A stretch of 64,000 nucleotides of DNA, from NCBI RefSeq assembly GCF_002240565.1, contig NZ_MZMO01000001.1, positions 3,180,134 to 3,244,133 on the forward strand, given 5' to 3'. The notes under the pieces were generated by a model. It was not told the origin of the DNA and ran no database searches. It saw only the letters and a list, made by a program, of their open reading frames with translations. The DNA comes from Clavibacter michiganensis subsp. insidiosus. GTDB lineage: Bacteria; Actinomycetota; Actinomycetes; Actinomycetales; Microbacteriaceae. Below are positions 1 through 64,000 of the stretch, piece by piece. Position 1 is the stretch's first letter, and each line of letters opens with the position of its first letter. The translations under genes were made by a program, and so were the position numbers.

Positions 1-287
1 ACGCGCCCGTGGTCGTGCTCGACGAGGCCACGGCGGCGCTCGACGCGGAGAGCGCCGCGGCCGTGGGCGAGGCGATCCGGCTCCTGCGCGGGCACCGCAC
101 CCTGCTCGTGATCGCGCACCGGCTCGACACCGTGCGGAGCGCCGACGAGATCCTCGTGCTCGACGGCGGCCGCCTGGTGCAGCGCGGCACGCACGACGAG
201 CTCGCCGGCGAGCCGGGCGTCTACGCCGAGTTCCTCGCCGACCTCGTCGCGTCGGACGGCTGGCGGGTGCGGGCCCAGTACTCGTAG
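1..287 (+). CDS. ABC exporter ATP-binding subunit, C-terminal end (partial)
   Basis: Only the last 95 or so residues are inside the window; the gene starts upstream. The visible part opens with a Walker B motif followed by a D-loop (VVVLDEATAALD), then the H-loop histidine in VIAHRLDTV, and closes with the usual RGTHDEL segment. This is the end of the nucleotide-binding domain of an ABC transporter; the HRLDTVRSAD wording is typical of fused membrane/ATPase exporters such as the CydCD and multidrug types. The substrate cannot be told. Its last 67 bases overlap, on the other strand, the end of the acetyltransferase gene. Confidence 0.85.
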   Translation, partial: APVVVLDEATAALDAESAAAVGEAIRLLRGHRTLLVIAHRLDTVRSADEILVLDGGRLVQRGTHDELAGEPGVYAEFLADLVASDGWRVRAQYS

Positions 288-1078
288 CGCGAGGCGGGCG
301 CGAAGCCGAGCCCCTCGTACAGTGCCCGGGCACCGTGGTTCTCGGCCACGACCTGCAGCCAGAGGTCGGTGATCCCCCGCTCGGCGCCCGCCCGGACCGC
401 GGCTCCCATGGCCGCCCGAGACAGGCCGCGCCGTCGGGCCTCGGGGCGCGTCGCGACGGCGAAGAGCCCGCCCCAGCCGCCCACGAGCGCGAGGCGCGCG
501 GTGGCGAGCACGCGGTCGCCGTCGCGGACGGCGGCGTACACGGACGGGCCGCGCTCGAGGATCCCGCGGGCGACGGCGAGCTCCGCGGATCCGCCGCGCC
601 CGTCCACGCTCCACCACGCGTCCAGCCAGGCGTCGTCGGGCGCGTCGGCGACCGCGACCTGGAGCGCGGGATCCGCGGGCGCCGCGTCCGCCAGGCGCTC
701 GGCCACCGCGCCGGCGTCGGCGACCTGCACGAGCGTGCGCGCCTCGGCCATGTAGCCGCGGGCGGCCAGCCGGGAGGAGAGGTCGGCCGGCTCCGACGCG
801 GGCGACACCTGCACGCACGCGTCGATCCCCTGGTCGCGCGCGAACGCCTCGACCGCGTCCAGGGCGGCGTCCGGGTCGTCGACGGGGCCGACCGGGAGCG
901 CCGAGTTCGCGCGCTTCGTCACGCCGCCGGCGGCGCGGAGGGTCCATGCCGCGTGCCGCTCGCGGTGCTCGGCCGGCCAGCCGCGGTCGGCCAGGTCGTC
1001 CAGCAGGGCGGCCGCGGCGCGCGGGTCCATCGCGGTCACGGCGGCGGCTCCGACCCCGGATCCGGCGTCGAGGCTCAC
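221..1078 (-). CDS. GNAT family N-acetyltransferase
   Basis: A 285-residue protein whose C-terminal half carries a GNAT acetyl-CoA fold: the A motif reads VATRPEARRRGLSRAAMG and the B region VAENHGARALYEGLGF. The N-terminal half is a diverged second GNAT-like half. Substrate unknown. The GTG start overlaps the dipeptidase stop codon (GTGA), so the two are probably translationally coupled; a later in-frame ATG at 1030 is the alternative. The 3' end overlaps the converging ABC gene, and the tail past the ARTRQP segment may be non-conserved. Confidence 0.8.
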   Translation of the reverse strand: MSLDAGSGVGAAAVTAMDPRAAAALLDDLADRGWPAEHRERHAAWTLRAAGGVTKRANSALPVGPVDDPDAALDAVEAFARDQGIDACVQVSPASEPADLSSRLAARGYMAEARTLVQVADAGAVAERLADAAPADPALQVAVADAPDDAWLDAWWSVDGRGGSAELAVARGILERGPSVYAAVRDGDRVLATARLALVGGWGGLFAVATRPEARRRGLSRAAMGAAVRAGAERGITDLWLQVVAENHGARALYEGLGFAPASRYEYWARTRQPSDATRSARNSA

Positions 1079-2304
1079 GCCAGCGCCCCCGCGTCCGCCG
1101 CCCCGCGGGACACGTCGTCGTCCGCGTCCGCCGCCCGCAGCACGCGCAGCGCGTTGCCGCCCGCGATCGCGCGGAGGTCGTCGTCCGACCAGCCGCGCTC
1201 GGCGAGCGCGGCGATCAGGGCCGGATAGCAGGAGACGTCCTCGAGCCCGTCGGGCGTGCGGTCGACGCCGTCGTAGTCGCCGCCGAGGCCCACGTGCCGG
1301 GGGCCGGCGACCTCGCGGATCCGCTCCACGTGCCGCACGACGTCGGCGAGCGTCGCGCGCGGCCGCTCCCCGGGCCGGCGGGCGGCGACGGCCTGCACGC
1401 CCTCGTGGTCGCGCGGGTCCACGCCCTCGGCCACGGCGAGCGCCAGCGTCTCCTCGTGCCACTCCGCGACCGCGGGCGACACGAACTGCGGCACGAACGT
1501 GGCCATGCAGACGCCGCCGTTCGCGGGCAGGGACTGGAGCACGTCGTCGGGCACGTTCCGCGGCACGTCGGACTCCGCGCGCGCCCCCGAGTGCGAGAAC
1601 AGCACCGGCCGCCGGGCGATCCGCAGCGCGTGCCGCATCACGTCGGCCGACACGTGCGACAGGTCGACGAGCATGCCGATCCGCTCCATCTCGGCCACCA
1701 CGCGCTCGCCCGCCGGGCTCAGCCCGTGGTGCACGGGCGCGTCGGTCGCCGAGTCGGCCCACGCCACGTTCGCGTTGTGCGTGAGCGTCATGTACCGCAC
1801 GCCGAGCGCGCGCATGGTCCGCAGCGCGCCGAGGGATCCGCCGATCGAGTGGCCGCCCTCCATGCCGAGGAGCGAGGCGACGCGGCCGGATGCGACGACA
1901 CGCTCCACGTCGTCGGCGGTCACGGCGAGCGCGAGCCGGTCCGGGTGCGCGGCGACGAGGCGGCGCACGACGTCGATCTGCTCGATGGTCGAGCGCACGG
2001 GGTCGATGCCGGGCAGGTCCGGCACCCACACCGACCAGAACTGCGCCGCCACCCGGCCGCGCGCGAGGCGCGGCAGGTCGGTGTGCAGGCCGGGCACGGC
2101 ATCCTCCACGGCGAGGCGCGCGATCACGTCGTCGGCGACGGACGCGCTCGGCCCGCCCTCCCGCACCGCGCGCTCGCGGAGCGCCCAGGCGAGGTCGTCG
2201 TGGCCGTCGACGATCCCCTGCGCGTCGAGCAGGCGCCCGACGCGGTCGGCGAGCGCGGAGGCGGCGGGTGCGGGTGCGGGTGCGGGTGCGGGGGCGTCCG
2301 TCAT
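1075..2304 (-). CDS. Membrane dipeptidase (peptidase family M19)
   Basis: A 409-residue zinc dipeptidase of the renal dipeptidase family, which hydrolyses dipeptides. The binuclear metal ligands can be followed through the protein: H35 and D37 in DGHDDL, E149 in LGMEGGHS, H217 in VDLSHVS and H238 in LFSHSGA. The GLGGDYDG motif and the C-terminal IAGGNALRVLR also fit. The N-terminus has an Ala-Pro repeat before the barrel and no signal peptide, so the enzyme is likely cytoplasmic. It starts 7 bases after the aldo/keto reductase stop and overlaps the acetyltransferase start, so the three genes form one operon. Confidence 0.92.
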   Translation of the reverse strand: MTDAPAPAPAPAPAASALADRVGRLLDAQGIVDGHDDLAWALRERAVREGGPSASVADDVIARLAVEDAVPGLHTDLPRLARGRVAAQFWSVWVPDLPGIDPVRSTIEQIDVVRRLVAAHPDRLALAVTADDVERVVASGRVASLLGMEGGHSIGGSLGALRTMRALGVRYMTLTHNANVAWADSATDAPVHHGLSPAGERVVAEMERIGMLVDLSHVSADVMRHALRIARRPVLFSHSGARAESDVPRNVPDDVLQSLPANGGVCMATFVPQFVSPAVAEWHEETLALAVAEGVDPRDHEGVQAVAARRPGERPRATLADVVRHVERIREVAGPRHVGLGGDYDGVDRTPDGLEDVSCYPALIAALAERGWSDDDLRAIAGGNALRVLRAADADDDVSRGAADAGALA

Positions 2305-2311
2305 CCGCGGA

Positions 2312-3316
2312 TCAGCGCCCGGTGCCGTCGACCGCGAACGGCTCGATCACCGCCAGCTCGTCGTCCGTCAGCGCCGGGGCGCCGGCCGCGGCCACGTTCT
2401 GCTCCAGCTGCTCCACGCTCGACGCGCCGATGAGCGCGCTCGTGATCCCGGGGTGCCGCAGCACCCACGACAGCGCGAGCTGCGCGAGCGTCTGCCCGCG
2501 CCCCTCGGCCACCGCCTGCAGGCCGCGCGCCCGCTCCAGGTAGACGGACGAGACCGCGGACTCGTCGAGGAACCCGCTGGTCGCGGCGCGCGAGTCGGCG
2601 GGGATGGATCCCGACAGGTACCGGTCGGTGAGCAGCCCCTGCGCGAGCGGCGAGAACACGATGCAGCCGGATCCCGCCTCCTCCAGCACGGGCAGCAGCC
2701 CGCCCTCGACGTGCCGGTTGAACATGGAGTAGCTCGGCTGGTGGATGGTCAGCGGCACCCTGTGCTCGGCGAGCGCCGCCACCGCGCGCTCCGTCTGCTC
2801 GGGCGAGTAGTTGCTGATGCCGGCGTAGAGCGCCTTGCCCTGGTGCACCGCGGTCGCGAGCGCGCCCATGGTCTCCTCGATGGGCGTCTCGGGATCCGGC
2901 CGGTGCGAGTAGAAGACGTCGACGTACTCGAGGCCCATGCGGCCGAGGCTCTGGTCGAGCGACGCGAGCATCGACTTCCGGGAGCCCCACTCGCCGTAGG
3001 GGCCGTCCCACATGAGGTAGCCGGCCTTGGAGGAGATGACGATCTCGTCGCGGTACGGGCGGAGGTCCTCGGCGAGGATCCGGCCGAACGCGGTCTCGGC
3101 GCTGCCGGGAGGCGGGCCGTAGTTGTTGGCGAGGTCGAAGTGCGTGATCCCGAGGTCGAACGCGCGGCGGACGATGGCGCGCTGGGTGTCGATCGGGCGG
3201 GCGGTGCCGAAGTTGTGCCACAGGCCGAGCGACAGCTCGGGGAGCTTGAGGCCGCTGCGGCCGGAGCGGCGGTACGGCATGGACGAGTAGCGATCGGGAT
3301 GAGCGACGTAGGTCAT
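2312..3316 (-). CDS. Aldo/keto reductase (YghZ/GpR-like)
   Basis: A 334-residue NADPH-dependent reductase of the (alpha/beta)8 AKR superfamily. The catalytic tetrad is present: D61 and Y66 in FDLANNYGPP, K97 in SSKAGY and H138 in FYSHRPD. The opening M-x-YRRSGRSGLKLP and the NNYGPPPGSAE segment are typical of the AKR14 group (E. coli YghZ, L-glyceraldehyde 3-phosphate reductase), although the real substrate is not known. It is the first gene of a leftward operon with the dipeptidase and acetyltransferase. A TACGCT hexamer six bases before the ATG suggests a leaderless mRNA. Confidence 0.92.
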   Translation of the reverse strand: MTYVAHPDRYSSMPYRRSGRSGLKLPELSLGLWHNFGTARPIDTQRAIVRRAFDLGITHFDLANNYGPPPGSAETAFGRILAEDLRPYRDEIVISSKAGYLMWDGPYGEWGSRKSMLASLDQSLGRMGLEYVDVFYSHRPDPETPIEETMGALATAVHQGKALYAGISNYSPEQTERAVAALAEHRVPLTIHQPSYSMFNRHVEGGLLPVLEEAGSGCIVFSPLAQGLLTDRYLSGSIPADSRAATSGFLDESAVSSVYLERARGLQAVAEGRGQTLAQLALSWVLRHPGITSALIGASSVEQLEQNVAAAGAPALTDDELAVIEPFAVDGTGR

Positions 3317-3322
3317 CCGCCG

Positions 3323-3328
3323 AGCGTA
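3323..3328 (-). promoter_or_regulatory. -10 box of leaderless promoter, aldo/keto reductase operon
   Basis: TACGCT on the minus strand, six bases before the ATG at 3316, so transcription should begin at or next to the start codon. Confidence 0.55.
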
Positions 3329-3432
3329 CCGAGGGCCGCTCGCCTGGCCCGTGCGCGCGGCGGACCCTCCTCCCGCTGGCCGCTGCCGACAAGCCCCTAG
3401 GCGGCGGGGGTGGGGTGGCCTTCACTGGATGC

Positions 3433-3783
3433 GTGCACACCATCCACTACGCCGACGGGCGCTACCTGACGGGCGACGACATCGCCCGGGCCGTCGTCGA
3501 GTGCGCGCAGGCGCTCGCGCGCGAGGGCATGGCCGCGGCGACCGTGACGGTCCCCGTCTGGCTGCCCCAGGGCGGCGTGGGCGCGGTGGCGATCCTCATC
3601 GGCCCGGCCAGCCAGATCGTGGTGGAGCCCGTCGGCCCCTCGGAGGACGAGCTGCGCGACCCGGAGGCCGTCGAGCGGATCCGGGCGCTGACCGTCCGCG
3701 CCCGTCAGTCGCAGTCGGGCACCAGCGTGAGCGCCGACCGACAGGACGGCACGGTCGTCCCGGGGCTCGAGGACCTGGACTGA
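3433..3783 (+). CDS. Conserved hypothetical small protein
   Basis: A 116-residue soluble protein beginning VHTIHYADGRYLTG; no family is recognised. It has an N-terminal alpha segment with ITGDD-like spacing, a beta-rich centre rich in Val and Ile, and an acidic C-terminus ending PGLEDLD. The GTG at 3433 is chosen because TTCACT lies six bases before it, as in the leaderless genes of this window; an in-frame GTG at 3415, preceded by a G-rich stretch, is the alternative. A hairpin terminator follows at once. Confidence 0.6.
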   Translation: MHTIHYADGRYLTGDDIARAVVECAQALAREGMAAATVTVPVWLPQGGVGAVAILIGPASQIVVEPVGPSEDELRDPEAVERIRALTVRARQSQSGTSVSADRQDGTVVPGLEDLD

Positions 3784-3788
3784 CGGCA

Positions 3789-3809
3789 CGCGCGCCTCCT
3801 CGGCGCGCG
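3789..3809 (+). terminator. Hairpin terminator after the small hypothetical gene
   Basis: An 8-bp GC stem with a TCCTC loop, starting six bases after the stop codon at 3783. There is no U-tract, as is usual in these high-GC genomes. Confidence 0.55.
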
Positions 3810-3867
3810 CATCCCGTCGACCCGCGAGGATGGGGGCATCCCACCCGCATCGACGCGAGGAGCCCCC

Positions 3868-6051
3868 ATGCCCGACACCGCCGCCCCCTCCGCCCTCCTC
3901 CACCTCCGGGCGTCCGGCGTCTCCCTGGTGCTCGACCTCACGGAGGGCCGCCTGTCGGCCGTCGTGCACTGGGGCGCGGACCTCGGCGAGACCGCCAAGG
4001 ATGACCTCGCGACGCTGGCGCTCGCGGCCGTCGAGCCGATCGCGGGCAGCGTCGCCGACGATCCGATCCGCCTCGCGATCCTCCCCGAGTCCCACACGTC
4101 GTGGACCGGCAAGCCCGGCCTCGAGGGCCACCGCGACGGCGCCGACTGGTCGCCGCTGTTCCGCGTCACGTCCGCCACCGTCGACGGCGACCCGCTGCCC
4201 GCGGGCGTCGACGGTCGGCCGGGATCCGTGTCCGCCGGCCCCGCCCTCGTGCACGTCGACGCGGTCGACGAGGTCGCGGGCCTCGGCCTCGCGCTCGACG
4301 TCGAGCTGCTGCCGTCGGGCCTCGTCCGAACGCGCGCGGAGGTCACCAACACGGGCGAGGGGACCTACTCCGTCGGCGGCGTCACGCTCGCGCTGCCGCT
4401 GCCCGCCGAGGCCCGCGAGATCCTCGACTTCGCCGGGCGCTGGGGCCTGGAGCGCACGCCGCAGCGTCGCGAGCTCGTGGTCGGGATCCACGAGCGCGAG
4501 GGCCGCAAGGGCCGCACCGGACCCGACGCCGCCACCCTGCTGTCCGTCGGCACGCCCGGCTTCGGCTTCCGCCACGGCGACGTCCGCGGCGTGCACGTCG
4601 CGTTCAGCGGCAACCACCGCCACTACGCCGAGCGCCTCTCCACCGGCCGCCAGGTGATCGGCGGCGGCGAGCTGCTGCTGCCCGGCGAGGTGCGCCTGGC
4701 GCAGGGCGAGGCCTACGCGAGCCCGTGGGTCTACGCCGCGTACGGCGACGGCCTCGACGACCAGGCCGCCCGCTTCCACCGCCACCTGCGCGCGCGGGAC
4801 ACGCACCCGCGCCGCGACCGGCCCATGACGATCAACGTGTGGGAGGCCGTCTACTTCGACCACGACCTCGCCCGCCTGACCGACCTCGCGGATCGCGCCG
4901 CCGCGCTCGGCGTCGAGCGCTACGTGCTCGACGACGGCTGGTTCCGCCACCGCCGCGACGACCACGCCGGCCTCGGCGACTGGTACGTCGACGAGGACGT
5001 CTGGCCGGACGGCCTCGGCCCGATCATCGACCACGTCCAGGGCCTCGGCATGGAGTTCGGCGTCTGGTTCGAGCCCGAGATGGTCAACGAGGACAGCGAC
5101 CTGGCGCGCGCCCACCCCGAGTGGATCATGGCCACCGGCGGCCGCCTGCCCGTGCGCGCCCGCGACCAGCAGGTGCTCGACCTCGCGATCCCCGAGGCGT
5201 ACGCGTACGTGCTCGAGCGGATGACCGCGATCCTGTCCGAGAACGACATCGCCTACATCAAGTGGGACCACAACCGCGACCTGGTGGATGCCGGCATGTC
5301 CCCGCGCGGCGAGGCGGGCGTGCACCTGCAGACGCTCGCCGCGTACCGCCTCATGGACGAGCTGAAGGCGCGCTTCCCCGGGCTCGAGATCGAGTCGTGC
5401 TCGTCGGGCGGATCCCGCGTCGACCTCGGCGTGCTCGAGCGCACCGACCGCGTCTGGGTCTCCGACTGCATCGACCCGCTCGACCGCCAGACGATGATGC
5501 GCTGGACCATGCAGCTCCTCCCGCCGGAGCTGATGGGCTCCCACATCGCCTCGGGCGTCAGCCACACCACCGGCCGCGCCCACCGGCTCGCGTTCCGCGC
5601 GGGCTCCGCCCTGTACGGCCACCTCGGCATCGAGTGGGACCTCGCGCAGGCCACCGATGAGGAGAACGCCGACCTGGCGGCGTGGATCGCCCTCTACAAG
5701 GAGGAGCGCGCGCTGATGCACACGGGCACGGTCGTGCGCGCGGACGAGAGCGACCCCACGCTGCTGGTCTACGGCGCCGTCGCGGAGGACGCCGAGCGCG
5801 CGCTGTTCTTCCTCGCGTCGATCGGCCGCTCCGAGGTCTCGCCGCGCGGCCGCGTCCTGCTGCCGGGCCTCGATCCCGCGCGCCGCTACCGCGTGGAGCC
5901 CGTGCGCGTCGGCACCCCCGAGCCGGGCTTCGCGGCGCCGGCCTGGTGGGACGGCGTCGAGCTCACCGGCCGCGCGCTCGCGGCATCCGGCCTGCACGCG
6001 CCGCTGATGATGCCCGAGTCGATCGCGATCCTGCGGGTGACGGCGGTCTGA
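3868..6051 (+). CDS. Alpha-galactosidase (GH36)
   Basis: A 727-residue retaining alpha-galactosidase that releases terminal alpha-galactose from raffinose-type sugars and galactomannans. The N-terminal beta-supersandwich (about 1-310) is followed by the TIM barrel. The nucleophile is D467 in IKWDHNRD and the acid/base D533 in WVSDCIDPLDRQ; CSSGGSRVDLG and the WFEPEMVNEDSDL stretch are further GH36 landmarks. There is no signal peptide, so it acts on imported sugars. A GAGGAG-like ribosome site precedes the ATG. It stands alone, ending at a strong hairpin shared with clpB. Confidence 0.95.
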   Translation: MPDTAAPSALLHLRASGVSLVLDLTEGRLSAVVHWGADLGETAKDDLATLALAAVEPIAGSVADDPIRLAILPESHTSWTGKPGLEGHRDGADWSPLFRVTSATVDGDPLPAGVDGRPGSVSAGPALVHVDAVDEVAGLGLALDVELLPSGLVRTRAEVTNTGEGTYSVGGVTLALPLPAEAREILDFAGRWGLERTPQRRELVVGIHEREGRKGRTGPDAATLLSVGTPGFGFRHGDVRGVHVAFSGNHRHYAERLSTGRQVIGGGELLLPGEVRLAQGEAYASPWVYAAYGDGLDDQAARFHRHLRARDTHPRRDRPMTINVWEAVYFDHDLARLTDLADRAAALGVERYVLDDGWFRHRRDDHAGLGDWYVDEDVWPDGLGPIIDHVQGLGMEFGVWFEPEMVNEDSDLARAHPEWIMATGGRLPVRARDQQVLDLAIPEAYAYVLERMTAILSENDIAYIKWDHNRDLVDAGMSPRGEAGVHLQTLAAYRLMDELKARFPGLEIESCSSGGSRVDLGVLERTDRVWVSDCIDPLDRQTMMRWTMQLLPPELMGSHIASGVSHTTGRAHRLAFRAGSALYGHLGIEWDLAQATDEENADLAAWIALYKEERALMHTGTVVRADESDPTLLVYGAVAEDAERALFFLASIGRSEVSPRGRVLLPGLDPARRYRVEPVRVGTPEPGFAAPAWWDGVELTGRALAASGLHAPLMMPESIAILRVTAV

Positions 6052-6070
6052 TCCCGGCCGGACACGACGA

Positions 6071-6109
6071 CGGCCCGCCGCGCGCCCGGGAGGGGCGCGC
6101 GACGGGCCG
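6071..6109. terminator. Bidirectional terminator between alpha-galactosidase and clpB
   Basis: Two 16-base arms (6071-6086 and 6094-6109) pair with one mismatch around a 7-base loop, in the gap between two convergent genes. Confidence 0.75.
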
Positions 6110-6117
6110 CACGGGGC

Positions 6118-8310
<2,193 letters not shown>

Positions 8311-8329
8311 TGCGTTCCCTTCGGTCGTA

Positions 8330-8350
8330 CTTGAGTCGTGCGGGCTCAAG
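8330..8350 (-). promoter_or_regulatory. HAIR element (HspR operator) of clpB
   Basis: CTTGAGT, seven bases, GCTCAAG: the actinobacterial HspR-associated inverted repeat with one departure from the CTTGAGT-N7-ACTCAAG consensus. It lies in the 64-base gap upstream of clpB, where HspR would block transcription until heat stress. Confidence 0.85.
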
Positions 8351-8374
8351 TTTACTTCGGGATCCGACTCAGCG

Positions 8375-9379
8375 CTACCGGGCGACGGCCCCCGCTGGCA
8401 TCGCCGCCACCGCGATCGCCACGTCCTCCGTCACCATCCCGGCGTTCGCCATCGCGCCCGCCATGGTGCCCGCGGCCATGGCCACCGGCACGTTCGCCGA
8501 TCCGCTCGACGCGTTGCCCGCGATGAGGAGACCGGGGACGCTCGTCTGGCCCATCGGATCCGCGGCGACGAACGGGCCCCATGGGGTGTCCTCCGTCGCG
8601 GCGCCCAGCTCGCGCGCGACGGCGTCGCGCGGCGCGATGCCGGGCATGGTGAAGAGCGAGTCGAGCGGGATCGTCCGCCCGTCGGCGAGCTCCACGCCCT
8701 CCAGCGCGCCCCGTTCGCCGAGCACGCGGACGACCGCGGACTCCTCCACGCGGATCCCGCGCGCGTCGATCCCGGCGCGCGTCGCCTCGTCGATCGCGAG
8801 CGGCGCCCCGTCGGCCGTCCCGCCCGCGACGAGGAACGTGACGTCGGCCGACCACTGCCGCAGCATCTGCACGTGGTGGAGGCTGCCGGGCCCGGTCGCG
8901 AGCACGCCGATGCGGCGGTCGCGCACCTCGTAGCCGTCGCAGTAGGGGCAGACGACGACGCCGGCGCCCCAGTGCGCGGCGAGGCCGGGGACCTCGGGCA
9001 GCACGTCGGCGAGTCCGGTCGCGAGGATCACGCGGCGGGCCGTGACCTCGGCGCCGCCGTCGAGGCTCACGCGGAAGCGCGGGCCGACCCGGTGGTCGAG
9101 CGCCGCGACCGACTCCACCCGACCGTCGAGCACGACGCCGCCGTAGCCCTCGACCTCGCGGCGCCCCTCCGCGACGAGCTGCCGCGGCGGCTTCCCGTCG
9201 TGGCCGAGCACGCCGTGCATGTGCGCGGCGACGGCGTTGCGGGGCTGGCCCGCGTCGACGACCAGCACGCTGCGGCGAGCCCGCGCGAGCATGAGCGCGG
9301 CGCTCGATCCCGCGACGCCGCCGCCGATGACGACCGCGTCCCACTCCTGCTGACCTTCGATGCGTTCGGTGATGTCCAT
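8375..9379 (-). CDS. Thioredoxin reductase-like FAD/NAD(P) oxidoreductase
   Basis: A 334-residue class II flavin disulfide reductase. It has an FAD-binding Rossmann motif at the N-terminus ([14 protein letters not shown]), a CPYC redox pair (C144/C147, within CPYCDGYE) inserted in the NADPH domain, and the C-terminal FAD contact [15 protein letters not shown]. The AGNA wording and lack of a strict GDC motif set it among the thioredoxin-reductase-like group rather than housekeeping TrxB; the electron acceptor is unknown. ATG 9379 is preferred over upstream starts because GAGGCT lies six bases before it. It is upstream of clpB on the same strand, but clpB has its own HAIR promoter. Confidence 0.88.
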
Positions 9380-9593
9380 GGACCGAGCCTCGCGGGTCGG
9401 GTCGCCCGGCGCACGACTCCTTGCGGGATCGGCAAGGCGCCTGCGGCGCAGCCGGGTCGCGCGGGGTCCTTCCACAGATGACGCGCGCGCCGATCCGGGC
9501 CGTCCGCGGGCTCGTCACCTCGTGACGTCGACGGCTGCTCGCGCACGTCCGCAGCGGCGCGCTCCGCCCCTCACGAGAACAAGGAGATGCACC

Positions 9594-9818
9594 ATGGCCA
9601 CGACCAGGACCACCTCGCGCCGCCCCTCGACCGCCGCACGCTCCGCCCTCGCGCTCGGCGCGCTCAGCGCGCCCCTCGTGCTCAGCCCGATGGCCGCGCA
9701 CGCCGCCGCCGGCGTCGACACCACGGCCGCCGCGTCGCGCGCGGGGCACTTCGACGGCTGCGTCGCACCCGACTGGCCGATCCCCGGACAGGACCCGCAC
9801 TGCCATCACGGTGCGTGA
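9594..9818 (+). CDS. Small secreted Cys/His peptide
   Basis: A 74-residue protein with a clear Sec signal: basic n-region, hydrophobic ALALGALSAPLVL core and an AHA-like cleavage site near residue 36. The mature part would be under 40 residues, with two cysteines and a C-terminal PHCHHGA. AAGGAG lies 8 bases before the ATG. No family is recognised. The Cys/His tail could bind metal or form a disulfide, and the next gene is Zur-controlled, but a link is only speculation. Confidence 0.6.
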   Translation: MATTRTTSRRPSTAARSALALGALSAPLVLSPMAAHAAAGVDTTAAASRAGHFDGCVAPDWPIPGQDPHCHHGA

Positions 9819-9908
9819 TCGGCGACACCCGGATCACCCGGCTCCGCTCACCCGCGTGAGCGCGTGGGCGCGTGGGCTCCGTCCCGACGGACGCCAGCAC
9901 GTCCCGCG

Positions 9909-10982
9909 TCAGTGCCGGTGCTCGGTGTCCCAGACGGGGAACGGATCCGCGTAGCCGTGCCACGCGTCCGGCCCCGCGATGAGCTCGGCGGGCTCCAGGA
10001 GGCAGGCGCCGAGGATCCGGTCGAGCAATTCGCCGTCGAGGTGCTCGCCGACGAACGCGATCTCCTGCCCGGCGGGCGAGTCGGCGTCCCAGCTGCGCAT
10101 CGCGGTCGGGTCGAGGCTCAGCACGTCGCCCGCGGTCGCCCACGCGCCGACGGTCGCGGGCCGCGTCGCGAGGCGGACGAGCCCGCGGGAGCGGACGATC
10201 CGGCCGACGGGGCCGGGCACGAGGTCGTGCGCGACGGCGCGGTGCAGGCGGCCGGGGTGGAACGGGCGGGGGTCACGGAACACGTGCACGCCCATGCCGC
10301 CCGCGGTCGTCGGCCCGGCCTCGCCCGCGAGCGCGATCTGCCACCCCATCCCCGCGGCGAGCCCTCGTGCGCGACCCCGGCCGATGCGCAGGGGCGCCGG
10401 CGCGAGCGACGCCCGGTCGGCCGTGACGACGACGCGAGCATCCGGGGCCAGGTGCGCGAGCAGCGCGACGGCTCGACGGGCGTCCGGCGTGGGGCGGTCG
10501 GGATCCAGGTCGTCGAGCACCACGACGCTCGCGCACTCGAGCCGCCCGGCCAGCCGCTCGGCCGCGTCGAACGGCGTCGCGTCGGCGTCGCCCGGGTCGA
10601 GCAGCAGCTCGCGGATCTCGGCGACCGAGGAGACCGCGACCACGTCGAGGATGCCGATGGGCGTGGATCCGGGGCGCCGCGCCTCGACGACGTGCTCGAG
10701 CACGAGCGCGACCTCGAGCGGATCCGCGGCCGGCTCCAGCGCGACGACCGCGAGCCCGGTGCGCCCGTCGTCGGCGTCCGCGATGAGGCCGTCGGCGAGG
10801 TCCGCGCCGAGGTCGCCGCTGTCGCCGCCCGGCGCCTCGACCACGGCGGGCGGTGCCGACGCGGGTGCGCCGACCGCGGCAGCGGCGACGCGCGACGCGG
10901 CCGCGAGGTCGCTCGCCGAGACGAGGGTGACGGCCAGCCCGCCGCGGACGACAGACGGGCGGGCGTTCGCGTGGGGATCCAT
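9909..10982 (-). CDS. COG0523/CobW C-terminal-domain protein without Walker A, Zur-controlled
   Basis: A 357-residue protein whose last third matches the CobW C-terminal domain of the COG0523 GTPases (metallochaperones linked to zinc starvation): GVHVFRDPRPFHPGRLHRAV, then a segment with RSRGLVRLATRP and a C-terminal WDTEHRH histidine end. The N-terminal G domain is degenerate: there is no GxxGxGKT P-loop and no NKxD, although a VVVLDDLDPD strand remains. It may bind zinc but probably not hydrolyse GTP. A Zur-type dyad and a leaderless -10 box sit directly before the ATG. Confidence 0.75.
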   Translation of the reverse strand: MDPHANARPSVVRGGLAVTLVSASDLAAASRVAAAAVGAPASAPPAVVEAPGGDSGDLGADLADGLIADADDGRTGLAVVALEPAADPLEVALVLEHVVEARRPGSTPIGILDVVAVSSVAEIRELLLDPGDADATPFDAAERLAGRLECASVVVLDDLDPDRPTPDARRAVALLAHLAPDARVVVTADRASLAPAPLRIGRGRARGLAAGMGWQIALAGEAGPTTAGGMGVHVFRDPRPFHPGRLHRAVAHDLVPGPVGRIVRSRGLVRLATRPATVGAWATAGDVLSLDPTAMRSWDADSPAGQEIAFVGEHLDGELLDRILGACLLEPAELIAGPDAWHGYADPFPVWDTEHRH

Positions 10983-10988
10983 CCGCCC

Positions 10989-11011
10989 AGCCTAGAAGAG
11001 AATCGTTCTCA
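10989..11011 (-). promoter_or_regulatory. Zur box and -10 box of the COG0523-like gene
   Basis: A GAGAA-N3-TTCTC dyad (15-bp box at 10997-11011, reading TGAGAACGATTCTCT on the minus strand) matches the actinobacterial Zur operator pattern TGAnAATGATTnTCA. TAGGCT (10989-10994) follows, six bases before the ATG. A zinc-loaded Zur repressor would cover the promoter. Confidence 0.7.
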
Positions 11012-11362
11012 TCTGCGTCGCGGCGAGCGCCTCGCGTCGAGCGAACTGCCGCATCTCGGCAACTATGCCCGAGGGCCGTCATCCTCAGTCGGCGCGCCCC
11101 CGCCATACGTCTCCCGTCGGACGCCGATGCGGCGCGACGGCCGCCTAATGGAGCGGCACGCGACTAACCGAGCGACCCAGCCGGCAAAGGGACGGCGAAC
11201 AACGGGATGGTGAGCCTGCCGCCCACGAGCGACGCCGAAAATATGTGCTTCAGATACCCGCACCCTCGCTCCACGATGGTGTTCTTCGTGCAGACTTGCT
11301 CGTAACGGATCCGGACCGCTTGGAGAGCCTTAGAGAGGGTAATAGTCAAGGTCGTCGTCGTA
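11012..11362. other. Intergenic stretch at the left edge of the restriction-modification insert
   Basis: About 350 bases without a convincing gene. GC drops visibly from about 11160 rightward, marking the edge of foreign DNA. A 71-codon minus-strand frame (11164-11379) runs into the endonuclease gene, but it has no ribosome site and no recognisable protein. Confidence 0.4.
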
Positions 11363-12244
11363 CTAGACGGCCAGATCAAGCGGTAGATCCGAAATATCTT
11401 TCAATCGCTTACCTTCGATCATCATGGAAAGCGATTCAACGGAATCGCCGTGCCCTTCCTCTTGGACCGCTGGGAGCAACTCAGGCAGCGCAAAGTGGTA
11501 TACACAATCTATGTCACCGGTTCCCAGTGCAACCGACGCAATACGCGACGGGAGTAGCTCCGCGGTTACTACCGCTATGTGAGGAAGGCGACCTTTTCGG
11601 TTTCGAATCAAATTCAGAGCTTCGGATCGAGCGTTTTGAGCCCGGTCGCTTCGAATTGTCCATTTACAAGATACCACGGCATGGAGGATCCGTTTAGGTT
11701 GATTTTGCCGCCGCAAAGGCGAGTACAGCGCGACGGTTTCATCGACAAGCACCCCAGATGCATTGATCTCCCAATCGTCGACGGGCGCGCGTGAGATCAC
11801 GATATCTGGAGCAATGGCATATCCGTTACCCAGTACGGCTTGAAGACTTGGATTAGCTCTTACGGCGGCGTCAAGGTCTACTAGATGCGCATATTGTTCA
11901 AATATTGAAGCCTGAGCGGCAGCCCCCCTCCCGGTGACCTTTTTTATCTCCCAATCACCCGGGCGGAGCGCACCTAGAAGCGGAAACGTATCCTGCAAGA
12001 ACGCTGCCGTCGCAGCCTCGAAGGCATTCCCAGATGTCTGTCCGGCGCTTCTCTCGGCGATTGTTTCAACCTGGAGACGGGCAGCAATACTCTTCGCATA
12101 CCTCACGCTCGTAGCGTTATTCTTGTCCGCATTACTCGGCACGCCGACTTCACTCAAAGTCAACGTCGTCCCGGAGAGCAGACTAGCGTGATACCCACGA
12201 CGGGCCTCGGCAAAAGCCGCAGAGCTTCGGAGTTGCGCGGTCAT
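11363..12244 (-). CDS. Type II restriction endonuclease, NgoMIV family (predicted G^CCGGC)
   Basis: A 293-residue enzyme closely resembling R.NgoMIV along its length, from QTSGNAFE through SCKWTIRSDRAQNARSE to the end GKRLKDISDLPLDLAV. The NgoMIV active-site residues E70, D140, S185, K187 and E201 correspond to E76, D147, S192, K194 and E208, so it should be active as a tetramer on GCCGGC. Specificity is inferred from family likeness. Its ATG overlaps the methyltransferase stop (ATGA). GC content and codon use are well below the neighbours, which indicates horizontal acquisition. Confidence 0.92.
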   Translation of the reverse strand: MTAQLRSSAAFAEARRGYHASLLSGTTLTLSEVGVPSNADKNNATSVRYAKSIAARLQVETIAERSAGQTSGNAFEAATAAFLQDTFPLLGALRPGDWEIKKVTGRGAAAQASIFEQYAHLVDLDAAVRANPSLQAVLGNGYAIAPDIVISRAPVDDWEINASGVLVDETVALYSPLRRQNQPKRILHAVVSCKWTIRSDRAQNARSEALNLIRNRKGRLPHIAVVTAELLPSRIASVALGTGDIDCVYHFALPELLPAVQEEGHGDSVESLSMMIEGKRLKDISDLPLDLAV

Positions 12245-13203
12245 GCGACAGCGAATAGACGTCGAGTGGCCAGCGCATCACTAATTCTTTGACCGACAGC
12301 AGCGGCAACAGGCGGTGGAAACGCATTTCCGACTTGCCTATATGCGGCAGTCTTCCTTCCGAACAGTGCCCAGTCGTCAGGGAACCCTTGAATTCTTGCT
12401 GCCATTCGGACAGTGAGGCGTGGCATGCCTTCAAAGCCAGGCTGGGGCGCCTCATCGGCTAAAGATTTGCCATTAACCCCAAGTGCTGCCCAGGCAGCCC
12501 GGGCACGGGTCGGCCCCAAGTCTGGGCCGCCATGCTTTTTCGAGCCCCCGACCAGAGTCGGTGCGATTGCATTGGCGCCTCTCGCCCAGGCAGAGGCGCC
12601 CTCCCAACCATCAGCAGCCATCAAATCGTAAAGTAGCTCTCCTACAGTCAATGGCTTTACTTCACTCGGGATAGGCCACACGAAGTTATCGGCGTAGTCA
12701 TTACGTAGCGCAGTAAAGATTACTCTCGGGCGTAATTGAGACACCCCATAGTTAGAAGCGTTTAGCAATCTCCAACTCCCGGAATAGCCCAGCTTCCTCA
12801 ACTGTGCTTCAACGTCACTTCTGTAAGAATCAAAAACAGAATCGAGCAAGCCGCGGACGTTCTCGAACATTACCGCTTTCGGTCGAATTTCGTCTACGAG
12901 ATCGATTGCCTTGGGGAAAAGATTACGTTCATCTTCTTCACCGAGCTGCTTTCCGGCCTTCGAGAACGGTGGGCAGGGGACACCTCCCGCCAACAGATCT
13001 ACCCCTTTATAATCCTCACCAGACCAACTAAGCAAGTCGCGCTCCAGCACATTCCAGCCTGGCCGATTTAGGCGCAGCGTTTGGCACGCAGGGTGCTCAA
13101 TCTCAACAAGTGCTTCATGAACGAAACCAGCCTGTTCAAGTCCAAGCGCTTGCCCCCCGGCACCTGTGCAGATTTCGACAGATGTAAGTTCTGCGCTCAC
13201 CAT
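12241..13203 (-). CDS. DNA cytosine-5 methyltransferase of the NgoMIV-type system
   Basis: A 320-residue C5 methyltransferase with the ordered motifs I (CTGAGGQALGLEQAG), IV (GGVPCPPFSKAG, catalytic C77), VI (FENVRGLL), VIII (QLRPRVIF) and X (RQVGNAFPPP). The target-recognition stretch between VIII and IX contains GGSKKHGGPDLGPTRA. It should protect GCCGGC sites from the coupled endonuclease. The annotated ATG (13203) is only one base from AAGGAG; the adjacent GTG codon (13200) has better spacing and may be the real start. The genes run methyltransferase first, with a 4-base overlap. Confidence 0.93.
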   Translation of the reverse strand: MVSAELTSVEICTGAGGQALGLEQAGFVHEALVEIEHPACQTLRLNRPGWNVLERDLLSWSGEDYKGVDLLAGGVPCPPFSKAGKQLGEEDERNLFPKAIDLVDEIRPKAVMFENVRGLLDSVFDSYRSDVEAQLRKLGYSGSWRLLNASNYGVSQLRPRVIFTALRNDYADNFVWPIPSEVKPLTVGELLYDLMAADGWEGASAWARGANAIAPTLVGGSKKHGGPDLGPTRARAAWAALGVNGKSLADEAPQPGFEGMPRLTVRMAARIQGFPDDWALFGRKTAAYRQVGNAFPPPVAAAVGQRISDALATRRLFAVA

Positions 13204-13227
13204 GCTCCTTCAGTTTCCACTTGATAG

Positions 13228-13377
13228 ACAGTACCCTTGACCAGCGACGATCCGCTTCAGGTGAGACGGAAAAAGTCGTGGGTGGAGAAGGACGCAGGCT
13301 ACGGCGGCGCAAGGATCCAGACGACCACTTGGGGACAGATCCTCCCGCAGCTCGCCGTGAAGGAGCGCCGCTCCTAG
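13228..13377 (+). pseudogene. Possible 3' remnant of an unknown gene
   Basis: An open frame of about 50 codons begins right after stop codons and reads like a real protein end (KKSWVEKDAGYGGARIQ, then WGQILPQLAVKERRS), but it has no good start. It lies between the methyltransferase and GH51 genes at the right edge of the low-GC insert. It may be the tail of a gene cut by the insertion; the family is not recognised. The rest of 13378-13558 holds only a weak inverted repeat near 13388-13419. Confidence 0.25.
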
Positions 13378-13558
13378 AGCATAAGCAGGAGCCCTCGCCA
13401 GACCGGCGATCCTCCTAGTGTGCTTCGTGGTCCTCCCATCCGCGGCGGACTACAGCCACCTCAGCCCACATCTGGAGAATTCGGACCTTCATCCGCGGCG
13501 CACGACGCCCGCCGGCCGCGGGTGCGGCGCGACGGGCGCGTGGGGGAACGGGGTGCGG

Positions 13559-15100
13559 CTAGCCGAGCGACACGGCCGTCCACGACACGGGCGGCAGGGT
13601 GATCGTGAGCGTGCCGTCGGCGAGCGTCGCCGACGCGTTCGGCGTGAGGCCCACGCGCTCGCGGTCCTCGAAGGTGTTCTTCGCGTAGACGTCCTCGTCG
13701 TGGATCCCGACGGCCTCGAGCACCTCGGAGACGGCGAGGCCGGCGACGTCGACCTCGATGGTGAGCGCCTCCGACAGGCTGCGGTTCACGAGGAAGACCG
13801 CGGCGCGGCCGGTGGCCTCGTCGAAGGTCGCGACGGAGTCGACGAGCGGTGCGGTGCCGTGCACCTCGGTCTCGTACGTGCCCACGTCGATGCGCGGCCT
13901 CAGCACTTCGCCCTGCGCGAGCCGGCTCGTGACCGAGAACGGGAAGAACGTGGTCTGGCGCCAGGCGCCGCCGCCGGTCTCCGTCATGATCGGCGCGATC
14001 ACGTTCACGAGCTGCGCGAGGCTGGCGGAGGTGACGCGGTCGCTGTGCTTGAGCAGCGTGATCATGAGGTTGCCGAGCACGACCGCGTCCGCGACCGAGT
14101 AGACGTCCTCGAGCAGGTGCGGCGCGTAGGGCCAGCCCTCCGTGATCACGCCGGACTCCTGGTGCTCGTCGAGGTACCAGACGTTCCACTCGTCGAACGA
14201 GATGTTGATCGTCTTGTCGCTCTTGCGGCGGTACTTGACCTGGTCGGCCGACGCGACGACCGTGCGGATGAAGTACTCCATGTCGAGCGAGGAGGCGAGG
14301 AAGCTGCCGAGGTCGCCCTTGCGCTCCTGGTAGTAGGCATGCGCGGAGATGAAGTCGACGTTGTCGTACGCGTGCTCGAGCACGGTGCGCTCCCACTCGC
14401 CGAAGGTCGGCATGCTGGATCCGCTGCTGCCGCACGCGACGAGCTCGAGCGTGGGATCCACCATCTTCATGGCGCCGGCGGTGCGGTTCGCGAGCTTGCC
14501 GTAGTCGTCGGCGGTCATGTGGCCGACCTGCCACGGGCCGTCCATCTCGTTGCCGAGGCACCACATCTTGACGCCGTGCGGCTCCGGGGATCCGTTGGCG
14601 ATGCGCTGGTCGGAGAGGGCGGTGCCGCCCGGGTGGTTCGCGTACTCGAGGATGTCGAGCGACTCGAGGACGCCGCGGGTGCCGAGGTTGACGGCCATCA
14701 TCAGCTCGCTGCCGGTGAGCGCGCACCAGCGCGCGAACTCGTCGAGGCCGACCTCGTTGGTCTCGAGCGAGTGCCAGGCGAGGTCGAGGCGCTTCGGGCG
14801 GTCCTCGCGCGGGCCGACGCCGTCCTCCCAGCGGTAGCCGGAGACGAAGTTGCCGCCGGGGTAGCGGATGGCGCTCGAGCCGAGCTCCTTGACGAGGTCG
14901 ACCACGTCGAGGCGGAAGCCGTCCTCGTTCGCCGTGGGGTGGCCGGGCTCGTAGATGCCGTCGTACACGCAGCGGCCGAGGTGCTCGACGAACGAGCCGA
15001 AGGTGCGGCGGTTGACGGGGGCCACGACGGCGGTGCGGTCGATGGCGATGCGGGCGTCGGGTGCTGTGCGGGCGTCGGCCGCGGGGCGGGCGTCGGTCAT
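13559..15100 (-). CDS. Alpha-L-arabinofuranosidase (GH51)
   Basis: A 513-residue retaining arabinofuranosidase that removes arabinose from arabinan, arabinoxylan or their oligomers. The acid/base is E185 in CLGNEMDGPW and the nucleophile E304 in SFDEWNVWY; YPGGNFVSGYRWED and the FGSFVEHLGRCVY opening are GH51 signatures. A C-terminal beta-sandwich follows the barrel. There is no signal peptide, so it works on imported oligosaccharides. AAGGA sits 8 bases before the ATG. A perfect palindrome upstream implies control by a LacI-type repressor that is not encoded next to it. Confidence 0.95.
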   Translation of the reverse strand: MTDARPAADARTAPDARIAIDRTAVVAPVNRRTFGSFVEHLGRCVYDGIYEPGHPTANEDGFRLDVVDLVKELGSSAIRYPGGNFVSGYRWEDGVGPREDRPKRLDLAWHSLETNEVGLDEFARWCALTGSELMMAVNLGTRGVLESLDILEYANHPGGTALSDQRIANGSPEPHGVKMWCLGNEMDGPWQVGHMTADDYGKLANRTAGAMKMVDPTLELVACGSSGSSMPTFGEWERTVLEHAYDNVDFISAHAYYQERKGDLGSFLASSLDMEYFIRTVVASADQVKYRRKSDKTINISFDEWNVWYLDEHQESGVITEGWPYAPHLLEDVYSVADAVVLGNLMITLLKHSDRVTSASLAQLVNVIAPIMTETGGGAWRQTTFFPFSVTSRLAQGEVLRPRIDVGTYETEVHGTAPLVDSVATFDEATGRAAVFLVNRSLSEALTIEVDVAGLAVSEVLEAVGIHDEDVYAKNTFEDRERVGLTPNASATLADGTLTITLPPVSWTAVSLG

Positions 15101-15168
15101 GGAGTGGTCCTTCACTTCATCGGGAGCGGGGCCGATCGACGCCGGCGGTGCCGGGTGGATCCGAGCCG

Positions 15169-15182
15169 TTACAACGTTGTAA
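15169..15182 (-). promoter_or_regulatory. Palindromic operator upstream of GH51
   Basis: TTACAACGTTGTAA, a perfect 14-bp palindrome centred on CG, 69 bases before the start of the arabinofuranosidase gene. Size and symmetry are typical of LacI-family operators. Confidence 0.65.
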
Positions 15183-15251
15183 GAGCAACGCGGATCCATT
15201 CTCGCGGGGGCGCGGGGGACGTGTCAACGCGGGCGGCGGGCGGGCGGCCGC

Positions 15252-15257
15252 TAGCGT
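15252..15257 (+). promoter_or_regulatory. -10 box of leaderless NUDIX gene
   Basis: TAGCGT six bases before the GTG start at 15264. Confidence 0.5.
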
Positions 15258-15263
15258 CGTGGG

Positions 15264-15779
15264 GTGCCCGCATCCGACCACGTCCGGCGCCTGCGCTCAC
15301 GCGTCGGGCACGACCTGCTGCTCCTGCCCGCGGTGACCGCGGTGATCCAGGACGGCGACCGCTTCCTGCTGGCGCGGCAGCGCGACACGGACCGGTGGAG
15401 CCTCGTCGGCGGCGCGGTCGAGCCCGGCGAGGATCCCGCGGAGGCGCTCGCGCGCGAGGTGCGGGAGGAGCTCGGCGTCGAGCCCGGGATCGGAGCGATC
15501 GTCGGGGCGTACGGCGGCGCCGCGCTCGAGGCGACCTACCCGAACGGCGACCGCGTCGCGTACGTGACGGTCGCCTACCGGTGCGCGCTGCCCGCGGCCG
15601 AGCTGTCGCTCGACGACGACGAGCTCGTCGAGGTGCGTTGGGCGCCTCGGGCGGAGGTGGCCGCCCTCGACCGGCACGAGTGGATCGACCGGAGCCGTGG
15701 CGGCAGGGGATCCCGCTGGCCGAGCGCAACATCGCCGCGATGTGGCGGAACTACCGCGACGAAGGCTGGACGCGCGTGA
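15264..15779 (+). CDS. NUDIX hydrolase (3' end replaced)
   Basis: A 171-residue frame with a full Nudix box starting at G50 (GAVEPGEDPAEALAREVREE, G50 to E69), the Mg2+-dependent pyrophosphohydrolase signature. Substrate unknown. The GTG start fits a leaderless promoter. The domain seems to end near DRHEWIDR (about residue 143); the remaining residues are an out-of-frame reading of a kinase fragment, so the natural C-terminus has probably been lost by a deletion near 15690. Confidence 0.8.
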   Translation: MPASDHVRRLRSRVGHDLLLLPAVTAVIQDGDRFLLARQRDTDRWSLVGGAVEPGEDPAEALAREVREELGVEPGIGAIVGAYGGAALEATYPNGDRVAYVTVAYRCALPAAELSLDDDELVEVRWAPRAEVAALDRHEWIDRSRGGRGSRWPSATSPRCGGTTATKAGRA

Positions 15780-16090
15780 TCTACACGAACACGGTCAGCG
15801 TGCTCGAGCTGCACGCGCTGACGGCCGCGCTCGGCGGCGAGGTCGAGGCGGTCGGCGTGCTGCTCACGGCGGACGACGCCACGGCGGCCGCTCGGCTCGC
15901 CGGCCGCGAGATCGGGTCGGGCCTGGCGGAGGCGATCGAGCGGAGCGCGACGGCGGCGCCGCGGCTGGAGGCGGGGGCGGCGGACGCGGTCCACCGCGTC
16001 GCCACCGACGGACGGAGCGTCGCGGAGATCGCGGCGGAGGTGGTGGGGCTCAGCGGGTGGTGGTGCCGCCCCGGCACCGGGCTCGAGTAG
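15690..16090 (+). pseudogene. 3' remnant of a P-loop nucleoside-kinase-like gene
   Basis: In the frame other than the NUDIX one, the segment IPLAERNIAAMWRNYRDEGW continues through IYTNTVSVLELHALTAALGG to AEIAAEVVGLSGWW. It resembles the second half of AAA/NMP-kinase-like proteins, whose Walker A half would normally come before it. That first half is absent; the NUDIX gene runs straight into the fragment. The stop codon as read is at 16088-16090, overlapping the converging Lrp gene. Confidence 0.5.
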
Positions 16091-16506
16091 ACGACGTGGG
16101 TGGTGATCCCGCCGAGGGCGGCGAGGCGGCCCGTGATGCGCTCGAGGTCGCGCATCGAGCGGGCGTGGACCTTGATGATGAAGCAGTCGGCGCCCGTGAC
16201 GTGGTGCGCCTCGACGATCTCCGGCACCTCGGCGACCAGCGCGTGGAACGGCCGGTAGTCGCCCGACGGGTACGCGAGGCGCACGAAGGCGGTGACGGCC
16301 CAGCCGAGGGCCTCGGGATCCACCGTGATCGAGTAACCGGTGATGATGCCCGCCTCGGTGAGACGACGCACGCGCTCGGCGGTCGCGCTGGCCGAGAGCG
16401 AGACGGCCCGGCCGACCTGCGCGACGCTCATCCGGCCGTCGCCCTGCAGCTCGGCGATGATCGCGTGGTCGGTGACGTCGAGGGTCAGCGGCGGATTCGT
16501 CGAGAT
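15781..16506 (-). CDS. Lrp/AsnC family transcriptional regulator (ends uncertain)
   Basis: The core is a normal Lrp: an N-terminal winged HTH (TDHAIIAELQGDGRMSVAQV, then SLSASATAERVRRL) and a RAM domain (VTGADCFIIKVHA). No ATG, GTG or TTG lies where the family begins; an ATC codon at 16506, in an STNPPLTLD context, has TAGGTT seven bases upstream, so ATC may be the start. The RAM domain ends near SSPVPGR, yet the frame stays open to 15781 through sequence antisense to the kinase remnant. One extra base near 16065 would give a stop at 16050-16052, a normal family length. Confidence 0.7.
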   Translation of the reverse strand: MSTNPPLTLDVTDHAIIAELQGDGRMSVAQVGRAVSLSASATAERVRRLTEAGIITGYSITVDPEALGWAVTAFVRLAYPSGDYRPFHALVAEVPEIVEAHHVTGADCFIIKVHARSMRDLERITGRLAALGGITTHVVYSSPVPGRHHHPLSPTTSAAISATLRPSVATRWTASAAPASSRGAAVALRSIASARPDPISRPASRAAAVASSAVSSTPTASTSPPSAAVSACSSSTLTVFV

Positions 16507-16513
16507 TGGGCCG

Positions 16514-16519
16514 AACCTA
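16514..16519 (-). promoter_or_regulatory. -10 box before the Lrp gene
   Basis: TAGGTT on the minus strand, seven bases before the ATC codon that fits the Lrp N-terminus. Confidence 0.4.
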
Positions 16520-16588
16520 CCGGGCGATCCGCGGCGCGACGGCCCCGATGCCGCGCGACGCCCCTTCCTCGCCCCGGTGCCCGGCCGC

Positions 16589-16594
16589 TTCGAT
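16589..16594 (+). promoter_or_regulatory. -10-like box of the rhodanese gene
   Basis: TTCGAT six bases before the ATG at 16601. A GGAGG lies only one base from the ATG, too close to act as a normal ribosome site, so a leaderless start is more likely. Confidence 0.35.
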
Positions 16595-16600
16595 GGAGGC

Positions 16601-17020
16601 ATGCACACGAGCCTCTCCGCGACCGACTTCTTCGCCGCCAAGCTGACCTACGAGACCGACCCGGCCGACCTCGCCGCCGACCGGGCGGGCGGCGCCGCGC
16701 CGCTCGTGGTCGACGTGCGCTCGGACGCGTCCTGGCGGCAAGGGCGGATCCCCGGCGCCGTCCACATCCCCGGCGCGGAGCTCGCGACACGCGCCGCCGC
16801 CGAGCTGCCCGACCGGGATGCACGGGTCGTCGTCTACTGCTGGGGACCCGGCTGCAACGGCAGCACACGAGCCGCGCTCACGCTGGCGAGTCTCGGCTAC
16901 ACGCGCGTGCAGGAGCTGATCGGCGGGTTCGAGTACTGGGCGCGCGAGGGGTTCGCGGTGGCCACGGACGCGGGGCGGACGCGACGGGAACCGGATCCGC
17001 TGACGGCGCCGGTCGGCTGA
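16601..17020 (+). CDS. Rhodanese-like sulfurtransferase
   Basis: A 139-residue single rhodanese domain: VVDVRSDASWRQGRIPGAVHIP opens the fold and the active-site loop is YCWGPGCNGS, with the catalytic cysteine position at C80 or C85. It would move sulfane sulfur to an acceptor or act in redox sensing. The loop is a variant of the six-residue CRxGxR form. It diverges from Lrp with a gap under 100 bases, so Lrp may regulate it. It converges on the beta-lactamase-like gene. Confidence 0.82.
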   Translation: MHTSLSATDFFAAKLTYETDPADLAADRAGGAAPLVVDVRSDASWRQGRIPGAVHIPGAELATRAAAELPDRDARVVVYCWGPGCNGSTRAALTLASLGYTRVQELIGGFEYWAREGFAVATDAGRTRREPDPLTAPVG

Positions 17021-17062
17021 CGCGCTGCTCCGCTCATCGCGCCGCGCCGCTGACGCGGAAGG

Positions 17063-17962
17063 TCAGCCGACGACGGGCGCCGTGTCCGCGACGGCCGCCG
17101 CGGCCAGCTCGGCGAGCCGGTGGTCGCGCTCCTCCTCGTGGGCGGTGATGGTGACGACCGCGTCACGGGATCCGTCGACCAGCACGTACTGGCCGTAGCG
17201 GCCGTCGAGTCGCCAGACGTCGCCGGGCCCGTCCCAGGTCGCGAGGCCGTAGCGGGCGAAGGGGGCGGCGGGATCGGCGCCGGTGGCGACCCAGGATCCG
17301 TGCATCCGGTCGACCCACTCCGCGCTCACGAGCTGCCGGCCCTCCCCCGCGCCGCGGTCGCGCAGCAGGCGGCCGATGCGCGCCAGCTCGCCCGTGCGCA
17401 GCTCCAGGCCGCTCCCGCCCACGATGAACCCGAGCGGGCAGCGGTGCCACTGCGGATTCTCGATGCCGAGCGGCGCGAAGAGGCGCGGGAGGAGCCAGTC
17501 GCGCACGTCGCCGACCGCGGCGGCCAGCATCCGCATGGCGACGTAGGGGCTCGCGTCGCTGTACCGGAAGACGCGGCCGGGGCCGCTCGTGGGGAGGCCG
17601 AGCATCGCCTGCGCGAGGTCGGATCCGGGGACGGGCTCGTCGCCGAACCAGGCGAAGTCGATGCCGCTCGTCATGGTGAGGAGGTGCTCGATGGTGACCT
17701 CGTCGACGCCCGGGCCGAGGTCGATGCCGGGCAGCAGCTCGGGCACGCGGGTGCCGAGCCGGAGGATCCCCTCGTCCACCGCGATGCCGACGGCGAGCGC
17801 GCACACGCCCTTGGACACCGAGTACAGGTTCTCGCGGTCGTCGCTGCGCCAGCGGTGCTCAGCCTCGTCGTCCCCGACCCGCACGACGATGCCGTACGCG
17901 CCGAGCCGCTCCCGGTCGATGCCCTCGACGAGGCGGGCGAGGGCGTCGGCGGCGGTGCTCAT
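17063..17962 (-). CDS. Serine hydrolase of the beta-lactamase/esterase (class C-like) family
   Basis: A 299-residue beta-lactamase-fold protein. The SxxK motif is S48-VS-K51 (YSVSKGVCALA), the second motif appears as RYSDASPYV in place of YxN, and the third, HxG/KTG-like, as DGRYGQYVLV. There is no signal peptide, which argues against a periplasmic or secreted lactamase and for a cytoplasmic esterase or peptidase. CACACT six bases before the ATG fits the leaderless pattern. It is a single gene converging on rhodanese. Confidence 0.82.
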   Translation of the reverse strand: MSTAADALARLVEGIDRERLGAYGIVVRVGDDEAEHRWRSDDRENLYSVSKGVCALAVGIAVDEGILRLGTRVPELLPGIDLGPGVDEVTIEHLLTMTSGIDFAWFGDEPVPGSDLAQAMLGLPTSGPGRVFRYSDASPYVAMRMLAAAVGDVRDWLLPRLFAPLGIENPQWHRCPLGFIVGGSGLELRTGELARIGRLLRDRGAGEGRQLVSAEWVDRMHGSWVATGADPAAPFARYGLATWDGPGDVWRLDGRYGQYVLVDGSRDAVVTITAHEEERDHRLAELAAAAVADTAPVVG

Positions 17963-17968
17963 GGATCC

Positions 17969-17974
17969 AGTGTG
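17969..17974 (-). promoter_or_regulatory. -10-like box of the beta-lactamase-fold gene
   Basis: CACACT on the minus strand six bases before the ATG at 17962; a weak match to TAnnnT. Confidence 0.3.
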
Positions 17975-18059
17975 GCGCGGGATCCCGCGGGGGCACGCCC
18001 CTTCCCCCGGCCGGGGGAACCATGCGAGGGTGGCGGCTCGGCACACGGCAGAGGACGAC

Positions 18060-18359
18060 ATGAGGCTCGCGACGCGCATCACGATCGGGGCGCTGGCGGC
18101 CGAGCTCGTCGCCCTCGGGGTGCTGCTGCTCCTCGCGGACCGGTGGGAGGACATGGGGTGGCCCGCGCGCGGCATGGACCACTGGGTCATCGGAGTCGGC
18201 TTCGCCCTGCCGCCGCTCGTCGTGCTGACGGCGGTCGTGCTCGTGCTGCTGGCGGCGACGCGGATCACCGTGGCGGAGGTCGGGGCGTGGCGGGCGCGTC
18301 GTGCGCCGGTCCCGACGGCCGGGATCAGCGCATGGTCGCGTCCCGATCCGCGTCGCTGA
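18060..18359 (+). CDS. Small two-helix membrane protein
   Basis: A 99-residue protein with two predicted transmembrane helices (about 8-27 and 45-68), a short tryptophan-rich loop between them (DRWEDMGWPARGMDHW) and a basic, proline-containing tail. GAGG sits five bases before the ATG. No family is recognised. Its last 35 bases overlap the converging acetyltransferase gene. Confidence 0.6.
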   Translation: MRLATRITIGALAAELVALGVLLLLADRWEDMGWPARGMDHWVIGVGFALPPLVVLTAVVLVLLAATRITVAEVGAWRARRAPVPTAGISAWSRPDPRR

Positions 18360-18891
18360 GCTCGCGATCGGCGTAGACCAGGCGCATCACGTCGGGGTCG
18401 GGGTTGCCCGGATCTGGCCCGCGGTGCACCAGCGTCAGCCCGGCCTTCTCCGCCACGGCCGCCGAGGCGCGGTTGTGCGCGACGAGGTACGCGACCACCG
18501 GCAGCTCGGGGCGCAGGATCCGTGCCCGCGCGATCGCCCGTGACGCCAGCTCGGTCGCGTACCCGCGGCCGTGCACGGTCGGCGAGAAGCGGTAGCCGAG
18601 GTTCCAGAAGGCGTCGTGCGCGATGCCGCATCCGCCGAACCCGACGACCGCGTCGGCGTCCCGCTCGCGCACGATCCACGTGCCGAGGCCGTCGCGCTCC
18701 CAGCCCTCGACCCGCGCGCGGAGGAAGCGGTCGGTCTGCGCGGGATCGGTCACGCGCAACGACGGGTAGTGGGTCCAGACGGCGGGGTCGGAGCGGATCG
18801 CGTGCACCTCGGTCGCGTCGTCCGGAGAGGGGAGGTGGAGGTCGAGCCGGGCCGTGCGGTCCTCGGGGGCGGCGAGGCGGACGGACGTCAT
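18325..18891 (-). CDS. GNAT acetyltransferase, RimJ/RimL type
   Basis: A 188-residue acetyltransferase. RLDLHLPSPDDATEVHAIRSDP opens the fold in the RimJ/RimL manner, WNLGYRFSPTVHGRGYATE carries the acetyl-CoA loop, and VAHNRASAAVAEKAGL closes the domain. RimJ/RimL relatives acetylate protein N-termini or small amines; the target here is unknown. TACCGT six bases before the ATG fits a leaderless mRNA. Confidence 0.88.
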   Translation of the reverse strand: MTSVRLAAPEDRTARLDLHLPSPDDATEVHAIRSDPAVWTHYPSLRVTDPAQTDRFLRARVEGWERDGLGTWIVRERDADAVVGFGGCGIAHDAFWNLGYRFSPTVHGRGYATELASRAIARARILRPELPVVAYLVAHNRASAAVAEKAGLTLVHRGPDPGNPDPDVMRLVYADRELSDADRDATMR

Positions 18892-18897
18892 GCGTCG

Positions 18898-18903
18898 ACG
18901 GTA
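18898..18903 (-). promoter_or_regulatory. -10 box of leaderless GNAT gene
   Basis: TACCGT on the minus strand, six bases before the ATG at 18891. Confidence 0.5.
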
Positions 18904-18937
18904 GCGGCCGGTGGCGACGCCCGAGTCGGCGGGCGGA

Positions 18938-19336
18938 TCAGCCGCGCGCCACCAGCGCCGCGAGGCGGTCGAGGTCCTCCGCGACGAGCGCCGCGTCCTC
19001 CGCGAGCGCGATGTCGGTCATGCCGGGCCGGCGGAAGAGCGTGAAGACGACCTCGCTGCCGTCGTCGTTGGGGAGCACGCGCAGCGGGTTGCGGACCACG
19101 GTGCCGTCGGGGAGCGTCACGTCGTGGTCGAGGATCCCGAGCTCGCGCGGGCCCGTGAACGCGATCTCGATCGAACCCATCGGCGAGTCCGACAGCCAGC
19201 GCCCGCCCTCGAGCCGGATCCCCGCGCTGACGCCCGCCGCCCACTCGGGCAGCCGCGCGGGGTCCCCCGCCACGGCGACGACGGACGCCATGTCGGCGTC
19301 GACGGATCGGGTGATGTGCAGCGCGGGCCAGGTCAC
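18938..19336 (-). CDS. SRPBCC (START-like) family protein
   Basis: A 132-residue protein of the polyketide-cyclase/START-like fold: an opening ALHITRSVDADMASV strand-helix, then AGDPARLPEWAAGV, and a long C-terminal helix. The fold binds hydrophobic ligands, which are unknown here. The GTG start overlaps the stop of the acetyltransferase upstream (GTGA), so the two are coupled. Confidence 0.75.
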   Translation of the reverse strand: MTWPALHITRSVDADMASVVAVAGDPARLPEWAAGVSAGIRLEGGRWLSDSPMGSIEIAFTGPRELGILDHDVTLPDGTVVRNPLRVLPNDDGSEVVFTLFRRPGMTDIALAEDAALVAEDLDRLAALVARG

Positions 19337-19875
19337 GCTCCGACGCTACCGGGGAGCGGCACGACGGCGGGAGGCGGATCCGTCGCGAGCCGCGCGTGCG
19401 TCTCCACGTCGAAGCGCTCGTCGCCGTAGCGGAGCTTGGCGCGCTCGATCCCCTCGGCCGCGAAGCCCGCGCGCGTCGCGACCCGGCACGACGCCGGGTT
19501 GGCCACGCGGTGCCCGAGCTCGAGGCGGAACAGGCCGTCGGCGAAGGCCCATGCCGCCGCGCCCGCGAGCGCCCGGGTCGCGAGTCCGCGTCCCCGACCG
19601 GATCCCGCCAGCCAGTAGTGCAGCCACGCGGTGTCGTGCCGGCGGTCGATCGCGGAGACGCCGACGCTGCCGACCGCGACTCCCCCGTCGACGATCGCCC
19701 AGACGCGATGGGCGTCGTCGGAGGCGAGGGGGCCGGCGATGTGCGCCTCGGCGGCCGCGACCGTCGCGAGGTCGGCGCCGCCGAGCTGCGTCACGAGGTC
19801 CGGCGTCGTGAGGAACGCGTCGCGCAGGGCGGCGGCGTCGGACGCGGTCCCGGGACGGAGGCGGGGGCCGGGCAT
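19333..19875 (-). CDS. GNAT acetyltransferase, RimJ/RimL-like
   Basis: A 180-residue acetyltransferase. The acetyl-CoA loop is GSGRGRGLATRALAG and the closing helix VANPASCRVATRAGF; the terminal ERAKLRYGDERFDVETHARL is common in this branch. It is the first gene of a two-gene operon with the SRPBCC protein. CAGGGT six bases before the ATG fits the leaderless pattern. Confidence 0.87.
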   Translation of the reverse strand: MPGPRLRPGTASDAAALRDAFLTTPDLVTQLGGADLATVAAAEAHIAGPLASDDAHRVWAIVDGGVAVGSVGVSAIDRRHDTAWLHYWLAGSGRGRGLATRALAGAAAWAFADGLFRLELGHRVANPASCRVATRAGFAAEGIERAKLRYGDERFDVETHARLATDPPPAVVPLPGSVGA

Positions 19876-19881
19876 GCCCCC

Positions 19882-19887
19882 ACCCTG
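19882..19887 (-). promoter_or_regulatory. -10 box of leaderless GNAT/SRPBCC operon
   Basis: CAGGGT on the minus strand, six bases before the ATG at 19875. Confidence 0.4.
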
Positions 19888-19904
19888 CCAGCGCGCGCCC
19901 GGCC

Positions 19905-20585
19905 TCAGTACTCGATGCGCCCGTGCCGGCTGTGGAACTCGCCCGTCGGCCCGTCCGGCCCGACGAGCGCCATCGCGACGGTCGCGTCGGTGCCCTCGGT
20001 CACCGTCTGGTGGCCGCTGTTGCCGTTGAAGTCGGTCGCCGTGTAGCCGGGGTCGGTGGCGTTGATGCGGAAGCCCGGCAGGTTCTTCGCGTACTGCACG
20101 GTCGCGGTGATCACGGCGGCCTTCGAGGCCGCGTACGGGATCGCGAGCACGCCGCTCTCGTCGGTGCCGTCGCCGCGGAGGGCGCGCGGCCAGCCGACGC
20201 CCGAGGAGACGTTCACGATGACGGGCGCGGCGGAGGCGCGCAGCAGCGGCAGCGCGGCCTGCGTCACGCGGACGATGCCGACGACGTTGGTCTGCAGCAC
20301 GGCGGCCATCGCCTCCGGCGTGAGGTCGTCGACGCCGAACGAGGTGCCGAGGATGCCGGCGTTGTTGACCAGCACGTCGAGCCCAGGCAGCTCGGACATC
20401 GCGCGGTCGACGCTCGCCTGGTCGTCGACGTCGAGCTGCACGGGGCGGGCGCCGAGGGCGCGGGCGGCGTCGCCGTCGGCGGTGTCGCGCATGCCGACGT
20501 AGACGGTGTGGCCGGCCTCGATGAGGCGGCGGGCGGTCTCGATGCCGAGGCTGCGGTTGGATCCGGTGATCAGTGTGGTGGTCAT
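19905..20585 (-). CDS. Short-chain dehydrogenase/reductase
   Basis: A 226-residue classical SDR. The cofactor loop is TGSNRSLG (TGxxxGxG), NNAG is at 74-77, the catalytic serine lies in VNVSSGVG and the pair Y151/K155 in YAASKAA. The substrate is unknown. It diverges from an XRE/MmyB-type regulator, a common arrangement in which the regulator represses the dehydrogenase. CAGGCT six bases before the ATG suggests a leaderless transcript. Confidence 0.9.
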   Translation of the reverse strand: MTTTLITGSNRSLGIETARRLIEAGHTVYVGMRDTADGDAARALGARPVQLDVDDQASVDRAMSELPGLDVLVNNAGILGTSFGVDDLTPEAMAAVLQTNVVGIVRVTQAALPLLRASAAPVIVNVSSGVGWPRALRGDGTDESGVLAIPYAASKAAVITATVQYAKNLPGFRINATDPGYTATDFNGNSGHQTVTEGTDATVAMALVGPDGPTGEFHSRHGRIEY

Positions 20586-20591
20586 GCATCG

Positions 20592-20597
20592 AGCCTG
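20592..20597 (-). promoter_or_regulatory. -10 box of leaderless SDR gene
   Basis: CAGGCT on the minus strand, six bases before the ATG at 20585. Confidence 0.4.
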
Positions 20598-20674
20598 CGC
20601 CCCGCCCGCGACATCGCCCAGGCACCGGGCGACGGGAGGACCGGCGGTACCAGGCTGATCCGCCCGCCAGCGCG

Positions 20675-20680
20675 GAGGAT
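20675..20680 (+). promoter_or_regulatory. -10-like box of leaderless XRE gene
   Basis: GAGGAT six bases before the ATG at 20687; an imperfect TAnnnT. Confidence 0.35.
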
Positions 20681-20686
20681 GGGCGC

Positions 20687-21544
20687 ATGACCGAATTCGC
20701 GAGCGTGCTCCGCTCCTGGCGCGAGCGGGTGCAGCCGGCCGACGTGGGGCTACCCGCGGGATCCCACCGCCGCACCGCGGGCCTCCGCCGCGAGGAGCTC
20801 GCCGCGCTCGCGGGCGTGAGCGTCGACTACGTCGTGCGGCTCGAGCAGGGCCGGTCGGTGAACCCGTCGCCGCAGATGCTCGGTGCCCTCGCCCGAGCGC
20901 TCCGCCTCACCGAGGACGAGCGCGACCACCTGCACCGGGTCGCGGGCATCGCCCCGCCCGGTCGCGGCGAGGTGCCGCGGCACATCCCGCCGGGCGTGCA
21001 CCGCATCATCGACCGGCTGGGCGACGTGCCCATGGCGGTCTTCACGGCCACCCACGACTGGCTGCTCTGGAACCCGCTGTGGGCGGCGCTGAACGGGGAT
21101 CCGTCCGCCCGCACCGGCTGGGACCGCAACCTCGTCTGGTCGTACTTCACGCAGGGCCACGACGGCACCGAGTTCGACGACCGGCACGAGGAGGAGTTCG
21201 CGCGCGACCTCACGGCGGATCTCCGCGCCGCCGTCGGCCGCTACCCGGACGATCGCGCGCTCGCCCAGCTCGTGGCCCGCCTCCGCGCCGAGTCGCCCGA
21301 GTTCGCGATGCGCTGGTCCGAGGCCCGCGTGGCCGAGCACCGGTCGAGCCGGAAGACCGTGGTGCGCACGCCGGTCGGCCCCATCACGGTCGACTGCGAC
21401 ACCCTCTCGGTGCCGGGCGCCGACCTGCGCATCGTCGTCTACACGGTCGTGCCGGGCAGCACCGACGAGGCCCGGCTGGATCTGCTGCGGGTCACGGGCC
21501 TGCAGACGCTGACGACGGCGCCCGTAGAGGCGGCGGGGGCCTGA
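20687..21544 (+). CDS. XRE-family regulator with MmyB-like ligand domain
   Basis: A 285-residue regulator. The N-terminal HTH includes GLRREELAALAGVSVDYVVR and QGRSVNPSPQMLGALARAL; the C-terminal two-thirds match the MmyB-like ligand-binding domain (DWLLWNPLWAAL, and a C-terminal strand with TVDCDTLSVPGADLRIVVYT). In actinobacteria such regulators sit head-to-head with SDR genes and control them, as here. The ligand is probably a fatty-acid-like molecule by family analogy, which cannot be tested from sequence. Confidence 0.9.
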   Translation: MTEFASVLRSWRERVQPADVGLPAGSHRRTAGLRREELAALAGVSVDYVVRLEQGRSVNPSPQMLGALARALRLTEDERDHLHRVAGIAPPGRGEVPRHIPPGVHRIIDRLGDVPMAVFTATHDWLLWNPLWAALNGDPSARTGWDRNLVWSYFTQGHDGTEFDDRHEEEFARDLTADLRAAVGRYPDDRALAQLVARLRAESPEFAMRWSEARVAEHRSSRKTVVRTPVGPITVDCDTLSVPGADLRIVVYTVVPGSTDEARLDLLRVTGLQTLTTAPVEAAGA

Positions 21545-21616
21545 TCGCTGAGGGCCGCGCCGACAGGACTCGCCACTGCTTTCCAACCAAGGCGAGTCGC
21601 CCTCGGCGGTCGTGGC

Positions 21617-22366
21617 TCAAACGGTTGGGACCTCCGTGATGGCCGGGCCCCGTCCTCTCGTGCCGGCGTAGGCGATCCGGTAGTTGACTCGCTCGCCCCC
21701 GGATCTCCTGAACGTGACGATCCACGGCGCGCTGGTCAGCTTTCCACCAGCATTCATCTTTCGATAGGAACCGACCAGGTTGCCGACGGTCCACCGATCG
21801 CGCGCATTCCTCGGAGCCTCCCACGAGGCGACCAGGTCAGCCAGCACCGCCAAGGGCACAGCAGCCGGCTTTCGATATTCACCGTCGCCCTCCACTCGGA
21901 CGATATCGACCGCGGTTTCATCCTCCACATCGTCCACGTCGGCCCCGTCCCCCACGTCCTCGGTCTCCGGACTCGAGGGAACATCGGCGATGTCCTTGAC
22001 GTTGCCCATCTCCTTGACGATGTCGTAGGTGGACGCCGCATGCGTCGCAGCGGACTGCGAACTCGCGTTGATGCCGTCAAGCATCTTCACCGTGTCGGCT
22101 GCTTGCCGTCGCGCGTCATCTCCCTGGCGACGGAAGATCGACAGCGCGAGAGCAACGCCGAGACTCGTAACACTGAAGCTGATCAAGCCAGTCGAATTCC
22201 ACAGATTCGACTCGACATCCAGCGCAAACGACACCAAGGCTGTCCCGAACAGAAGAGCAGCCAGGACGTAGAACACGATCTCACCGAGCTTGCTGACTCC
22301 CCCGCTCTTCTGGCTATCGGAAGCGCCCCTGACCGAGCGTGTCGACATGGTCATATCTGCATCCAT
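21617..22366 (-). CDS. Orphan two-helix membrane protein, lower GC
   Basis: A 249-residue protein of no recognised family. A basic N-terminus is followed by two transmembrane helices (about 27-49 and 57-78), a helix with ARRQAADTVKMLDGIN that may be coiled coil, a very acidic linker (about 130-155, rich in Asp and Glu), and a basic soluble C-terminal domain with WTVGNLVGSYRKM. GC content is clearly below both neighbours and it shares no operon, which suggests transfer. The ATG at 22366 begins MDADMTM; internal Mets at 5 or 7 are possible starts. Confidence 0.65.
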   Translation of the reverse strand: MDADMTMSTRSVRGASDSQKSGGVSKLGEIVFYVLAALLFGTALVSFALDVESNLWNSTGLISFSVTSLGVALALSIFRRQGDDARRQAADTVKMLDGINASSQSAATHAASTYDIVKEMGNVKDIADVPSSPETEDVGDGADVDDVEDETAVDIVRVEGDGEYRKPAAVPLAVLADLVASWEAPRNARDRWTVGNLVGSYRKMNAGGKLTSAPWIVTFRRSGGERVNYRIAYAGTRGRGPAITEVPTV

Positions 22367-22534
22367 GATCTCGAGGTTAATTCACTATTCGAGACACGCT
22401 GGCCGAAACCTACCCCCAGTCCAGGTGCGCTGTCGAAAACGGCATCCGCGCCAGTGAGAGACGGAAGATGCCGAGCGGCCGCACACCTTCCAGCTCACTA
22501 TCACGCGCTCCGCGAAGAAGACGATCAAGTCGAC

Positions 22535-22579
22535 GGAGCCCCGGCCGCCGCGTCTCGAGGACGCGGCGGCCGGGGCTCC
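22535..22579 (-). terminator. Strong hairpin terminator after the GH3 operon
   Basis: A perfect 20-bp stem with loop TCGAG, beginning eight bases past the GH3 stop. Confidence 0.85.
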
Positions 22580-22586
22580 ATGGGGA

Positions 22587-24947
22587 TCAGCTCGGCGCCA
22601 GCACCCGCTCGGCGGGCTCGACGCGCTCGACCGACGTGCCCACGTAGCGCTCGTCGGCGACGGTCACGTGGTGCACGGATCCGGTGACCGCGATCGCCGC
22701 CTCCGTCTCCTTCACCGCGCTCGACGGCCCGACCCACAGCTCGACCGCGCCCGGCTCGACGACGCGGCGGTACCGCAGGTCGGTGAGGGCGAGGCGGGTG
22801 GTGGGCACCCGGAACGTGACGCGCGCGGACTCGCCGGCGGCCAGGTCCAGCCGCAGGTAGCCGAGCAGCTGCGCGACGGGCCGCGTGACGCTGCCCTGCA
22901 CGTCGCGCGCGTAGAGCTGCACGACGTCGGTGCCGTCGCGGTCGCCCGCGTTGCGCACCACGACGGTGGCGGTGAACGCCTCCCCCACCGCGACCTCGGC
23001 CGACTCCACGGACAGGTCGCTGCGCGAGAAGGTCGTGTACGACAGGCCGTGCCCGAACGGGAGGACGGGCGTGGGATCCGCGCTCGTCACCTCCGACGGG
23101 CCCCCGAGGATCGGGTGCAGGTACGAGAACGGCTGCGCGCCCGCGGACCGCGGCAGCGACACCGGCAGGCGACCCGACGGCGACACCCGGCCGGAGAGGA
23201 CGCCCGCGATCGCGGATCCGCCCTCCTCGCCCGGGAAGAACGCCTGCAGCACGGCCGCGGGAGCGGTCTCGCCCTCCAGCGCCCACGCCACCGCGTACGG
23301 CCGGCCGGTGAGCAGCACCACGACCACGGGGGTCCCGGTGGCGCGCACGGCCTCGACCAGCTCGCGCTGCACGCCCGGCAGCTCGAGGCTCTCGACGTCG
23401 TTGCCCTCGCCGACCGTGCCGCGGCCGAACAGGCCCGCCCGGTCGCCGACGACCACGACCGCGAGGTCGGATCCGCGCGCCGCCTCGACCGCGGCGTCGA
23501 AGCCGGAGCGGTCGTCGCCCTCGACCTCGGCGCCCGCGACGACCACGAGATCGCTGTCGGGCAGCTCGGTGCGGAGCGCCTCGGCGACCGTCGGGATCGC
23601 GAACCCGAGCGGCGTGCCGGGGTGGTGCGCGAGCACGTGGTTCGCGAACGAGTAGCAGCCCATGAGCGCCTCGGCGCTGTCGGCGTTGGGGCCGATCAGC
23701 GCGATCCGCCCGGGCGCCGTGCGGTCGCCGCCCGCGAGCGGCAGCGTGCCGTCGCTCGTGAGCAGCACCACGGACTCCTCCGCGAGCCGGCGCGCGACGT
23801 CCCGGTGGGCCGGGGTGTCGAGATCGATCTCGGTGGGCGGCGCGTCGAAGGTCGCGTCGAGCAGGCCGAGCTCCTCCTTCTCGTCGAGCACGCGGAGCAC
23901 CGCGCGGTCGACGAGCGACTCGTCGGCGAGCCCGGCGCGGATCCGCTCCGCCAGCGGCGCGAGGTACGCGTCGCCGGTGGGCAGCTCCACGTCGATGCCG
24001 GCGGCGAGCGCGAGCTCGGCCGCCTCGCCGCGGTCGCCCGCGACGGCGTGCATCACCTGGAGGAACGCGACCGAGAAGTAGTCGGAGACCACGACGCCGT
24101 CGAAGCCCCAGCGCCCGCGGAGCACGTCGGTGAGGTACTCCGGGGTGGCGCCGACGGGCGCGCCGTCGATCTCCGCGTACGAGTTCATGACCGAGCGCAC
24201 GCCGCCGTCGAGCACCGCCATCTCGAAGGGCGGCAGCAGCACGTCCTCCACGAAGCGCGGGCCCACGTGCGCGGGCGCGTGGTTGCGGCCGGACTGCGAG
24301 ACCGAGTAGCCGACGAAGTGCTTGAGCGTGGCGTGGATCCCGGCCGACTGCAGCCCGCGGACGTACGCCGTGCCGATGGTGCCGACCACGTACGGGTCCT
24401 CGGCGATGCACTCGTCGACGCGGCCCCAGCGGGCGTCGCGGATCACGTCGAGCACGGGCGCGAGGCCCTGGTGCACGCCGAGCTCCCGCATCGACCCGCC
24501 GATGAGCGCGGCCATCTCCTCCACGAGGCCCGGGTCGAAGGACGCGCCCCACGCGAGCGGCGTGGGGAAGGTCGCGGCCTGCCACGCGGCGAGCCCGGTG
24601 AGGCACTCCTCGTGCACGAGCGCCGGGATCCCGAGCCGCGTCTCCGTCCGGAGCCGCCTCTGCTCGGCCCACAGCCACGATGCACGCTCGACGGGATCCA
24701 CCGGGCGCGTGCCGTACACGCGCGTCAGGTGCCCGAGGCCGTGCTCGGTCGCCTCCTCGTACCTGCCGGTCGTGGCCATCTCGCCCTGCATGGGCGCGAC
24801 GACCTCGCCGCCCTGGTCGACCCAGTAGCCGACGATCTGCGCGAGCTTCTCCTCGAGGGTCATGCGCGCGTGCAGCTCGCGCACGCGCTCCGACACCTCG
24901 GGGAGCTCCACGGCGCCGGGCGCCGGGGTCGTCTCCGCCCCGGTCAC
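22587..24947 (-). CDS. Beta-glycosidase (GH3)
   Basis: A 786-residue GH3 enzyme that cleaves beta-linked glucose or xylose from oligosaccharides. The first domain holds the nucleophile D289 in GVVVSDYFSV and the substrate-pocket KHFVGYS; the (alpha/beta)6 domain follows (SDLAVVVVGDRAGLFGRG), then a fibronectin-like C-terminal domain with LPFGHGLSYTTF. There is no signal peptide, so it acts on sugars brought in by the two permeases upstream. Its GTG overlaps the permease stop (GTGA). Beta-glucosidase versus beta-xylosidase cannot be settled by eye. Confidence 0.93.
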   Translation of the reverse strand: MTGAETTPAPGAVELPEVSERVRELHARMTLEEKLAQIVGYWVDQGGEVVAPMQGEMATTGRYEEATEHGLGHLTRVYGTRPVDPVERASWLWAEQRRLRTETRLGIPALVHEECLTGLAAWQAATFPTPLAWGASFDPGLVEEMAALIGGSMRELGVHQGLAPVLDVIRDARWGRVDECIAEDPYVVGTIGTAYVRGLQSAGIHATLKHFVGYSVSQSGRNHAPAHVGPRFVEDVLLPPFEMAVLDGGVRSVMNSYAEIDGAPVGATPEYLTDVLRGRWGFDGVVVSDYFSVAFLQVMHAVAGDRGEAAELALAAGIDVELPTGDAYLAPLAERIRAGLADESLVDRAVLRVLDEKEELGLLDATFDAPPTEIDLDTPAHRDVARRLAEESVVLLTSDGTLPLAGGDRTAPGRIALIGPNADSAEALMGCYSFANHVLAHHPGTPLGFAIPTVAEALRTELPDSDLVVVAGAEVEGDDRSGFDAAVEAARGSDLAVVVVGDRAGLFGRGTVGEGNDVESLELPGVQRELVEAVRATGTPVVVVLLTGRPYAVAWALEGETAPAAVLQAFFPGEEGGSAIAGVLSGRVSPSGRLPVSLPRSAGAQPFSYLHPILGGPSEVTSADPTPVLPFGHGLSYTTFSRSDLSVESAEVAVGEAFTATVVVRNAGDRDGTDVVQLYARDVQGSVTRPVAQLLGYLRLDLAAGESARVTFRVPTTRLALTDLRYRRVVEPGAVELWVGPSSAVKETEAAIAVTGSVHHVTVADERYVGTSVERVEPAERVLAPS

Positions 24948-25849
24948 CCCTTCACCGCGCCCGTGAGTCCGCCGACGATGCGGCGCTCGAAGATCGAGAA
25001 GAAGATGAGCGCCGGGATCATCGACAGCGACGTGAACGCGAGCACCTTGGCCGTGTCCACCGAGTACTGCGACGAGAACGACTGCACGCCGAGCGGCAGC
25101 GTGTAGATCGACGGGTCGCTCAGGAGGAACAGCGGCAGCAGGTAGCTGTTCCAGCTGCCGATGAACGCGAGGATGCCCACCGTGATGACGCCGGGCATCG
25201 ACAGCCGCACGACCATGCGGAAGAAGAACCCGATGCGGCTGCACCCGTCGATGAACGCGGCCTCCTGGATCTCGTCCGGGATGGCCCGCAGGAACGGCAC
25301 CAGGATGATGATCGTCGTCGGGAGCGCGAACGCGATCTGCGGGAGGATGATCCCCGGCAGCGAGTTCGTAAGGCCGAGCGAGCGGATCACGATGTAGAGC
25401 GGCGTGATCGCCACCGTGATGGGGAACATGAGCCCCGACGCGAACAGCGCGTAGAGCGCTCCCCGGCCGAAGAACGTGTAGCGCGCCAGCACGTAGCTCG
25501 CCATGAGGCCGAGCACGACCGCGCCGACCGTGGTGCCTACGCCTGCGATGAGCGAGTTGCCCACCTGCCGCCAGAACATCGAGCCGCCGAGCACGCCGAG
25601 GTAGTTCTGCACCTGGAACGGCGATGGGAAGCCCGCCGGGTCGGTCGTGATCTGCGCGTTCGTGCGGAACCCGCCCAGGATGATGTACGCCACCGGCGTC
25701 AGCATCAGGGCGATGAGCACGACCGCGACGAGGTACGGGATGGGGTTGTTGCCCTGGCCGGGCACCTTCGCCCGCGTGGGCTTCGGCGTCTTCGCCGAGT
25801 AGGTGGGATCGAGGTCCGCGTTGCGCGGAGCCGCGGTGACGATGCTCAC
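24944..25849 (-). CDS. Sugar ABC transporter permease (MalG-like, CUT1)
   Basis: A 301-residue inner-membrane permease with six transmembrane helices and the EAA loop (EIQEAAFIDGCSRIGFFFRM) that docks the ATPase. Ending in ERRIVGGLTGAVKG is typical of the MalG-type partner. Its GTG start overlaps the stop of the upstream permease, and its stop overlaps the GH3 start. No ATPase is encoded nearby, so a shared MsiK-like subunit is expected. Confidence 0.92.
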   Translation of the reverse strand: MSIVTAAPRNADLDPTYSAKTPKPTRAKVPGQGNNPIPYLVAVVLIALMLTPVAYIILGGFRTNAQITTDPAGFPSPFQVQNYLGVLGGSMFWRQVGNSLIAGVGTTVGAVVLGLMASYVLARYTFFGRGALYALFASGLMFPITVAITPLYIVIRSLGLTNSLPGIILPQIAFALPTTIIILVPFLRAIPDEIQEAAFIDGCSRIGFFFRMVVRLSMPGVITVGILAFIGSWNSYLLPLFLLSDPSIYTLPLGVQSFSSQYSVDTAKVLAFTSLSMIPALIFFSIFERRIVGGLTGAVKG

Positions 25850-26871
25850 TTCTTCTTCCTTCCCGCACCCGTGAGGGCGCCGGCGGTGTCGCGGTTCAGG
25901 ATGAAGCGCTGGTAGACGAGCGCGACGACCAGGGAGATGAGGAACAGCACCACGGCGACGGCGTTGCCGTACCCGTAGTTGCCGGATCCGCGTCCGTTCG
26001 CCACGAGGTACGTGGCCATGGTCGAGGTGCCCGCGGTGGCGGAGATGTACTGGCCCCAGATGATGTAGACGAGGTCGAACAGCTGCAGCGAGCCGATGAT
26101 CGACAGGAACGCCCAGATGCGCAGCGTCGGCGCGAGCAGCGGCAGCGTGATGCGCCGCTGGATCTGCCAGTACGAGGCACCGTCGATGGCGGCGGCCTCG
26201 CTGAGCTCCTCGGGGATGCCCTGGAGGCCGGCGAGGAAGAGGATCACCGCGAAGCCGATGTACTTCCACGTGATGATCGTCATGAGCGACCAGATCGCGA
26301 TGTCCGGGTTCGCGAGCCAGTCCTGGCGGAGGTCCCCCAGGCCGACGTTCTCGAGGAAGCCGTTGAGCGCGCCGGAGCCCTGGAGCATGAGGCTCCAGCC
26401 GGTGCCGACGACGACCTCGGAGATCACGTACGGCACGAAGATCAGCACGCGGATGATCGACTGGCCGCGCAGCTTCCGGTTGAGCAGGAGCGCCACGAGG
26501 ATCGCGACGGGGCCCTGGAGCACGAGCGACAGGATCACGATCACGGCGTTGTGCATCAGCGCCTCGTGGAACGTGGGGTCCTGGAGGATCGTGATGTAGT
26601 TCCGGAATCCCACGAACACCGTGGGCGGGCCGAAGCCCTGCCAGCTGAAGAAGCCGTAGTAGGCCGCCATCACCACGGGGTAGATGACGAAGCCCAGGAA
26701 GAAGAGGAGGGCCGGGCCGACGAGGATCAGGACCTCGAGGCGCCCGGACCAGCCGAGGCCGCGGCGTCGCGCACGACCCATCGAGGGCGGCGTCGTCACG
26801 ACGCCGCCCTCGGGGTGTGCAGGATCAGCCGCGGGGCGCTGCTCGTCGAGCGAGCTCTCGCGGATGGCCAT
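25846..26871 (-). CDS. Sugar ABC transporter permease (MalF-like, CUT1)
   Basis: A 341-residue permease with six core helices after a 50-residue cytoplasmic N-terminus. The EAA loop reads ELSEAAAIDGASYWQIQRRI. It pairs with the MalG-like protein that overlaps its 3' end and is 10 bases downstream of the binding-protein gene. ATG 26871 is chosen; an upstream extension of the frame would run into the binding-protein gene. Confidence 0.92.
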   Translation of the reverse strand: MAIRESSLDEQRPAADPAHPEGGVVTTPPSMGRARRRGLGWSGRLEVLILVGPALLFFLGFVIYPVVMAAYYGFFSWQGFGPPTVFVGFRNYITILQDPTFHEALMHNAVIVILSLVLQGPVAILVALLLNRKLRGQSIIRVLIFVPYVISEVVVGTGWSLMLQGSGALNGFLENVGLGDLRQDWLANPDIAIWSLMTIITWKYIGFAVILFLAGLQGIPEELSEAAAIDGASYWQIQRRITLPLLAPTLRIWAFLSIIGSLQLFDLVYIIWGQYISATAGTSTMATYLVANGRGSGNYGYGNAVAVVLFLISLVVALVYQRFILNRDTAGALTGAGRKKK

Positions 26872-26881
26872 GTCGGTGCGC

Positions 26882-28174
26882 CTAGGCCTTCTTGGCCGCG
26901 TCGCCGACGGTCTGGATGAGCTTCTCCGGGCTGCCGTCGCCCGCCATGAGGTCGACCACACCGACGTTCATCGCGTTGCCGACGTTCAGGCCGTAGACGG
27001 TGTCGAGCCACTGGGAGACGTAGGGCGCGTCGTTGTACGCCGTGAGGATCTCCTGCAGGTACGGCTCCGTGACCGCCTCCTGCGCGGTCGTGTTCACGGG
27101 CGGCGCGTTGAAGGCCACGTAGTACGCCTTCTGCACGTCGGCGGTGCCGATGTAGTTGAGGAAGTCGACGCACTGCTTCGGGGCCTGCGCGGAGCAGGAG
27201 TACCCGTCGATGCCGCCCATGATCGAGCCGGGCTCGCCCTTGCCGCCGGAGATCTCCGGGAAGGGGAACCAGGAGAGGTCGGCCAGCGGCTTCTGGTCGG
27301 GGGTGAGGCCCGCGATGACTCCCGGGTCCCAGGCGCCCATGAGCTCCATGGCCGCCTGCTTGTTGGCGATGAGGCCCGCCGAGGAGCCGGCGCCCTGCTG
27401 CGCCGCGGTGGTGAGGAAGCCGTCGTTGAAGGGGTTCGTGCCCACGAGGTCCTCGACGTCCTGGCCTGCCTTGATCCAGCAGTCGTCGCTGAAGTCCTTG
27501 TCCGTGGCGGCCTTCTCGAGCGTGGCGGAGCTGCACTCGCGGAGCGCGAAGTTGAAGTACCAGTGCGCGGCGGGCCACGCGTCCTTCGCGCCGAGCGCGA
27601 TGGGGGCGACGCCCGTGGCCTTGAGCTCGTCGACGGCCGCGTCCAGCTCGTCCATCGTCTTCGGCGTCTCCGTGATGCCGGCCGCCGTGAAGAGGTCCTG
27701 GCTGTAGAAGATGCCGCTGGGGAGCACGGCGACGGGCATGGCGTAGGCCTTGCCGTCGATCGAGTTCGCGTCGAAGGCGCTCTGCGCGATCTCGCCCTTC
27801 ACGTCGGCGGAGATGCCGTCGGTGATGTCCATGACCTGTCCCGCCGCGACCGTGGCGGCGAGCTTGCCGCCACCGCGCTGCAGGAAGATGTCGGGCGCGT
27901 CGCCCGAGTTGAGCGCGGTCTGGAGCTTGCCGTCGAGGTCCTCGTTCTGGACCGACGTGGGCGTGACCGTGACGCCCGGGTTCGCGGCGTTGAAGTCGGC
28001 CGTCGTCTTGTCCCAGAACTCCTTGCCCGGGCCGGTGGTGGAGTTGTGCCACAGCGTCATCTCGACGGGGCCGCCGTCGTCGCCGTTGCCGGAACCGCTG
28101 CCGCTGCAGCCGGCGAGGGCGAGGGCCCCCACGAGCAGGGCCGCGGATCCCGTGAGGATCTTCCATGCCTTCAT
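26882..28174 (-). CDS. Sugar ABC transporter substrate-binding lipoprotein (CUT1)
   Basis: A 430-residue extracellular solute-binding protein. The lipobox is LALAGC (cysteine 23) after a short signal peptide. The mature protein opens with a strand EMTLWHNSTTGPGKEFWDK and has the family 1 hinge pattern. It should capture an oligosaccharide that the two permeases import and the GH3 enzyme then cuts. It is the first gene of a four-gene operon driven from the promoter at 28328-28356. Confidence 0.93.
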   Translation of the reverse strand: MKAWKILTGSAALLVGALALAGCSGSGSGNGDDGGPVEMTLWHNSTTGPGKEFWDKTTADFNAANPGVTVTPTSVQNEDLDGKLQTALNSGDAPDIFLQRGGGKLAATVAAGQVMDITDGISADVKGEIAQSAFDANSIDGKAYAMPVAVLPSGIFYSQDLFTAAGITETPKTMDELDAAVDELKATGVAPIALGAKDAWPAAHWYFNFALRECSSATLEKAATDKDFSDDCWIKAGQDVEDLVGTNPFNDGFLTTAAQQGAGSSAGLIANKQAAMELMGAWDPGVIAGLTPDQKPLADLSWFPFPEISGGKGEPGSIMGGIDGYSCSAQAPKQCVDFLNYIGTADVQKAYYVAFNAPPVNTTAQEAVTEPYLQEILTAYNDAPYVSQWLDTVYGLNVGNAMNVGVVDLMAGDGSPEKLIQTVGDAAKKA

Positions 28175-28327
28175 GTCGTTCTACCTGTCTCTTCATTGAG
28201 CGCACCCTGGCGGGTGTCGGGGGTGGACGTGCACGAGCCGCGGGCCTGGTGCTGTGGGTGCGACTCGAACCGATCCCGTGCCGGGTCATCGCGTCGTCGC
28301 TTCGTCGTGACGGGGGCCGGTCGAGCC

Positions 28328-28369
28328 AGTGTCGGTCGCGCTCCGACCTTCGTCAAACGTTTTCGAAAT
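28328..28369 (-). promoter_or_regulatory. Promoter and LacI operator of the sugar ABC/GH3 operon
   Basis: Minus-strand -35 TTGACG (28351-28356), 17-base spacer, -10 GACACT (28328-28333). Two overlapping perfect palindromes, AAACGTTT (28355-28362) and TTTCGAAA (28361-28368), cover and abut the -35, where the divergent LacI protein would bind. The leader to the ATG is about 150 bases. Confidence 0.65.
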
Positions 28370-28384
28370 CCTTTTCCCCGGGCG

Positions 28385-28390
28385 TAGGGT
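28385..28390 (+). promoter_or_regulatory. -10 box of the lacI-type gene
   Basis: TAGGGT seven bases before the ATG at 28398, so a leaderless transcript. The LacI operator lies just upstream, allowing autorepression. Confidence 0.5.
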
Positions 28391-28397
28391 GCGGTCC

Positions 28398-29408
28398 ATG
28401 TCCCGCCGCGCCACCATCCACGACGTCGCCGCTGCCGCCGGCGTCTCGGTGTCCACCGTGTCCAAGGCGGTGAACGGGCGGTACGGCATCTCGGCCGAGA
28501 CGTCGCGCCGCGTGATGGAGGTCGTCGAGCGCCTCGGCTACGAGTCGAGCCTCGTCGCGAGCAGCATGCGCTCCCACCGCACGGGCGTGATCGGCGTGCT
28601 GGTGGCGGACTTCGAGCCGTTCAGCGCCGAGATCCTCAAGGGCGTCGGCGCCGCCCTGCGGAAGTCGCGCTACGACCTGCTGGCGTACAGCGGATCCCGG
28701 CAGGTGGACGGCACGGGCTGGGAGCGCCGGTCGCTCAGCCGCCTCAGCGGCACCCTCATCGACGGCGCGATCATGGTGACGCCCACCGTCGTGCACGCGC
28801 AGACCGAGATCCCGGTCGTCTCCATCGACCCGCACACCGGGCCCGCCGACCTGCCGAGCGTCGAGTCGGACAGCCTCGGCGGCGCGCTCCAGGCGACCCG
28901 GCACCTCCTCGAGCTCGGGCACCGGCGGATCGGGTTCCTGGCCGGCCGCCCCGACCTCCGCTCCGCGAGCCTGCGCGAGGCCGGCTACCGCCGTGCCCTG
29001 CACGACGCCAGCATCGCGTTCGACCCGGCGCTCGTGCGCGCGGGGCTGTTCCTCACGGCGCCCGCGAGGGAGCCGGCACGCGCCCTGCTGTCGATGCCGG
29101 ACCGGCCGACCGCGATCTTCGCCGCCAACGACCTCTCGGGCATCGCGATCCTGCAGGTGGCGGCCGAGCTCGGGATCCGCGTGCCCGAGGACCTCTCCGT
29201 CATCGGCTTCGACGACATCCCCGAGGCCTCCCAGATGACGCCGCCGCTCACCACGATCCGCCAGCCGATGCAGCGCCTCGGCACCACCGCGGTGGACCTC
29301 CTCATGTCGCTGATGGCGGGGCAGGATCCGGAGGCCATGCGGATCCAGCTGCCCACCCGCCTCGTGCGCCGCGCCACCACGGCGCCCCCGCCGCCGCGGC
29401 GCAGGTGA
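28398..29408 (+). CDS. LacI-family repressor of the sugar ABC/GH3 operon
   Basis: A 336-residue LacI regulator. The HTH and hinge helix are at 5-60 (ATIHDVAAAAGVSVSTVSKA), followed by a periplasmic-binding-protein-like sensor domain with FAANDLSGIAILQVAAELG and VIGFDDIPEASQMTPPLTT. It is transcribed away from the ABC operon, and the shared intergenic region carries a LacI-type operator on the operon promoter. The inducer is probably the imported oligosaccharide. Confidence 0.94.
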   Translation: MSRRATIHDVAAAAGVSVSTVSKAVNGRYGISAETSRRVMEVVERLGYESSLVASSMRSHRTGVIGVLVADFEPFSAEILKGVGAALRKSRYDLLAYSGSRQVDGTGWERRSLSRLSGTLIDGAIMVTPTVVHAQTEIPVVSIDPHTGPADLPSVESDSLGGALQATRHLLELGHRRIGFLAGRPDLRSASLREAGYRRALHDASIAFDPALVRAGLFLTAPAREPARALLSMPDRPTAIFAANDLSGIAILQVAAELGIRVPEDLSVIGFDDIPEASQMTPPLTTIRQPMQRLGTTAVDLLMSLMAGQDPEAMRIQLPTRLVRRATTAPPPPRRR

Positions 29409-29424
29409 CCGGCGGTCGCCCTGC

Positions 29425-29430
29425 CAGGCT
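29425..29430 (+). promoter_or_regulatory. -10 box of leaderless TPR gene
   Basis: CAGGCT six bases before the ATG at 29437, inside the 28-base gap after lacI. Confidence 0.4.
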
Positions 29431-29436
29431 GGGCGC

Positions 29437-29937
29437 ATGGACCACGCCGACTGGGACGCCCGGGTCGCCACCTTCTGGGCGGCCGCCGACGACGAGCGCC
29501 CGGACAAGACCGTCGCCGGGATGCGGGCCCTGGTCGCCGAGCGGCCGGCTGACGATCCGCGAGCGCTCTACGAGCTGGCCAGCGCGCACGACCTCGTGGG
29601 CCGCGAGGCGGAGGCCGTGCCGCTGTACCAGGCGGCGATCGCCGGCGGGCTGGACGCGGCGCACCTGCCGTTCGCGGTGATCCAGCTGGCGAGCTCCCTG
29701 CGCAACGTGGGCGAGGCCGCCGAGGCGGTCGCGCTGCTCGAGGCCATGCCCGATGACGCGCATGCGCCCGGTCGCGACGCGTTCCTCGCGCTCGCCCTGC
29801 ACGACGCCGGCCGTCCCACGGAGGCGCTGGCCGTGGCACTGCGGCGGCTCGCGCCGACGCTGCCCGAGTACGGGCGCGCGGTGGCGGCGTACGCGGAGGA
29901 GCTCGGGGAGCGGTCGACGGGCGCCGGGGAACGCTAG
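29437..29937 (+). CDS. Tetratricopeptide-repeat protein
   Basis: A 166-residue all-helical protein with about three TPR-like units: ALYELASAHDLVGREAEAVP, then FAVIQLASSLRNVGEAAEAV and FLALALHDAGRPTEALAVAL. Such proteins bind partner proteins; the partner is unknown. No membrane segment or signal. It follows lacI by 28 bases but has its own leaderless -10 candidate. Confidence 0.8.
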   Translation: MDHADWDARVATFWAAADDERPDKTVAGMRALVAERPADDPRALYELASAHDLVGREAEAVPLYQAAIAGGLDAAHLPFAVIQLASSLRNVGEAAEAVALLEAMPDDAHAPGRDAFLALALHDAGRPTEALAVALRRLAPTLPEYGRAVAAYAEELGERSTGAGER

Positions 29938-30036
29938 GCGTCGGGATCGGCGGATCCGCGCCCGTCGCGGAGCCCGAACGCCGCCATCGCCTCGGCATGG
30001 CTTGAGGCGGATCGCGGCTTCATCGCTCGAGACCGC

Positions 30037-30225
30037 TCACGGTCGTCTCTGCCACCAGCGCCTTCTACGAGCAGCCTTCTCATACGGCGGCAGCGGGGTC
30101 GCGTGCCCATCGAAGGCATCCGGTCGATCACCCCTGCTGTCATCGGAAGCCCGGCCACTCTCGGCTCGCTGACGCCGTGCCTGCGCTTCCGCTAGGGCGG
30201 CCGAGAGCCGTCCATTGAATCCCAT
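30037..30225 (-). CDS. Small basic protein of unknown function
   Basis: A 62-residue protein starting MGFNGRLSAALAEAQARRQ with a hydrophilic centre and a C-terminal RRRRWWQRRP cluster. No family is recognised. A TTG codon directly before the ATG (30228) is an alternative start, seven bases after AGGAG. A sigma70-like promoter lies 42 bases upstream. GC is lower than the surroundings. The remainder of 29938-30481 shows no other gene. Confidence 0.5.
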   Translation of the reverse strand: MGFNGRLSAALAEAQARRQRAESGRASDDSRGDRPDAFDGHATPLPPYEKAARRRRWWQRRP

Positions 30226-30266
30226 CAACTCATCGCTCCTGACTCCTCTGCCTAATTCCGCACGTG

Positions 30267-30295
30267 TAGATACAACGCACGCGACACCCCGTCAT
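30267..30295 (-). promoter_or_regulatory. Promoter of the small basic protein gene
   Basis: Minus-strand -35 ATGACG (30290-30295), 17-base spacer, -10 TATCTA (30267-30272). Confidence 0.45.
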
Positions 30296-30386
30296 TTCCT
30301 ACCATGAGGATATTGTCTGCACATCGCGGGCCTTCATCTTGCCCCTGAGTCCCAGCGGAGATGTGGTCACGGAGACGTGTTTCGAT

Positions 30387-30415
30387 TTGTTACTGGGACA
30401 CGCTTCGGATATGTG
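30387..30415 (+). promoter_or_regulatory. Promoter of the secreted orphan gene
   Basis: -35 TTGTTA (30387-30392), 17-base spacer, -10 TATGTG (30410-30415), 66 bases before the ATG at 30482. Confidence 0.45.
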
Positions 30416-30481
30416 ATGGTTTCGGCGAGTTGAACCTCGAAGCTCACAGCCAGAAGAGCCACCGACGAAAGAGGCCATCTG

Positions 30482-31372
30482 ATGAACAGAAATCGAATCG
30501 CGATAGCATCATCCATATCTGCTGCCGCATTGGCGATGACCGTCGCGACGCCAGCGCAAGCAGCGACCGCAACTTTCTTCGACGGAAGCGCGGCTCCTGA
30601 CACAACATACACAGAGGGGAAGGTTTATCAGAGCCGCACCGGGATCACGGCCGGATTCACCGAGCAGACGATAACCGGGTTGGCCAACATACAGGTCTGG
30701 CTCGGTACAGCCACTACGAACGCTTGGAGCTATGAGGCCACGATCTACGACACCCGGAACTATCGAAAGGGTGCTTTCAGGTGGAAGTCGCCAGGCGAAA
30801 CTGCCAGCCTCGACGCAAGGGCCACGGCCTTGGATGTCGGTCGGATCCGCAGTGATGCGGATACCGATTCCACAGCCATCGAGGACCATGTCGAAGGCCC
30901 TGCCGTCCCGACTTCTGCCTTAGCCCATGTTGCCTCCACGTACGGATTCTCGAAGGATGACCTGGTCCCCATCGGTCAGTATGAGGGTGTGCAGCTCTGG
31001 AAGGCGTCGAACGCGACCGACACCTTCCTGTTCACCTCCGGCCAATCCGAGGACGACTACGTCACATCCGCCCGGGCGTCGAACAGCAGCTTCTCTCAGC
31101 GCGCGATCTCCGTCCGAAACAGCATCCCGAAAGCAGATGGCGCCGTTGAGACTCATCAATTCGTTCTCACGGATGACGCCCACGAGGCAGAGGTCGCGTC
31201 CGTCGATGGCCTGCGCAACGTAGGACACGACCTGTTCGTAGACACCAGAGCCGACGACCGCGGAGAAGATCAAATCACCACCTTCGGCGCAGAAGGCACC
31301 GTTCTGACGAGCGACGCCGGTGACGCACGTGAGCCCGTCAGCTATGCGCTTGCGCTCTCCGGTACGCAGTGA
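30482..31372 (+). CDS. Secreted protein of unknown function, lower GC
   Basis: A 296-residue protein with a Sec signal peptide (hydrophobic core ASSISAAALAMTVA, cleavage near PAQAA at 28). The first mature half is polar and beta-like with many aromatics (WSYEATIYDTRNY); the second half has two further segments (about 150-210 and 225-290) that look like separate small domains. AAAGAGG precedes the ATG. GC is well below the neighbours and the family is not recognised. A toxin, adhesin or bacteriocin-like role is possible but unsupported. Confidence 0.65.
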   Translation: MNRNRIAIASSISAAALAMTVATPAQAATATFFDGSAAPDTTYTEGKVYQSRTGITAGFTEQTITGLANIQVWLGTATTNAWSYEATIYDTRNYRKGAFRWKSPGETASLDARATALDVGRIRSDADTDSTAIEDHVEGPAVPTSALAHVASTYGFSKDDLVPIGQYEGVQLWKASNATDTFLFTSGQSEDDYVTSARASNSSFSQRAISVRNSIPKADGAVETHQFVLTDDAHEAEVASVDGLRNVGHDLFVDTRADDRGEDQITTFGAEGTVLTSDAGDAREPVSYALALSGTQ

Positions 31373-31410
31373 TCGCATACGGGCGGATGCCTGACTGACC
31401 TCGACACGAT

Positions 31411-31578
31411 ATGGGGGTGGTCTCGACTCTCCCCACTCGATGGCCAGGGGGCGCAGCTATTGTCGTGATGGCTGCGCCCCTCATCGGCCTCGGCCCGTGG
31501 ATGCGGCTCGCCTCTCGCAGAACGAAATCCATGGCGCGACGCGGCACGGCGGCCCGCCTACCTGCGAGTCAACGCTAG
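31411..31578 (+). CDS. Possible small membrane protein
   Basis: A 55-codon frame beginning MGVVSTLPTRWPGGAA with one hydrophobic stretch (about 13-30) and a basic C-terminus. It lies in the 213 bases between the secreted orphan and the MFS gene. No ribosome site or -10 box is convincing, and no family is recognised. Confidence 0.2.
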   Translation: MGVVSTLPTRWPGGAAIVVMAAPLIGLGPWMRLASRRTKSMARRGTAARLPASQR

Positions 31579-31585
31579 GGAATTG

Positions 31586-32959
31586 CTAGGCAGCCGGGGT
31601 CGTACGCGGAGGCTCCACCGTAGTGGTCGAGGCTTCGTGAGCCGAGGCGTCCCCCGCGTCCGCATCCGCCTCCGCCTTCTTCGCGCGCGCCAACCGGATC
31701 GCGGCGCGGCCCGAGGGCAGGGAGATCGCGACCGCGATCACGACGACCGTGATGATCCCCGCCGCCACCAGCAGCGCCTGCACGCTGAACACGTCGGCGA
31801 GCGGGCCGAACGCGACCGCGCCGATCGGGGTCGCGAGCGCCATGACGATGCCGACGTAGCTGAAGACGCGGCCGTGCATCTCGGGCGCGACGGTCTCCTG
31901 CACGAGCGTCATGAACGGCGCCGAGAACAGCGGCACGAACAGGCCGATCGCGAACATGAAGCCGTAGAACACCCAGAGGTTGGGGCTGAGGCCGAGACCG
32001 GCGGTGAAGATCGCGAAGCCGAAGCAGCTGACGAGGATCAGCGTCATGCGGTCGGACTTCGCGAACAGCGTCGACACGAGCGCGCCGCCGCCGAGCATGC
32101 CGACGCTGAAGGCGATCTCGAGCACCGTCACCATCCACACCTCGGTGCCGTAGGTGCGCGCGACGAGCAGCGGCGTGATGAACGACGGCGCGACCGTGAG
32201 CAGGAAGATGATCGCGAAGACCACGAGCAGCCAGCGGACCACGGGGTTGCCGCCGATGTAGCGGATCCCCTCGACGAGGTCCTCGCGGTAGGTCGACGTC
32301 TTGTCGACGATGGACGCGAGGGTCGGCACCGCGACCGAGAGCAGGAACGCGATGCCGATCGCGGCCGTGATCGCGTCGACGAAGAAGAGCGGCACGAGGC
32401 CGTAGGCGGCGAAGATCGCGCCCGCGGCGGCCGGCGCGAGCAGGGCCATCGCCGACTGGATGGTGCCGAAGATCCCGTTCACGCGCAGCAGCTGGTCCGG
32501 CGGCACGATCTGCGGGATCATCGCCTGCACCGCGGGCGTCTGGAACCCGGCGCCGACGGAGCGCACGGCCACCGCGAGCAGGATGATCCAGAGGTCGGTG
32601 ACGCCGTTCATCATGAGCAGGGCGAGGGCGAGGGTGACGATCGCGATGGTGCTGTCGGACGCGATGACGAGCACGCGGCGGTTCATGCGGTCGGCGAGGG
32701 TGCCGCCGAAGATCGAGACGATGCCCTGCGGCAGGAACGCGGCGACCGCGTAGAGCGCGACCGCGAGGCCCGAGCGGGTCTCGAACGTGACCCACCACAT
32801 GACCGCGTACTGGACGAGCATCGAGCCGAACAGCGAGACGGTCTGGCCGCTGAGGAAGAGGGTCGCGTTGCGCTTCCAGCGGGCGGCGACGACGGCCTGG
32901 TCGGCGGCGCTCATCGCCGGTGTCTCAGGCACGTCGGCGTGCGCTGCCGGGTCGCTCAT
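31586..32959 (-). CDS. MFS transporter (MFS_3/EntS-like exporter)
   Basis: A 457-residue permease with the 12-helix MFS layout. The loop 2-3 signature appears as GGTLADRMNRR, and PAVQAMIPQIVP in the fifth-helix region is common to the MFS_3 exporters of siderophores and macrolides. The C-terminal tail is a 45-residue charged, Ala/Thr/Pro-rich segment. GAGGA precedes the ATG. The substrate cannot be inferred. It stands alone on the minus strand. Confidence 0.9.
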   Translation of the reverse strand: MSDPAAHADVPETPAMSAADQAVVAARWKRNATLFLSGQTVSLFGSMLVQYAVMWWVTFETRSGLAVALYAVAAFLPQGIVSIFGGTLADRMNRRVLVIASDSTIAIVTLALALLMMNGVTDLWIILLAVAVRSVGAGFQTPAVQAMIPQIVPPDQLLRVNGIFGTIQSAMALLAPAAAGAIFAAYGLVPLFFVDAITAAIGIAFLLSVAVPTLASIVDKTSTYREDLVEGIRYIGGNPVVRWLLVVFAIIFLLTVAPSFITPLLVARTYGTEVWMVTVLEIAFSVGMLGGGALVSTLFAKSDRMTLILVSCFGFAIFTAGLGLSPNLWVFYGFMFAIGLFVPLFSAPFMTLVQETVAPEMHGRVFSYVGIVMALATPIGAVAFGPLADVFSVQALLVAAGIITVVVIAVAISLPSGRAAIRLARAKKAEADADAGDASAHEASTTTVEPPRTTPAA

Positions 32960-33053
32960 CGGATCCTCGCCTGCTTGCGTTTCCTCGGGTGTGGGACGCC
33001 AGGCTACGGCGCGGCGCGGGCGGTGCGCCAGGGGTGATCCGGGTGAACCGCCG

Positions 33054-33612
33054 TCATCCGATCAACGGTGGGGGCGGCGTCTCCGGACGCCCCGGGAGCC
33101 CGACCTCGACGATCCGCTGCACGAGCCTCTCGGCCCGCGGCGAGAGGGCGTCTCCCGGGTAGTACGCCTCATGCATGTCCTCCAGACGGAAGACAGCCCG
33201 CAGAGGACCATGAGGCGGGAGATGTCCCGGCCGTCCCGACCCGGCCGCCCGGCGTGGAGCTCCATCGCGAGGAGAGCCTCGGCCGACGCGATCTCGATGA
33301 CCAGGCCGTCCGCATCGAAGACCTCGGTCCACTCCACGTCGCGGCCGTACGCCGGGAGGAAGGACGCGCCGTCGTCGTTGACCCACTCCGAGCCCCAGCC
33401 GCGCCTCTCCGCGATGAGGGCGACGGACTCCCGCGCATCCGCATCGAATCGCAGTCGGGCGTCGTGTCCACCGGGGTCCCCCGGTCGAAATGGCACAGCG
33501 CGAGTGCTGCACCTCCGAAGATCTGCATGCGACCCGTGACGCCCCGTAGCCGCAGTGCCGCGATCAGCTCGGACAGGGCGTCCATCAGCGCACGCCGGAC
33601 GAATGCGTGCAT
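33054..33612 (-). pseudogene. Nucleotidyltransferase-fold gene with two frameshifts
   Basis: Three successive frames together make one protein of about 185 residues: an N-terminus with GRMQIFGGAALALCHFDRGT, a middle part (ARLRFDADARESVALIAERR, then EVFDADGLVIEIASAEALLA) and a C-terminus (RLEDMHEAYYPGDALSPRAE). It looks like the DUF6036-type nucleotidyltransferases that partner XRE regulators. Both breaks, near 33465 and 33186, are one-base losses, so this may be a consensus error rather than a dead gene. Its ATG overlaps the XRE stop (TGATG). Confidence 0.6.
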
Positions 33613-34187
33613 CAGACGCTCGCGAGGGTGTCGGGATCGAGCAGCACACCATGGCGCCGGAATGCCGGGAGCGCGCGGTCCGGGTCCACCGGCAGGTCGT
33701 AGACGCCGTCTCCGAAGATCCAGCTCCTCCGCAGCCGGCGATCGTCCGAGCTGACCCAGGACGGGAGGGGGAGGCCCTCCTCCTCGAGCCGGTGCTCGAC
33801 GAGGCCCGCGACAGCCGCATCCCAACGCTTCTCGCCGGTCCGAGGCGGCTCCGCGATCGTCAGCGCGAACCGGACCTCGTGGTGGACCGCGGCCAGGTCG
33901 TCCGCGAGCTGGATGAAGTGCCGGACGGCGCGCTCGCGGTCCCCTTCGGCGAGTCGCGAGGCGATCTCGACCGTCGCGCTGGCCGCCGTGTGCCGTCGGG
34001 TCGGGATCGAGATGAGCTGATGACCGGTCGCGAGCAGGAGCCGATCGACGGTCTCGGCGCTGGGACTCCGCTTCCCCGACTCGAGGTCCGACAGTGTCGA
34101 CTGCGCGACGCCGGAACGTCCGCTCAGCTGGCGCTGCGTGTATCCGCGGCTCCGCCGTGCGGCATGGACCAAGTCACCGATGGACAC
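33612..34187 (-). CDS. XRE-family regulator paired with a nucleotidyltransferase
   Basis: A 191-residue protein. The N-terminal HTH is a clean Xre type (RGYTQRQLSGRSGVAQSTLS, then SPSAETVDRLLLATG). The C-terminal 120 residues form a helical domain ending RSWIFGDGVYDLPVDPDRAL, not recognised elsewhere. It is coupled to the broken nucleotidyltransferase gene; such two-gene pairs often act as toxin-antitoxin modules, which remains inference. The GTG start lies 10 bases after a long palindrome that is probably its own operator. Confidence 0.8.
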   Translation of the reverse strand: MSIGDLVHAARRSRGYTQRQLSGRSGVAQSTLSDLESGKRSPSAETVDRLLLATGHQLISIPTRRHTAASATVEIASRLAEGDRERAVRHFIQLADDLAAVHHEVRFALTIAEPPRTGEKRWDAAVAGLVEHRLEEEGLPLPSWVSSDDRRLRRSWIFGDGVYDLPVDPDRALPAFRRHGVLLDPDTLASV

Positions 34188-34197
34188 GGGACACCCG

Positions 34198-34225
34198 CCT
34201 CTGATAGCTCTACTGCTATCAGAGG
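34198..34225 (-). promoter_or_regulatory. Palindrome before the XRE gene (operator or terminator)
   Basis: A perfect 11-bp inverted repeat (CCTCTGATAGC, six bases, GCTATCAGAGG) in the 43-base gap between the anti-sigma stop and the XRE start. TGATAG/CTATCA half sites suit a HipB/HigA-like regulator; it could also end the sigma operon. Confidence 0.55.
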
Positions 34226-34230
34226 AACCC

Positions 34231-35028
34231 TCAGAGGTCCCGGCTCGCCAGCACCACGTCGGAGTCGGAGGGCGTGATCTGCACCGTGCGGAGGCGCTCG
34301 ACGGAGATGCTCGAGGTGGCCGCGAGCTGCCGCGACTCGGTCTGGCCCGCGCCCCAGGTGGCGACGACCGTGCGGGAGCCGTCATCGGCGATCGCGACGA
34401 GGTCGTAGGCGCCCTGGCCGATGCCACCGCCCGCGTAGGCGCAGCTCCAGTCGAATCGGGTCCCGTACGGTTTGGCGGTGACGGCGAGCTGGGCGGTGAC
34501 GCCCTCGTCGAGCTCGGAGCGCATGCTGACGGCGTCGGCGGGGAGGCCCGTGGAGAGGTCCTCGTCCGCGGCGGGCGAGGAGGCGGCCGGGGACGGATCC
34601 GCGACGGGCGCGCTCACGCCGGCGCGGAGCGCGGACCCGAGACCGGCGCCGCCCACGAGGAGCACGACGGCGGCCGCCGCGAGGATCCACGCGCCCGCAC
34701 GACGGGACAGCCGCGGCCGACCGGGCACGGACGGCGTGCGGCGCCGACGGCGCGGGACGCGGTGCGCGGCGGCGGGGGCCGGTCGATCGCGCGGCTCGGG
34801 CGCGGGCTGCGGCACGGCGGGGGCCTCGGGCTCGTCCATGAGCGCGATCGCCTCCTCGACGGGCAGCATCCGCAGCACGCCGGGCAGGCCGGAGAGCTCG
34901 GCGAGGGAGCGCATGCACGCGTCGCAGCCCTCGAGGTGGGCCTCGAAGAGCGCGCGGTCGGTGGCGCTCAGGCTGCCGAGCACGTACGCGGCATCCCACT
35001 CGTGGATGTCGTCGGCGCGGTCGTTCAT
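34231..35028 (-). CDS. Anti-sigma factor (zinc-finger ZAS type, RskA-like)
   Basis: A 265-residue membrane anti-sigma factor. The ZAS motif is HLEGCDAC (H31, C35, C38), a cytoplasmic Pro/Ala/Arg-rich linker follows, one transmembrane helix sits near 120-142 (AWILAAAAVVLLVGGAGLG), and the outside domain ends in the RskA-like VERLRTVQITPSDSDVVLAS. It would hold the sigma factor until an envelope signal triggers release. Its ATG overlaps the sigma stop (ATGA). Confidence 0.9.
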   Translation of the reverse strand: MNDRADDIHEWDAAYVLGSLSATDRALFEAHLEGCDACMRSLAELSGLPGVLRMLPVEEAIALMDEPEAPAVPQPAPEPRDRPAPAAAHRVPRRRRRTPSVPGRPRLSRRAGAWILAAAAVVLLVGGAGLGSALRAGVSAPVADPSPAASSPAADEDLSTGLPADAVSMRSELDEGVTAQLAVTAKPYGTRFDWSCAYAGGGIGQGAYDLVAIADDGSRTVVATWGAGQTESRQLAATSSISVERLRTVQITPSDSDVVLASRDL

Positions 35029-35531
35029 CGGGTGACTCCTCGTTCCTGCAGGGCGAGCCGGAGCGCCTTGAGCGCGTAGTGGAGGCGGGACTTGATCGTG
35101 CCGGGCGGGACGCCCTCGCGTTCCGCCGTCTCCACGACCGTGCGGCCCAGGTGGTAGCAGCTGACGACCGCGCGACGGTGCTCGGCGGAGAGCGACGCGA
35201 GCGCCTCGGCGACGAGCAGGCGGTCGATGATGGCGTCGGACGCGTCGGCGACGGGATCCTCGGGCAGCACGTCCGTCGGCGTCTCGCGGCCGCGCCAGGC
35301 GCTGCGCCGGTCGTCGATGACGAGGTTGCGCACCACCGTGAACAGCCAGCGGCGGGCCGACTCGTCGTCCTCCGCGAGGATCGCGGGCGAGCGCCAGGCC
35401 CGCAGCAGCGCCTCCTGCACGACGTCCTCGGCGAGCGCCGGATCCCCCGTCAGCCGCAGCGCGTACCGCTGCAGCGCGGGTGCGTGCGCATCGTGCAGCG
35501 CCCGCATGCGGGCCGTGCTCTCCGTGGTCAT
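35025..35531 (-). CDS. ECF sigma factor
   Basis: A 168-residue RNA polymerase sigma factor with region 2 (LTGDPALAEDVVQEALLRAW, and WLFTVVRNLVIDDRR for -10 recognition) and region 4 (SLSAEHRRAVVSCYHLGRTV, then EREGVPPGTIKSRLHYALK). It pairs with the overlapping anti-sigma gene. It is divergent from the giant CE8 gene across 290 bases carrying a symmetric ECF-type promoter, so it may drive both itself and the pectin methylesterase. Confidence 0.93.
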   Translation of the reverse strand: MTTESTARMRALHDAHAPALQRYALRLTGDPALAEDVVQEALLRAWRSPAILAEDDESARRWLFTVVRNLVIDDRRSAWRGRETPTDVLPEDPVADASDAIIDRLLVAEALASLSAEHRRAVVSCYHLGRTVVETAEREGVPPGTIKSRLHYALKALRLALQERGVTR

Positions 35532-35608
35532 CCGTGCCTCCTCCCTCCACGACGAGATGGACGGCCGGATGGTTCATCGCGATCCCGGAATCATCGCAGG
35601 CGGATCCG

Positions 35609-35634
35609 GGAACGAGCCGGGCCACCCCCCGTTC
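35609..35634. promoter_or_regulatory. Candidate symmetric ECF promoter between sigma and CE8 genes
   Basis: On the plus strand GGAAC (35609-35613), 16 bases, CGTT (35630-35633): the common ECF promoter layout. The dyad GAACG/CGTTC gives the same CGAAC-N16-CGTT layout on the minus strand toward the sigma gene. A second dyad, GCACA-CCGC-TGTGC, lies at 35676-35689. Confidence 0.45.
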
Positions 35635-35821
35635 GGGTCGAGCTTCTCGATAACGACCCGCTCGTCTTGCATGTCGCACACCGCTGTGCATGATTGACCT
35701 CGGCCCGCCTTTACCCGATCGCCGGCCGTCTCCCGCGCTCTCCCGATCCGAGCCGTGCTCCCACGTACCCGCGTGACTGCCCGGTCCCGGCGACGCGCCT
35801 ACCCGAAGGCACCGCACCCGC

Positions 35822-38800
35822 ATGTCGCGCTCCTCCTCCGAGCACCCGCTCGTCGTCCGTCCCTCCTCGAACCCCGACGCCGCGGCCCCCGACGCCGCGG
35901 CCCCCGCGACCGCGTCGTCGCGCGCGCGCCTGCGCGTGGCCGCCGCGCTCGTCGCCGGTGCCGTCATCGCCGGCACCGTGCTCCCCGCGGATCCGGCCCT
36001 CGCCGCCGACACCAGCGCGCCCTCGACGCCCGGCAGCCTCTCCGCCGAGTACTCGGGCGGCGTGGGCACGGTCGTCTCGTGGGGCAGGGTCTCCGCGTCC
36101 GACCTCGCGGGCTACCGCGTCTACCGGAGCGCGACCAAGACCGTGACGGCGACCGCCGCCTCGCGCGTCGCGACCACCACGTCGCTGACGGCCACGGACG
36201 CGGCCATCGCGGGCGGTTCCACCGGCTACTACGCCGTCACCGCCTACGACAGGACCGGCAACGAGTCGAAGCCGTCGAGCGTGAAGCAGGTGCAGGCGAA
36301 GGACACCCGCGCGCCCGACTCCCCCTCGAGCGTGACGGCCACCGCCTCCGCCGCGGGCGTCGCGCTCGACTGGGCCGACTCCGACGACGTCGACCTGAAG
36401 GGCTACGTCGTCGCGCGCTCCACCTCGTCGAGCGGCACGTACACGACGCTCACCGCCTCGCCGATCGCGACCTCCGCCTTCACCGACGCGCAGGCGCCGG
36501 GCGGGGTCACCTCCTCCTACCGGATCACCGCGGTCGACCTCACGGGCAACGCGTCGTCCGCGTCCACCGCCTCCGCGAAGCGCCCCGCGGGCGCGCCGAC
36601 GGCCCCCGCGGCGCCGGGCTCGCTCACGGCCAAGGCCTCCTCCTCCACCGGCGCCGTCACGCTGGCCTGGAGCGCCGCGACCGGCGCCACGGGCTACGTG
36701 GTCGCGCGCGGCGCGAGCGCCACCGGACCCTTCACGCGGGTGAGCGGATCCTCCCTCACGGCCACGACGTACACGGACGTGCCGCCCGCCGGCGCGACCG
36801 CGTACTACCAGGTGACCGCGGTCAACGCGGTCGGATCCTCGGCTCCGGCCACCGCGTCCGTCGCGATCCCCGCCGACACGACCGCCCCCAAGACGCCGTC
36901 CAGCCCGAAGGCCGTCGTGGTCGCGAACAGCGGCGGCATGACGATCTCGTGGAAGGCGAACACGGAGGCCGACCTCGCCGGCTACATCGTGTTCACGCGC
37001 GGATCCGACGAGGTCTACCGCCAGCTGCTCCCCGCCGCCGGCACGCCCGCGTACGCGACGACGACCTTCACGGACGCCGCCGCGACCGAGGGCACCACGA
37101 CCTACTACCGCATCCGCGCGGTCGACCGCGCGGGCAACGTCTCCGCGTACGTGGCCGTCACCGGCAACAACCCGAACGTGGCCCCGGCCGCGCCCTCCTC
37201 CCTCTCGGTGAAGCCGAGCGCGAAGGCCGGCCTCGACCTCGCCTGGACCGCGCCGAAGGACACCGACGTCGCGGGCTACACCGTCTCCCGCAGCACCACG
37301 AGCAACGGCACCTTCGTGCAGCTCGCCACCATCACGACCGCGGCCGCGGGATCGCCGCCCCGGTTCACCGACACGAGCGCGCCCCAGGGCGCCCCCGTCT
37401 TCTACCGCGTGACCGCGCGCGACCTCGTGGGCAACGTCTCCAAGGCCTCGAGCACGGTCTCCGGCACCTCCACCACCCCGCCCGTCGCGATCCCCGTCGA
37501 GTACACGGTGCTCACGGTCGGCGCCGGCAAGCAGTTCCCGACCATCGCCGCGGCCGTCGCGTCGATCCCGACGACCGCGCTCGCGAACCACCGCATCGAC
37601 ATCGACCCGGGCACCTACCGCGAGTCGTTCCGCCTCGACCGCTCCAACGTGATGCTGCACGGCCTCGGCACCGACCCGTCGCAGGTCGTCGTCTCCGCGG
37701 CGCAGGCCAGCGGGTCCACCGACCCCGACGAGCCCGAGGAGACCCTCGGCACGGCGGGCAGCGCGGTGATCCGCGTGACCGGCACCGACGTGACCCTCGA
37801 CAACCTGACCGTCGAGAACGCGTTCGACGAGAAGGCACACCCCGAGATCACGAGCGCGCAGGCCGTGGCGCTCCGCGTCGAGGGCGACCGGTTCGTCGCC
37901 CGCGCCGTCCGCCTCCTCGGCAACCAGGACACCCTGCTCGCCGACACCCCGAAGCCCACGACCCGCATCCGCCAGTACTACGTGGACAGCTACATCGAGG
38001 GCGACGTCGACTACCTGTTCGGCGCCGCGACCGCGGTGTTCGACCGCGTGACCTTCCGCTCGCTCGACCGCGGCAAGGCGGTCAACGGCTACCTCACGGC
38101 GGCCAGCACCGACGAGGGCAGCAAGTACGGCTTCCTCATCACGGGCAGCAAGATCGTGAGCGACGCGGCCGACGGCACCGTCAACCTCGGTCGCCCGTGG
38201 CACCCGAGCGCGGACCCGAAGGCCCTCGGCTCGGTCGTCATCAAGGACACGTGGCTCCCCTCCGCCATCGACACCGCGGCGCCGTGGGACGACATGTCGT
38301 CCACGAACTCCTCCGGCGTGAAGGTCCCCTTCGCCTGGCAGGACGCCCGCTTCGCCGAGTCGCAGAACATCGGCCCGGGCGCGACCGTGAACGCGAACCG
38401 CCCGCAGATGACCGCCAAGGACGCCGCCAACGCGACGCCGGAGAAGTACCTCGCGGGCAAGGACGGCTGGAACCCGATCGTCGCCGCGTCCGCCGCTGTG
38501 CCGGCCGTGCCCGCGAACGTGGTGGCCGCCGCCGACTCGAGCGTCGTGCACCTCACCTGGGCGGACGACACCTCGGCGAGCGTGACCGGCTGGACCGTCT
38601 ACCGCGCGGACGCCACGGGCGCCTTCACGGAGATCGCCTCCACCGACTCCCCCGCGTACAGCGACACCACCGTCGTGAACGGCGCGGCCTACCGCTACGC
38701 GATCACGGCCGACTCCCGCACGGGCGTCTCCTCCGCGCCGAGCGACGCCGTCGAGGTGACCGTGCAGGCGGCGGCCATCGTCGTCGACATCACGGTGGAT

Positions 38801-41800
38801 CCGCGGGCCGAGGCGAACGGCACCACCGTCTTCCCGACGCTCACCGCCGCCCTCGCCGCCGCGCCCGTCGGCACCGCGACCGACCCCACGGTCATCGCGC
38901 TCGCCGCCGGCCGCTACGCCGAGTACGCCACCATCGCGAAGCCGTACACGGTCCTCGTGGGCGCCACCGGCACCGCGCAGGACGTCGTGATCACCGGGAA
39001 CCGCGCCGCGGGCACGCCCACCGGCACGACCACCGACGGTGTCGCGGACACGTACGGCACCTCGGGCAGCGCGACCCTCGTGATCACGGGGAACGACGTC
39101 GCGCTCCGCGATCTCACGGTCGAGAACGCCTACGTCGAGGGCACCTACGCCAACGGCCAGGCCGTCGCGCTCCGCACCACGGGCGACCGGCTCGTCTACG
39201 ACGGCGTGCGCCTCCTCGGCAACCAGGACACGCTCTACGCCAACAGCCCGAGCGCCACGATCCCGGCGCGCTCGTACTTCCACGACAGCTGGATCGAGGG
39301 CGACGTCGACTTCGTCTTCGGCCGCGGCACCGTGGTCATCGACCGCAGCACGCTGAACGCGCTCGACCACGGCACCAGCCCGAACGGCGCGGTCACCGCG
39401 GCGAGCACGGACCGGAGCACCCCGTACGGCTTCCTCATCACGGGCAGCCGCATCATCGGATCCGCGCCCGACGGCTCGCAGAACCTCGGCCGCCCCTGGC
39501 AGCCGGGCAAGAAGCAGGCCGACGGCACCTCCATGGCCGACCCGGACGCGAACGCGCAGGTCGTCGTGCGCGACACCTGGCTCGGCCCGGTCGTCAGCAC
39601 GAAGGCGTGGACCGACATGGTCAACAGCGGCGTGACGACGAAGTGGCAGTCCGCGCGCTTCGCCGAGTACGCGAACAGCGGCCCGGGCGCGAGCACGGGC
39701 GCCGACCGCGCGCAGCTGACCGACGCGCAGGCGGCCGCGAGCACCTCGGCCGCGTACCTCGCCGGATCCGACGGCTGGAACCCCGTCGCCCCGCTCGCCG
39801 AGGACGCCGCCCCCGCGGCCGTCGCCGGCCTCGTCGCGACGTCCGCCGAGAAGCAGGTCGGCCTCTCCTGGTCGACCGGCGCGGAGAGCGACGTCGTGGG
39901 GTACCGCGTGTACCGCGCGACCGGATCCGACGCCCTCGTCGCCGACGCCGCGCACCTCGTGGCCGAGGTCGCGAAGCCCGTGCACCTCGACCGCGGCCTC
40001 GTGAACGGCACGGCCTACCGCTACCTCGTGGTCGCGGTCGACCGGGCCGGGAACGCCTCGGCCCCGTCCGCCGTCGTGACCGGCACGCCCGCGGTGACGC
40101 CGCTGGTCGCCGACATCACGGTCGCGGCCGACGGATCCGGCGACGTCACGACCCTGCAGGCGGCCCTCGCGGCCATCCCCGCCGGCACCGCGGCGGCGAA
40201 GAAGGTGATCCTGGTGGAGCCGGGCACCTACCGCGAGGTGGTGTCGTCGAGCAAGGCGAACATCGTCATCGCGGGCACCACCGGCGACCCGCGCGACGTC
40301 GTCATCACCTACGACAACGCGAACGGCACCGCCAAGGGCGCCACCACGTGCCCGGCCGTCGTGGCCGCCACGTGCGGCACCGCCGGCAGCGCGACCGCGA
40401 CCCTGTCCGGATCCGGCGTCGAGGTGCGCGACCTCACGATCGAGAACTCCTTCTCGAGCGCCGCGCACCCCGAGATCGGCCCGAACAACACGCAGGCCGT
40501 GGCGCTCCGCGCGCTCGGCGACCGCCAGACGTACCGCCACGTGCGCCTCCTCGGCGCGCAGGACACGCTGAACGCGGACGCCTCGGGCAACATCACCGCC
40601 GACGGCACGGGCTACCCGCGCCAGTACTACGTGGACAGCTACATCGCGGGCAACGTCGACTTCGTCTTCGGACGGGCCGCCGCGGTCTTCGACCGGGTCA
40701 CGATCCATGCCACCACCCGCAACGGCGGCACCGTCTTCGCCCCGAGCACCGCGTCGAAGAGCCGCGGGTACCTCGTGGTCGACAGCCGGATCACGGCGGA
40801 CAACGATGCGCCCACCATGGCGCTCGGACGTCCGTGGCGCGGCTGGGGCGACGGCACGCAGGCCGACACCTCGCGCGGCCAGGCCGTGATCCGGGACAGC
40901 TGGCTGGACGGCGGCATCGCCGTCGCACAGCCGTGGACCGACTTCGCGCCCAACGTGTGGACCGACGGACGCCTCGCCGAGCACCGGAACACCGGGCCCG
41001 CGGCGACGGTGAACGACAAGCGCCCGCAGCTGAGCGCATCCGACGCCCTCACCCAGACGCCGGCCGCCTACCTCGGCGGCACGGACGGCTGGGACCCGAC
41101 CGGCGCACCGGCCACGGACGCGGCTCCCGTCGCGCCCGCCGGCCTCGTCGCCGCACCGGGTGCGGCGCAGGCGTCGCTCGACTGGGCGGAGAGCACCGAG
41201 TCCGACGTGCGCGCCTACCGCGTGTACCGGGACGGGCAGCTCGTCGCCACGACGGCCACCTCCTCCGCCACGATCACCGGCCTCGACAACGGCACCGCGT
41301 ACGCCTTCACGGTGCGCGCGGTGGACGCGGCCGGTCAGGAGTCGCCCGCCTCGGCGAGCGCCTCGGCGACGCCGGCCCTCGAGGTCGACGCCACCGTGCA
41401 CGCGGACGGCAGCGGCGACTACCCGACGCTGCAGAAGGCCGTGGACGCGGCCCCCGGCACCGGCGAGTGGGTCGTGAGCGTGGATCCCGGCACCTACGCC
41501 GGCACCACGACGGTCGCCCGGTCGAACGTCGTGATCGTCGGATCGGGCGCGACCGCGGCCGACACCGTGCTCACGAACGGCACCACGACCGCGACGCTCG
41601 GCATCACCGGCTCGAGCGTCACCGTGCGGAACCTGTCGATCGCGAACACGACGGCCACCGGCAACGCCCCCGCGGTGTCGATGACCGGCGACAGGGTGCT
41701 CCTCGCGGGCACCGCGATCTCGAGCGCAGCGGGCCGCGCGGTCTTCGCCGACACCTCGACCTACACGGTCGCCGCGCGGCAGATGATCACCGGATCCACC

Positions 41801-44050
41801 ATCGCCGGCGGCGACGACGTGCTCCTCGGCCGCGGATCCCTCGTGGTCCACGACACGACGATCTCCGTCCGCGCCAACGGCACCGTCCTCACCCCGAGCA
41901 CGGCCGAGAACGCGAAGGGCTTCCTGCTCATCGGCAGCCGGGTCGACACGACCGGCGCGACGAACGTGCAGCTGGGGCGGCCGTACCGCGCCTGGGCCGA
42001 CACGTTCACCCCGCGCTCGGTCGGCCAGGCCGTCGTGCGCGACACGGCGCTCGGATCCGGCGTCAAGACGAGCCAGCCCTGGGGCATCGGCCCGTCGAGC
42101 GAGCCATGGACCCTCGGCCGCTTCGCCGAGCACGCCACCACGGGCGAGGGCGCGACGACGAACGCCAACCGGCCGCAGCTCTCCCCCGCGGAGTCGCTCG
42201 GCGCGACCGTGTCGCAGTGGCTCGGGGCGCCCACGTGGTACCCGGCGGTCGCGGATCCCGCGGCCCCGGCCGACGTGACCGCCCCCGGCGCGCCCGCCGA
42301 CCTGGTCGCCACGGCCGGCGACGCCTCGGCGTCGCTCGCCTGGACCGCGTCGACGGCCGCCGACATCGCCGGCCACCGCGTCTACCGCTCCACCACGAGC
42401 CCGGTCGCGATCACGCCCGCGAACCTCGTCGGGACGGTCGGCGTCGAGCCGTCCTTCACCGACCGGGGCCTCGCGAACCGCACGACGTACCACTACGCGG
42501 TCGTCGCGGTGGATGCGGTCGGCAACGCCTCGGCACCCGCCACGGCCGACGCCCGACCGGTCGACACGGCGCCGCCCGCGGCCCCCGTCGGCGTGGTCGC
42601 GACCGGCGCCGACGGCAAGGTCCTCCTCTCCTGGACCGCGAACGCCGACGCCGACATCGCCGGCTACGACGTGTACCGCGACGGCGAGAAGCTCACGGGC
42701 ACCCCGCTCGCGGCTCCCGCCTTCACCGACACGGGCCTCGTCAACGACACCGCGTACGCCTACACGGTGACCGCGATCGACGACACCCGCCTCGTGTCGG
42801 CGGCGTCCGCGGTCGCCACCGGCACCCCGCGCGCCGGCGACGCCGTGGCCCCGGCCATCCCCTCCGCCGTCACGACGGAGCTCGGCCGCGGATCCGTGAC
42901 CGTCCGCTGGGCCGCCGTGCCCGACACGGACGTGACCCGCTACGACGTGCTCCGCTCCACGGGCGACGGCGCGTCCGTCGTCGTCGGCACCGTCGGACCG
43001 GGCGAGACCCGCTGGACCGACACGACCGCCGCGATCGGCACCGCGTACTCCTACGCGGTCGTCGCGACCGACGGCTCCGCCAACTCCTCCGCGGCCTCCG
43101 CGGTGGCGAAGGCGACGCCGATCAAGGTGGACATCGTGGTGGCGGCCGACGGCTCGGGCGACGCCACGAGCCTCGCGCAGGTGCTCGGTTCCACCGACCC
43201 CGCCACCGGCTCGCTGCCCAACAACGCCGACTACACGACGCAGGGCTACCGGACGATCCTCGTCAAGCCCGGCACGTACGCGGGCGGCGTCGTCTCCGGC
43301 AACCGCTACGGCGTGAACGTGGTCGGCGCGACCGGCGACCCGGGCGACGTCGTGCTCACCGCGCCCGGCGGCGCCGTCGCGACGCTCACCGTCTCGGCCC
43401 CGCAGTGGACCCTCCGCGACGTGACCGTGCAGAGCGTCGCGACCGCGGTCGGCGCGCAGGCGACGGCCGTGCAGGTGAAGTCCGGCGACAGGCAGGTGCT
43501 CGACCACGTGCGCCTGCTCGGCGACAAGCAGACCCTGCTCGTCTCCACCGCCAACGTCACCACCTACAGCCGGGTCTACGTGACCGGCTCGTACCTCGAG
43601 GGCGGGTCCGACCTGATCCTCGGCCGCGCCGTCACGGTGGTCGACCGCAGCACGATCCACGTGCTCGACCGGCCGGGCGCCTCGCTCACCGACTCGTCCG
43701 TCGCGGCGGGCTCGGCGTACGGGTTCCTCATCCAGGACAGCCGCATCGTGACGGACGGCGCCGCCGGATCCATCGCGCTCGGCCGCCCGTACTCCACGAC
43801 CGGCAAGGCGCAGGTCGTGGTGCGGGGCACGGAGCTCGGCGAGGGGATCAACGCCGCCCGTCCGTGGAAGGACTGGGACGCGGTCACGCCGTGGACCGCG
43901 GGCCGCTTCTCCGAGCACCGCAACACGGGCCCGGGCGCCGCGATCGTGGATCCCGCCACCCGCCCGCAGCTGACGGACGCCGACGCGGCGACCTTCACGG
44001 CGCAGCGCTACCTCGCGGGCACGGACGGCTGGAACCCCACCGGCCGCTGA
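35822..44050 (+). CDS. Giant secreted multidomain pectin methylesterase (five CE8 domains, FN3 modules)
   Basis: A 2742-residue protein. A long signal peptide (core ALVAGAVIAGTVL, cleavage near 60) precedes five FN3 modules (about 62-555). CE8 domains follow at about 559-887, 987-1322, 1429-1760, 1855-2143 and 2435-2742, with single FN3 modules between them and three before the last. Domains 1-3 keep the acid/base Asp in the QDTL motif (D703, D1136, D1581), the nucleophile Asp in VDxxFG (D730, D1163, D1613) and the Arg of LGRPW (R791, R1224, R1670). Domain 4 has lost QDTL and domain 5 reads KQTL, while D1999 and D2597 remain. It should de-esterify pectin outside the cell. No sortase or anchor motif is seen. 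Confidence 0.92.
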   Translation: MSRSSSEHPLVVRPSSNPDAAAPDAAAPATASSRARLRVAAALVAGAVIAGTVLPADPALAADTSAPSTPGSLSAEYSGGVGTVVSWGRVSASDLAGYRVYRSATKTVTATAASRVATTTSLTATDAAIAGGSTGYYAVTAYDRTGNESKPSSVKQVQAKDTRAPDSPSSVTATASAAGVALDWADSDDVDLKGYVVARSTSSSGTYTTLTASPIATSAFTDAQAPGGVTSSYRITAVDLTGNASSASTASAKRPAGAPTAPAAPGSLTAKASSSTGAVTLAWSAATGATGYVVARGASATGPFTRVSGSSLTATTYTDVPPAGATAYYQVTAVNAVGSSAPATASVAIPADTTAPKTPSSPKAVVVANSGGMTISWKANTEADLAGYIVFTRGSDEVYRQLLPAAGTPAYATTTFTDAAATEGTTTYYRIRAVDRAGNVSAYVAVTGNNPNVAPAAPSSLSVKPSAKAGLDLAWTAPKDTDVAGYTVSRSTTSNGTFVQLATITTAAAGSPPRFTDTSAPQGAPVFYRVTARDLVGNVSKASSTVSGTSTTPPVAIPVEYTVLTVGAGKQFPTIAAAVASIPTTALANHRIDIDPGTYRESFRLDRSNVMLHGLGTDPSQVVVSAAQASGSTDPDEPEETLGTAGSAVIRVTGTDVTLDNLTVENAFDEKAHPEITSAQAVALRVEGDRFVARAVRLLGNQDTLLADTPKPTTRIRQYYVDSYIEGDVDYLFGAATAVFDRVTFRSLDRGKAVNGYLTAASTDEGSKYGFLITGSKIVSDAADGTVNLGRPWHPSADPKALGSVVIKDTWLPSAIDTAAPWDDMSSTNSSGVKVPFAWQDARFAESQNIGPGATVNANRPQMTAKDAANATPEKYLAGKDGWNPIVAASAAVPAVPANVVAAADSSVVHLTWADDTSASVTGWTVYRADATGAFTEIASTDSPAYSDTTVVNGAAYRYAITADSRTGVSSAPSDAVEVTVQAAAIVVDITVDPRAEANGTTVFPTLTAALAAAPVGTATDPTVIALAAGRYAEYATIAKPYTVLVGATGTAQDVVITGNRAAGTPTGTTTDGVADTYGTSGSATLVITGNDVALRDLTVENAYVEGTYANGQAVALRTTGDRLVYDGVRLLGNQDTLYANSPSATIPARSYFHDSWIEGDVDFVFGRGTVVIDRSTLNALDHGTSPNGAVTAASTDRSTPYGFLITGSRIIGSAPDGSQNLGRPWQPGKKQADGTSMADPDANAQVVVRDTWLGPVVSTKAWTDMVNSGVTTKWQSARFAEYANSGPGASTGADRAQLTDAQAAASTSAAYLAGSDGWNPVAPLAEDAAPAAVAGLVATSAEKQVGLSWSTGAESDVVGYRVYRATGSDALVADAAHLVAEVAKPVHLDRGLVNGTAYRYLVVAVDRAGNASAPSAVVTGTPAVTPLVADITVAADGSGDVTTLQAALAAIPAGTAAAKKVILVEPGTYREVVSSSKANIVIAGTTGDPRDVVITYDNANGTAKGATTCPAVVAATCGTAGSATATLSGSGVEVRDLTIENSFSSAAHPEIGPNNTQAVALRALGDRQTYRHVRLLGAQDTLNADASGNITADGTGYPRQYYVDSYIAGNVDFVFGRAAAVFDRVTIHATTRNGGTVFAPSTASKSRGYLVVDSRITADNDAPTMALGRPWRGWGDGTQADTSRGQAVIRDSWLDGGIAVAQPWTDFAPNVWTDGRLAEHRNTGPAATVNDKRPQLSASDALTQTPAAYLGGTDGWDPTGAPATDAAPVAPAGLVAAPGAAQASLDWAESTESDVRAYRVYRDGQLVATTATSSATITGLDNGTAYAFTVRAVDAAGQESPASASASATPALEVDATVHADGSGDYPTLQKAVDAAPGTGEWVVSVDPGTYAGTTTVARSNVVIVGSGATAADTVLTNGTTTATLGITGSSVTVRNLSIANTTATGNAPAVSMTGDRVLLAGTAISSAAGRAVFADTSTYTVAARQMITGSTIAGGDDVLLGRGSLVVHDTTISVRANGTVLTPSTAENAKGFLLIGSRVDTTGATNVQLGRPYRAWADTFTPRSVGQAVVRDTALGSGVKTSQPWGIGPSSEPWTLGRFAEHATTGEGATTNANRPQLSPAESLGATVSQWLGAPTWYPAVADPAAPADVTAPGAPADLVATAGDASASLAWTASTAADIAGHRVYRSTTSPVAITPANLVGTVGVEPSFTDRGLANRTTYHYAVVAVDAVGNASAPATADARPVDTAPPAAPVGVVATGADGKVLLSWTANADADIAGYDVYRDGEKLTGTPLAAPAFTDTGLVNDTAYAYTVTAIDDTRLVSAASAVATGTPRAGDAVAPAIPSAVTTELGRGSVTVRWAAVPDTDVTRYDVLRSTGDGASVVVGTVGPGETRWTDTTAAIGTAYSYAVVATDGSANSSAASAVAKATPIKVDIVVAADGSGDATSLAQVLGSTDPATGSLPNNADYTTQGYRTILVKPGTYAGGVVSGNRYGVNVVGATGDPGDVVLTAPGGAVATLTVSAPQWTLRDVTVQSVATAVGAQATAVQVKSGDRQVLDHVRLLGDKQTLLVSTANVTTYSRVYVTGSYLEGGSDLILGRAVTVVDRSTIHVLDRPGASLTDSSVAAGSAYGFLIQDSRIVTDGAAGSIALGRPYSTTGKAQVVVRGTELGEGINAARPWKDWDAVTPWTAGRFSEHRNTGPGAAIVDPATRPQLTDADAATFTAQRYLAGTDGWNPTGR

Positions 44051-44082
44051 TCCGCGGAGCGGGAGCGCCGCACGCACGACCG

Positions 44083-44116
44083 GGACCGCCCGCCGACGCT
44101 CGTCGGCGGGCGGTCC
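44083..44116 (+). terminator. Terminator after the giant CE8 gene
   Basis: A perfect 15-bp stem with a GCTC loop, 33 bases past the stop codon. Confidence 0.85.
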
Positions 44117-44263
44117 GCGCGTGGGGCGCCGCCGCCCGCGATCGCCGCGAACCTGGCAGGACCCTGAACCCGTGAACGTTCTCCGCGGCTGGTCCGTCGT
44201 CCTCCATGTCGGCGCGTCACATCGCGGCGGACGAAGACGCACCATCCGGATCAGGAGACCCCC

Positions 44264-44956
44264 ATGCAGAAGAAGACCAAGATCATCCTCGGCACGAGCG
44301 CGGCCGTGGTCGTCGTGCTCGGTGTCAGCGCCGCCGCGTTCGGCCCCGCGATCTACCGCGACGCGATCGTCGGCCCCCCTGCGGCCGCCCCGTCCGTCTC
44401 GGCCGACCCCGCCGACTCCACGCTCGACACGAGCGACCTGTCCGGCGAGTGGCAGATCGGCACCGGCAGCACCGCCGGCTACCGCGTCGCCGAGGTGCTC
44501 AACGGCACCGACGTGACCGTCGTCGGCAAGACCGAGGACGTGACCGGCGACGTGACGGTCGACGGATCCACCCTCACGGCCGCGACCGTGAAGGTCGACG
44601 TCGCGAGCATCGCCACCGACGCGGCACCCCGCGACGAGTACTTCCGCGGCACCGCCATGGAGGTCTCGAAGTACCCCGACGCGACCTTCACGCTCACGCA
44701 GCCGGTCGACGCGGCCGTGCCCGCGAGCGGCCAGGTCGCGACGGTCGACGCGACCGGCGAGCTCACGATGCACGGCGTGACGCAGACCGTCACGGTGCCG
44801 CTGCAGGCCGCGCTCTCGGGCGACGGCGTGCAGATCAGCGGATCCATCCCCGTCACCTTCTCCGACTACGGCGTCCAGGCCCCGAGCCTCGGCTTCGTGA
44901 GCGTCCAGGACAAGGGCACCGTCGAGTTCCTGGTGAAGGCGACGCCGACGAAGTAG
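44264..44956 (+). CDS. YceI family protein
   Basis: A 230-residue membrane-anchored or secreted protein: an N-terminal helix (about 7-28) followed by a linker and a YceI lipocalin-like barrel (SGEWQIGTGSTAGYRV at the start, ATVKVDVASIATDAAPRDEY, then TGELTMHGVTQTVTVPL). YceI barrels bind polyprenyl chains. GGAGA is close before the ATG. It ends in a very long hairpin shared with the converging SnoaL-like gene. Confidence 0.9.
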   Translation: MQKKTKIILGTSAAVVVVLGVSAAAFGPAIYRDAIVGPPAAAPSVSADPADSTLDTSDLSGEWQIGTGSTAGYRVAEVLNGTDVTVVGKTEDVTGDVTVDGSTLTAATVKVDVASIATDAAPRDEYFRGTAMEVSKYPDATFTLTQPVDAAVPASGQVATVDATGELTMHGVTQTVTVPLQAALSGDGVQISGSIPVTFSDYGVQAPSLGFVSVQDKGTVEFLVKATPTK

Positions 44957-44966
44957 GCGTCCGTCC

Positions 44967-45020
44967 CACGAGGGAGGGGAGGAGGAGCGCTTCGGGTCGC
45001 TCCTCCTCCCCTCCCTCGTG
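44967..45020. terminator. Bidirectional 23-bp hairpin terminator
   Basis: Perfectly paired 23-base arms (44967-44989, 44998-45020) with an 8-base loop between two convergent genes. Confidence 0.85.
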
Positions 45021-45043
45021 ACGGGGTCGTGCTCGGCGCTCGG

Positions 45044-45454
45044 TCAGCCCACGTCCGCCGTCGCGGCCGCGACGGGCGAGATGACCCGGCTCGCGATCAG
45101 CCAGCGCCCGTCGTGCAGCTCGACCCCGTCGTCGTACACGACGGCGTGGAGTCCGCCGTCGCGCATGATCATCAGCCCCTTGGACCGGACCGACGCGGTC
45201 GACGCCCCGGTCTCCGTGATGACGACGTTCGTCACGAAGTGCGACAGGGGAGCGACGCCGGCGGCGGACATCCTCTCCGCCGCGGCGCGCATGGCGTCGA
45301 TGCCCTGGAAGGCGCCCATCCCCGAGCGGGTCATGTCGTACGTCGCATCGGTGGTGAACACCTCCCCGAGCAGGTCCGGCCGGTCCTCGTCGACCACGTG
45401 GGCATGGCGGGCGAGCGTCTCGTTGATCTGCTGGCGATCGAGGGCGGTGAGCAT
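45044..45454 (-). CDS. SnoaL-like/NTF2-fold protein
   Basis: A 136-residue NTF2-like protein: ALDRQQINETLARHAHVVDE opens with the typical helix, FTTDATYDMT follows, and the fold ends in GRWLIASRVISPV. Members are small-molecule isomerases, dehydratases or ligand binders; substrate unknown. AAGGAGG sits at ideal distance before the ATG. It diverges from a TetR regulator with two dyads between them, so that regulator probably controls it. Confidence 0.82.
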   Translation of the reverse strand: MLTALDRQQINETLARHAHVVDEDRPDLLGEVFTTDATYDMTRSGMGAFQGIDAMRAAAERMSAAGVAPLSHFVTNVVITETGASTASVRSKGLMIMRDGGLHAVVYDDGVELHDGRWLIASRVISPVAAATADVG

Positions 45455-45470
45455 GGTTCCTCCTTGGGTT

Positions 45471-45506
45471 GGTACTGAGTACCGTAACAGACTCGGTACA
45501 TTACGG
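45471..45506. promoter_or_regulatory. TetR-type operators between the SnoaL-like and tetR genes
   Basis: Two dyads: GGTAC-TGA-GTACC (45471-45483) and CCGTAA-N13-TTACGG (45482-45506), in the 84-base divergent gap. Confidence 0.55.
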
Positions 45507-45526
45507 GACCCGGATCGCGCGGATGG

Positions 45527-45532
45527 TAGTGT
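45527..45532 (+). promoter_or_regulatory. -10 box of leaderless tetR-type gene
   Basis: TAGTGT six bases before the ATG at 45539. Confidence 0.5.
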
Positions 45533-45538
45533 CGGCGC

Positions 45539-46171
45539 ATGGCGGAGCGAACCTCGGAGACGGAGGCACCCTCCCTGTCGCTCATCGAGCGGAAGCAGCG
45601 CGCGGCACGGAACCGCATCATCGACGCCGCGGATGCCCTCTTCTCCGAGCGGGGCTTCGACCGCGTCTCCGTCACGGACATCGCGGAGCGCGCCGAGGTG
45701 GGGCGCACCACGTTCTTCCGGCACTTCGGGGACAAGACCGAGGTCGTCTTCGCCAAGGAGCAGGCGATGTTCGACGCGATCGCCGACGCGACATCCGGGG
45801 CGTGGTCTCCCCCGCAGCCCGTGGACGGCCTCGCCGGCGCCCTCCGCGCGCTCGAGCCCCTGGTGCTCCGGCTGTGCGAGCAGGCGACCGCCGACCTCGG
45901 CGCGTACGAGCGGCACACGCGCCTCCTCGGCGCGCACGACGAGCTGCGCGCACGCGAGGCGCTGAAGGACCAGCAGATCGCGACCGCCCTCGCACAGGCG
46001 CTCGTCGAGCACGGCGCTCCCCCGACGATCGCGACCACGGCGGCGCAGCTCGCCCTCGCCTGCTACTCCAGCGGCCGGATCCTCGCCGCCGCGCCCCGTG
46101 ACCTCGCCAGGAGCACACGCGCCGCGTTCCGCAGCACCCTGGCCATGGAGTCGACGTCCCGCGACGGGTGA
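45539..46171 (+). CDS. TetR family regulator
   Basis: A 210-residue repressor. The HTH spans about 22-68 (RIIDAADALFSERGFDRVSV, then EVGRTTFFRHFGDK), and the C-terminal helical domain binds an unknown ligand. It diverges from the SnoaL-like gene, with palindromic operators over the shared promoter region. Its mRNA is probably leaderless. Confidence 0.93.
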   Translation: MAERTSETEAPSLSLIERKQRAARNRIIDAADALFSERGFDRVSVTDIAERAEVGRTTFFRHFGDKTEVVFAKEQAMFDAIADATSGAWSPPQPVDGLAGALRALEPLVLRLCEQATADLGAYERHTRLLGAHDELRAREALKDQQIATALAQALVEHGAPPTIATTAAQLALACYSSGRILAAAPRDLARSTRAAFRSTLAMESTSRDG

Positions 46172-46371
46172 CCGTCCGCATCCGGGCGGATCGGGTGCCC
46201 CCTCCCCCGCAGCACGATCGCGCGTCCCGCGCTCCGTCTGTCCACGGGCGGCCGGGTCTGAGGACGGTCGGGAACGGTTCTCAGGACCGCGCCCCTGTGG
46301 TCATCGCGGTCCGGCGAGGGTCTTCCCGCCGAGACGCCGATCACTGCCCACGACAGAGAGATGACACGACC

Positions 46372-47481
46372 ATGTCCGTCACCCGCTCCGCCTTCCGCAC
46401 CCGCCCCGTCGCGGTCCCCGCCCTCGCGACGCTCGCCCTCCTCGGCGTCCCCACCGCCGCGCAGGCCGCCACCCCGGCCCACGCCGCCACCGCGGACAGC
46501 GCGTCCGCCCACCACCACGCGCCGTACCCCCTCAGCCAGCACACGATCCCCGCCACGGACGGCAGCGGCTTCGGCGACGCCACCCTCTACGCCCCGCAGG
46601 ACACGGGCAAGAAGACCCTCGGCGCGATCGTCGTCGCCCCGGGCCTCAAGGGCGACCAGTCCGTCCTGGGCTGGCTCGCCAAGGACCTCGCCGGCGAGGG
46701 CTCCATCGTGCTGGACATGGACACCCTCGGCGGCTACGACCTCCCGAACCAGCGCTCCTACGAGATGCTCGCCGCGGCCAAGTACCTCGCCACCGCGAGC
46801 CCGGTCAAGGACCAGGTGGAACCCGCGGACATCGGCGTCGTCGGCTACTCGCTCGCCGGCGGCGGCGCCCTGCAGGCCGCCGTGGAGCAGCACGGCCTCA
46901 AGGCCGCGGTCGCCCTCATGCCGGACGACTTCCCGGCCGACGCGACCGACCCGTACCACCCCACCCCGTCGCCGACGTACCCCACCATCACCACGCCCAC
47001 GCTGGTCATCACCGGCCAGGCCGACACGACCGCCCCGGCGTCGTTCATGGGCGAGCCCGCCGACGAGCCCATCCCCGCCTCCACCCCCAGGCAGTACCTG
47101 GAGCTCCGCGGCGCGGACCACTACGCGGCTCGGGCGAAGACCGACGGCACCGTCCGCGACGCGGTGACGAACTTCCTGAAGACCTACCTCGACGGCAACA
47201 GCGCCTACGAGAAGCACGTCCGCCCGGCCCAGCCGGTGTCGGCCGCGATCAGCGACTCCGCCAGCTCCTGCCCCCGCGAGATCCGACGCACGGCCTCCGG
47301 GCCCGATGAGAGCGGCGTGCGACCCCGGTCGCACGCCGCTCTCGGCGTCCCACCCGGATCGCCCGGCCGCCGCGCGACCGCGCCCGGCCGAGAGGGAGGA
47401 CGCGCCGCCGAGGGGATCCGGGGATCACGCCGGGAGCGCACCCCACAGCAGACCCGCGTACTCCGCGCGATCCTCGGGTGA
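46372..47481 (+). CDS. Secreted alpha/beta hydrolase (cutinase/PET-hydrolase-like), C-terminus probably shifted
   Basis: A 369-residue frame with a signal peptide (cleavage near AQAA at 33). The catalytic serine S160 is in GYSLAGG, with D218 in TGQADTT and H250 in ADHYAA. The order VVAPGLKGDQSVLG, then FLKTYLDGNSAYEKHVRP and a final SSCP fits actinobacterial cutinases and polyester hydrolases, whose last Cys forms a disulfide. Past SSCP the frame runs on through a perfect terminator hairpin. One more C in the C-run near 47271 would give a stop at 47307, just before it. Plant cutin or triglyceride is the likely substrate. Confidence 0.85.
   Translation: MSVTRSAFRTRPVAVPALATLALLGVPTAAQAATPAHAATADSASAHHHAPYPLSQHTIPATDGSGFGDATLYAPQDTGKKTLGAIVVAPGLKGDQSVLGWLAKDLAGEGSIVLDMDTLGGYDLPNQRSYEMLAAAKYLATASPVKDQVEPADIGVVGYSLAGGGALQAAVEQHGLKAAVALMPDDFPADATDPYHPTPSPTYPTITTPTLVITGQADTTAPASFMGEPADEPIPASTPRQYLELRGADHYAARAKTDGTVRDAVTNFLKTYLDGNSAYEKHVRPAQPVSAAISDSASSCPREIRRTASGPDESGVRPRSHAALGVPPGSPGRRATAPGREGGRAAEGIRGSRRERTPQQTRVLRAILG
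47308..47343 (+). terminator. Terminator lying inside the hydrolase reading frame
   Basis: A perfect 16-bp stem with a CCCG loop. It falls within the frame as read, which argues that the true stop lies just before it. Confidence 0.75.
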
Positions 47482-47536
47482 GGCGAAGCCGGGCAACGGG
47501 TCGGAGCCGTAGCGAACGGGCACGGCGCCTCGTCGC

Positions 47537-48163
47537 TCACCGGCCCGCCTCCGCCGGGAGCGCCGCCGCGAGCAGCCCGCGCGCGGCGTCGCGCGCGACC
47601 GCCATCGGCCGGGCGAAGGTGCCCATGCCGAGCGTCACGAGGCCGCCCTCGTAGATCAGCATCAGCGTGCGGGCGGTGGCGGCCGGATCCGGCACGGCGG
47701 CCTCGCGGCACAGGTCGCGCAGCAGGTCCAGCATCCACGCCTTCTGCCGCATGACCTCGGGGAGCACGTCGTGCCCGTCGTCCTCGTCGCCCAGGTCGCC
47801 CTCGCCGAGCTCCGCGCGCGCGTTGATCGCGCTGCAGCCCTTGGGCGTGTTCGCGTCGGCCCACGTGACGGCCGCGTCGAACACCGCCAGCACGCGGTCG
47901 ATCCCGGGCTCCGGCGTGCGCGCGAGCCGTGCCGCGAGGTGCTCGCGCCAGCGGGCGTCGCGGTGCTGCAGGTACGCCACCACCAGCTGCTCCTTGGAGC
48001 CGAAGCGGTCGTAGATCGTCTTCTTGGTGACGCCGGCGGCCGCGGCGATCGCGTCGACGCCGACCACGTGGATCCCCCGCGCGTAGAAGAGCTCGGACGC
48101 CGCGTCGAGCACGCGGCGGGCCCCGGGCGTGAGCGGGGCGAGGTCGGGGACGGCGGTGGGCAT
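47537..48163 (-). CDS. TetR family regulator
   Basis: A 208-residue repressor. The HTH is at about 15-65 (RVLDAASELFYARGIHVVGV, then GVTKKTIYDRFGSKEQL), and CSAINARAELG in the ligand domain is common in this TetR branch. It is 33 bases from the divergent EamA transporter gene, with inverted repeats that are likely its operators. A TAAATT box six bases before the ATG predicts a leaderless mRNA. Confidence 0.93.
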   Translation of the reverse strand: MPTAVPDLAPLTPGARRVLDAASELFYARGIHVVGVDAIAAAAGVTKKTIYDRFGSKEQLVVAYLQHRDARWREHLAARLARTPEPGIDRVLAVFDAAVTWADANTPKGCSAINARAELGEGDLGDEDDGHDVLPEVMRQKAWMLDLLRDLCREAAVPDPAATARTLMLIYEGGLVTLGMGTFARPMAVARDAARGLLAAALPAEAGR

Positions 48164-48169
48164 GCGTCG

Positions 48170-48218
48170 AATTTACCGGTCTGTATAGTCGAGCCCATGA
48201 CAAGTAGACAGATCGGTA
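48170..48218. promoter_or_regulatory. Divergent leaderless promoters and TetR operator
   Basis: -10 TAAATT for tetR (minus, 48170-48175) and -10 TATAGT for the transporter (plus, 48184-48189, seven bases before its ATG). An inverted repeat TACCGGTCTGT (48174-48184) / ACAGATCGGTA (48208-48218), one mismatch in 11, spans both starts. Confidence 0.6.
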
Positions 48219-49192
48219 TACCTCGTCCGCTCGTGACCGCCGTGGCCGCCGCCGGCTTCGTGCTCGCGTGGAGCTCGGGCTTCCTCATCGCGGCCGTCGG
48301 CACGGTCGAGGTGCCCGCGACGACGCTGCTCGTCTGGCGGTTCGCGCCGCTCGCCGTGGTGCTCGTGGCGGTGGTCGTCGCGACCGGCGCGGCGCGCGGG
48401 ATCGCGCCGCGGACGCTCGGGCGGCAGGCGCTCATCGGCGCGTGCGCGCAGCTCGGCTACTGCGCCTTCGTGTACGCGGCGATCGGCGCGGGCATCGCGA
48501 CCGGCACGACGGCGCTCATCGACGCGGTGCAGCCGCTCGTCGTCGCGACGCTCGTCGGGCCGCTGCTCGGGCTGCGCGTGCGCGGCGCGCAGTGGGCCGG
48601 GCTCGCCCTCGGCGCCGTCGGCGTGGTGCTCGTGGTGCGGTCGCAGGCGGGGGCGGCGGATGCGGATCCCGTCGCGTACCTGCTGCCCGCGGCGGCGATG
48701 GCGTGCCTGGTCGCGGGGACGTTCCTCGAGCGCCGGTCGTCCGGCCGTCCGCCCGTGCTCGTGACGCTGACCGTGCACGTCGTCGTCACGACGGTCGCGC
48801 TCGTGGTGGCCGCCGTCGCGACCGGCACGCTGGCGCCGCCCGCGGATCCGGCGTTCTGGATCACCACCGCCGTCGCAGCCCTCGTGCCGACCCTGGGCGC
48901 GTACGGGCTGTACTGGTGGCTGCTCGAGCGCGTCGGGATCACGGCGCTCAACGCGCTGCTGTTCCTCGTGGCGCCGACGACCGCGGCGGCGGGCGCGCTG
49001 CTGCTCGGGGAGCGCATCACGGCGGTGACGCTCGCGGGGTTCGTGCTGTGCGGCGCGGGCGTGGCGGTGGTGCTGGCGACGGAGGCGCGGCGGGCAGCGG
49101 CACGCGCCGGGGACGCGGCGGACACCGGGCCCGCCGCCGACCACTCCAGTCCGGGTGCGGATCGCCGCGAGCCCGCCGCCCGGGCCGCGTGA
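48197..49192 (+). CDS. EamA/DMT family transporter
   Basis: A 331-residue permease with ten predicted helices in two EamA repeats (FVLAWSSGFLIAAVG opens the first; GAYGLYWWLLERVGITALNA lies in the second). Such proteins export amino acids or drug-like metabolites. It is under the divergent TetR regulator. The C-terminal 30 residues are a hydrophilic Ala/Asp-rich tail. Confidence 0.92.
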   Translation: MTSRQIGIPRPLVTAVAAAGFVLAWSSGFLIAAVGTVEVPATTLLVWRFAPLAVVLVAVVVATGAARGIAPRTLGRQALIGACAQLGYCAFVYAAIGAGIATGTTALIDAVQPLVVATLVGPLLGLRVRGAQWAGLALGAVGVVLVVRSQAGAADADPVAYLLPAAAMACLVAGTFLERRSSGRPPVLVTLTVHVVVTTVALVVAAVATGTLAPPADPAFWITTAVAALVPTLGAYGLYWWLLERVGITALNALLFLVAPTTAAAGALLLGERITAVTLAGFVLCGAGVAVVLATEARRAAARAGDAADTGPAADHSSPGADRREPAARAA

Positions 49193-49197
49193 CGCCC

Positions 49198-49203
49198 TAG
49201 GGT
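49198..49203 (+). promoter_or_regulatory. -10 box of leaderless lipoprotein gene
   Basis: TAGGGT six bases before the ATG at 49210, just past the transporter stop. Confidence 0.5.
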
Positions 49204-49209
49204 CCGGAC

Positions 49210-49677
49210 ATGAGCGCTCCGCGGATCACCGTCGCCTGGGCCGGCCTGTGCGCCGCCGCCGTCCTCACGCTGAGCGGGTGCGCGGCGCCCGGACACGGGG
49301 CGGACGCGCTCGCGGCCGTGAACGCGAGCATCGCCGCGCACGACGGCCCGTTCCCCGGACTGCGGCTCGACGGGCTCGAGACCCGGTGGGACGAGGAGCA
49401 GCAGGTCTGGACCCTCGCCGGGACGATCGGGCCCGTGGGCGACGACCCCGAGGCCGGGCCGGCGTCCGACGGTCGCGTGGCGCTGTGGGCGACGGACCAG
49501 GATCCGACGCGCGAGGACTTCGCGGGCACGCTCTGGTCGGCCGTGAACGGCGCCGACATGGTCTCCGACGCGCCGCAGCTCGGCTCCTTCCCGCAGCTGT
49601 CGATGGACGGCCCGGTGCCGGCCGGGATGTGGTGCAGCGACCTCTACCCCGCTGCGGCCGGCGGCTCCGGCGGCTGA
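49210..49677 (+). CDS. Putative lipoprotein
   Basis: A 155-residue exported protein. The signal ends in a lipobox LTLSGC (cysteine about 24). The mature part begins ADALAAVNASIAAHDGPFPG and has a beta-rich core (RWDEEQQVWTLAGTIGPVGD); one further Cys, in MWCSDLYP, lies near the end. No family is recognised. Its 3' end overlaps the converging kinase gene by 34 bases. Confidence 0.7.
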   Translation: MSAPRITVAWAGLCAAAVLTLSGCAAPGHGADALAAVNASIAAHDGPFPGLRLDGLETRWDEEQQVWTLAGTIGPVGDDPEAGPASDGRVALWATDQDPTREDFAGTLWSAVNGADMVSDAPQLGSFPQLSMDGPVPAGMWCSDLYPAAAGGSGG

Positions 49678-50249
49678 CCCGCGTTCGGCTGACCCGCCGC
49701 CGGCAGCCCGCGCAGCCACACATCGACGTCGCGGGTCGAGCGCAGCCGCACGATCCGGAGGTGCGGGTGCTCGATCGCCGCCAGGATCACGCGCTTCCGC
49801 ACCTTCGCGCGCCCCCGCCACCCCCACCGCACGATGTGGTCGGGGTCGGTGAGCACGGTGCGCATCGGCGGCTCGACGTTGCCGTGCCAGAGCGGCTCGC
49901 GGCGCCAGCGGCGGACGACCGTCCGGCGGATCAGGCGCCCCATCTGCACCGCCACGGGCAGGTCGAGCCACACGAGGGTGTCGGCGCGCGACGGCAGGAG
50001 CTGCCCGAGCTGGGTCGTGTACTGCCACTCGGTGACCCAGGTGTCGCGCGACGAGAAGGCCTCGACGTCGTCGCGGAACGTGGGCAGCTCGGTCCACGCG
50101 GGACCGTGGAAGAGGGCGTCCATCTCGGTGTGCGGGAGGCCCGTGCGCTCCTGCACCCGCCGGGCCAGCGTGGTCTTGCCCGCTCCCGACGCCGCGCCGA
50201 TGAGGATGCGCCGGGCGGGGGGATCCAGGCGCGGGAGGGGTCCGAGCAT
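49644..50249 (-). CDS. P-loop kinase-like protein (topology-modulation/AK-like)
   Basis: A 201-residue P-loop NTPase with Walker A GAASGAGKTT, then LPHTEMDALFHGPAWTELP and LVWLDLP, as in the adenylate-kinase-related proteins named for DNA topology modulation (FlaR). The pattern of a one-line basic RRTVVRRWRREPLWHGN lid region is usual in this group. The substrate is unknown. A TAGGAT box six bases before the ATG predicts a leaderless mRNA. Confidence 0.85.
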   Translation of the reverse strand: MLGPLPRLDPPARRILIGAASGAGKTTLARRVQERTGLPHTEMDALFHGPAWTELPTFRDDVEAFSSRDTWVTEWQYTTQLGQLLPSRADTLVWLDLPVAVQMGRLIRRTVVRRWRREPLWHGNVEPPMRTVLTDPDHIVRWGWRGRAKVRKRVILAAIEHPHLRIVRLRSTRDVDVWLRGLPAAGQPNAGQPPEPPAAAG

Positions 50250-50255
50250 CCCGCG

Positions 50256-50261
50256 ATCCTA
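50256..50261 (-). promoter_or_regulatory. -10 box of leaderless kinase-like gene
   Basis: TAGGAT on the minus strand six bases before the ATG at 50249. Confidence 0.5.
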
Positions 50262-50393
50262 GGGCGCGCGGGCGGGGCGCCGTCGGGATCCGCCCCGCCC
50301 TCCCGCGCGGGACGACCCGCTCGCGAGCGCGACGCCGCCGGGTACCGTGGTGCCGCCCGCGACGAACCGACACCCGACCGGAAGGACCCGATC

Positions 50394-52171
50394 ATCGGAT
50401 CGCCCTCGCGCGACGACGCGCACCTCCCCGCCGCCTTCACGACCGCGACCGCGGCGCCGACCTGGGAGGAGGGCGTCGTGGTCGGCAGCGGGCGCGTCGG
50501 CGCCGTCGCGCACGGGCCGGCCGACGCGATCACCGTCTCCCTCGCGCACGAGCTCTGGTTCCCGCCGGTGAACCCGCGACCGCACGCGCCCGACCTGCGG
50601 CCCCGCCTCGGCGCCATCCGCCGCGCCCTCCTCGCGGGCGACCCGGACACGGCGAGCGCCGAGCTGATGGCGGGCGCGCGCGACAGCGGCTACGGCGACG
50701 ACCTCGTCTGGACGGATCCGCTGGGCATCTGCGCGACCCTCGTGATCCGCACCGCGGGTGGCGTCGCCGACATGCGGCGCACCATGGACCCGGTCGGCGG
50801 CGAGTCCGCCATCGCGTGGACCGACCTCGCGAGCGGCCGGCACGCGCTGCGCCTCATCGCGCCGCGCGACGGGACGGCGTGCTGGATGGCGCTCGAGTCC
50901 GACCGGGATTCCGAGGCGGTCGTCGAGCTCGGCCTCGGCGCGGGTGACGCGACGGCCGCGTACACGGGCGGGCCCGACGCGTCCGCCGCGGTGCGCGCGT
51001 CGGTCGCGGGCGGCGCGCGGGGGATCCTCGCGGCCGAGGCCGGCGCGGGCGACGACGCGCTGCGGACGGTCACGGCGGTCGACGCTCCGGGCGCGGTCGA
51101 CGCGGGCGTCGCCTGGGAGGTCGACGGCGGATCCGCGCGCACGGGCATCCGCACCGGCCCGGGCGCGACGCGGCTGCTGCGGCTGGCCGTCGCCACGGGT
51201 CCCGCCGCCGCGGATCCCACCCCGGACGGTCCGCCCGCCGCGATGCCCGCGTGGGAGGACCTGCGCGCCGCACAGCGCGCGACGCACGCCCGGCTCGTCG
51301 CCGCATCCGCCCTCGACCTCCACGGCGAGGCGCCCGCGAGCGACGCCGACGCCGACCCCACCACCACCGAGGACCTCTGGGCGGCGGCCCGCGCCGGCGA
51401 CCCCGCCGCCCGTCGCCGCGTCGTCGAGGTCGCGTACACCAGCGGCCGCGCGGCGATCATCTCCTCCACGGGCGAGCTGCCGGCCACCCTGCAGGGCGTG
51501 TGGCAGGGCACGGCGGCGAGCGCGTCCCCGCGGCGACCGACGCGACCATGGACGTCACGATCCTCCGGGACGCCGCCCGCCTCCTCGCCGCGGCCGCCGC
51601 CACCGTCGCCGCCGAGATCGCGTGGCGCGCCGAGGACCCGACCCCACCGCCCGGCCGCATGGAGATGGCGTTCGGCCTCGTGCAGGTGGGGCTCGCGGCC
51701 GCGGCCCTCGGTGACGCGGAGTCCGCGCTCACGTGCGTCGAGTGGCTCGCCGTCGACCACTGGAGCCCCGCCCTCACGAGCCGGCATGACGCCGGCCGCC
51801 TCTTCAACCTCGACGCGAGCGGCGGCCTCCCCGCGCTCGTCGCGGCGATGCTGCTCGGATCCGACGCGGGGTCGCTCGCGGTCCTCCCGGCGCTGCCGGC
51901 GGCGTGGGCGCGCGGATCCGTCACCGGGCTCCGCGCGCGCGGCGGGCTGGTCGTCGACCGGCTCGACTGGGATCCCGACGGCGCCGCGCTCGCCGTGCGG
52001 CGCGTGCCGGGCGCGGGGTGGCTGGCGCCCGCCGGCGGGACGGCGCTGCGGCTGCCCCGGGCGGCGTCCGTGCGCGTGGACGGGCGCGAGCACCCCGCCG
52101 GCGAGCGCATCGCGTTCGGCGAGGACGCCGTGCGCGTCGAGCTCGCCTGGCTGCCCGTGCCCGTACGGTGA
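50394..52171 (+). pseudogene. GH95-like glycoside hydrolase, frame-broken with internal deletion
   Basis: Two frames make one GH95-like protein. The first (to about 51510) holds the N-terminal beta domain (SGRVGAVAHGPADAITVSLA, then HELWFPPVNPRPH) and the start of the helical barrel (SSTGELPATLQGVWQGT). The second restarts at ATDATMDVTILRDAARLL and ends in the C-terminal sheet (LPALPAAWARGSVTGLRARG). Roughly 180 residues that normally lie between are absent, and the frame changes there. No ATG/GTG/TTG starts the gene: GAAGGA is 7 bases before an ATC codon at 50394. GH95 members are alpha-L-fucosidases or alpha-galactosidases. Probably inactive. Confidence 0.65.
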
Positions 52172-52977
52172 ACCGCGTGACCCCCACCGCCGGATCCGCC
52201 GCCGCCCTGCTCGCCGCCTACGACGCCCAGCTCCGCACCGACTCCGAGACGCCGAACGCGCTCGACGTGCGGGTGCTCGGCCCGATGCGCCTCGCCGTCT
52301 TCCCCGGCGGGCGCGGCTTCGTCACGTACGCCGACCTCGGCGGCCTCGACGAGGCCGGCCTGCGCGAGCTCGTCCCCACCGCGCTCGCGCGCTTCCGCGA
52401 CGACCCCGCGATCACGACCGTGGAGTGGAAGACCCGCGGGCACGACCGCGCCCCCGGGCTCGATCGTGTCCTCCGTGCGAACGGCTTCGTCCCCGAGGAG
52501 CGCGAGTCGATCATGCTCGGGGAGGCCCGGGCGCTCGCGGTCGACGTGCCGCTGCCCGCGGGCGTCACGCTCCGGCGCATCACCGCGGAGGCCGACGTGC
52601 GGGCGATGAGCGCCATGCAGGCCGAGGTCTTCGGCGACGTGGACTCCACCGACCAGGCCGACGCGATGATCCGCCGCCTCGGTCTCGACGACGGCATGGA
52701 GATGTGGGCTGCCTGGGCCGAGGGGCGGATCGTCTCGGCGGGCCGGCTCGAACCCGTCGCGGGATCCGACTTCGCCGGCCTCTGGGGCGGCGCGACCCTG
52801 CCGGAGTGGCGAGGGCGAGGCATCTACCGCGCCCTCACCGCGGCCCGCGCGCGCTCGGCCCTCGCCGCCGGCCGCACCCTGATGCACAGCGACTCGACCG
52901 ACTTCTCCCGCCCCATCCTCGAGCGCTCCGGCCTCGTCGCCTGCTCGACGACCACGCCGTACGCCTGGTCGCGCTGA
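52168..52977 (+). CDS. GNAT acetyltransferase
   Basis: A 269-residue protein with two halves. The C-terminal half holds the GNAT acetyl-CoA loop (GATLPEWRGRGIYRALTA) and ends SDSTDFSRPILERSGL. The N-terminal half is a diverged partner domain. The GTG overlaps the GH95 stop (GTGA); a second GTG at 52177 is the alternative start. Substrate unknown. Confidence 0.82.
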   Translation: MNRVTPTAGSAAALLAAYDAQLRTDSETPNALDVRVLGPMRLAVFPGGRGFVTYADLGGLDEAGLRELVPTALARFRDDPAITTVEWKTRGHDRAPGLDRVLRANGFVPEERESIMLGEARALAVDVPLPAGVTLRRITAEADVRAMSAMQAEVFGDVDSTDQADAMIRRLGLDDGMEMWAAWAEGRIVSAGRLEPVAGSDFAGLWGGATLPEWRGRGIYRALTAARARSALAAGRTLMHSDSTDFSRPILERSGLVACSTTTPYAWSR

Positions 52978-53011
52978 CCCGGCTCGCCCGCCCCCGGAGT
53001 TGAGTGGGGGC

Positions 53012-53461
53012 GTGCAGACGTTCCTCCCCTATCCCGACCTCGCGGAGAGCATGGCCGTGCTCGACGACAAGCGGCTCGGGAAGCAGCGCGTCGAGACGCT
53101 CCAGGTGATGAAGGCCGTGACGGTCGCCGGCTACGGCTGGCAGAGCCACCCCGTCACGCGCATGTGGCGCGGCTACCGGCCCGCGCTCATGGAGTACCAG
53201 GAGGCGACGTGCGCCGAGTGGACCCGCCGCGGCTTCGCGGACACGTGCTTCGAGAAGACGCTCGCGGTCATCGCCGAGGTGCCCGAGGACCTCGTCGCCT
53301 ACACGGAGGGTCGCATCGAGCTGCCGCCGTGGTGGGGCCGCGCGGAGCTGCACCTCTCCCACCGCTCGAAGCTGCTGGCCAAGGCGCCGGAGCTGTACCG
53401 GCCGGCGTTCCCGGGGGATCCGGACGACCTCGACTACGTGTGGCCGGGCGCGAGCGCCTGA
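53012..53461 (+). CDS. MSMEG_6728-family protein (pyrimidine-dimer DNA glycosylase-like)
   Basis: A 149-residue protein that matches the MSMEG_6728 family throughout: VQTFLPYPDLAESMAVLDDK at the start, LGKQRVETLQVMKAV, WQSHPVTRMWRGY and PPWWGRAELHLSHRS. The fold is related to T4 endonuclease V-type pyrimidine-dimer glycosylases; the biochemical role of this family is not established. A GTG start with TTGAGT six bases upstream fits the leaderless pattern. Confidence 0.85.
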   Translation: MQTFLPYPDLAESMAVLDDKRLGKQRVETLQVMKAVTVAGYGWQSHPVTRMWRGYRPALMEYQEATCAEWTRRGFADTCFEKTLAVIAEVPEDLVAYTEGRIELPPWWGRAELHLSHRSKLLAKAPELYRPAFPGDPDDLDYVWPGASA

Positions 53462-53482
53462 TGCGCATTCCCCCACGCGGGG

Positions 53483-53488
53483 TACCGT
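53483..53488 (+). promoter_or_regulatory. -10 box before the FBP gene region
   Basis: TACCGT, six bases before a GTG at 53495. Transcription from here would carry a possible 24-codon leader peptide gene (53495-53569) and reach the FBP gene at 53698. Confidence 0.4.
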
Positions 53489-53494
53489 TGTCGC

Positions 53495-53569
53495 GTGAGC
53501 ATCACGAGCAGCACGACGCCCTCGGGGCGTGGGGAGGTCGTCGGCGGCACGTCCGCCGGCACCAGGTAG
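53495..53569 (+). CDS. Possible leaderless leader peptide
   Basis: A 24-codon frame (MSITSSTTPSGRGEVV, then GGTSAGTR if GTG is read as Met) with a -10 box placed as in the leaderless genes nearby. No family is recognised. It may simply be a 5' leader. Confidence 0.2.
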   Translation: MSITSSTTPSGRGEVVGGTSAGTR

Positions 53570-53697
53570 TCACCGGATCCGTCGCCGCGCCCGCGAGGGC
53601 CGGCCGCACCCGGCGCGCCGTCGATCCACGTGGATCCGGCCGCCGTCCCGACACCCGTTCCCGCGGCACCGCCGCGACCCCGCACGAAGGGCACCGC

Positions 53698-54189
53698 ATG
53701 CTCCCCCTGACCGAATCCGCCATCCGCTCCTCGCTCGTCAACGCCTCGCAGCGCGAGGCCCGCGACCTCCGCCTCCCCGAGGGCTTCGCCGACCTCGCCT
53801 GGGACCGCCTCGACTTCCTCGGCTGGCGCGACCCCAAGGCCCCGCAGCGCGGCATCGTCGTCGCGCCCGTGGGCGACGAGCTGATCGGCGTGCTGCTGCA
53901 GCAGTCGTCGACCGCCCCGCGATCCCGCGCCCAGTGCACGTGGTGCCAGGACGTGCGCCTGCCGAACCCCGTCGTGTTCTACGGCGCGCGCCGCGCGGGC
54001 GCGGCCGGCCGCAACGGCAACACCGTCGGCACGCTCGTCTGCACCGACTTCGAGTGCAGCGCGAACGTGCGGAAGCCCCGGCCGATCCCGTACCTCGGCT
54101 TCGACCCCGCGGCGGCGACCGCGCAGCTCATCGACGACCTGCGGAATCGGGTGGCGGCGTTCGCGGCCGACATCGCGTCGACCGCGTGA
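53698..54189 (+). CDS. FBP-domain zinc-finger protein (EF-G-binding, FusB-like C-terminal)
   Basis: A 163-residue protein of the FBP family. The treble-clef zinc finger has CTWC at about 80-83 and CTDFEC after LVCTD; SSTAPRSRAQCTWC and ECSANVRKPRP are the usual wording. The family resembles the EF-G-binding C-terminus of FusB, which rescues the ribosome from fusidic acid, but bacterial FBP proteins are broad and the role here is not proven. Confidence 0.87.
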   Translation: MLPLTESAIRSSLVNASQREARDLRLPEGFADLAWDRLDFLGWRDPKAPQRGIVVAPVGDELIGVLLQQSSTAPRSRAQCTWCQDVRLPNPVVFYGARRAGAAGRNGNTVGTLVCTDFECSANVRKPRPIPYLGFDPAAATAQLIDDLRNRVAAFAADIASTA

Positions 54190-54249
54190 CACGGGCTGAC
54201 GGTGGCCTGACCCGCTGACCCGCCCGTCCGGCTCCGCCCTGCTCGGAGC

Positions 54250-54435
54250 ATGCTGCTGCGCACCGTGATCCTGTTCGCCCTCGCCGCGGTCGCCGAGATC
54301 GGCGGCGCCTGGCTCGTCTGGCAGGCGGTGCGCGAGGGGAAGCCGTGGTGGTATACCGGCCCGATCGGTGGGACGTGATCGGCGCCGTCGTCTGCCTGCT
54401 CGGCGTCGCCGTGATCATGTTCGGGCCGCGCGGCC
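54250..54435 (+). pseudogene. ynfA (UPF0060) remnant with internal deletion
   Basis: The ATG frame gives [20 protein letters not shown] and [14 protein letters not shown], the first helix of the YnfA small membrane protein. Another frame then jumps to [20 protein letters not shown], its last helix. About 50 residues (two helices) are missing between, and the ATG frame ends at 54378. Non-functional as read. Confidence 0.7.
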
Positions 54436-54559
54436 AGGCCGCCGGACGCGGGCCGCGCACGAGAGCGCGCGCCCGCCCCGGAGGACGGACGCGCGCAGGG
54501 GTGGGTCGGCCGGGCCAGCGCGTCGGGGCAGCTGACCCGACCGGGTCGGGAGGGCCGGC

Positions 54560-55150
54560 TCAGGACTCCGGCGTGCAGACGGTGGCGAGGGCCGTGCGGA
54601 AGGCCTTGCGGTGCGCGTCGTCGAGGCCCTGGCCGAGCTGGCCGCGGGCGTCCTTCACGAGGTGGCCGCACTGCTGGTCGTCGAGCGCGGCGGACGCGGC
54701 GCCGATGGCCGGGACGAGCCGGGCGTCGACCGCGTTGATGCGCGGGCGCACGCTCGTGGTGAGGTCGGGCGCGGTGGTGGGCGCCTCGTCGGGGTGCGCG
54801 TGCCAGCGGACGATGAGCGCGTACTGCACCTGCTTGCTCGCGAGGATCTGCGCGCGGATGATGCGCTCGGCCGCGACCGGGTCGACCCCGTCGGCCTTCG
54901 CGGCGGCGATCGTCGCGTCGACGACGGCCTGCTCGCGCGCGGGATCCGCGACGGCCTTGCCCGACAGCCACTTCGACGCGGCCACGTCGTCGGCGATCTC
55001 GAGGCGGTCGAGCGCGGCGGACGCGACGGCGGTGACCGCCTGCTGCTCCGCCGGGTCGCGCGGGCACGCCTGCGCGGGTGCGGCGGCGCCGAGGAGAGCG
55101 GCGAGGGTGACGGCGAACGCGGACGTGGCGATGAGGGCGCGGCGGGGCAT
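54560..55150 (-). CDS. Secreted chorismate mutase (AroQ gamma type)
   Basis: A 196-residue exported chorismate mutase. A signal peptide (core [16 protein letters not shown]) precedes the all-helical mature domain; [16 protein letters not shown], then [20 protein letters not shown], matches the secreted AroQ gamma group (compare Mycobacterium tuberculosis Rv1885c). Two cysteines near the ends (CPRD, and QQCGHL) fit the disulfides known there. Secreted mutases divert chorismate outside the cell; in some plant pathogens they act on the host salicylate pathway. It is a single gene. Confidence 0.92.
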
Positions 55151-55308
55151 GGCGGATCCGTTCTTCAGGAGCGTGCGGATGGGGTCGGGTCGGGCGATCG
55201 GGTCGGTCGGTCGGGTGCCGCGAGCATAGGCAGACGACGCGCCCGGGTGGCCGCGGGAGTGCACAGGCCGTCCCGATCGGGGGCGCGCGGCGTGGGCGAC
55301 CGCGTCGC

Positions 55309-55314
55309 TAGCGT
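55309..55314 (+). promoter_or_regulatory. -10 box of leaderless membrane-protein gene
   Basis: TAGCGT six bases before the ATG at 55321. Confidence 0.55.
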
Positions 55315-55320
55315 GGGCGG

Positions 55321-56322
55321 ATGACGACGCCCGACGCCGCGCCCGCGCCCGACACGACCCTCGACCGGCCCGCGGATCGTGCGATCCCCGGCGTCCGCGG
55401 CGCGCTCCTCGCCCTGGCCGTCGGCGTCGCCGCCGCGGTACTCGGGCTGCTGCCCTGGATCCTCGCGGGCCTGCGCCTCCCGCTGCAGAACCTGTGGCGG
55501 GAGGAGATCACGTCCGCGGCCGACATGCCCATCGCGCTGCTGCCGTTCAACCAGTACACCGCGGGCCTGCTGGCCGCGGTGATCCTCGTGGGCGGCGGCA
55601 TCGCGGGCGCCGCGGCGCGCGCCCTCCGCACGCGGCTCCCCCGGCACGGCTCCTGGCTCGTCGTGGCCGGCCTCCTGCTCGTCCATGTCGTCGCCCTCGT
55701 GCAGACGTCCGTGGTCACGGCCGACGGGCTGGGCATGGACGACGTCTCTGCCGGGGGGAACCGCACGGGCGCCGGCATCAGCGAGGCGCAGGTGCACCTC
55801 GTCGCGTTCGTCGTCGGCACGGCGGCGATGGTGCTGCTCGCCGGCGTCGTCGCGGCCCTCGTCGCCCGCGCGCCCGCCGGTCTCGCCGTCGTCGCGGCGG
55901 CCGTCCCGGTCGTGCTGCTCCGCGAGTGGCTGGGCGGGCTCGTGTCCCCCGGCGATGGCGGGCTGCTGAGCGACACCGCGTACGCGATCCTGCCCGTGAT
56001 CTCGTGGGTGCCGCCCGTCGTGCTCGGCGTCGCCATCGCGCTCACGGGGCTGCGCACGGTCGGCCGCGTGATCGGGTCGGTCGTCGCGGTGCTGCTGCTC
56101 TGGCTCGGGACGGCGGTGGTGGTCGGCGTCACCTACGCCCTCGGCAACCGCAGCCTGCTGCGCTACCCGCTCGAGCTGGTGCAGGCGGGCGGCATGGTGG
56201 GCGGCGAGGTGCTCCGAGGCCAGGGCGGCGCGCTCGGGCAGCTCGCGGTGGCGGTGGTCGTCGGGATCCTCGGCGCGCTCGTCGTCCGCCTGGTGCGGCG
56301 GCGGGCCGTCAGCGCGGGGTGA
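55321..56322 (+). CDS. Polytopic membrane protein of unknown function
   Basis: A 333-residue protein with about seven transmembrane helices, many rich in Gly, Ala and Val (for example LLALAVGVAAAVLGLLPWIL), an extracytoplasmic stretch with TADGLGMDDVSAGGNRTG between helices 3 and 4, and a C-terminal VRLVRRRAVSAG. No family is recognised. It stands alone and converges on the HAD gene. Confidence 0.7.
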   Translation: MTTPDAAPAPDTTLDRPADRAIPGVRGALLALAVGVAAAVLGLLPWILAGLRLPLQNLWREEITSAADMPIALLPFNQYTAGLLAAVILVGGGIAGAAARALRTRLPRHGSWLVVAGLLLVHVVALVQTSVVTADGLGMDDVSAGGNRTGAGISEAQVHLVAFVVGTAAMVLLAGVVAALVARAPAGLAVVAAAVPVVLLREWLGGLVSPGDGGLLSDTAYAILPVISWVPPVVLGVAIALTGLRTVGRVIGSVVAVLLLWLGTAVVVGVTYALGNRSLLRYPLELVQAGGMVGGEVLRGQGGALGQLAVAVVVGILGALVVRLVRRRAVSAG

Positions 56323-56356
56323 CCCTGCCGCCGTCGACCGGGCGGGGCCCTCCGGC

Positions 56357-57013
56357 TCAGCCCGCGAGCTCCCGCAGCAGCGGCGGCAGGTCGCGCATGT
56401 CGTCGAAGACGGTGGCGCCGGCATCGCGCAGGCGGTCGGCCGGGGTGAGCCCGCCCGCGTAGCCGAGCGCGCGCATGCCCGCGGCGAGCGCACCCTGCAC
56501 GCCGTACGGGCTGTCCTCCACGACGACGCAGCGCGCGGGATCCACGCCCATCCGCGACGCCGCGAGGAGGAAGAGGACGGGCGCGGGCTTGCCGTGCGCC
56601 ACCTCGGTGGCGCTCGAGATGCGGCCGTCGAAGCGCCCGAGCAGACCCGTGCGCGCGAGGTCGGCGCGGATCTTCGGGTGGCCGCCGCTGGATGCCACGC
56701 ACGTCGGCAGGGCGATGGCGTCGAGGGCCTCCGCGATGCCGTCGACCGGCCGCAGGTGCTCCTCGAAGGCCTCCCCGTACCAGTGCGCGTAGGGCGCGTC
56801 CCAGTCGTCGGCGAGGTCGCGGCCGAGGTGCGCGGCGACCTCCGCGGTGAAGGCCGCGTGCGACTTCCCGACCAAGCGCTCGACGATCTCCTCGGTCGTG
56901 ACGTCCCAGCCGAGCTCCCCGAGCACCCGCCGGTCGACCTCGACGGCGAGCACCTCGCTGTCGACGAGCACGCCGTCGCCGTCGAGGATCACGAGATCCA
57001 CCGGCGCGCTCAC
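56357..57013 (-). CDS. HAD-superfamily phosphatase (sugar-phosphatase/beta-phosphoglucomutase-like)
   Basis: A 218-residue HAD hydrolase. Motif I is LDGDGVLVDSE, motif II ASSGG, motif III HGKPAPVLF and motif IV VVEDSPYGVQGALAAGM, with a four-helix cap (residues about 17-85). The pattern suggests a phosphosugar as substrate. The GTG start overlaps the ROK stop (GTGA); it is the last gene of the leftward sugar operon. Confidence 0.9.
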   Translation of the reverse strand: MSAPVDLVILDGDGVLVDSEVLAVEVDRRVLGELGWDVTTEEIVERLVGKSHAAFTAEVAAHLGRDLADDWDAPYAHWYGEAFEEHLRPVDGIAEALDAIALPTCVASSGGHPKIRADLARTGLLGRFDGRISSATEVAHGKPAPVLFLLAASRMGVDPARCVVVEDSPYGVQGALAAGMRALGYAGGLTPADRLRDAGATVFDDMRDLPPLLRELAG

Positions 57014-58308
57014 GCCGTGGTGCGCTCCGCGTCGGCGGCGGCGCGCATCACGCCCGACGGATCCACGAGCACGCGCGCGAAGGCCAGCTCGGCCGCGCCG
57101 ATCATCAGCCGGTCGGGGCCGAGGGCGGCGCGGCGGATCCGCAGCGCCTCGCGCGCGCCGGGGAGCGCCTGGGCGGTGGCGCGGGCGAGGATCCGGTCGG
57201 GGTCCGCCGCGTGCAGCGACCCGAGGAACCCGCCGAGCACCACGAGCGACGGGTTGAAGATGTTGACGACGTTGCGCAGCGCGACGGCCAGGTTGTCGAT
57301 CTGCCGCTCGACTTCGCGGGTGATCGGCGGATCCCCCGCCTCGAGCGCCGCCGCCAGCACGTCGCCCAGCTCGTCGGCGCGGGCGCGCGGGAGGCCCGTG
57401 ACCTCGAGCAGCGCGTCCTGCCCGACGGTCGTCTCGAGGCAGCCGACGGCGCCGCAGTGGCAGAGCTCGCCGCCGGAGTCGACGAGCGTGTGGCCGAGCT
57501 CGCCGCCGTAGCCCTCGGCGCCGCCGAACGGGCGCCGGCCGATGAGCACGCCGCCGCCGACGCCCGACGCGCCGCCGTTGAGGTAGACGAGGTCGTCGAC
57601 GTCGCGGCCGGATCCGAACCGCCCCTCCGCGACGGCCGCGAGGCTCGCGTCGTTCGCGGCGAGCGCGGGGAGCCCGGTGGCCTCGGCCAGGAGGGCGGCG
57701 AACGGCTCGTCCACCCAACCGAGGTGCGGCGCGAGGCGGACGATGCCGCCGTCGAAGCGGACGAGGCCGGGGACCGCGACGCCGATGCCGAGCACGCGCG
57801 CGTCGGGCCGGGTGGCACGGAGGTCGGCGCGGATCCCGTCGATGATCGCGGCGGCGACCCGGGCGGCCTGCGCGGCGGTCGGCACCCCGTCCGTGTCGCG
57901 GCGGATCCGCTGCTGCACCACGCCGTCGAGGCCGACGAGCCCGACCGTCACGGCGTCGATCTCGGGGTTGACCGCGAGGACGACCACGCGCGGGTCGGCC
58001 GAGACGATGGGGCTTGGCCGGCCGACGCGGTTGGTGCCGGGCGGCTCCGACTCCACGACGAGCCCCAGCTCCTGCAGCTCGCCCACGAGCGCGGCGATGG
58101 TGGAACGGTTGAGGCCCGTCTCGCGCGTCAGCTCGGAGCGGGACGCGGGGCCGGTCTCGTGCACGATCTGGAGGACGGTCGCGAGGTTGGAGCGGCGGAC
58201 GTGGTCGGGCGTGGTGCCGCGGGAGCGGGCGTCGCCGGCGGGCGGGATCTCGCGGGAGCGGGGATCCGGCGCGAGCGGCACGGCGCGGCCCGTCTCGTCG
58301 CCGGTCAC
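57010..58308 (-). CDS. ROK-family transcriptional regulator
   Basis: A 432-residue ROK protein. The N-terminal winged HTH (VLQIVHETGPASRSELTRET, then GLNRSTIAALVGELQELGLV) precedes the sugar-kinase-like domain with the zinc motif CHCGAVGCLE and the LNGGASGVGGGVLIG loop. Such regulators bind a sugar or sugar phosphate. It follows the Gfo/Idh gene by 20 bases, so it is probably the repressor of its own sugar operon. GTG 58308 is the start; its N-terminal 35 residues are not conserved-looking. Confidence 0.9.
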   Translation of the reverse strand: MTGDETGRAVPLAPDPRSREIPPAGDARSRGTTPDHVRRSNLATVLQIVHETGPASRSELTRETGLNRSTIAALVGELQELGLVVESEPPGTNRVGRPSPIVSADPRVVVLAVNPEIDAVTVGLVGLDGVVQQRIRRDTDGVPTAAQAARVAAAIIDGIRADLRATRPDARVLGIGVAVPGLVRFDGGIVRLAPHLGWVDEPFAALLAEATGLPALAANDASLAAVAEGRFGSGRDVDDLVYLNGGASGVGGGVLIGRRPFGGAEGYGGELGHTLVDSGGELCHCGAVGCLETTVGQDALLEVTGLPRARADELGDVLAAALEAGDPPITREVERQIDNLAVALRNVVNIFNPSLVVLGGFLGSLHAADPDRILARATAQALPGAREALRIRRAALGPDRLMIGAAELAFARVLVDPSGVMRAAADAERTTA

Positions 58309-58328
58309 TGGATCCCCACCCGACGAGG

Positions 58329-59539
58329 CTACCCGGCGGCGGCCGGGCGGGCGACGGCCGCGGCGCCCGCGGAGGCCGGCGGCCCCTGGAGCGCCTCCCG
58401 CACGCCCCGCTCGCGCCACGCCTCGAGCCGCGCGCGCACGTCGTCGCGCCGTTCGTCGGCGAGCGCGGTCGCGTAGGCGCGCTCGAGCACGTCGTCGATC
58501 GCGAGCCGCCGGCCCGTGCCCTTCGACTCGATCGCGGCCTCCACCATCGCGAGGCTCATCACGTTGCCGTGCACCTCGCCGTGCGGCCGCTCGCCCGTGC
58601 GGAGCGCCCGGACGAACGCGCGCAGCGACCCGGCGATCTCGACCCCCACCGACTCGGCGGGCGCAGGCTCCGCGGGCGGGCCGTCGGGCGCGTCCGGGAT
58701 CTCGCTCGTCGGCGCGTGATCGCCGTCCCAGAGCGCGGTGCCGTGCGCGCCGCTGGCCCGCCAGGATCCGTTCCAGGACGTCTCCGCGCCCGGGCTGCAC
58801 CAGCTGCCCGTGTAGACGTAGCGCACGCCGCCCTCGAACGCGAAGACCGCGGTGGCGCCCGCGTCGCCGCGGTACCAGCTCCACGCGGGGTTGTACGACT
58901 CGCAGTAGACGCTCACGGGATCCGCGTCGAGCAGGTACCGCACGGCGTCGAACTGGTGCACGGCCATGTCGAGCAGCAGCACGTCGTCCATCTCCTCGCG
59001 GAACCCGCCGAAGTGCGGGGCCTTGAAGAACTCCGTCGTGACGATGCCGACGCCGCCGAGGTCGGCCGCCCGGCGCTTCAGCGCGACGAGGTGGTCGTTG
59101 TAGCGGCGCGACTGGCTGACCATGAACAGCTCGCCCGTGATCTCCGCGGCCGCCGCGAGCGACAGCCCCTCGGCGACCGTGAGCGCGACGGGCTTCTCGC
59201 CGAGCACCGGGATCCCGCGAACAGCGCCTGCGTGGTGACGGGGTGGTGCGCGCGCGGGATGGTGACGTCGATCACCGCGTCGGGCCGCACCCGCGCGATG
59301 AGCTCGCCGAGGTCGGTGGACGCCTCGGCCGACGCCCCGTGCGCGGACGCGCCCGCCCGAGCCGCCTCCTCGTCGAGGTCGACGACGCCCACGAGCTCGA
59401 CGTCGGGATCCTCCGCGATGGTCTGCAACCACTGCTGCCCCATGCCGCCCGCGCCGACCTGCACGACCCGCAGGGGCGCGCCGTCGGCGGGCGCGACGAT
59501 CCGGTGGGCGGCGCCCGCGCGCTCCTCCACGTCCGTCAT
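58329..59539 (-). CDS. Gfo/Idh/MocA oxidoreductase (ThuB-like), one frameshift as read
   Basis: About 403 residues across two frames. The first (59539-59218) has the Rossmann motif [15 protein letters not shown] and continues to [10 protein letters not shown]; the second continues with [20 protein letters not shown], the conserved EKP, then [20 protein letters not shown] one-base loss near 59218 separates them. The enzyme would oxidise a sugar or inositol ring, as ThuB does in trehalose use. It lies next to ThuA in thuAB order. Real gene or consensus error: see findings. Confidence 0.75.
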
Positions 59540-60305
59540 CGCTCGAGCGCCCCGGCGTAGTCGGTGCCGTCGTAGTACTCGCCGAGCTCGTAGCGCAGCA
59601 GCGTCGGCGTCTCACGGCGGTCGGGCCGCGCCCACTCGCAGGCGTTCGCGATCACGCGGCGGACGTCCGTGTGGTGGTACACGGGGAAGTCCTGGTCGCC
59701 GGGCGAGAAGAAGAAGATCCGGCCGAACCCGCGGCGGTAGGTCATGCCGCTGCGGAACACCTCGCCGCCGGTGAAGCCCGAGATGAAGACGAGCTCGTCG
59801 GGCGTGGGCACGTCGAAGTACTCGCCGTACATCTCCTGCTCGTCGATGACGATGGGGTTCGGGACGCCGCGGGTGATGGGGTGCTGCGGGTTCACGGTCC
59901 ACACGAGCTCGCGGTCGTGCTCGCTGCGCCAGCGGAGCGTGCACGTGGTGCCCATCAGCTTCGTGAAGATCTTCGACCAGTGCCCGGAGTGCAGGACGAT
60001 GAGGCCCATCCCGTCGAGCACGTGGCGGTGCACGCGCGCGACGATCTCGTCGTCCACCTCGGCGTGGGCCGCGTGGCCCCACCAGGTGAGGACGTCCGTG
60101 CGCGCGAGCAGCTCCTCGGTGAGGCCGTGCTCGGGCTGGTCCATGGTCGCGATCTCGACGTGCGCCGCGGGCAGGTTCTCCTGCACGCCCTCGGCGACGG
60201 CGCCGTGCATCCCGGTCGGGTAGCGGTCGCGGACGTGCTGCTCGATCTGCTCGTGACGGTTCTCGCCCCAGACGGTGACGCGGAGGGGGATGCGGTGTCG
60301 GTCAT
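59536..60305 (-). CDS. ThuA-domain protein (trehalose-utilization type), one frameshift as read
   Basis: About 256 residues. ATG 60305 (after GAGAGAG) begins MTDTA; a base missing near 60291 shifts into the conserved frame, [19 protein letters not shown], then [19 protein letters not shown] and [20 protein letters not shown]. ThuA is a class I glutamine-amidotransferase-like fold that isomerises or processes 3-keto-disaccharides. Its stop overlaps the Gfo/Idh start (ATGA). If the missing base is real this is a null allele. Confidence 0.72.
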
Positions 60306-60387
60306 GGTGTCTCTCTCTCGGAGGGGTCGTGCGGCAGGTCGGCGGGGGCGCGCCGCGGGTCGGGGGCGCGGGCGGGCGGGAGCCGGA

Positions 60388-61269
60388 TCACTTGACCGCG
60401 CCGCCCGTCGCGCCCGCCGCGATGAAGCGCTGCGCCGCGAGGAGCAGCACGATCGCGGGCAGCGACGCGAGCACGGCCGTCGCCATCACCGTGCTCCAGT
60501 CGGCGGTGTACGTGCCGATGTACTGGTAGATCCCGAGCGTGATGGGGCGCACGTCGTCGGTCGTCGTGAGCGTCAGCGCGAACAGGAAGTCGCTCCAGGT
60601 GAAGAGGAACGTGAAGAGCCCGGCCGTGATCACGGCGTTGAGGCTCACGGGCAGCACGATCGAGCGGAAGGCCCGGAAGTTCCCGGCGCCGTCCACCTTC
60701 GCGGCCTCGATGATCGACGGCGGGATGCCCGCCATGAACGCCCGCATGATGAGGATCGCGAACGGGATGCCGGCCGTGGAGTCCGCGAGGATCAGGCCCG
60801 GGATGGAGTTGAGCAGCCCGACGTCGTTGTACGCGGCGTAGAGCGCGTTCGCGACGACGATGCCCGGGATCATCTGCGAGATGAGGATCCCGAACAGCAC
60901 GATGTTGATCCAGCGGAACCGGAACTGCGCGAGCGCGTACGCCGCCGGGGTCGCGATGGCGAGGCTGAGCACCACGCTGCCGAGCGCGATCACGAGGCTC
61001 GTGCCGAGCGCCTGCCCCTGCTCGGAGAGCGCGGTCGCGTAGCCCTGGAACTGCGCCTCGAACGGGAACCACGCCGCCTGGATCGCCGGGCCCGCGGGCT
61101 GCAGGGAGATGTTGACCATCCAGTAGACGGGGAACAGCATGACGGCGAGGATCACGATCCCGACGACGGTCGAGATCCAGCTGCGGTCGGCGCGGGGTCG
61201 GCGGGACCCGACCGGGTGCGGCAGGCGGCGTGGCGCGGGTGGCGCGAGGCGCTCGGCGGTGTCAGTCAT
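60388..61269 (-). CDS. Sugar ABC permease (MalG-like, ThuG position)
   Basis: A 293-residue permease with six helices and the EAA loop IIEAAKVDGAGNFRAFRSI. It overlaps the upstream permease by 8 bases (ATGACTGA) and precedes thuA-like by 82 bases. It pairs with the MalF-like protein; no ATPase is encoded nearby, so a shared MsiK-type subunit is expected. Confidence 0.92.
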   Translation of the reverse strand: MTDTAERLAPPAPRRLPHPVGSRRPRADRSWISTVVGIVILAVMLFPVYWMVNISLQPAGPAIQAAWFPFEAQFQGYATALSEQGQALGTSLVIALGSVVLSLAIATPAAYALAQFRFRWINIVLFGILISQMIPGIVVANALYAAYNDVGLLNSIPGLILADSTAGIPFAILIMRAFMAGIPPSIIEAAKVDGAGNFRAFRSIVLPVSLNAVITAGLFTFLFTWSDFLFALTLTTTDDVRPITLGIYQYIGTYTADWSTVMATAVLASLPAIVLLLAAQRFIAAGATGGAVK

Positions 61270-62251
61270 CGACGGCCTTCCTGTTGGCGCGGAGGTAGAC
61301 CACCGCGAACACCGCCGAGATGGCGATGAGGATGTTGCTGAGGGCGGCGCCCGACCCGAAGTCGAACTGCTGGAACGAGAGCGTGTACGACTGCGTCGCG
61401 ATGGTCTGCGTCGAGTTCGCGGGCCCGCCGTTCGTGAGGCCCAGGATGATGTCGAGCACCTTGATCGTGTAGACGACGCCGAGGACGAGCACGACGCCCA
61501 CCACGGGTCGCAGCAGCGGCCAGGTGATGTGCCGGAAGCCGCGCCAGCCGGTGGCCCCGTCGAGGGATCCGGCCTCGTACAGCTCCGGCGGGATGTCCTG
61601 CAGGCCGCCGTAGAGGATGGTCGTGTTGAACGGGATCCCGATCCACACGTTCACGGCGATCACCGTGATGAGCGCGAACGCCGGGCTCGTGAGCCACGGC
61701 ACCGGGTCCTGCACCGCGCCCGTGCCCAGCAGGAACTGGTTGAGCACGCCGGAGTCCTGGTCGAGGATCCACTTCCACACCGCGCTCGAGACGATGAGCG
61801 GCAGCAGCCACGGCAGGAGCAGCAGCGCCCGCAGCAGCCCGTTGAGCGGGAACGACCGGCGGAAGAACAGCGCCAGCACGAGCCCGATGACGAATTGGCC
61901 GAGGATCGAGCCGATCGTGAAGAGGAACGTGTTGAGGAGCGCCGTCGAGAAGATCCCCGACGAGAGCACCGATGCGTAGTTCGCGAACCCGACCCACGGC
62001 GCCTCGCCCGTGTAGAAGGTGGTCGTCGTGTACTCCTGGAAGCTCATGACGATGTTCTTCACGACGGGATAGCCGAAGAAGAGCACGAGGTACACGACCG
62101 CCGGCACCAGGAACATCGCCTGGAAGAAGCGCTCCCACCGGAAGCGGGGACGGCGACGCACGGGGCCCCGCGCGGCGGCGGCGTCCCCGGCGCCCCGGGC
62201 CCGCCCGGCCGCCTGCGCGGTCGGGCGGGCGGGGACGGCGGTCGTCGCCAT
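61262..62251 (-). CDS. Sugar ABC permease (MalF-like, ThuF position)
   Basis: A 329-residue permease with six core helices after an Ala/Arg-rich N-terminus. The EAA loop reads LYEAGSLDGATGWRGFRHI. The ATG shares a base with the binding-protein stop (TGATG), and the 3' end overlaps the MalG-like gene. Second member of the binding protein-permease-permease set. Confidence 0.92.
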   Translation of the reverse strand: MATTAVPARPTAQAAGRARGAGDAAAARGPVRRRPRFRWERFFQAMFLVPAVVYLVLFFGYPVVKNIVMSFQEYTTTTFYTGEAPWVGFANYASVLSSGIFSTALLNTFLFTIGSILGQFVIGLVLALFFRRSFPLNGLLRALLLLPWLLPLIVSSAVWKWILDQDSGVLNQFLLGTGAVQDPVPWLTSPAFALITVIAVNVWIGIPFNTTILYGGLQDIPPELYEAGSLDGATGWRGFRHITWPLLRPVVGVVLVLGVVYTIKVLDIILGLTNGGPANSTQTIATQSYTLSFQQFDFGSGAALSNILIAISAVFAVVYLRANRKAVDD

Positions 62252-63478
62252 CAGCCCTGCTCGGCGTTCTTCAGCGCGTCCTCCGGGGAGGACTGACCGG
62301 TCAGCGCCGACTGGACGGCCGTGTAGATCTTCGTGCGGCCTTCGGCCAGTCGGCGCCGAGCTCGCCGGTGCGGGCGCGGGCGTCGGCGACGAGGTCGACG
62401 AACACCTGCTCCTCGGGCACCTGCTGGCCGAACTCGGTGGCGACGGCGGTCTTCGACGGGATCGTGAAGCGCTTGCTGGCCATCTCGAGCTGGTTCTCGT
62501 CGGAGTTGAGGCACTCGACGACCTTCGCGGCCGTGGCCTGCTTCTCCTTGTCGCCCGTCTGCGGCACGGTCCAGACCTCGCCGCCGAGCGGGCGACGGCG
62601 GTGCCGCCGGCCTCGGTGCGGGCAGCTTGGCGATGCCGTAGTCGACGCCCGACTCGGTGAGCGCGGGATCTGCCACGGGCCGTTGATCATCATCGCCGTC
62701 TTGCCGGCCATGAACTGGTCGTTGACGTCGGACTGGGTCCAGTTGACGACGCTCTGCGACGCCGAGCCGTCCTTCACGAGGTCGGTCCAGAGCTGCAGCG
62801 CCTCCGCGGTCTCGGGGGTGGCGATGTCCTTCTCGTCGCCGCCGTTGACCACATGAAGGGCAGGAACTGCCAGGTGCCCTCGTAGGTGGCGTTGGCGTCC
62901 ATCGCGATGCCGTAGCGGTCGCCGTCCTTGAGCGCGGCGGCCGCGGTCTTCAGCTCGTCCCACGTCGTGGCGGCTGGATCCCGGCGTCGGCCAGCATGGC
63001 CTTGTCGTAGAACAGCCGATCGTGTTCACGGTCGGCGCGAGGCCGTACGTCTTGCCTCGTAGGTGCCCGCGTCGACGACGCCCTTCGCGTAGCCGTCGGT
63101 GGAGATGCCGAAGTCCTCGAGCGGGCGAGCGCGCCGGTCGCGGCGATCTGCTGCAGGTCGGGGTTGTCGAGCATGAGCACGTCGGGCAGCGTCTTCGACG
63201 ACGCCTGCTGCAGCACCTTCTGGATGAGGCTCGAGCCCGGGATCGACGTGCGCTTGATGGTGATCCCGACGACTCGCCGCACTTCTGGAGGGTGTCGCCG
63301 ATGACGGTGTCGTCGTTGCCCTCGTTGTAGTAGTCGGTGACGGTGATCGTCTTCGGATCCCCGCCGGACGAGGATCCGCCTCCCCGCCGCCGGAGCAGCC
63401 GGCGAGCACGAGGGGGACGGTGGCCGCGAAGGCGGCGGCGCCGATGAGGCGGCGGCGGGCGGTGGATCGAGGGGACAT
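62251..63478 (-). CDS. Sugar ABC substrate-binding lipoprotein, about eleven frame changes as read
   Basis: The encoded protein of about 409 residues is a family 1 sugar-binding protein. It opens MSPRSTARRRLIGAAAFAA with lipobox VLAGCS, and pieces such as ITVTDYYNEGNDDTVIGDTL, LDNPDLQQIAATGAL, QSVVNWTQSDVNDQFMAGKT and KQATAAKVVECLNSDENQLE are read from three frames in turn. Every frame change goes in the one-base-loss direction, so error in the sequence is more likely than decay. It heads the sugar operon; promoter at 63581-63609. Confidence 0.78.
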
Positions 63479-63580
63479 CGCGTGGTCTCTTCCTTGAGGT
63501 GCGGTCCGGGGCTCGACGACACCGTGATCCGCCAGCTCCGCACGCATCCGGGAGGCGTCGTCGCGCACCCGATGGCGGCG

Positions 63581-63619
63581 ACGCTAACACCGGATCGGGG
63601 TCGTGTAAAGCGGTTAACC
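63581..63619 (-). promoter_or_regulatory. Promoter and palindrome upstream of the sugar operon
   Basis: Minus-strand -35 TTTACA (63604-63609), 17-base spacer, -10 TAGCGT (63581-63586). The palindrome GGTTAACC (63612-63619) lies directly upstream of the -35 and may be the regulator's operator. The rest of 63479-63701 shows nothing else clear. Confidence 0.6.
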
Positions 63620-63701
63620 AGAGCTCGGACCGGAGTGCCCGTAGACGGCGGGCACGGCATCGCGGATCATGGCGCCCACACCGAGCTCGAGGAGGAGCCG
63701 C

Positions 63702-64000
63702 ATGCGCCGGATCACCGCAGGACTGTTCGCGTCCGTCGGCGGCGTCGTGGAGGCGCCGAACCTGTTCCAGTTCGACAGCTTCGACGCCGAGCTCGGCGCG
63801 GGGATGACCCGCCTCATGGAGACGGTGACGACGGCCGTCCTCGGCCGGCACGGCTACGAGGACTGGTCGTCGTACTGGCCCCAGGCGCCCGCCGACGACG
63901 CGTTCGGCGCCTTCATCAACCCGATCGAGAAGCTCGTCGCGTCGCGGACGCTCACCGGCGAGCTCGACTGGAACGCGACCCTCATCGAGGGCGACGTCGT
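63702..64000 (+). CDS. Dihydrofolate reductase-family protein (RibD C-terminal-like), partial
   Basis: The first 99 residues of a gene that runs off the window. It begins MRRITAGLFASVGGVVEAPN, continues LMETVTTAVLGRHGYEDW with WPQAPADDAFGAFINPIEKL and reaches LIEGDVV. This is the N-terminal half of the DHFR-like/RibD C-terminal group of reductases, common as single-domain proteins in actinobacteria. GGAGGAG lies close before the ATG. Substrate unknown. Confidence 0.8.
   Translation, partial: MRRITAGLFASVGGVVEAPNLFQFDSFDAELGAGMTRLMETVTTAVLGRHGYEDWSSYWPQAPADDAFGAFINPIEKLVASRTLTGELDWNATLIEGDV

What the first reader, a model, noticed from the sequence alone, without database searches (positions are those of the whole stretch)
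35822..44050. One secreted protein with five CE8 domains, two of them apparently dead
Pectin methylesterases usually have one catalytic domain. Here a 2742-residue protein carries five CE8 domains and about eleven FN3 modules. Domains 1-3 keep both catalytic aspartates (D703/D730, D1136/D1163, D1581/D1613) and the LGRP arginine. Domain 4 has lost the QDTL motif and domain 5 reads KQTL with Gln2570 where the acid/base Asp should be, although the VDxxFG Asp remains in both (D1999, D2597). The degenerate domains may bind pectin rather than cut it, turning the protein into a processive or multivalent de-esterifier. The domain call is family knowledge; the role of domains 4 and 5 is inference.
Basis: partly seen in the sequence, partly recalled or inferred. 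Interest (0 to 1): 0.75.

Follow-up and report, generated by a model that had tools for sequence, protein, structure and literature searches.

The report
Five-module pectin esterase, two modules dead
This gene of a plant-associated bacterium makes one huge secreted protein with five copies of a pectin-demethylating module, three that look working and two that lost a key catalytic acid, and the same three-working-two-dead layout recurs in relatives from several bacterial families, which suggests that the dead copies are kept for a reason.

Summary
A 2742-aa protein (35822-44050 +) has five Pectinesterase (PF01095) domains and eleven FN3 modules. D1-D3 keep the catalytic residues. D4 has Arg1972 and D5 Gln2570 where the acid/base Asp belongs.

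The losses are old and fixed. In 30 of 30 five-domain homologues found (15 after removing rows over 80% alike), D1-D3 are intact, D4 has Arg in 30, and D5 never has Asp. D5-type domains also occur in other architectures (41, none with Asp); the 14 put in the careful tree form one clade (100/100). D4 and D5 are constrained and predicted as PemA-like beta-helices.

'Dead domains bind pectin' is neither shown nor excluded: both lost the -2 subsite loop, and groove columns, conserved in D1-D3, are not preferentially conserved in D4/D5. D5 keeps the nucleophile Asp and groove Arg, so a changed binding role is plausible there, less so for D4. 'Processive' has no support.

Best reading: a secreted multivalent pectin methylesterase with two conserved pseudoenzyme modules, accessory in Clavibacter (5 of 18 genomes). 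New variant of a known kind.

The parts
35822..44050 (+). gene of the 2742-aa five-CE8 protein (277 kDa, pI 4.9)
35822..36007 (+). long N-terminus and signal peptide ending near ...LPADPALA
   Evidence: read by eye from the sequence; no signal-peptide program was run
36005..37489 (+). five N-terminal FN3 modules (residues 62-556)
   Evidence: Pfam fn3 matches three of the five, below its cut-off
37490..38518 (+). D1, CE8 with full catalytic set (Q680 Q702 D703 D730 R791 W793)
38498..38776 (+). FN3 between D1 and D2 (residues 893-985; overlaps the end of the D1 match)
   Evidence: no Pfam hit
38789..39802 (+). D2, CE8 with full catalytic set (D1136 D1163 R1224)
39803..40090 (+). FN3 between D2 and D3
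40103..41119 (+). D3, CE8 with full catalytic set (D1581 D1613 R1670)
41108..41374 (+). FN3 between D3 and D4
41378..42265 (+). D4, degenerate CE8: acid/base Asp is Arg1972 (codon 41735-41737), nucleophile D1999 and R2053 kept, Trp is Tyr2055, GTAGS loop deleted
42281..43114 (+). three FN3 modules between D4 and D5
43121..44047 (+). D5, degenerate CE8: KQTL, acid/base Asp is Gln2570 (codon 43529-43531), D2597 and R2655 kept, Trp is Tyr, GTAGS loop shortened away
35025..35531 (-). divergent sigma-70-family (ECF-type) sigma factor; left border gene, in 18 of 18 Clavibacter genomes
34231..35028 (-). zinc-finger (zf-HC2) anti-sigma-type protein beside it
44264..44956 (+). YceI-domain protein; right border gene, in 18 of 18 Clavibacter genomes
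35613..44145 (.). approximate limits of the stretch that is absent as a block at the empty sites read (4 genomes)

Best explanation
It is a secreted pectin methylesterase in which three catalytic CE8 domains (D1-D3) and two ancient, conserved, catalytically dead CE8 modules (D4, D5) are strung on FN3 spacers. D1-D3 remove methyl groups from homogalacturonan at several points at once. D4 and D5 no longer hydrolyse methyl esters; they are kept as non-catalytic modules that most likely help to hold the enzyme on its pectic substrate or product (D5 more likely than D4) or carry the protein's shape. SHOWN by sequence: the architecture, the residue losses, their fixation in 30 of 30 homologues, purifying selection, PME fold by prediction. 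INFERRED: secretion, activity of D1-D3, inactivity of D4/D5, and any binding role. The gene is an accessory block at a fixed chromosomal site in Clavibacter.
Against: No biochemistry exists for this protein in what I read. The binding role rests on nothing measured: the -2 subsite loop is gone from D4 and D5, D4 has also lost the nucleophile Asp in 11 of 30 and the groove Arg in 10 of 30, and groove columns are not preferentially conserved in either. Three further relatives (P0032-P0034) have D1-D4 but no D5 match; whether they are cut short or truly lack D5 was not checked. D5 has a fixed Asp two residues before the lost one (30 of 30), so residual or altered activity is not strictly excluded. 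The own genome shows one GH28 and no PF00544; PF03211 gave no hit, but no control rang, so that absence is uninformative.
Confidence: 0.6

Rival explanations
1. D4 and D5 are structural only: they keep the beta-helix fold as rigid spacers or folding partners and bind nothing (overlaps the last clause of the best explanation).
For: Groove columns are not preferentially conserved in D4 (P 0.81) or D5 (P 0.37); D4 has lost groove residues piecemeal and is the most diverged domain (mean pairwise identity 0.60 against 0.70-0.72 in D1-D3).
Against: FN3 modules already serve as spacers; Arg at the old acid site in 30 of 30 D4, and D199 plus R267 in 41 of 41 D5-type domains, are more than a spacer needs.
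Confidence: 0.25
2. D5 (perhaps D4) is a CE8-derived binding module for de-esterified galacturonan: removing the negative acid and adding Lys/Gln/Arg turns the active site into a carboxylate pocket (a sharper form of the best explanation).
For: Acid replaced by Gln, Lys or Arg (one Thr) with nucleophile Asp and groove Arg kept in 41 of 41 D5-type domains; in PemA the two Asp make the single negative patch in a positive groove (PMC3913658, passages); an unrelated positively charged module binds polygalacturonate electrostatically (PMC9843283, abstract).
Against: Loop with the -2 subsite deleted; Phe202, Val198 and Met306 places changed. Beetle GH28 pseudoenzymes, the nearest studied parallel that I read, lost pectin binding (PMC8213348, passages).
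Confidence: 0.3
3. D5 is still an esterase with a shifted acid/base (Asp2568, two residues upstream) or another substrate, as may hold for E. coli YbhC.
For: Asp2568 is fixed in D5 (30 of 30; Asn in 60 and Val in 17 of 90 D1-D3); YbhC, the closest solved sequence to D5, aligns Asn at the acid place and keeps the other Asp.
Against: Four of 41 D5-type domains (P0042-P0045, the Geodermatophilus/Blastococcus/Modestobacter group) have Asn there while keeping KQTL; oxyanion-hole Gln177 is lost in 29 of 30 D5.
Confidence: 0.1
4. D4/D5 are decoys that soak up plant inhibitors of pectin methylesterase.
For: A leaf-beetle pectinase pseudoenzyme was pulled down with plant PGIP-like proteins (PMC8213348, passages); D4 and D5 have the PME fold.
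Against: In that study the pseudoenzyme was not bound by the classical inhibitors. Bacterial PMEs may already avoid plant inhibitors by long loops (PMC3913658, passages), so a decoy is hardly needed. Several carriers are not known plant pathogens (recalled).
Confidence: 0.05
5. Artefact of assembly or gene decay in one strain.
For: The contig ends overlap untrimmed, giving a false sixth hit, and one relative, G034, has an interrupted copy.
Against: Same architecture and same losses in 30 of 30 five-domain proteins; 92-93% identity to Clavibacter homologues over the full length.
Confidence: 0.01

Closest known systems
PemA of Dickeya dadantii (Erwinia chrysanthemi), CE8; 1QJV, 2NSP, 2NTB
   Same: Fold and, in D1-D3, all six catalytic-site residues; best PDB hit of the whole protein and best structural match of the D4 and D5 models.
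   Different: PemA is one domain; here five, two without acid/base Asp and -2 loop.
PmeC5 of Butyrivibrio fibrisolvens (PMC12109409; abstract, section 3 part 1 of 2 and section 9 read)
   Same: Large secreted multidomain pectinesterase (2089 aa) with proposed binding modules.
   Different: One CE8 domain plus PL9 and adhesin-like parts; no repeated or degenerate CE8 is described in what I read.
E. coli YbhC, 3GRH
   Same: CE8 fold with Asn in place of the acid/base Asp in the alignment and the other Asp kept; closest solved sequence to both D4 and D5.
   Different: Single domain with Gln kept at 177; not tandem. Its function is as named in the PDB; I did not read its paper.
GH28 polygalacturonase pseudoenzymes of leaf beetles (PMC8213348, passages)
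   Same: Pectin enzymes with lost catalytic residues, functionally linked to pectin digestion.
   Different: Separate proteins, another family, an animal host, and no longer pectin-binding.
Clavibacter nebraskensis CMN_00249/CMN_00250 (PMC11748494, passages)
   Same: Two 'pectinesterase' genes at one locus, reported under selection in maize; most likely the same gene split by a stop, as in G034 (inference).
   Different: Annotated as two genes; domain makeup and dead domains are not discussed in the passages that I saw.

Membership tests
CE8 / PF01095 Pectinesterase, D1-D3 | profile match above the curated cut-off | tested here: met
   100.5, 109.3, 104.9 bits; cut-off 27
CE8 / PF01095 Pectinesterase, D1-D3 | two catalytic Asp, Arg, oxyanion Gln, Trp | tested here: met
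   30 of 30 homologues for each of D1, D2, D3
CE8 / PF01095 Pectinesterase, D1-D3 | pectin methylesterase activity | not testable with these tools
   needs purified protein
CE8 / PF01095, D4 and D5 as family members by descent | profile match and right-handed parallel beta-helix fold | tested here: met
active pectin methylesterase (EC 3.1.1.11), D4 and D5 | acid/base Asp and oxyanion Gln | tested here: not met
   D178: Arg 30 of 30 in D4; Gln, Lys or Arg 30 of 30 in D5. Q177: lost in 30 of 30 D4 and 29 of 30 D5. A possible shifted Asp at -2 in D5 remains
PemA-type -1/-2 subsites, D4 and D5 | Thr109, Ala110, Trp269, Phe202 in place | tested here: not met
   loop 16-25 residues in D1-D3, 1-4 in D4/D5 (10 of 30 D5 still align a Thr of the short loop at the Thr109 column); Trp is Tyr in 59 of 60 with one gap, Phe kept in 3 of 60
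carbohydrate-binding module | non-catalytic domain with measured carbohydrate binding | not testable with these tools
   only indirect evidence, mixed
PRK10531 / acyl-CoA thioester hydrolase (NF007822 equivalog) | score over the cut-off as one full-length match | tested here: inconclusive
   564 bits over 436, but over 7 stretches of a repeated protein; best stretch covers 70-386 of 430

The most novel reading that the evidence does not exclude
The D5-type domain is a distinct, ancient non-catalytic branch of CE8 in Actinomycetota that turned a methylesterase active site into a recognition site for its own product, de-esterified galacturonan. It is reused at different places in at least three architectures (last of five, last of three, first of three or four), so that the protein senses or grips the stretches it has already demethylated.
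Probability: 0.25. Interest if true: 0.65.

Novelty: new variant of a known kind. Interest (0 to 1): 0.5.

Why it matters
Pectin methylesterase is usually pictured as one catalytic domain. Here a three-live-two-dead tandem is fixed over several actinobacterial groups, an unusual natural series for asking what a dead copy does for its live neighbours in one chain. It also warns annotators: 'pectinesterase family protein' or 'acyl-CoA thioesterase' hides two non-catalytic domains, and in one Clavibacter the gene is split by a stop and probably counted as two enzymes. I found no description of repeated or dead CE8 domains of this kind in my ten searches of the open-licence PMC library. That is a weak absence: lists were capped (20 of 29 papers shown, 10 of 98), I looked into only a few papers, and subscription papers are not held.

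Tried and rejected
Sixth PF01095 hit in the genome (C1:1040-1459): rejected as a separate gene. C1:1-8000 matches window 42547-50582 at 99.4% with 44 gap bases, an untrimmed overlap of the contig's two ends.

Stand-alone D5 or D4 relatives: a D5-only search gave 99 hits (7994 candidates scored), D4-only 3 weak ones. Their 102 proteins hold 117 domain matches: 86 have the full active set, one more all but Gln153, 12 have a D5-type site (Gln or Lys for Asp), a thirteenth (P0133) breaks off there, one (P0218) has His, the rest do not cover the site. These thirteen D5-type proteins lie on contigs of 1.0-9.7 kb and may be fragments of long proteins; not checked further.

One origin of both losses: a tree with D4 and D5-type together is not rejected (p-AU 0.47), so one or two losses cannot be told apart. 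The branches that order D1-D5 among themselves are weak. A further loss (Asp to Asn) is in the fourth domain of P0040 and P0041.

Active-site cleft geometry of D4/D5: the tools gave no coordinates, so pocket shape and charge were not measured. The alignments given to AlphaFold held active-domain rows (45 and 42 rows in all), which may pull the models toward the PME fold.

Groove-conservation test: columns were chosen from PemA contacts in PMC10530356 (table passage); a new binding site elsewhere on D4/D5 would be missed, and the 30 rows are related.

PemA-paper look-up failed (not held); subsite data come from passages of PMC3913658 and PMC10530356. PemA precursor numbering is recalled and fits the alignment (+24) and the residues named.

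Phrase search for repeated CE8 (7 papers): passages of two (PMC4769552, PMC7807696) speak of CE8 modules or genes in gene clusters, not of tandem domains; five were seen as listing only.

Full report
CHECK. The window's + strand holds an uninterrupted ORF at 35822-44050, 2742 aa, 277 kDa, with an N-terminal hydrophobic stretch of signal-peptide type and no sorting motif seen at the C-terminus (both by eye). Pfam finds five Pectinesterase stretches, and each domain passes alone. The eleven FN3 modules stand as 5 + 1 + 1 + 1 + 3 around D1-D5; 11 of 11 are supported by leave-one-out profiles, 8 of 11 by Pfam fn3, three of these below its cut-off. The domains are 37-49% identical to each other.

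HOST. Homologues at 92-93% are from Clavibacter (C. zhangzhiyongii; C. lycopersici); the window lies at the end of a 3.24-Mb contig of a 3.39-Mb genome. The genus holds crop pathogens, so this report describes only.

DEAD DOMAINS ARE OLD AND FIXED. A homology search with residues 560-2742 gave 128 proteins, of which 120 were listed (only the 7994 candidates sharing most words were scored). With the window's own protein that makes 121; a CE8 profile built from D1-D5 found 30 with five CE8 domains (the window's included), 5 with four, 9 with three, 5 with two and 2 with one; the other 70 had no match. The 30 are not independent: 15 remain if rows over 80% alike in the CE8 columns are dropped. 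In the 30, D1-D3 have Q153, Q177, D178, D199, R267 and W269 (PemA numbering) without exception. D4: D178 is Arg in 30 of 30, W269 Tyr in 30 of 30, D199 kept in 19, R267 kept in 20. D5: D178 is Gln 22, Lys 5, Arg 3; D199 and R267 kept in 30; W269 Tyr in 29 and a gap in 1. Three of the four-domain proteins (P0032-P0034) end after D4; whether they are cut short was not checked.

ORIGIN. In a 97-domain quick tree D1, D2, D3 and D4 are each one clade, and 18 D5-type domains form one at SH-aLRT 97. In a 67-domain careful tree the 14 D5-type domains included, with Kineococcus (third of three), the Geodermatophilus/Modestobacter group (first of three) and two four-domain proteins (first of four), are one clade at 100/100, and the 8 D4 likewise. 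Counting also the D5 and D5-type domains that were not put in a tree (assigned by place and motif), there are 41: none has the Asp (Gln 32, Lys 5, Arg 3, Thr 1), while D199 and R267 are present in all 41. Whether D4 and D5 lost it once or twice cannot be told (p-AU 0.47). The 13 single-domain PMEs in the quick tree stand apart from all multi-CE8 domains.

SELECTION. Against C. lycopersici (L008) dN/dS is 0.19, 0.25, 0.10, 0.29, 0.21 for D1-D5 at dS 0.15-0.19; N-terminal FN3 0.25, FN3 between D4 and D5 0.29. Against three more distant genera (L009-L011) the D1-D5 values are 0.19-0.64, with D4 highest in two of three; there dS is larger and less reliable. Mean pairwise identity over the 30: 0.70, 0.72, 0.70, 0.60, 0.67. 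D4 evolves fastest, but all five are constrained.

FOLD AND GROOVE. AlphaFold2 gives confident beta-helices for D5 and D4 (pLDDT 93.3 and 93.7), and the best solved matches are PemA and plant PME. But the groove is altered. The loop with Thr109/Ala110, whose backbone makes the -2 subsite in PemA (PMC3913658, passages), spans 16-25 residues in D1-D3 and 1-4 in D4/D5, in all 30. Of the PemA contact residues (table passage of PMC10530356), D5 keeps mainly D199, R267 and Gln153 (25 of 30); D4 keeps D199 and R267 in part. Thirteen groove columns are more conserved than random columns in D1-D3 (P 0.007, 0.004, 0.020), not in D4 (0.81) or D5 (0.37); for seven pocket columns P is below 0.001 in D1-D3, 0.35 in D4 and 0.17 in D5. 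This counts against an unchanged pectin groove in the dead domains, though not against a new one. The net charge of D4 and D5 is less negative than that of D1-D3 (means -3.3 and -3.3 against -11.9, -12.3, -7.9), in the direction that would favour an anionic polymer.

DISTRIBUTION. PF01095 is in 16 of 299 genomes of the window's family (drawn from a larger group); 11 of the 16 have five or more hits (the window's own six include the artefact), a twelfth four in a 2828-codon frame. In the genus 5 of 18 genomes carry it, all with five or more hits. The sigma-factor and YceI genes that border it are in 18 of 18. The gap between them is about 8.6-8.7 kb in the 5 carriers, about 190 bases in 9, and 0.7-2.3 kb in 4. 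Of the 13 non-carriers I read 8 (4 of the 9 short, all 4 intermediate). In the short ones the flanks match the window up to about 35613 and from about 44145. The intermediate ones gave no convincing protein match to the PME (best tblastn E 0.18), but three of the four have one short blastn match of 45-55 bases at 75-82% inside the gene (E 6e-4 to 3e-6), so a decayed remnant is not excluded. Mobile-element signatures were not looked for beyond aligning the breakpoints. The neighbours are shared with C. lycopersici but not with L009-L011.

BROKEN RELATIVE. In G034 (3,063,596-base contig) the gene is split by one in-frame stop inside D3 into open frames of 1668 and 1015 codons. This fits C. nebraskensis CMN_00249/CMN_00250, two pectinesterases at one locus under selection in maize, alleles not correlated with virulence (PMC11748494, passages); the identity of G034 with that species is inference. 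Intact copies exist in other species.

MECHANISM. D1-D3 should demethylate homogalacturonan by the usual two-Asp CE8 mechanism (family knowledge). Three such sites on a chain with FN3 spacers give a multivalent enzyme; processivity is not supported by anything here. D4 and D5 should not catalyse this reaction: they lack the acid/base in all 30, D4 the oxyanion Gln in 30 and D5 in 29 of 30. I hold a non-catalytic binding or positioning role most likely for D5 and undecided for D4. The counter-example I read, beetle GH28 pseudoenzymes, no longer bind pectin (PMC8213348, passages). E. coli YbhC is a natural solved CE8-fold protein that also lacks the acid/base Asp in the alignment.

NOVELTY. CE8 proteins with extra modules are known (PmeC5, PMC12109409), and CE8-fold proteins without the acid exist. 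A conserved tandem with live and dead copies was not found in the ten paper searches listed under Why it matters, whose lists were partly capped, so I file it as a new variant of a known kind.

Noticed in passing
L007 (G000:C1:1-8000) against window 42547-50582: The assembly's contig start repeats the window at 99.4% with 44 gap bases: an untrimmed, error-rich overlap of a circular chromosome, which makes a false sixth pectinesterase hit and frameshifted copies of neighbouring genes.
   Followed up: yes
G034:C1:228400-237700 (L033): A relative's copy is interrupted by one in-frame stop inside D3; probably what the C. nebraskensis literature counts as two pectinesterases.
   Followed up: partly
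window 35613-44145 and L025-L032: The PME sits in a fixed site between a sigma-factor gene and a YceI gene; 9 of 18 Clavibacter genomes have about 190 bases there, 4 have 0.7-2.3 kb of other DNA, in two of them (L025, L026) with an HTH-type regulator frame (by eye).
   Followed up: partly
P0030, P0031, P0040-P0045: Relatives carry on the CE8 chain a PF00657 domain (GDSL-type esterase, name recalled) or, in P0031, a PF22842 (Pel9A-like) domain, per precomputed Pfam.
   Followed up: no
P0040 and P0041, fourth CE8 domain: Another loss of the acid/base Asp (to Asn), outside the D5-type clade and with the groove Trp kept.
   Followed up: partly
P0032, P0033, P0034: Relatives with D1-D4 and no D5 match: cut short, or D5 truly absent.
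   Followed up: no
window 46372-47481 +: PET-hydrolase-like protein, PF12740, with a signal-peptide-like start (by eye), close to the pectinesterase.
   Followed up: no
window 22587-28174 -: Extracellular solute-binding protein and GH3 glycosidase with two membrane-protein frames between them (by eye); an alpha-L-arabinofuranosidase-type gene lies at 13559-15115.
   Followed up: no
NCBIfam NF007822 on P0001: The repeated protein exceeds the equivalog cut-off of an acyl-CoA thioester hydrolase over seven stretches; a likely source of the name 'pectin methylesterase-like acyl-CoA thioesterase' on relatives.
   Followed up: partly
E. coli YbhC (3grh): YbhC aligns Asn at the CE8 acid/base position, so it too lacks that Asp.
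   Followed up: no
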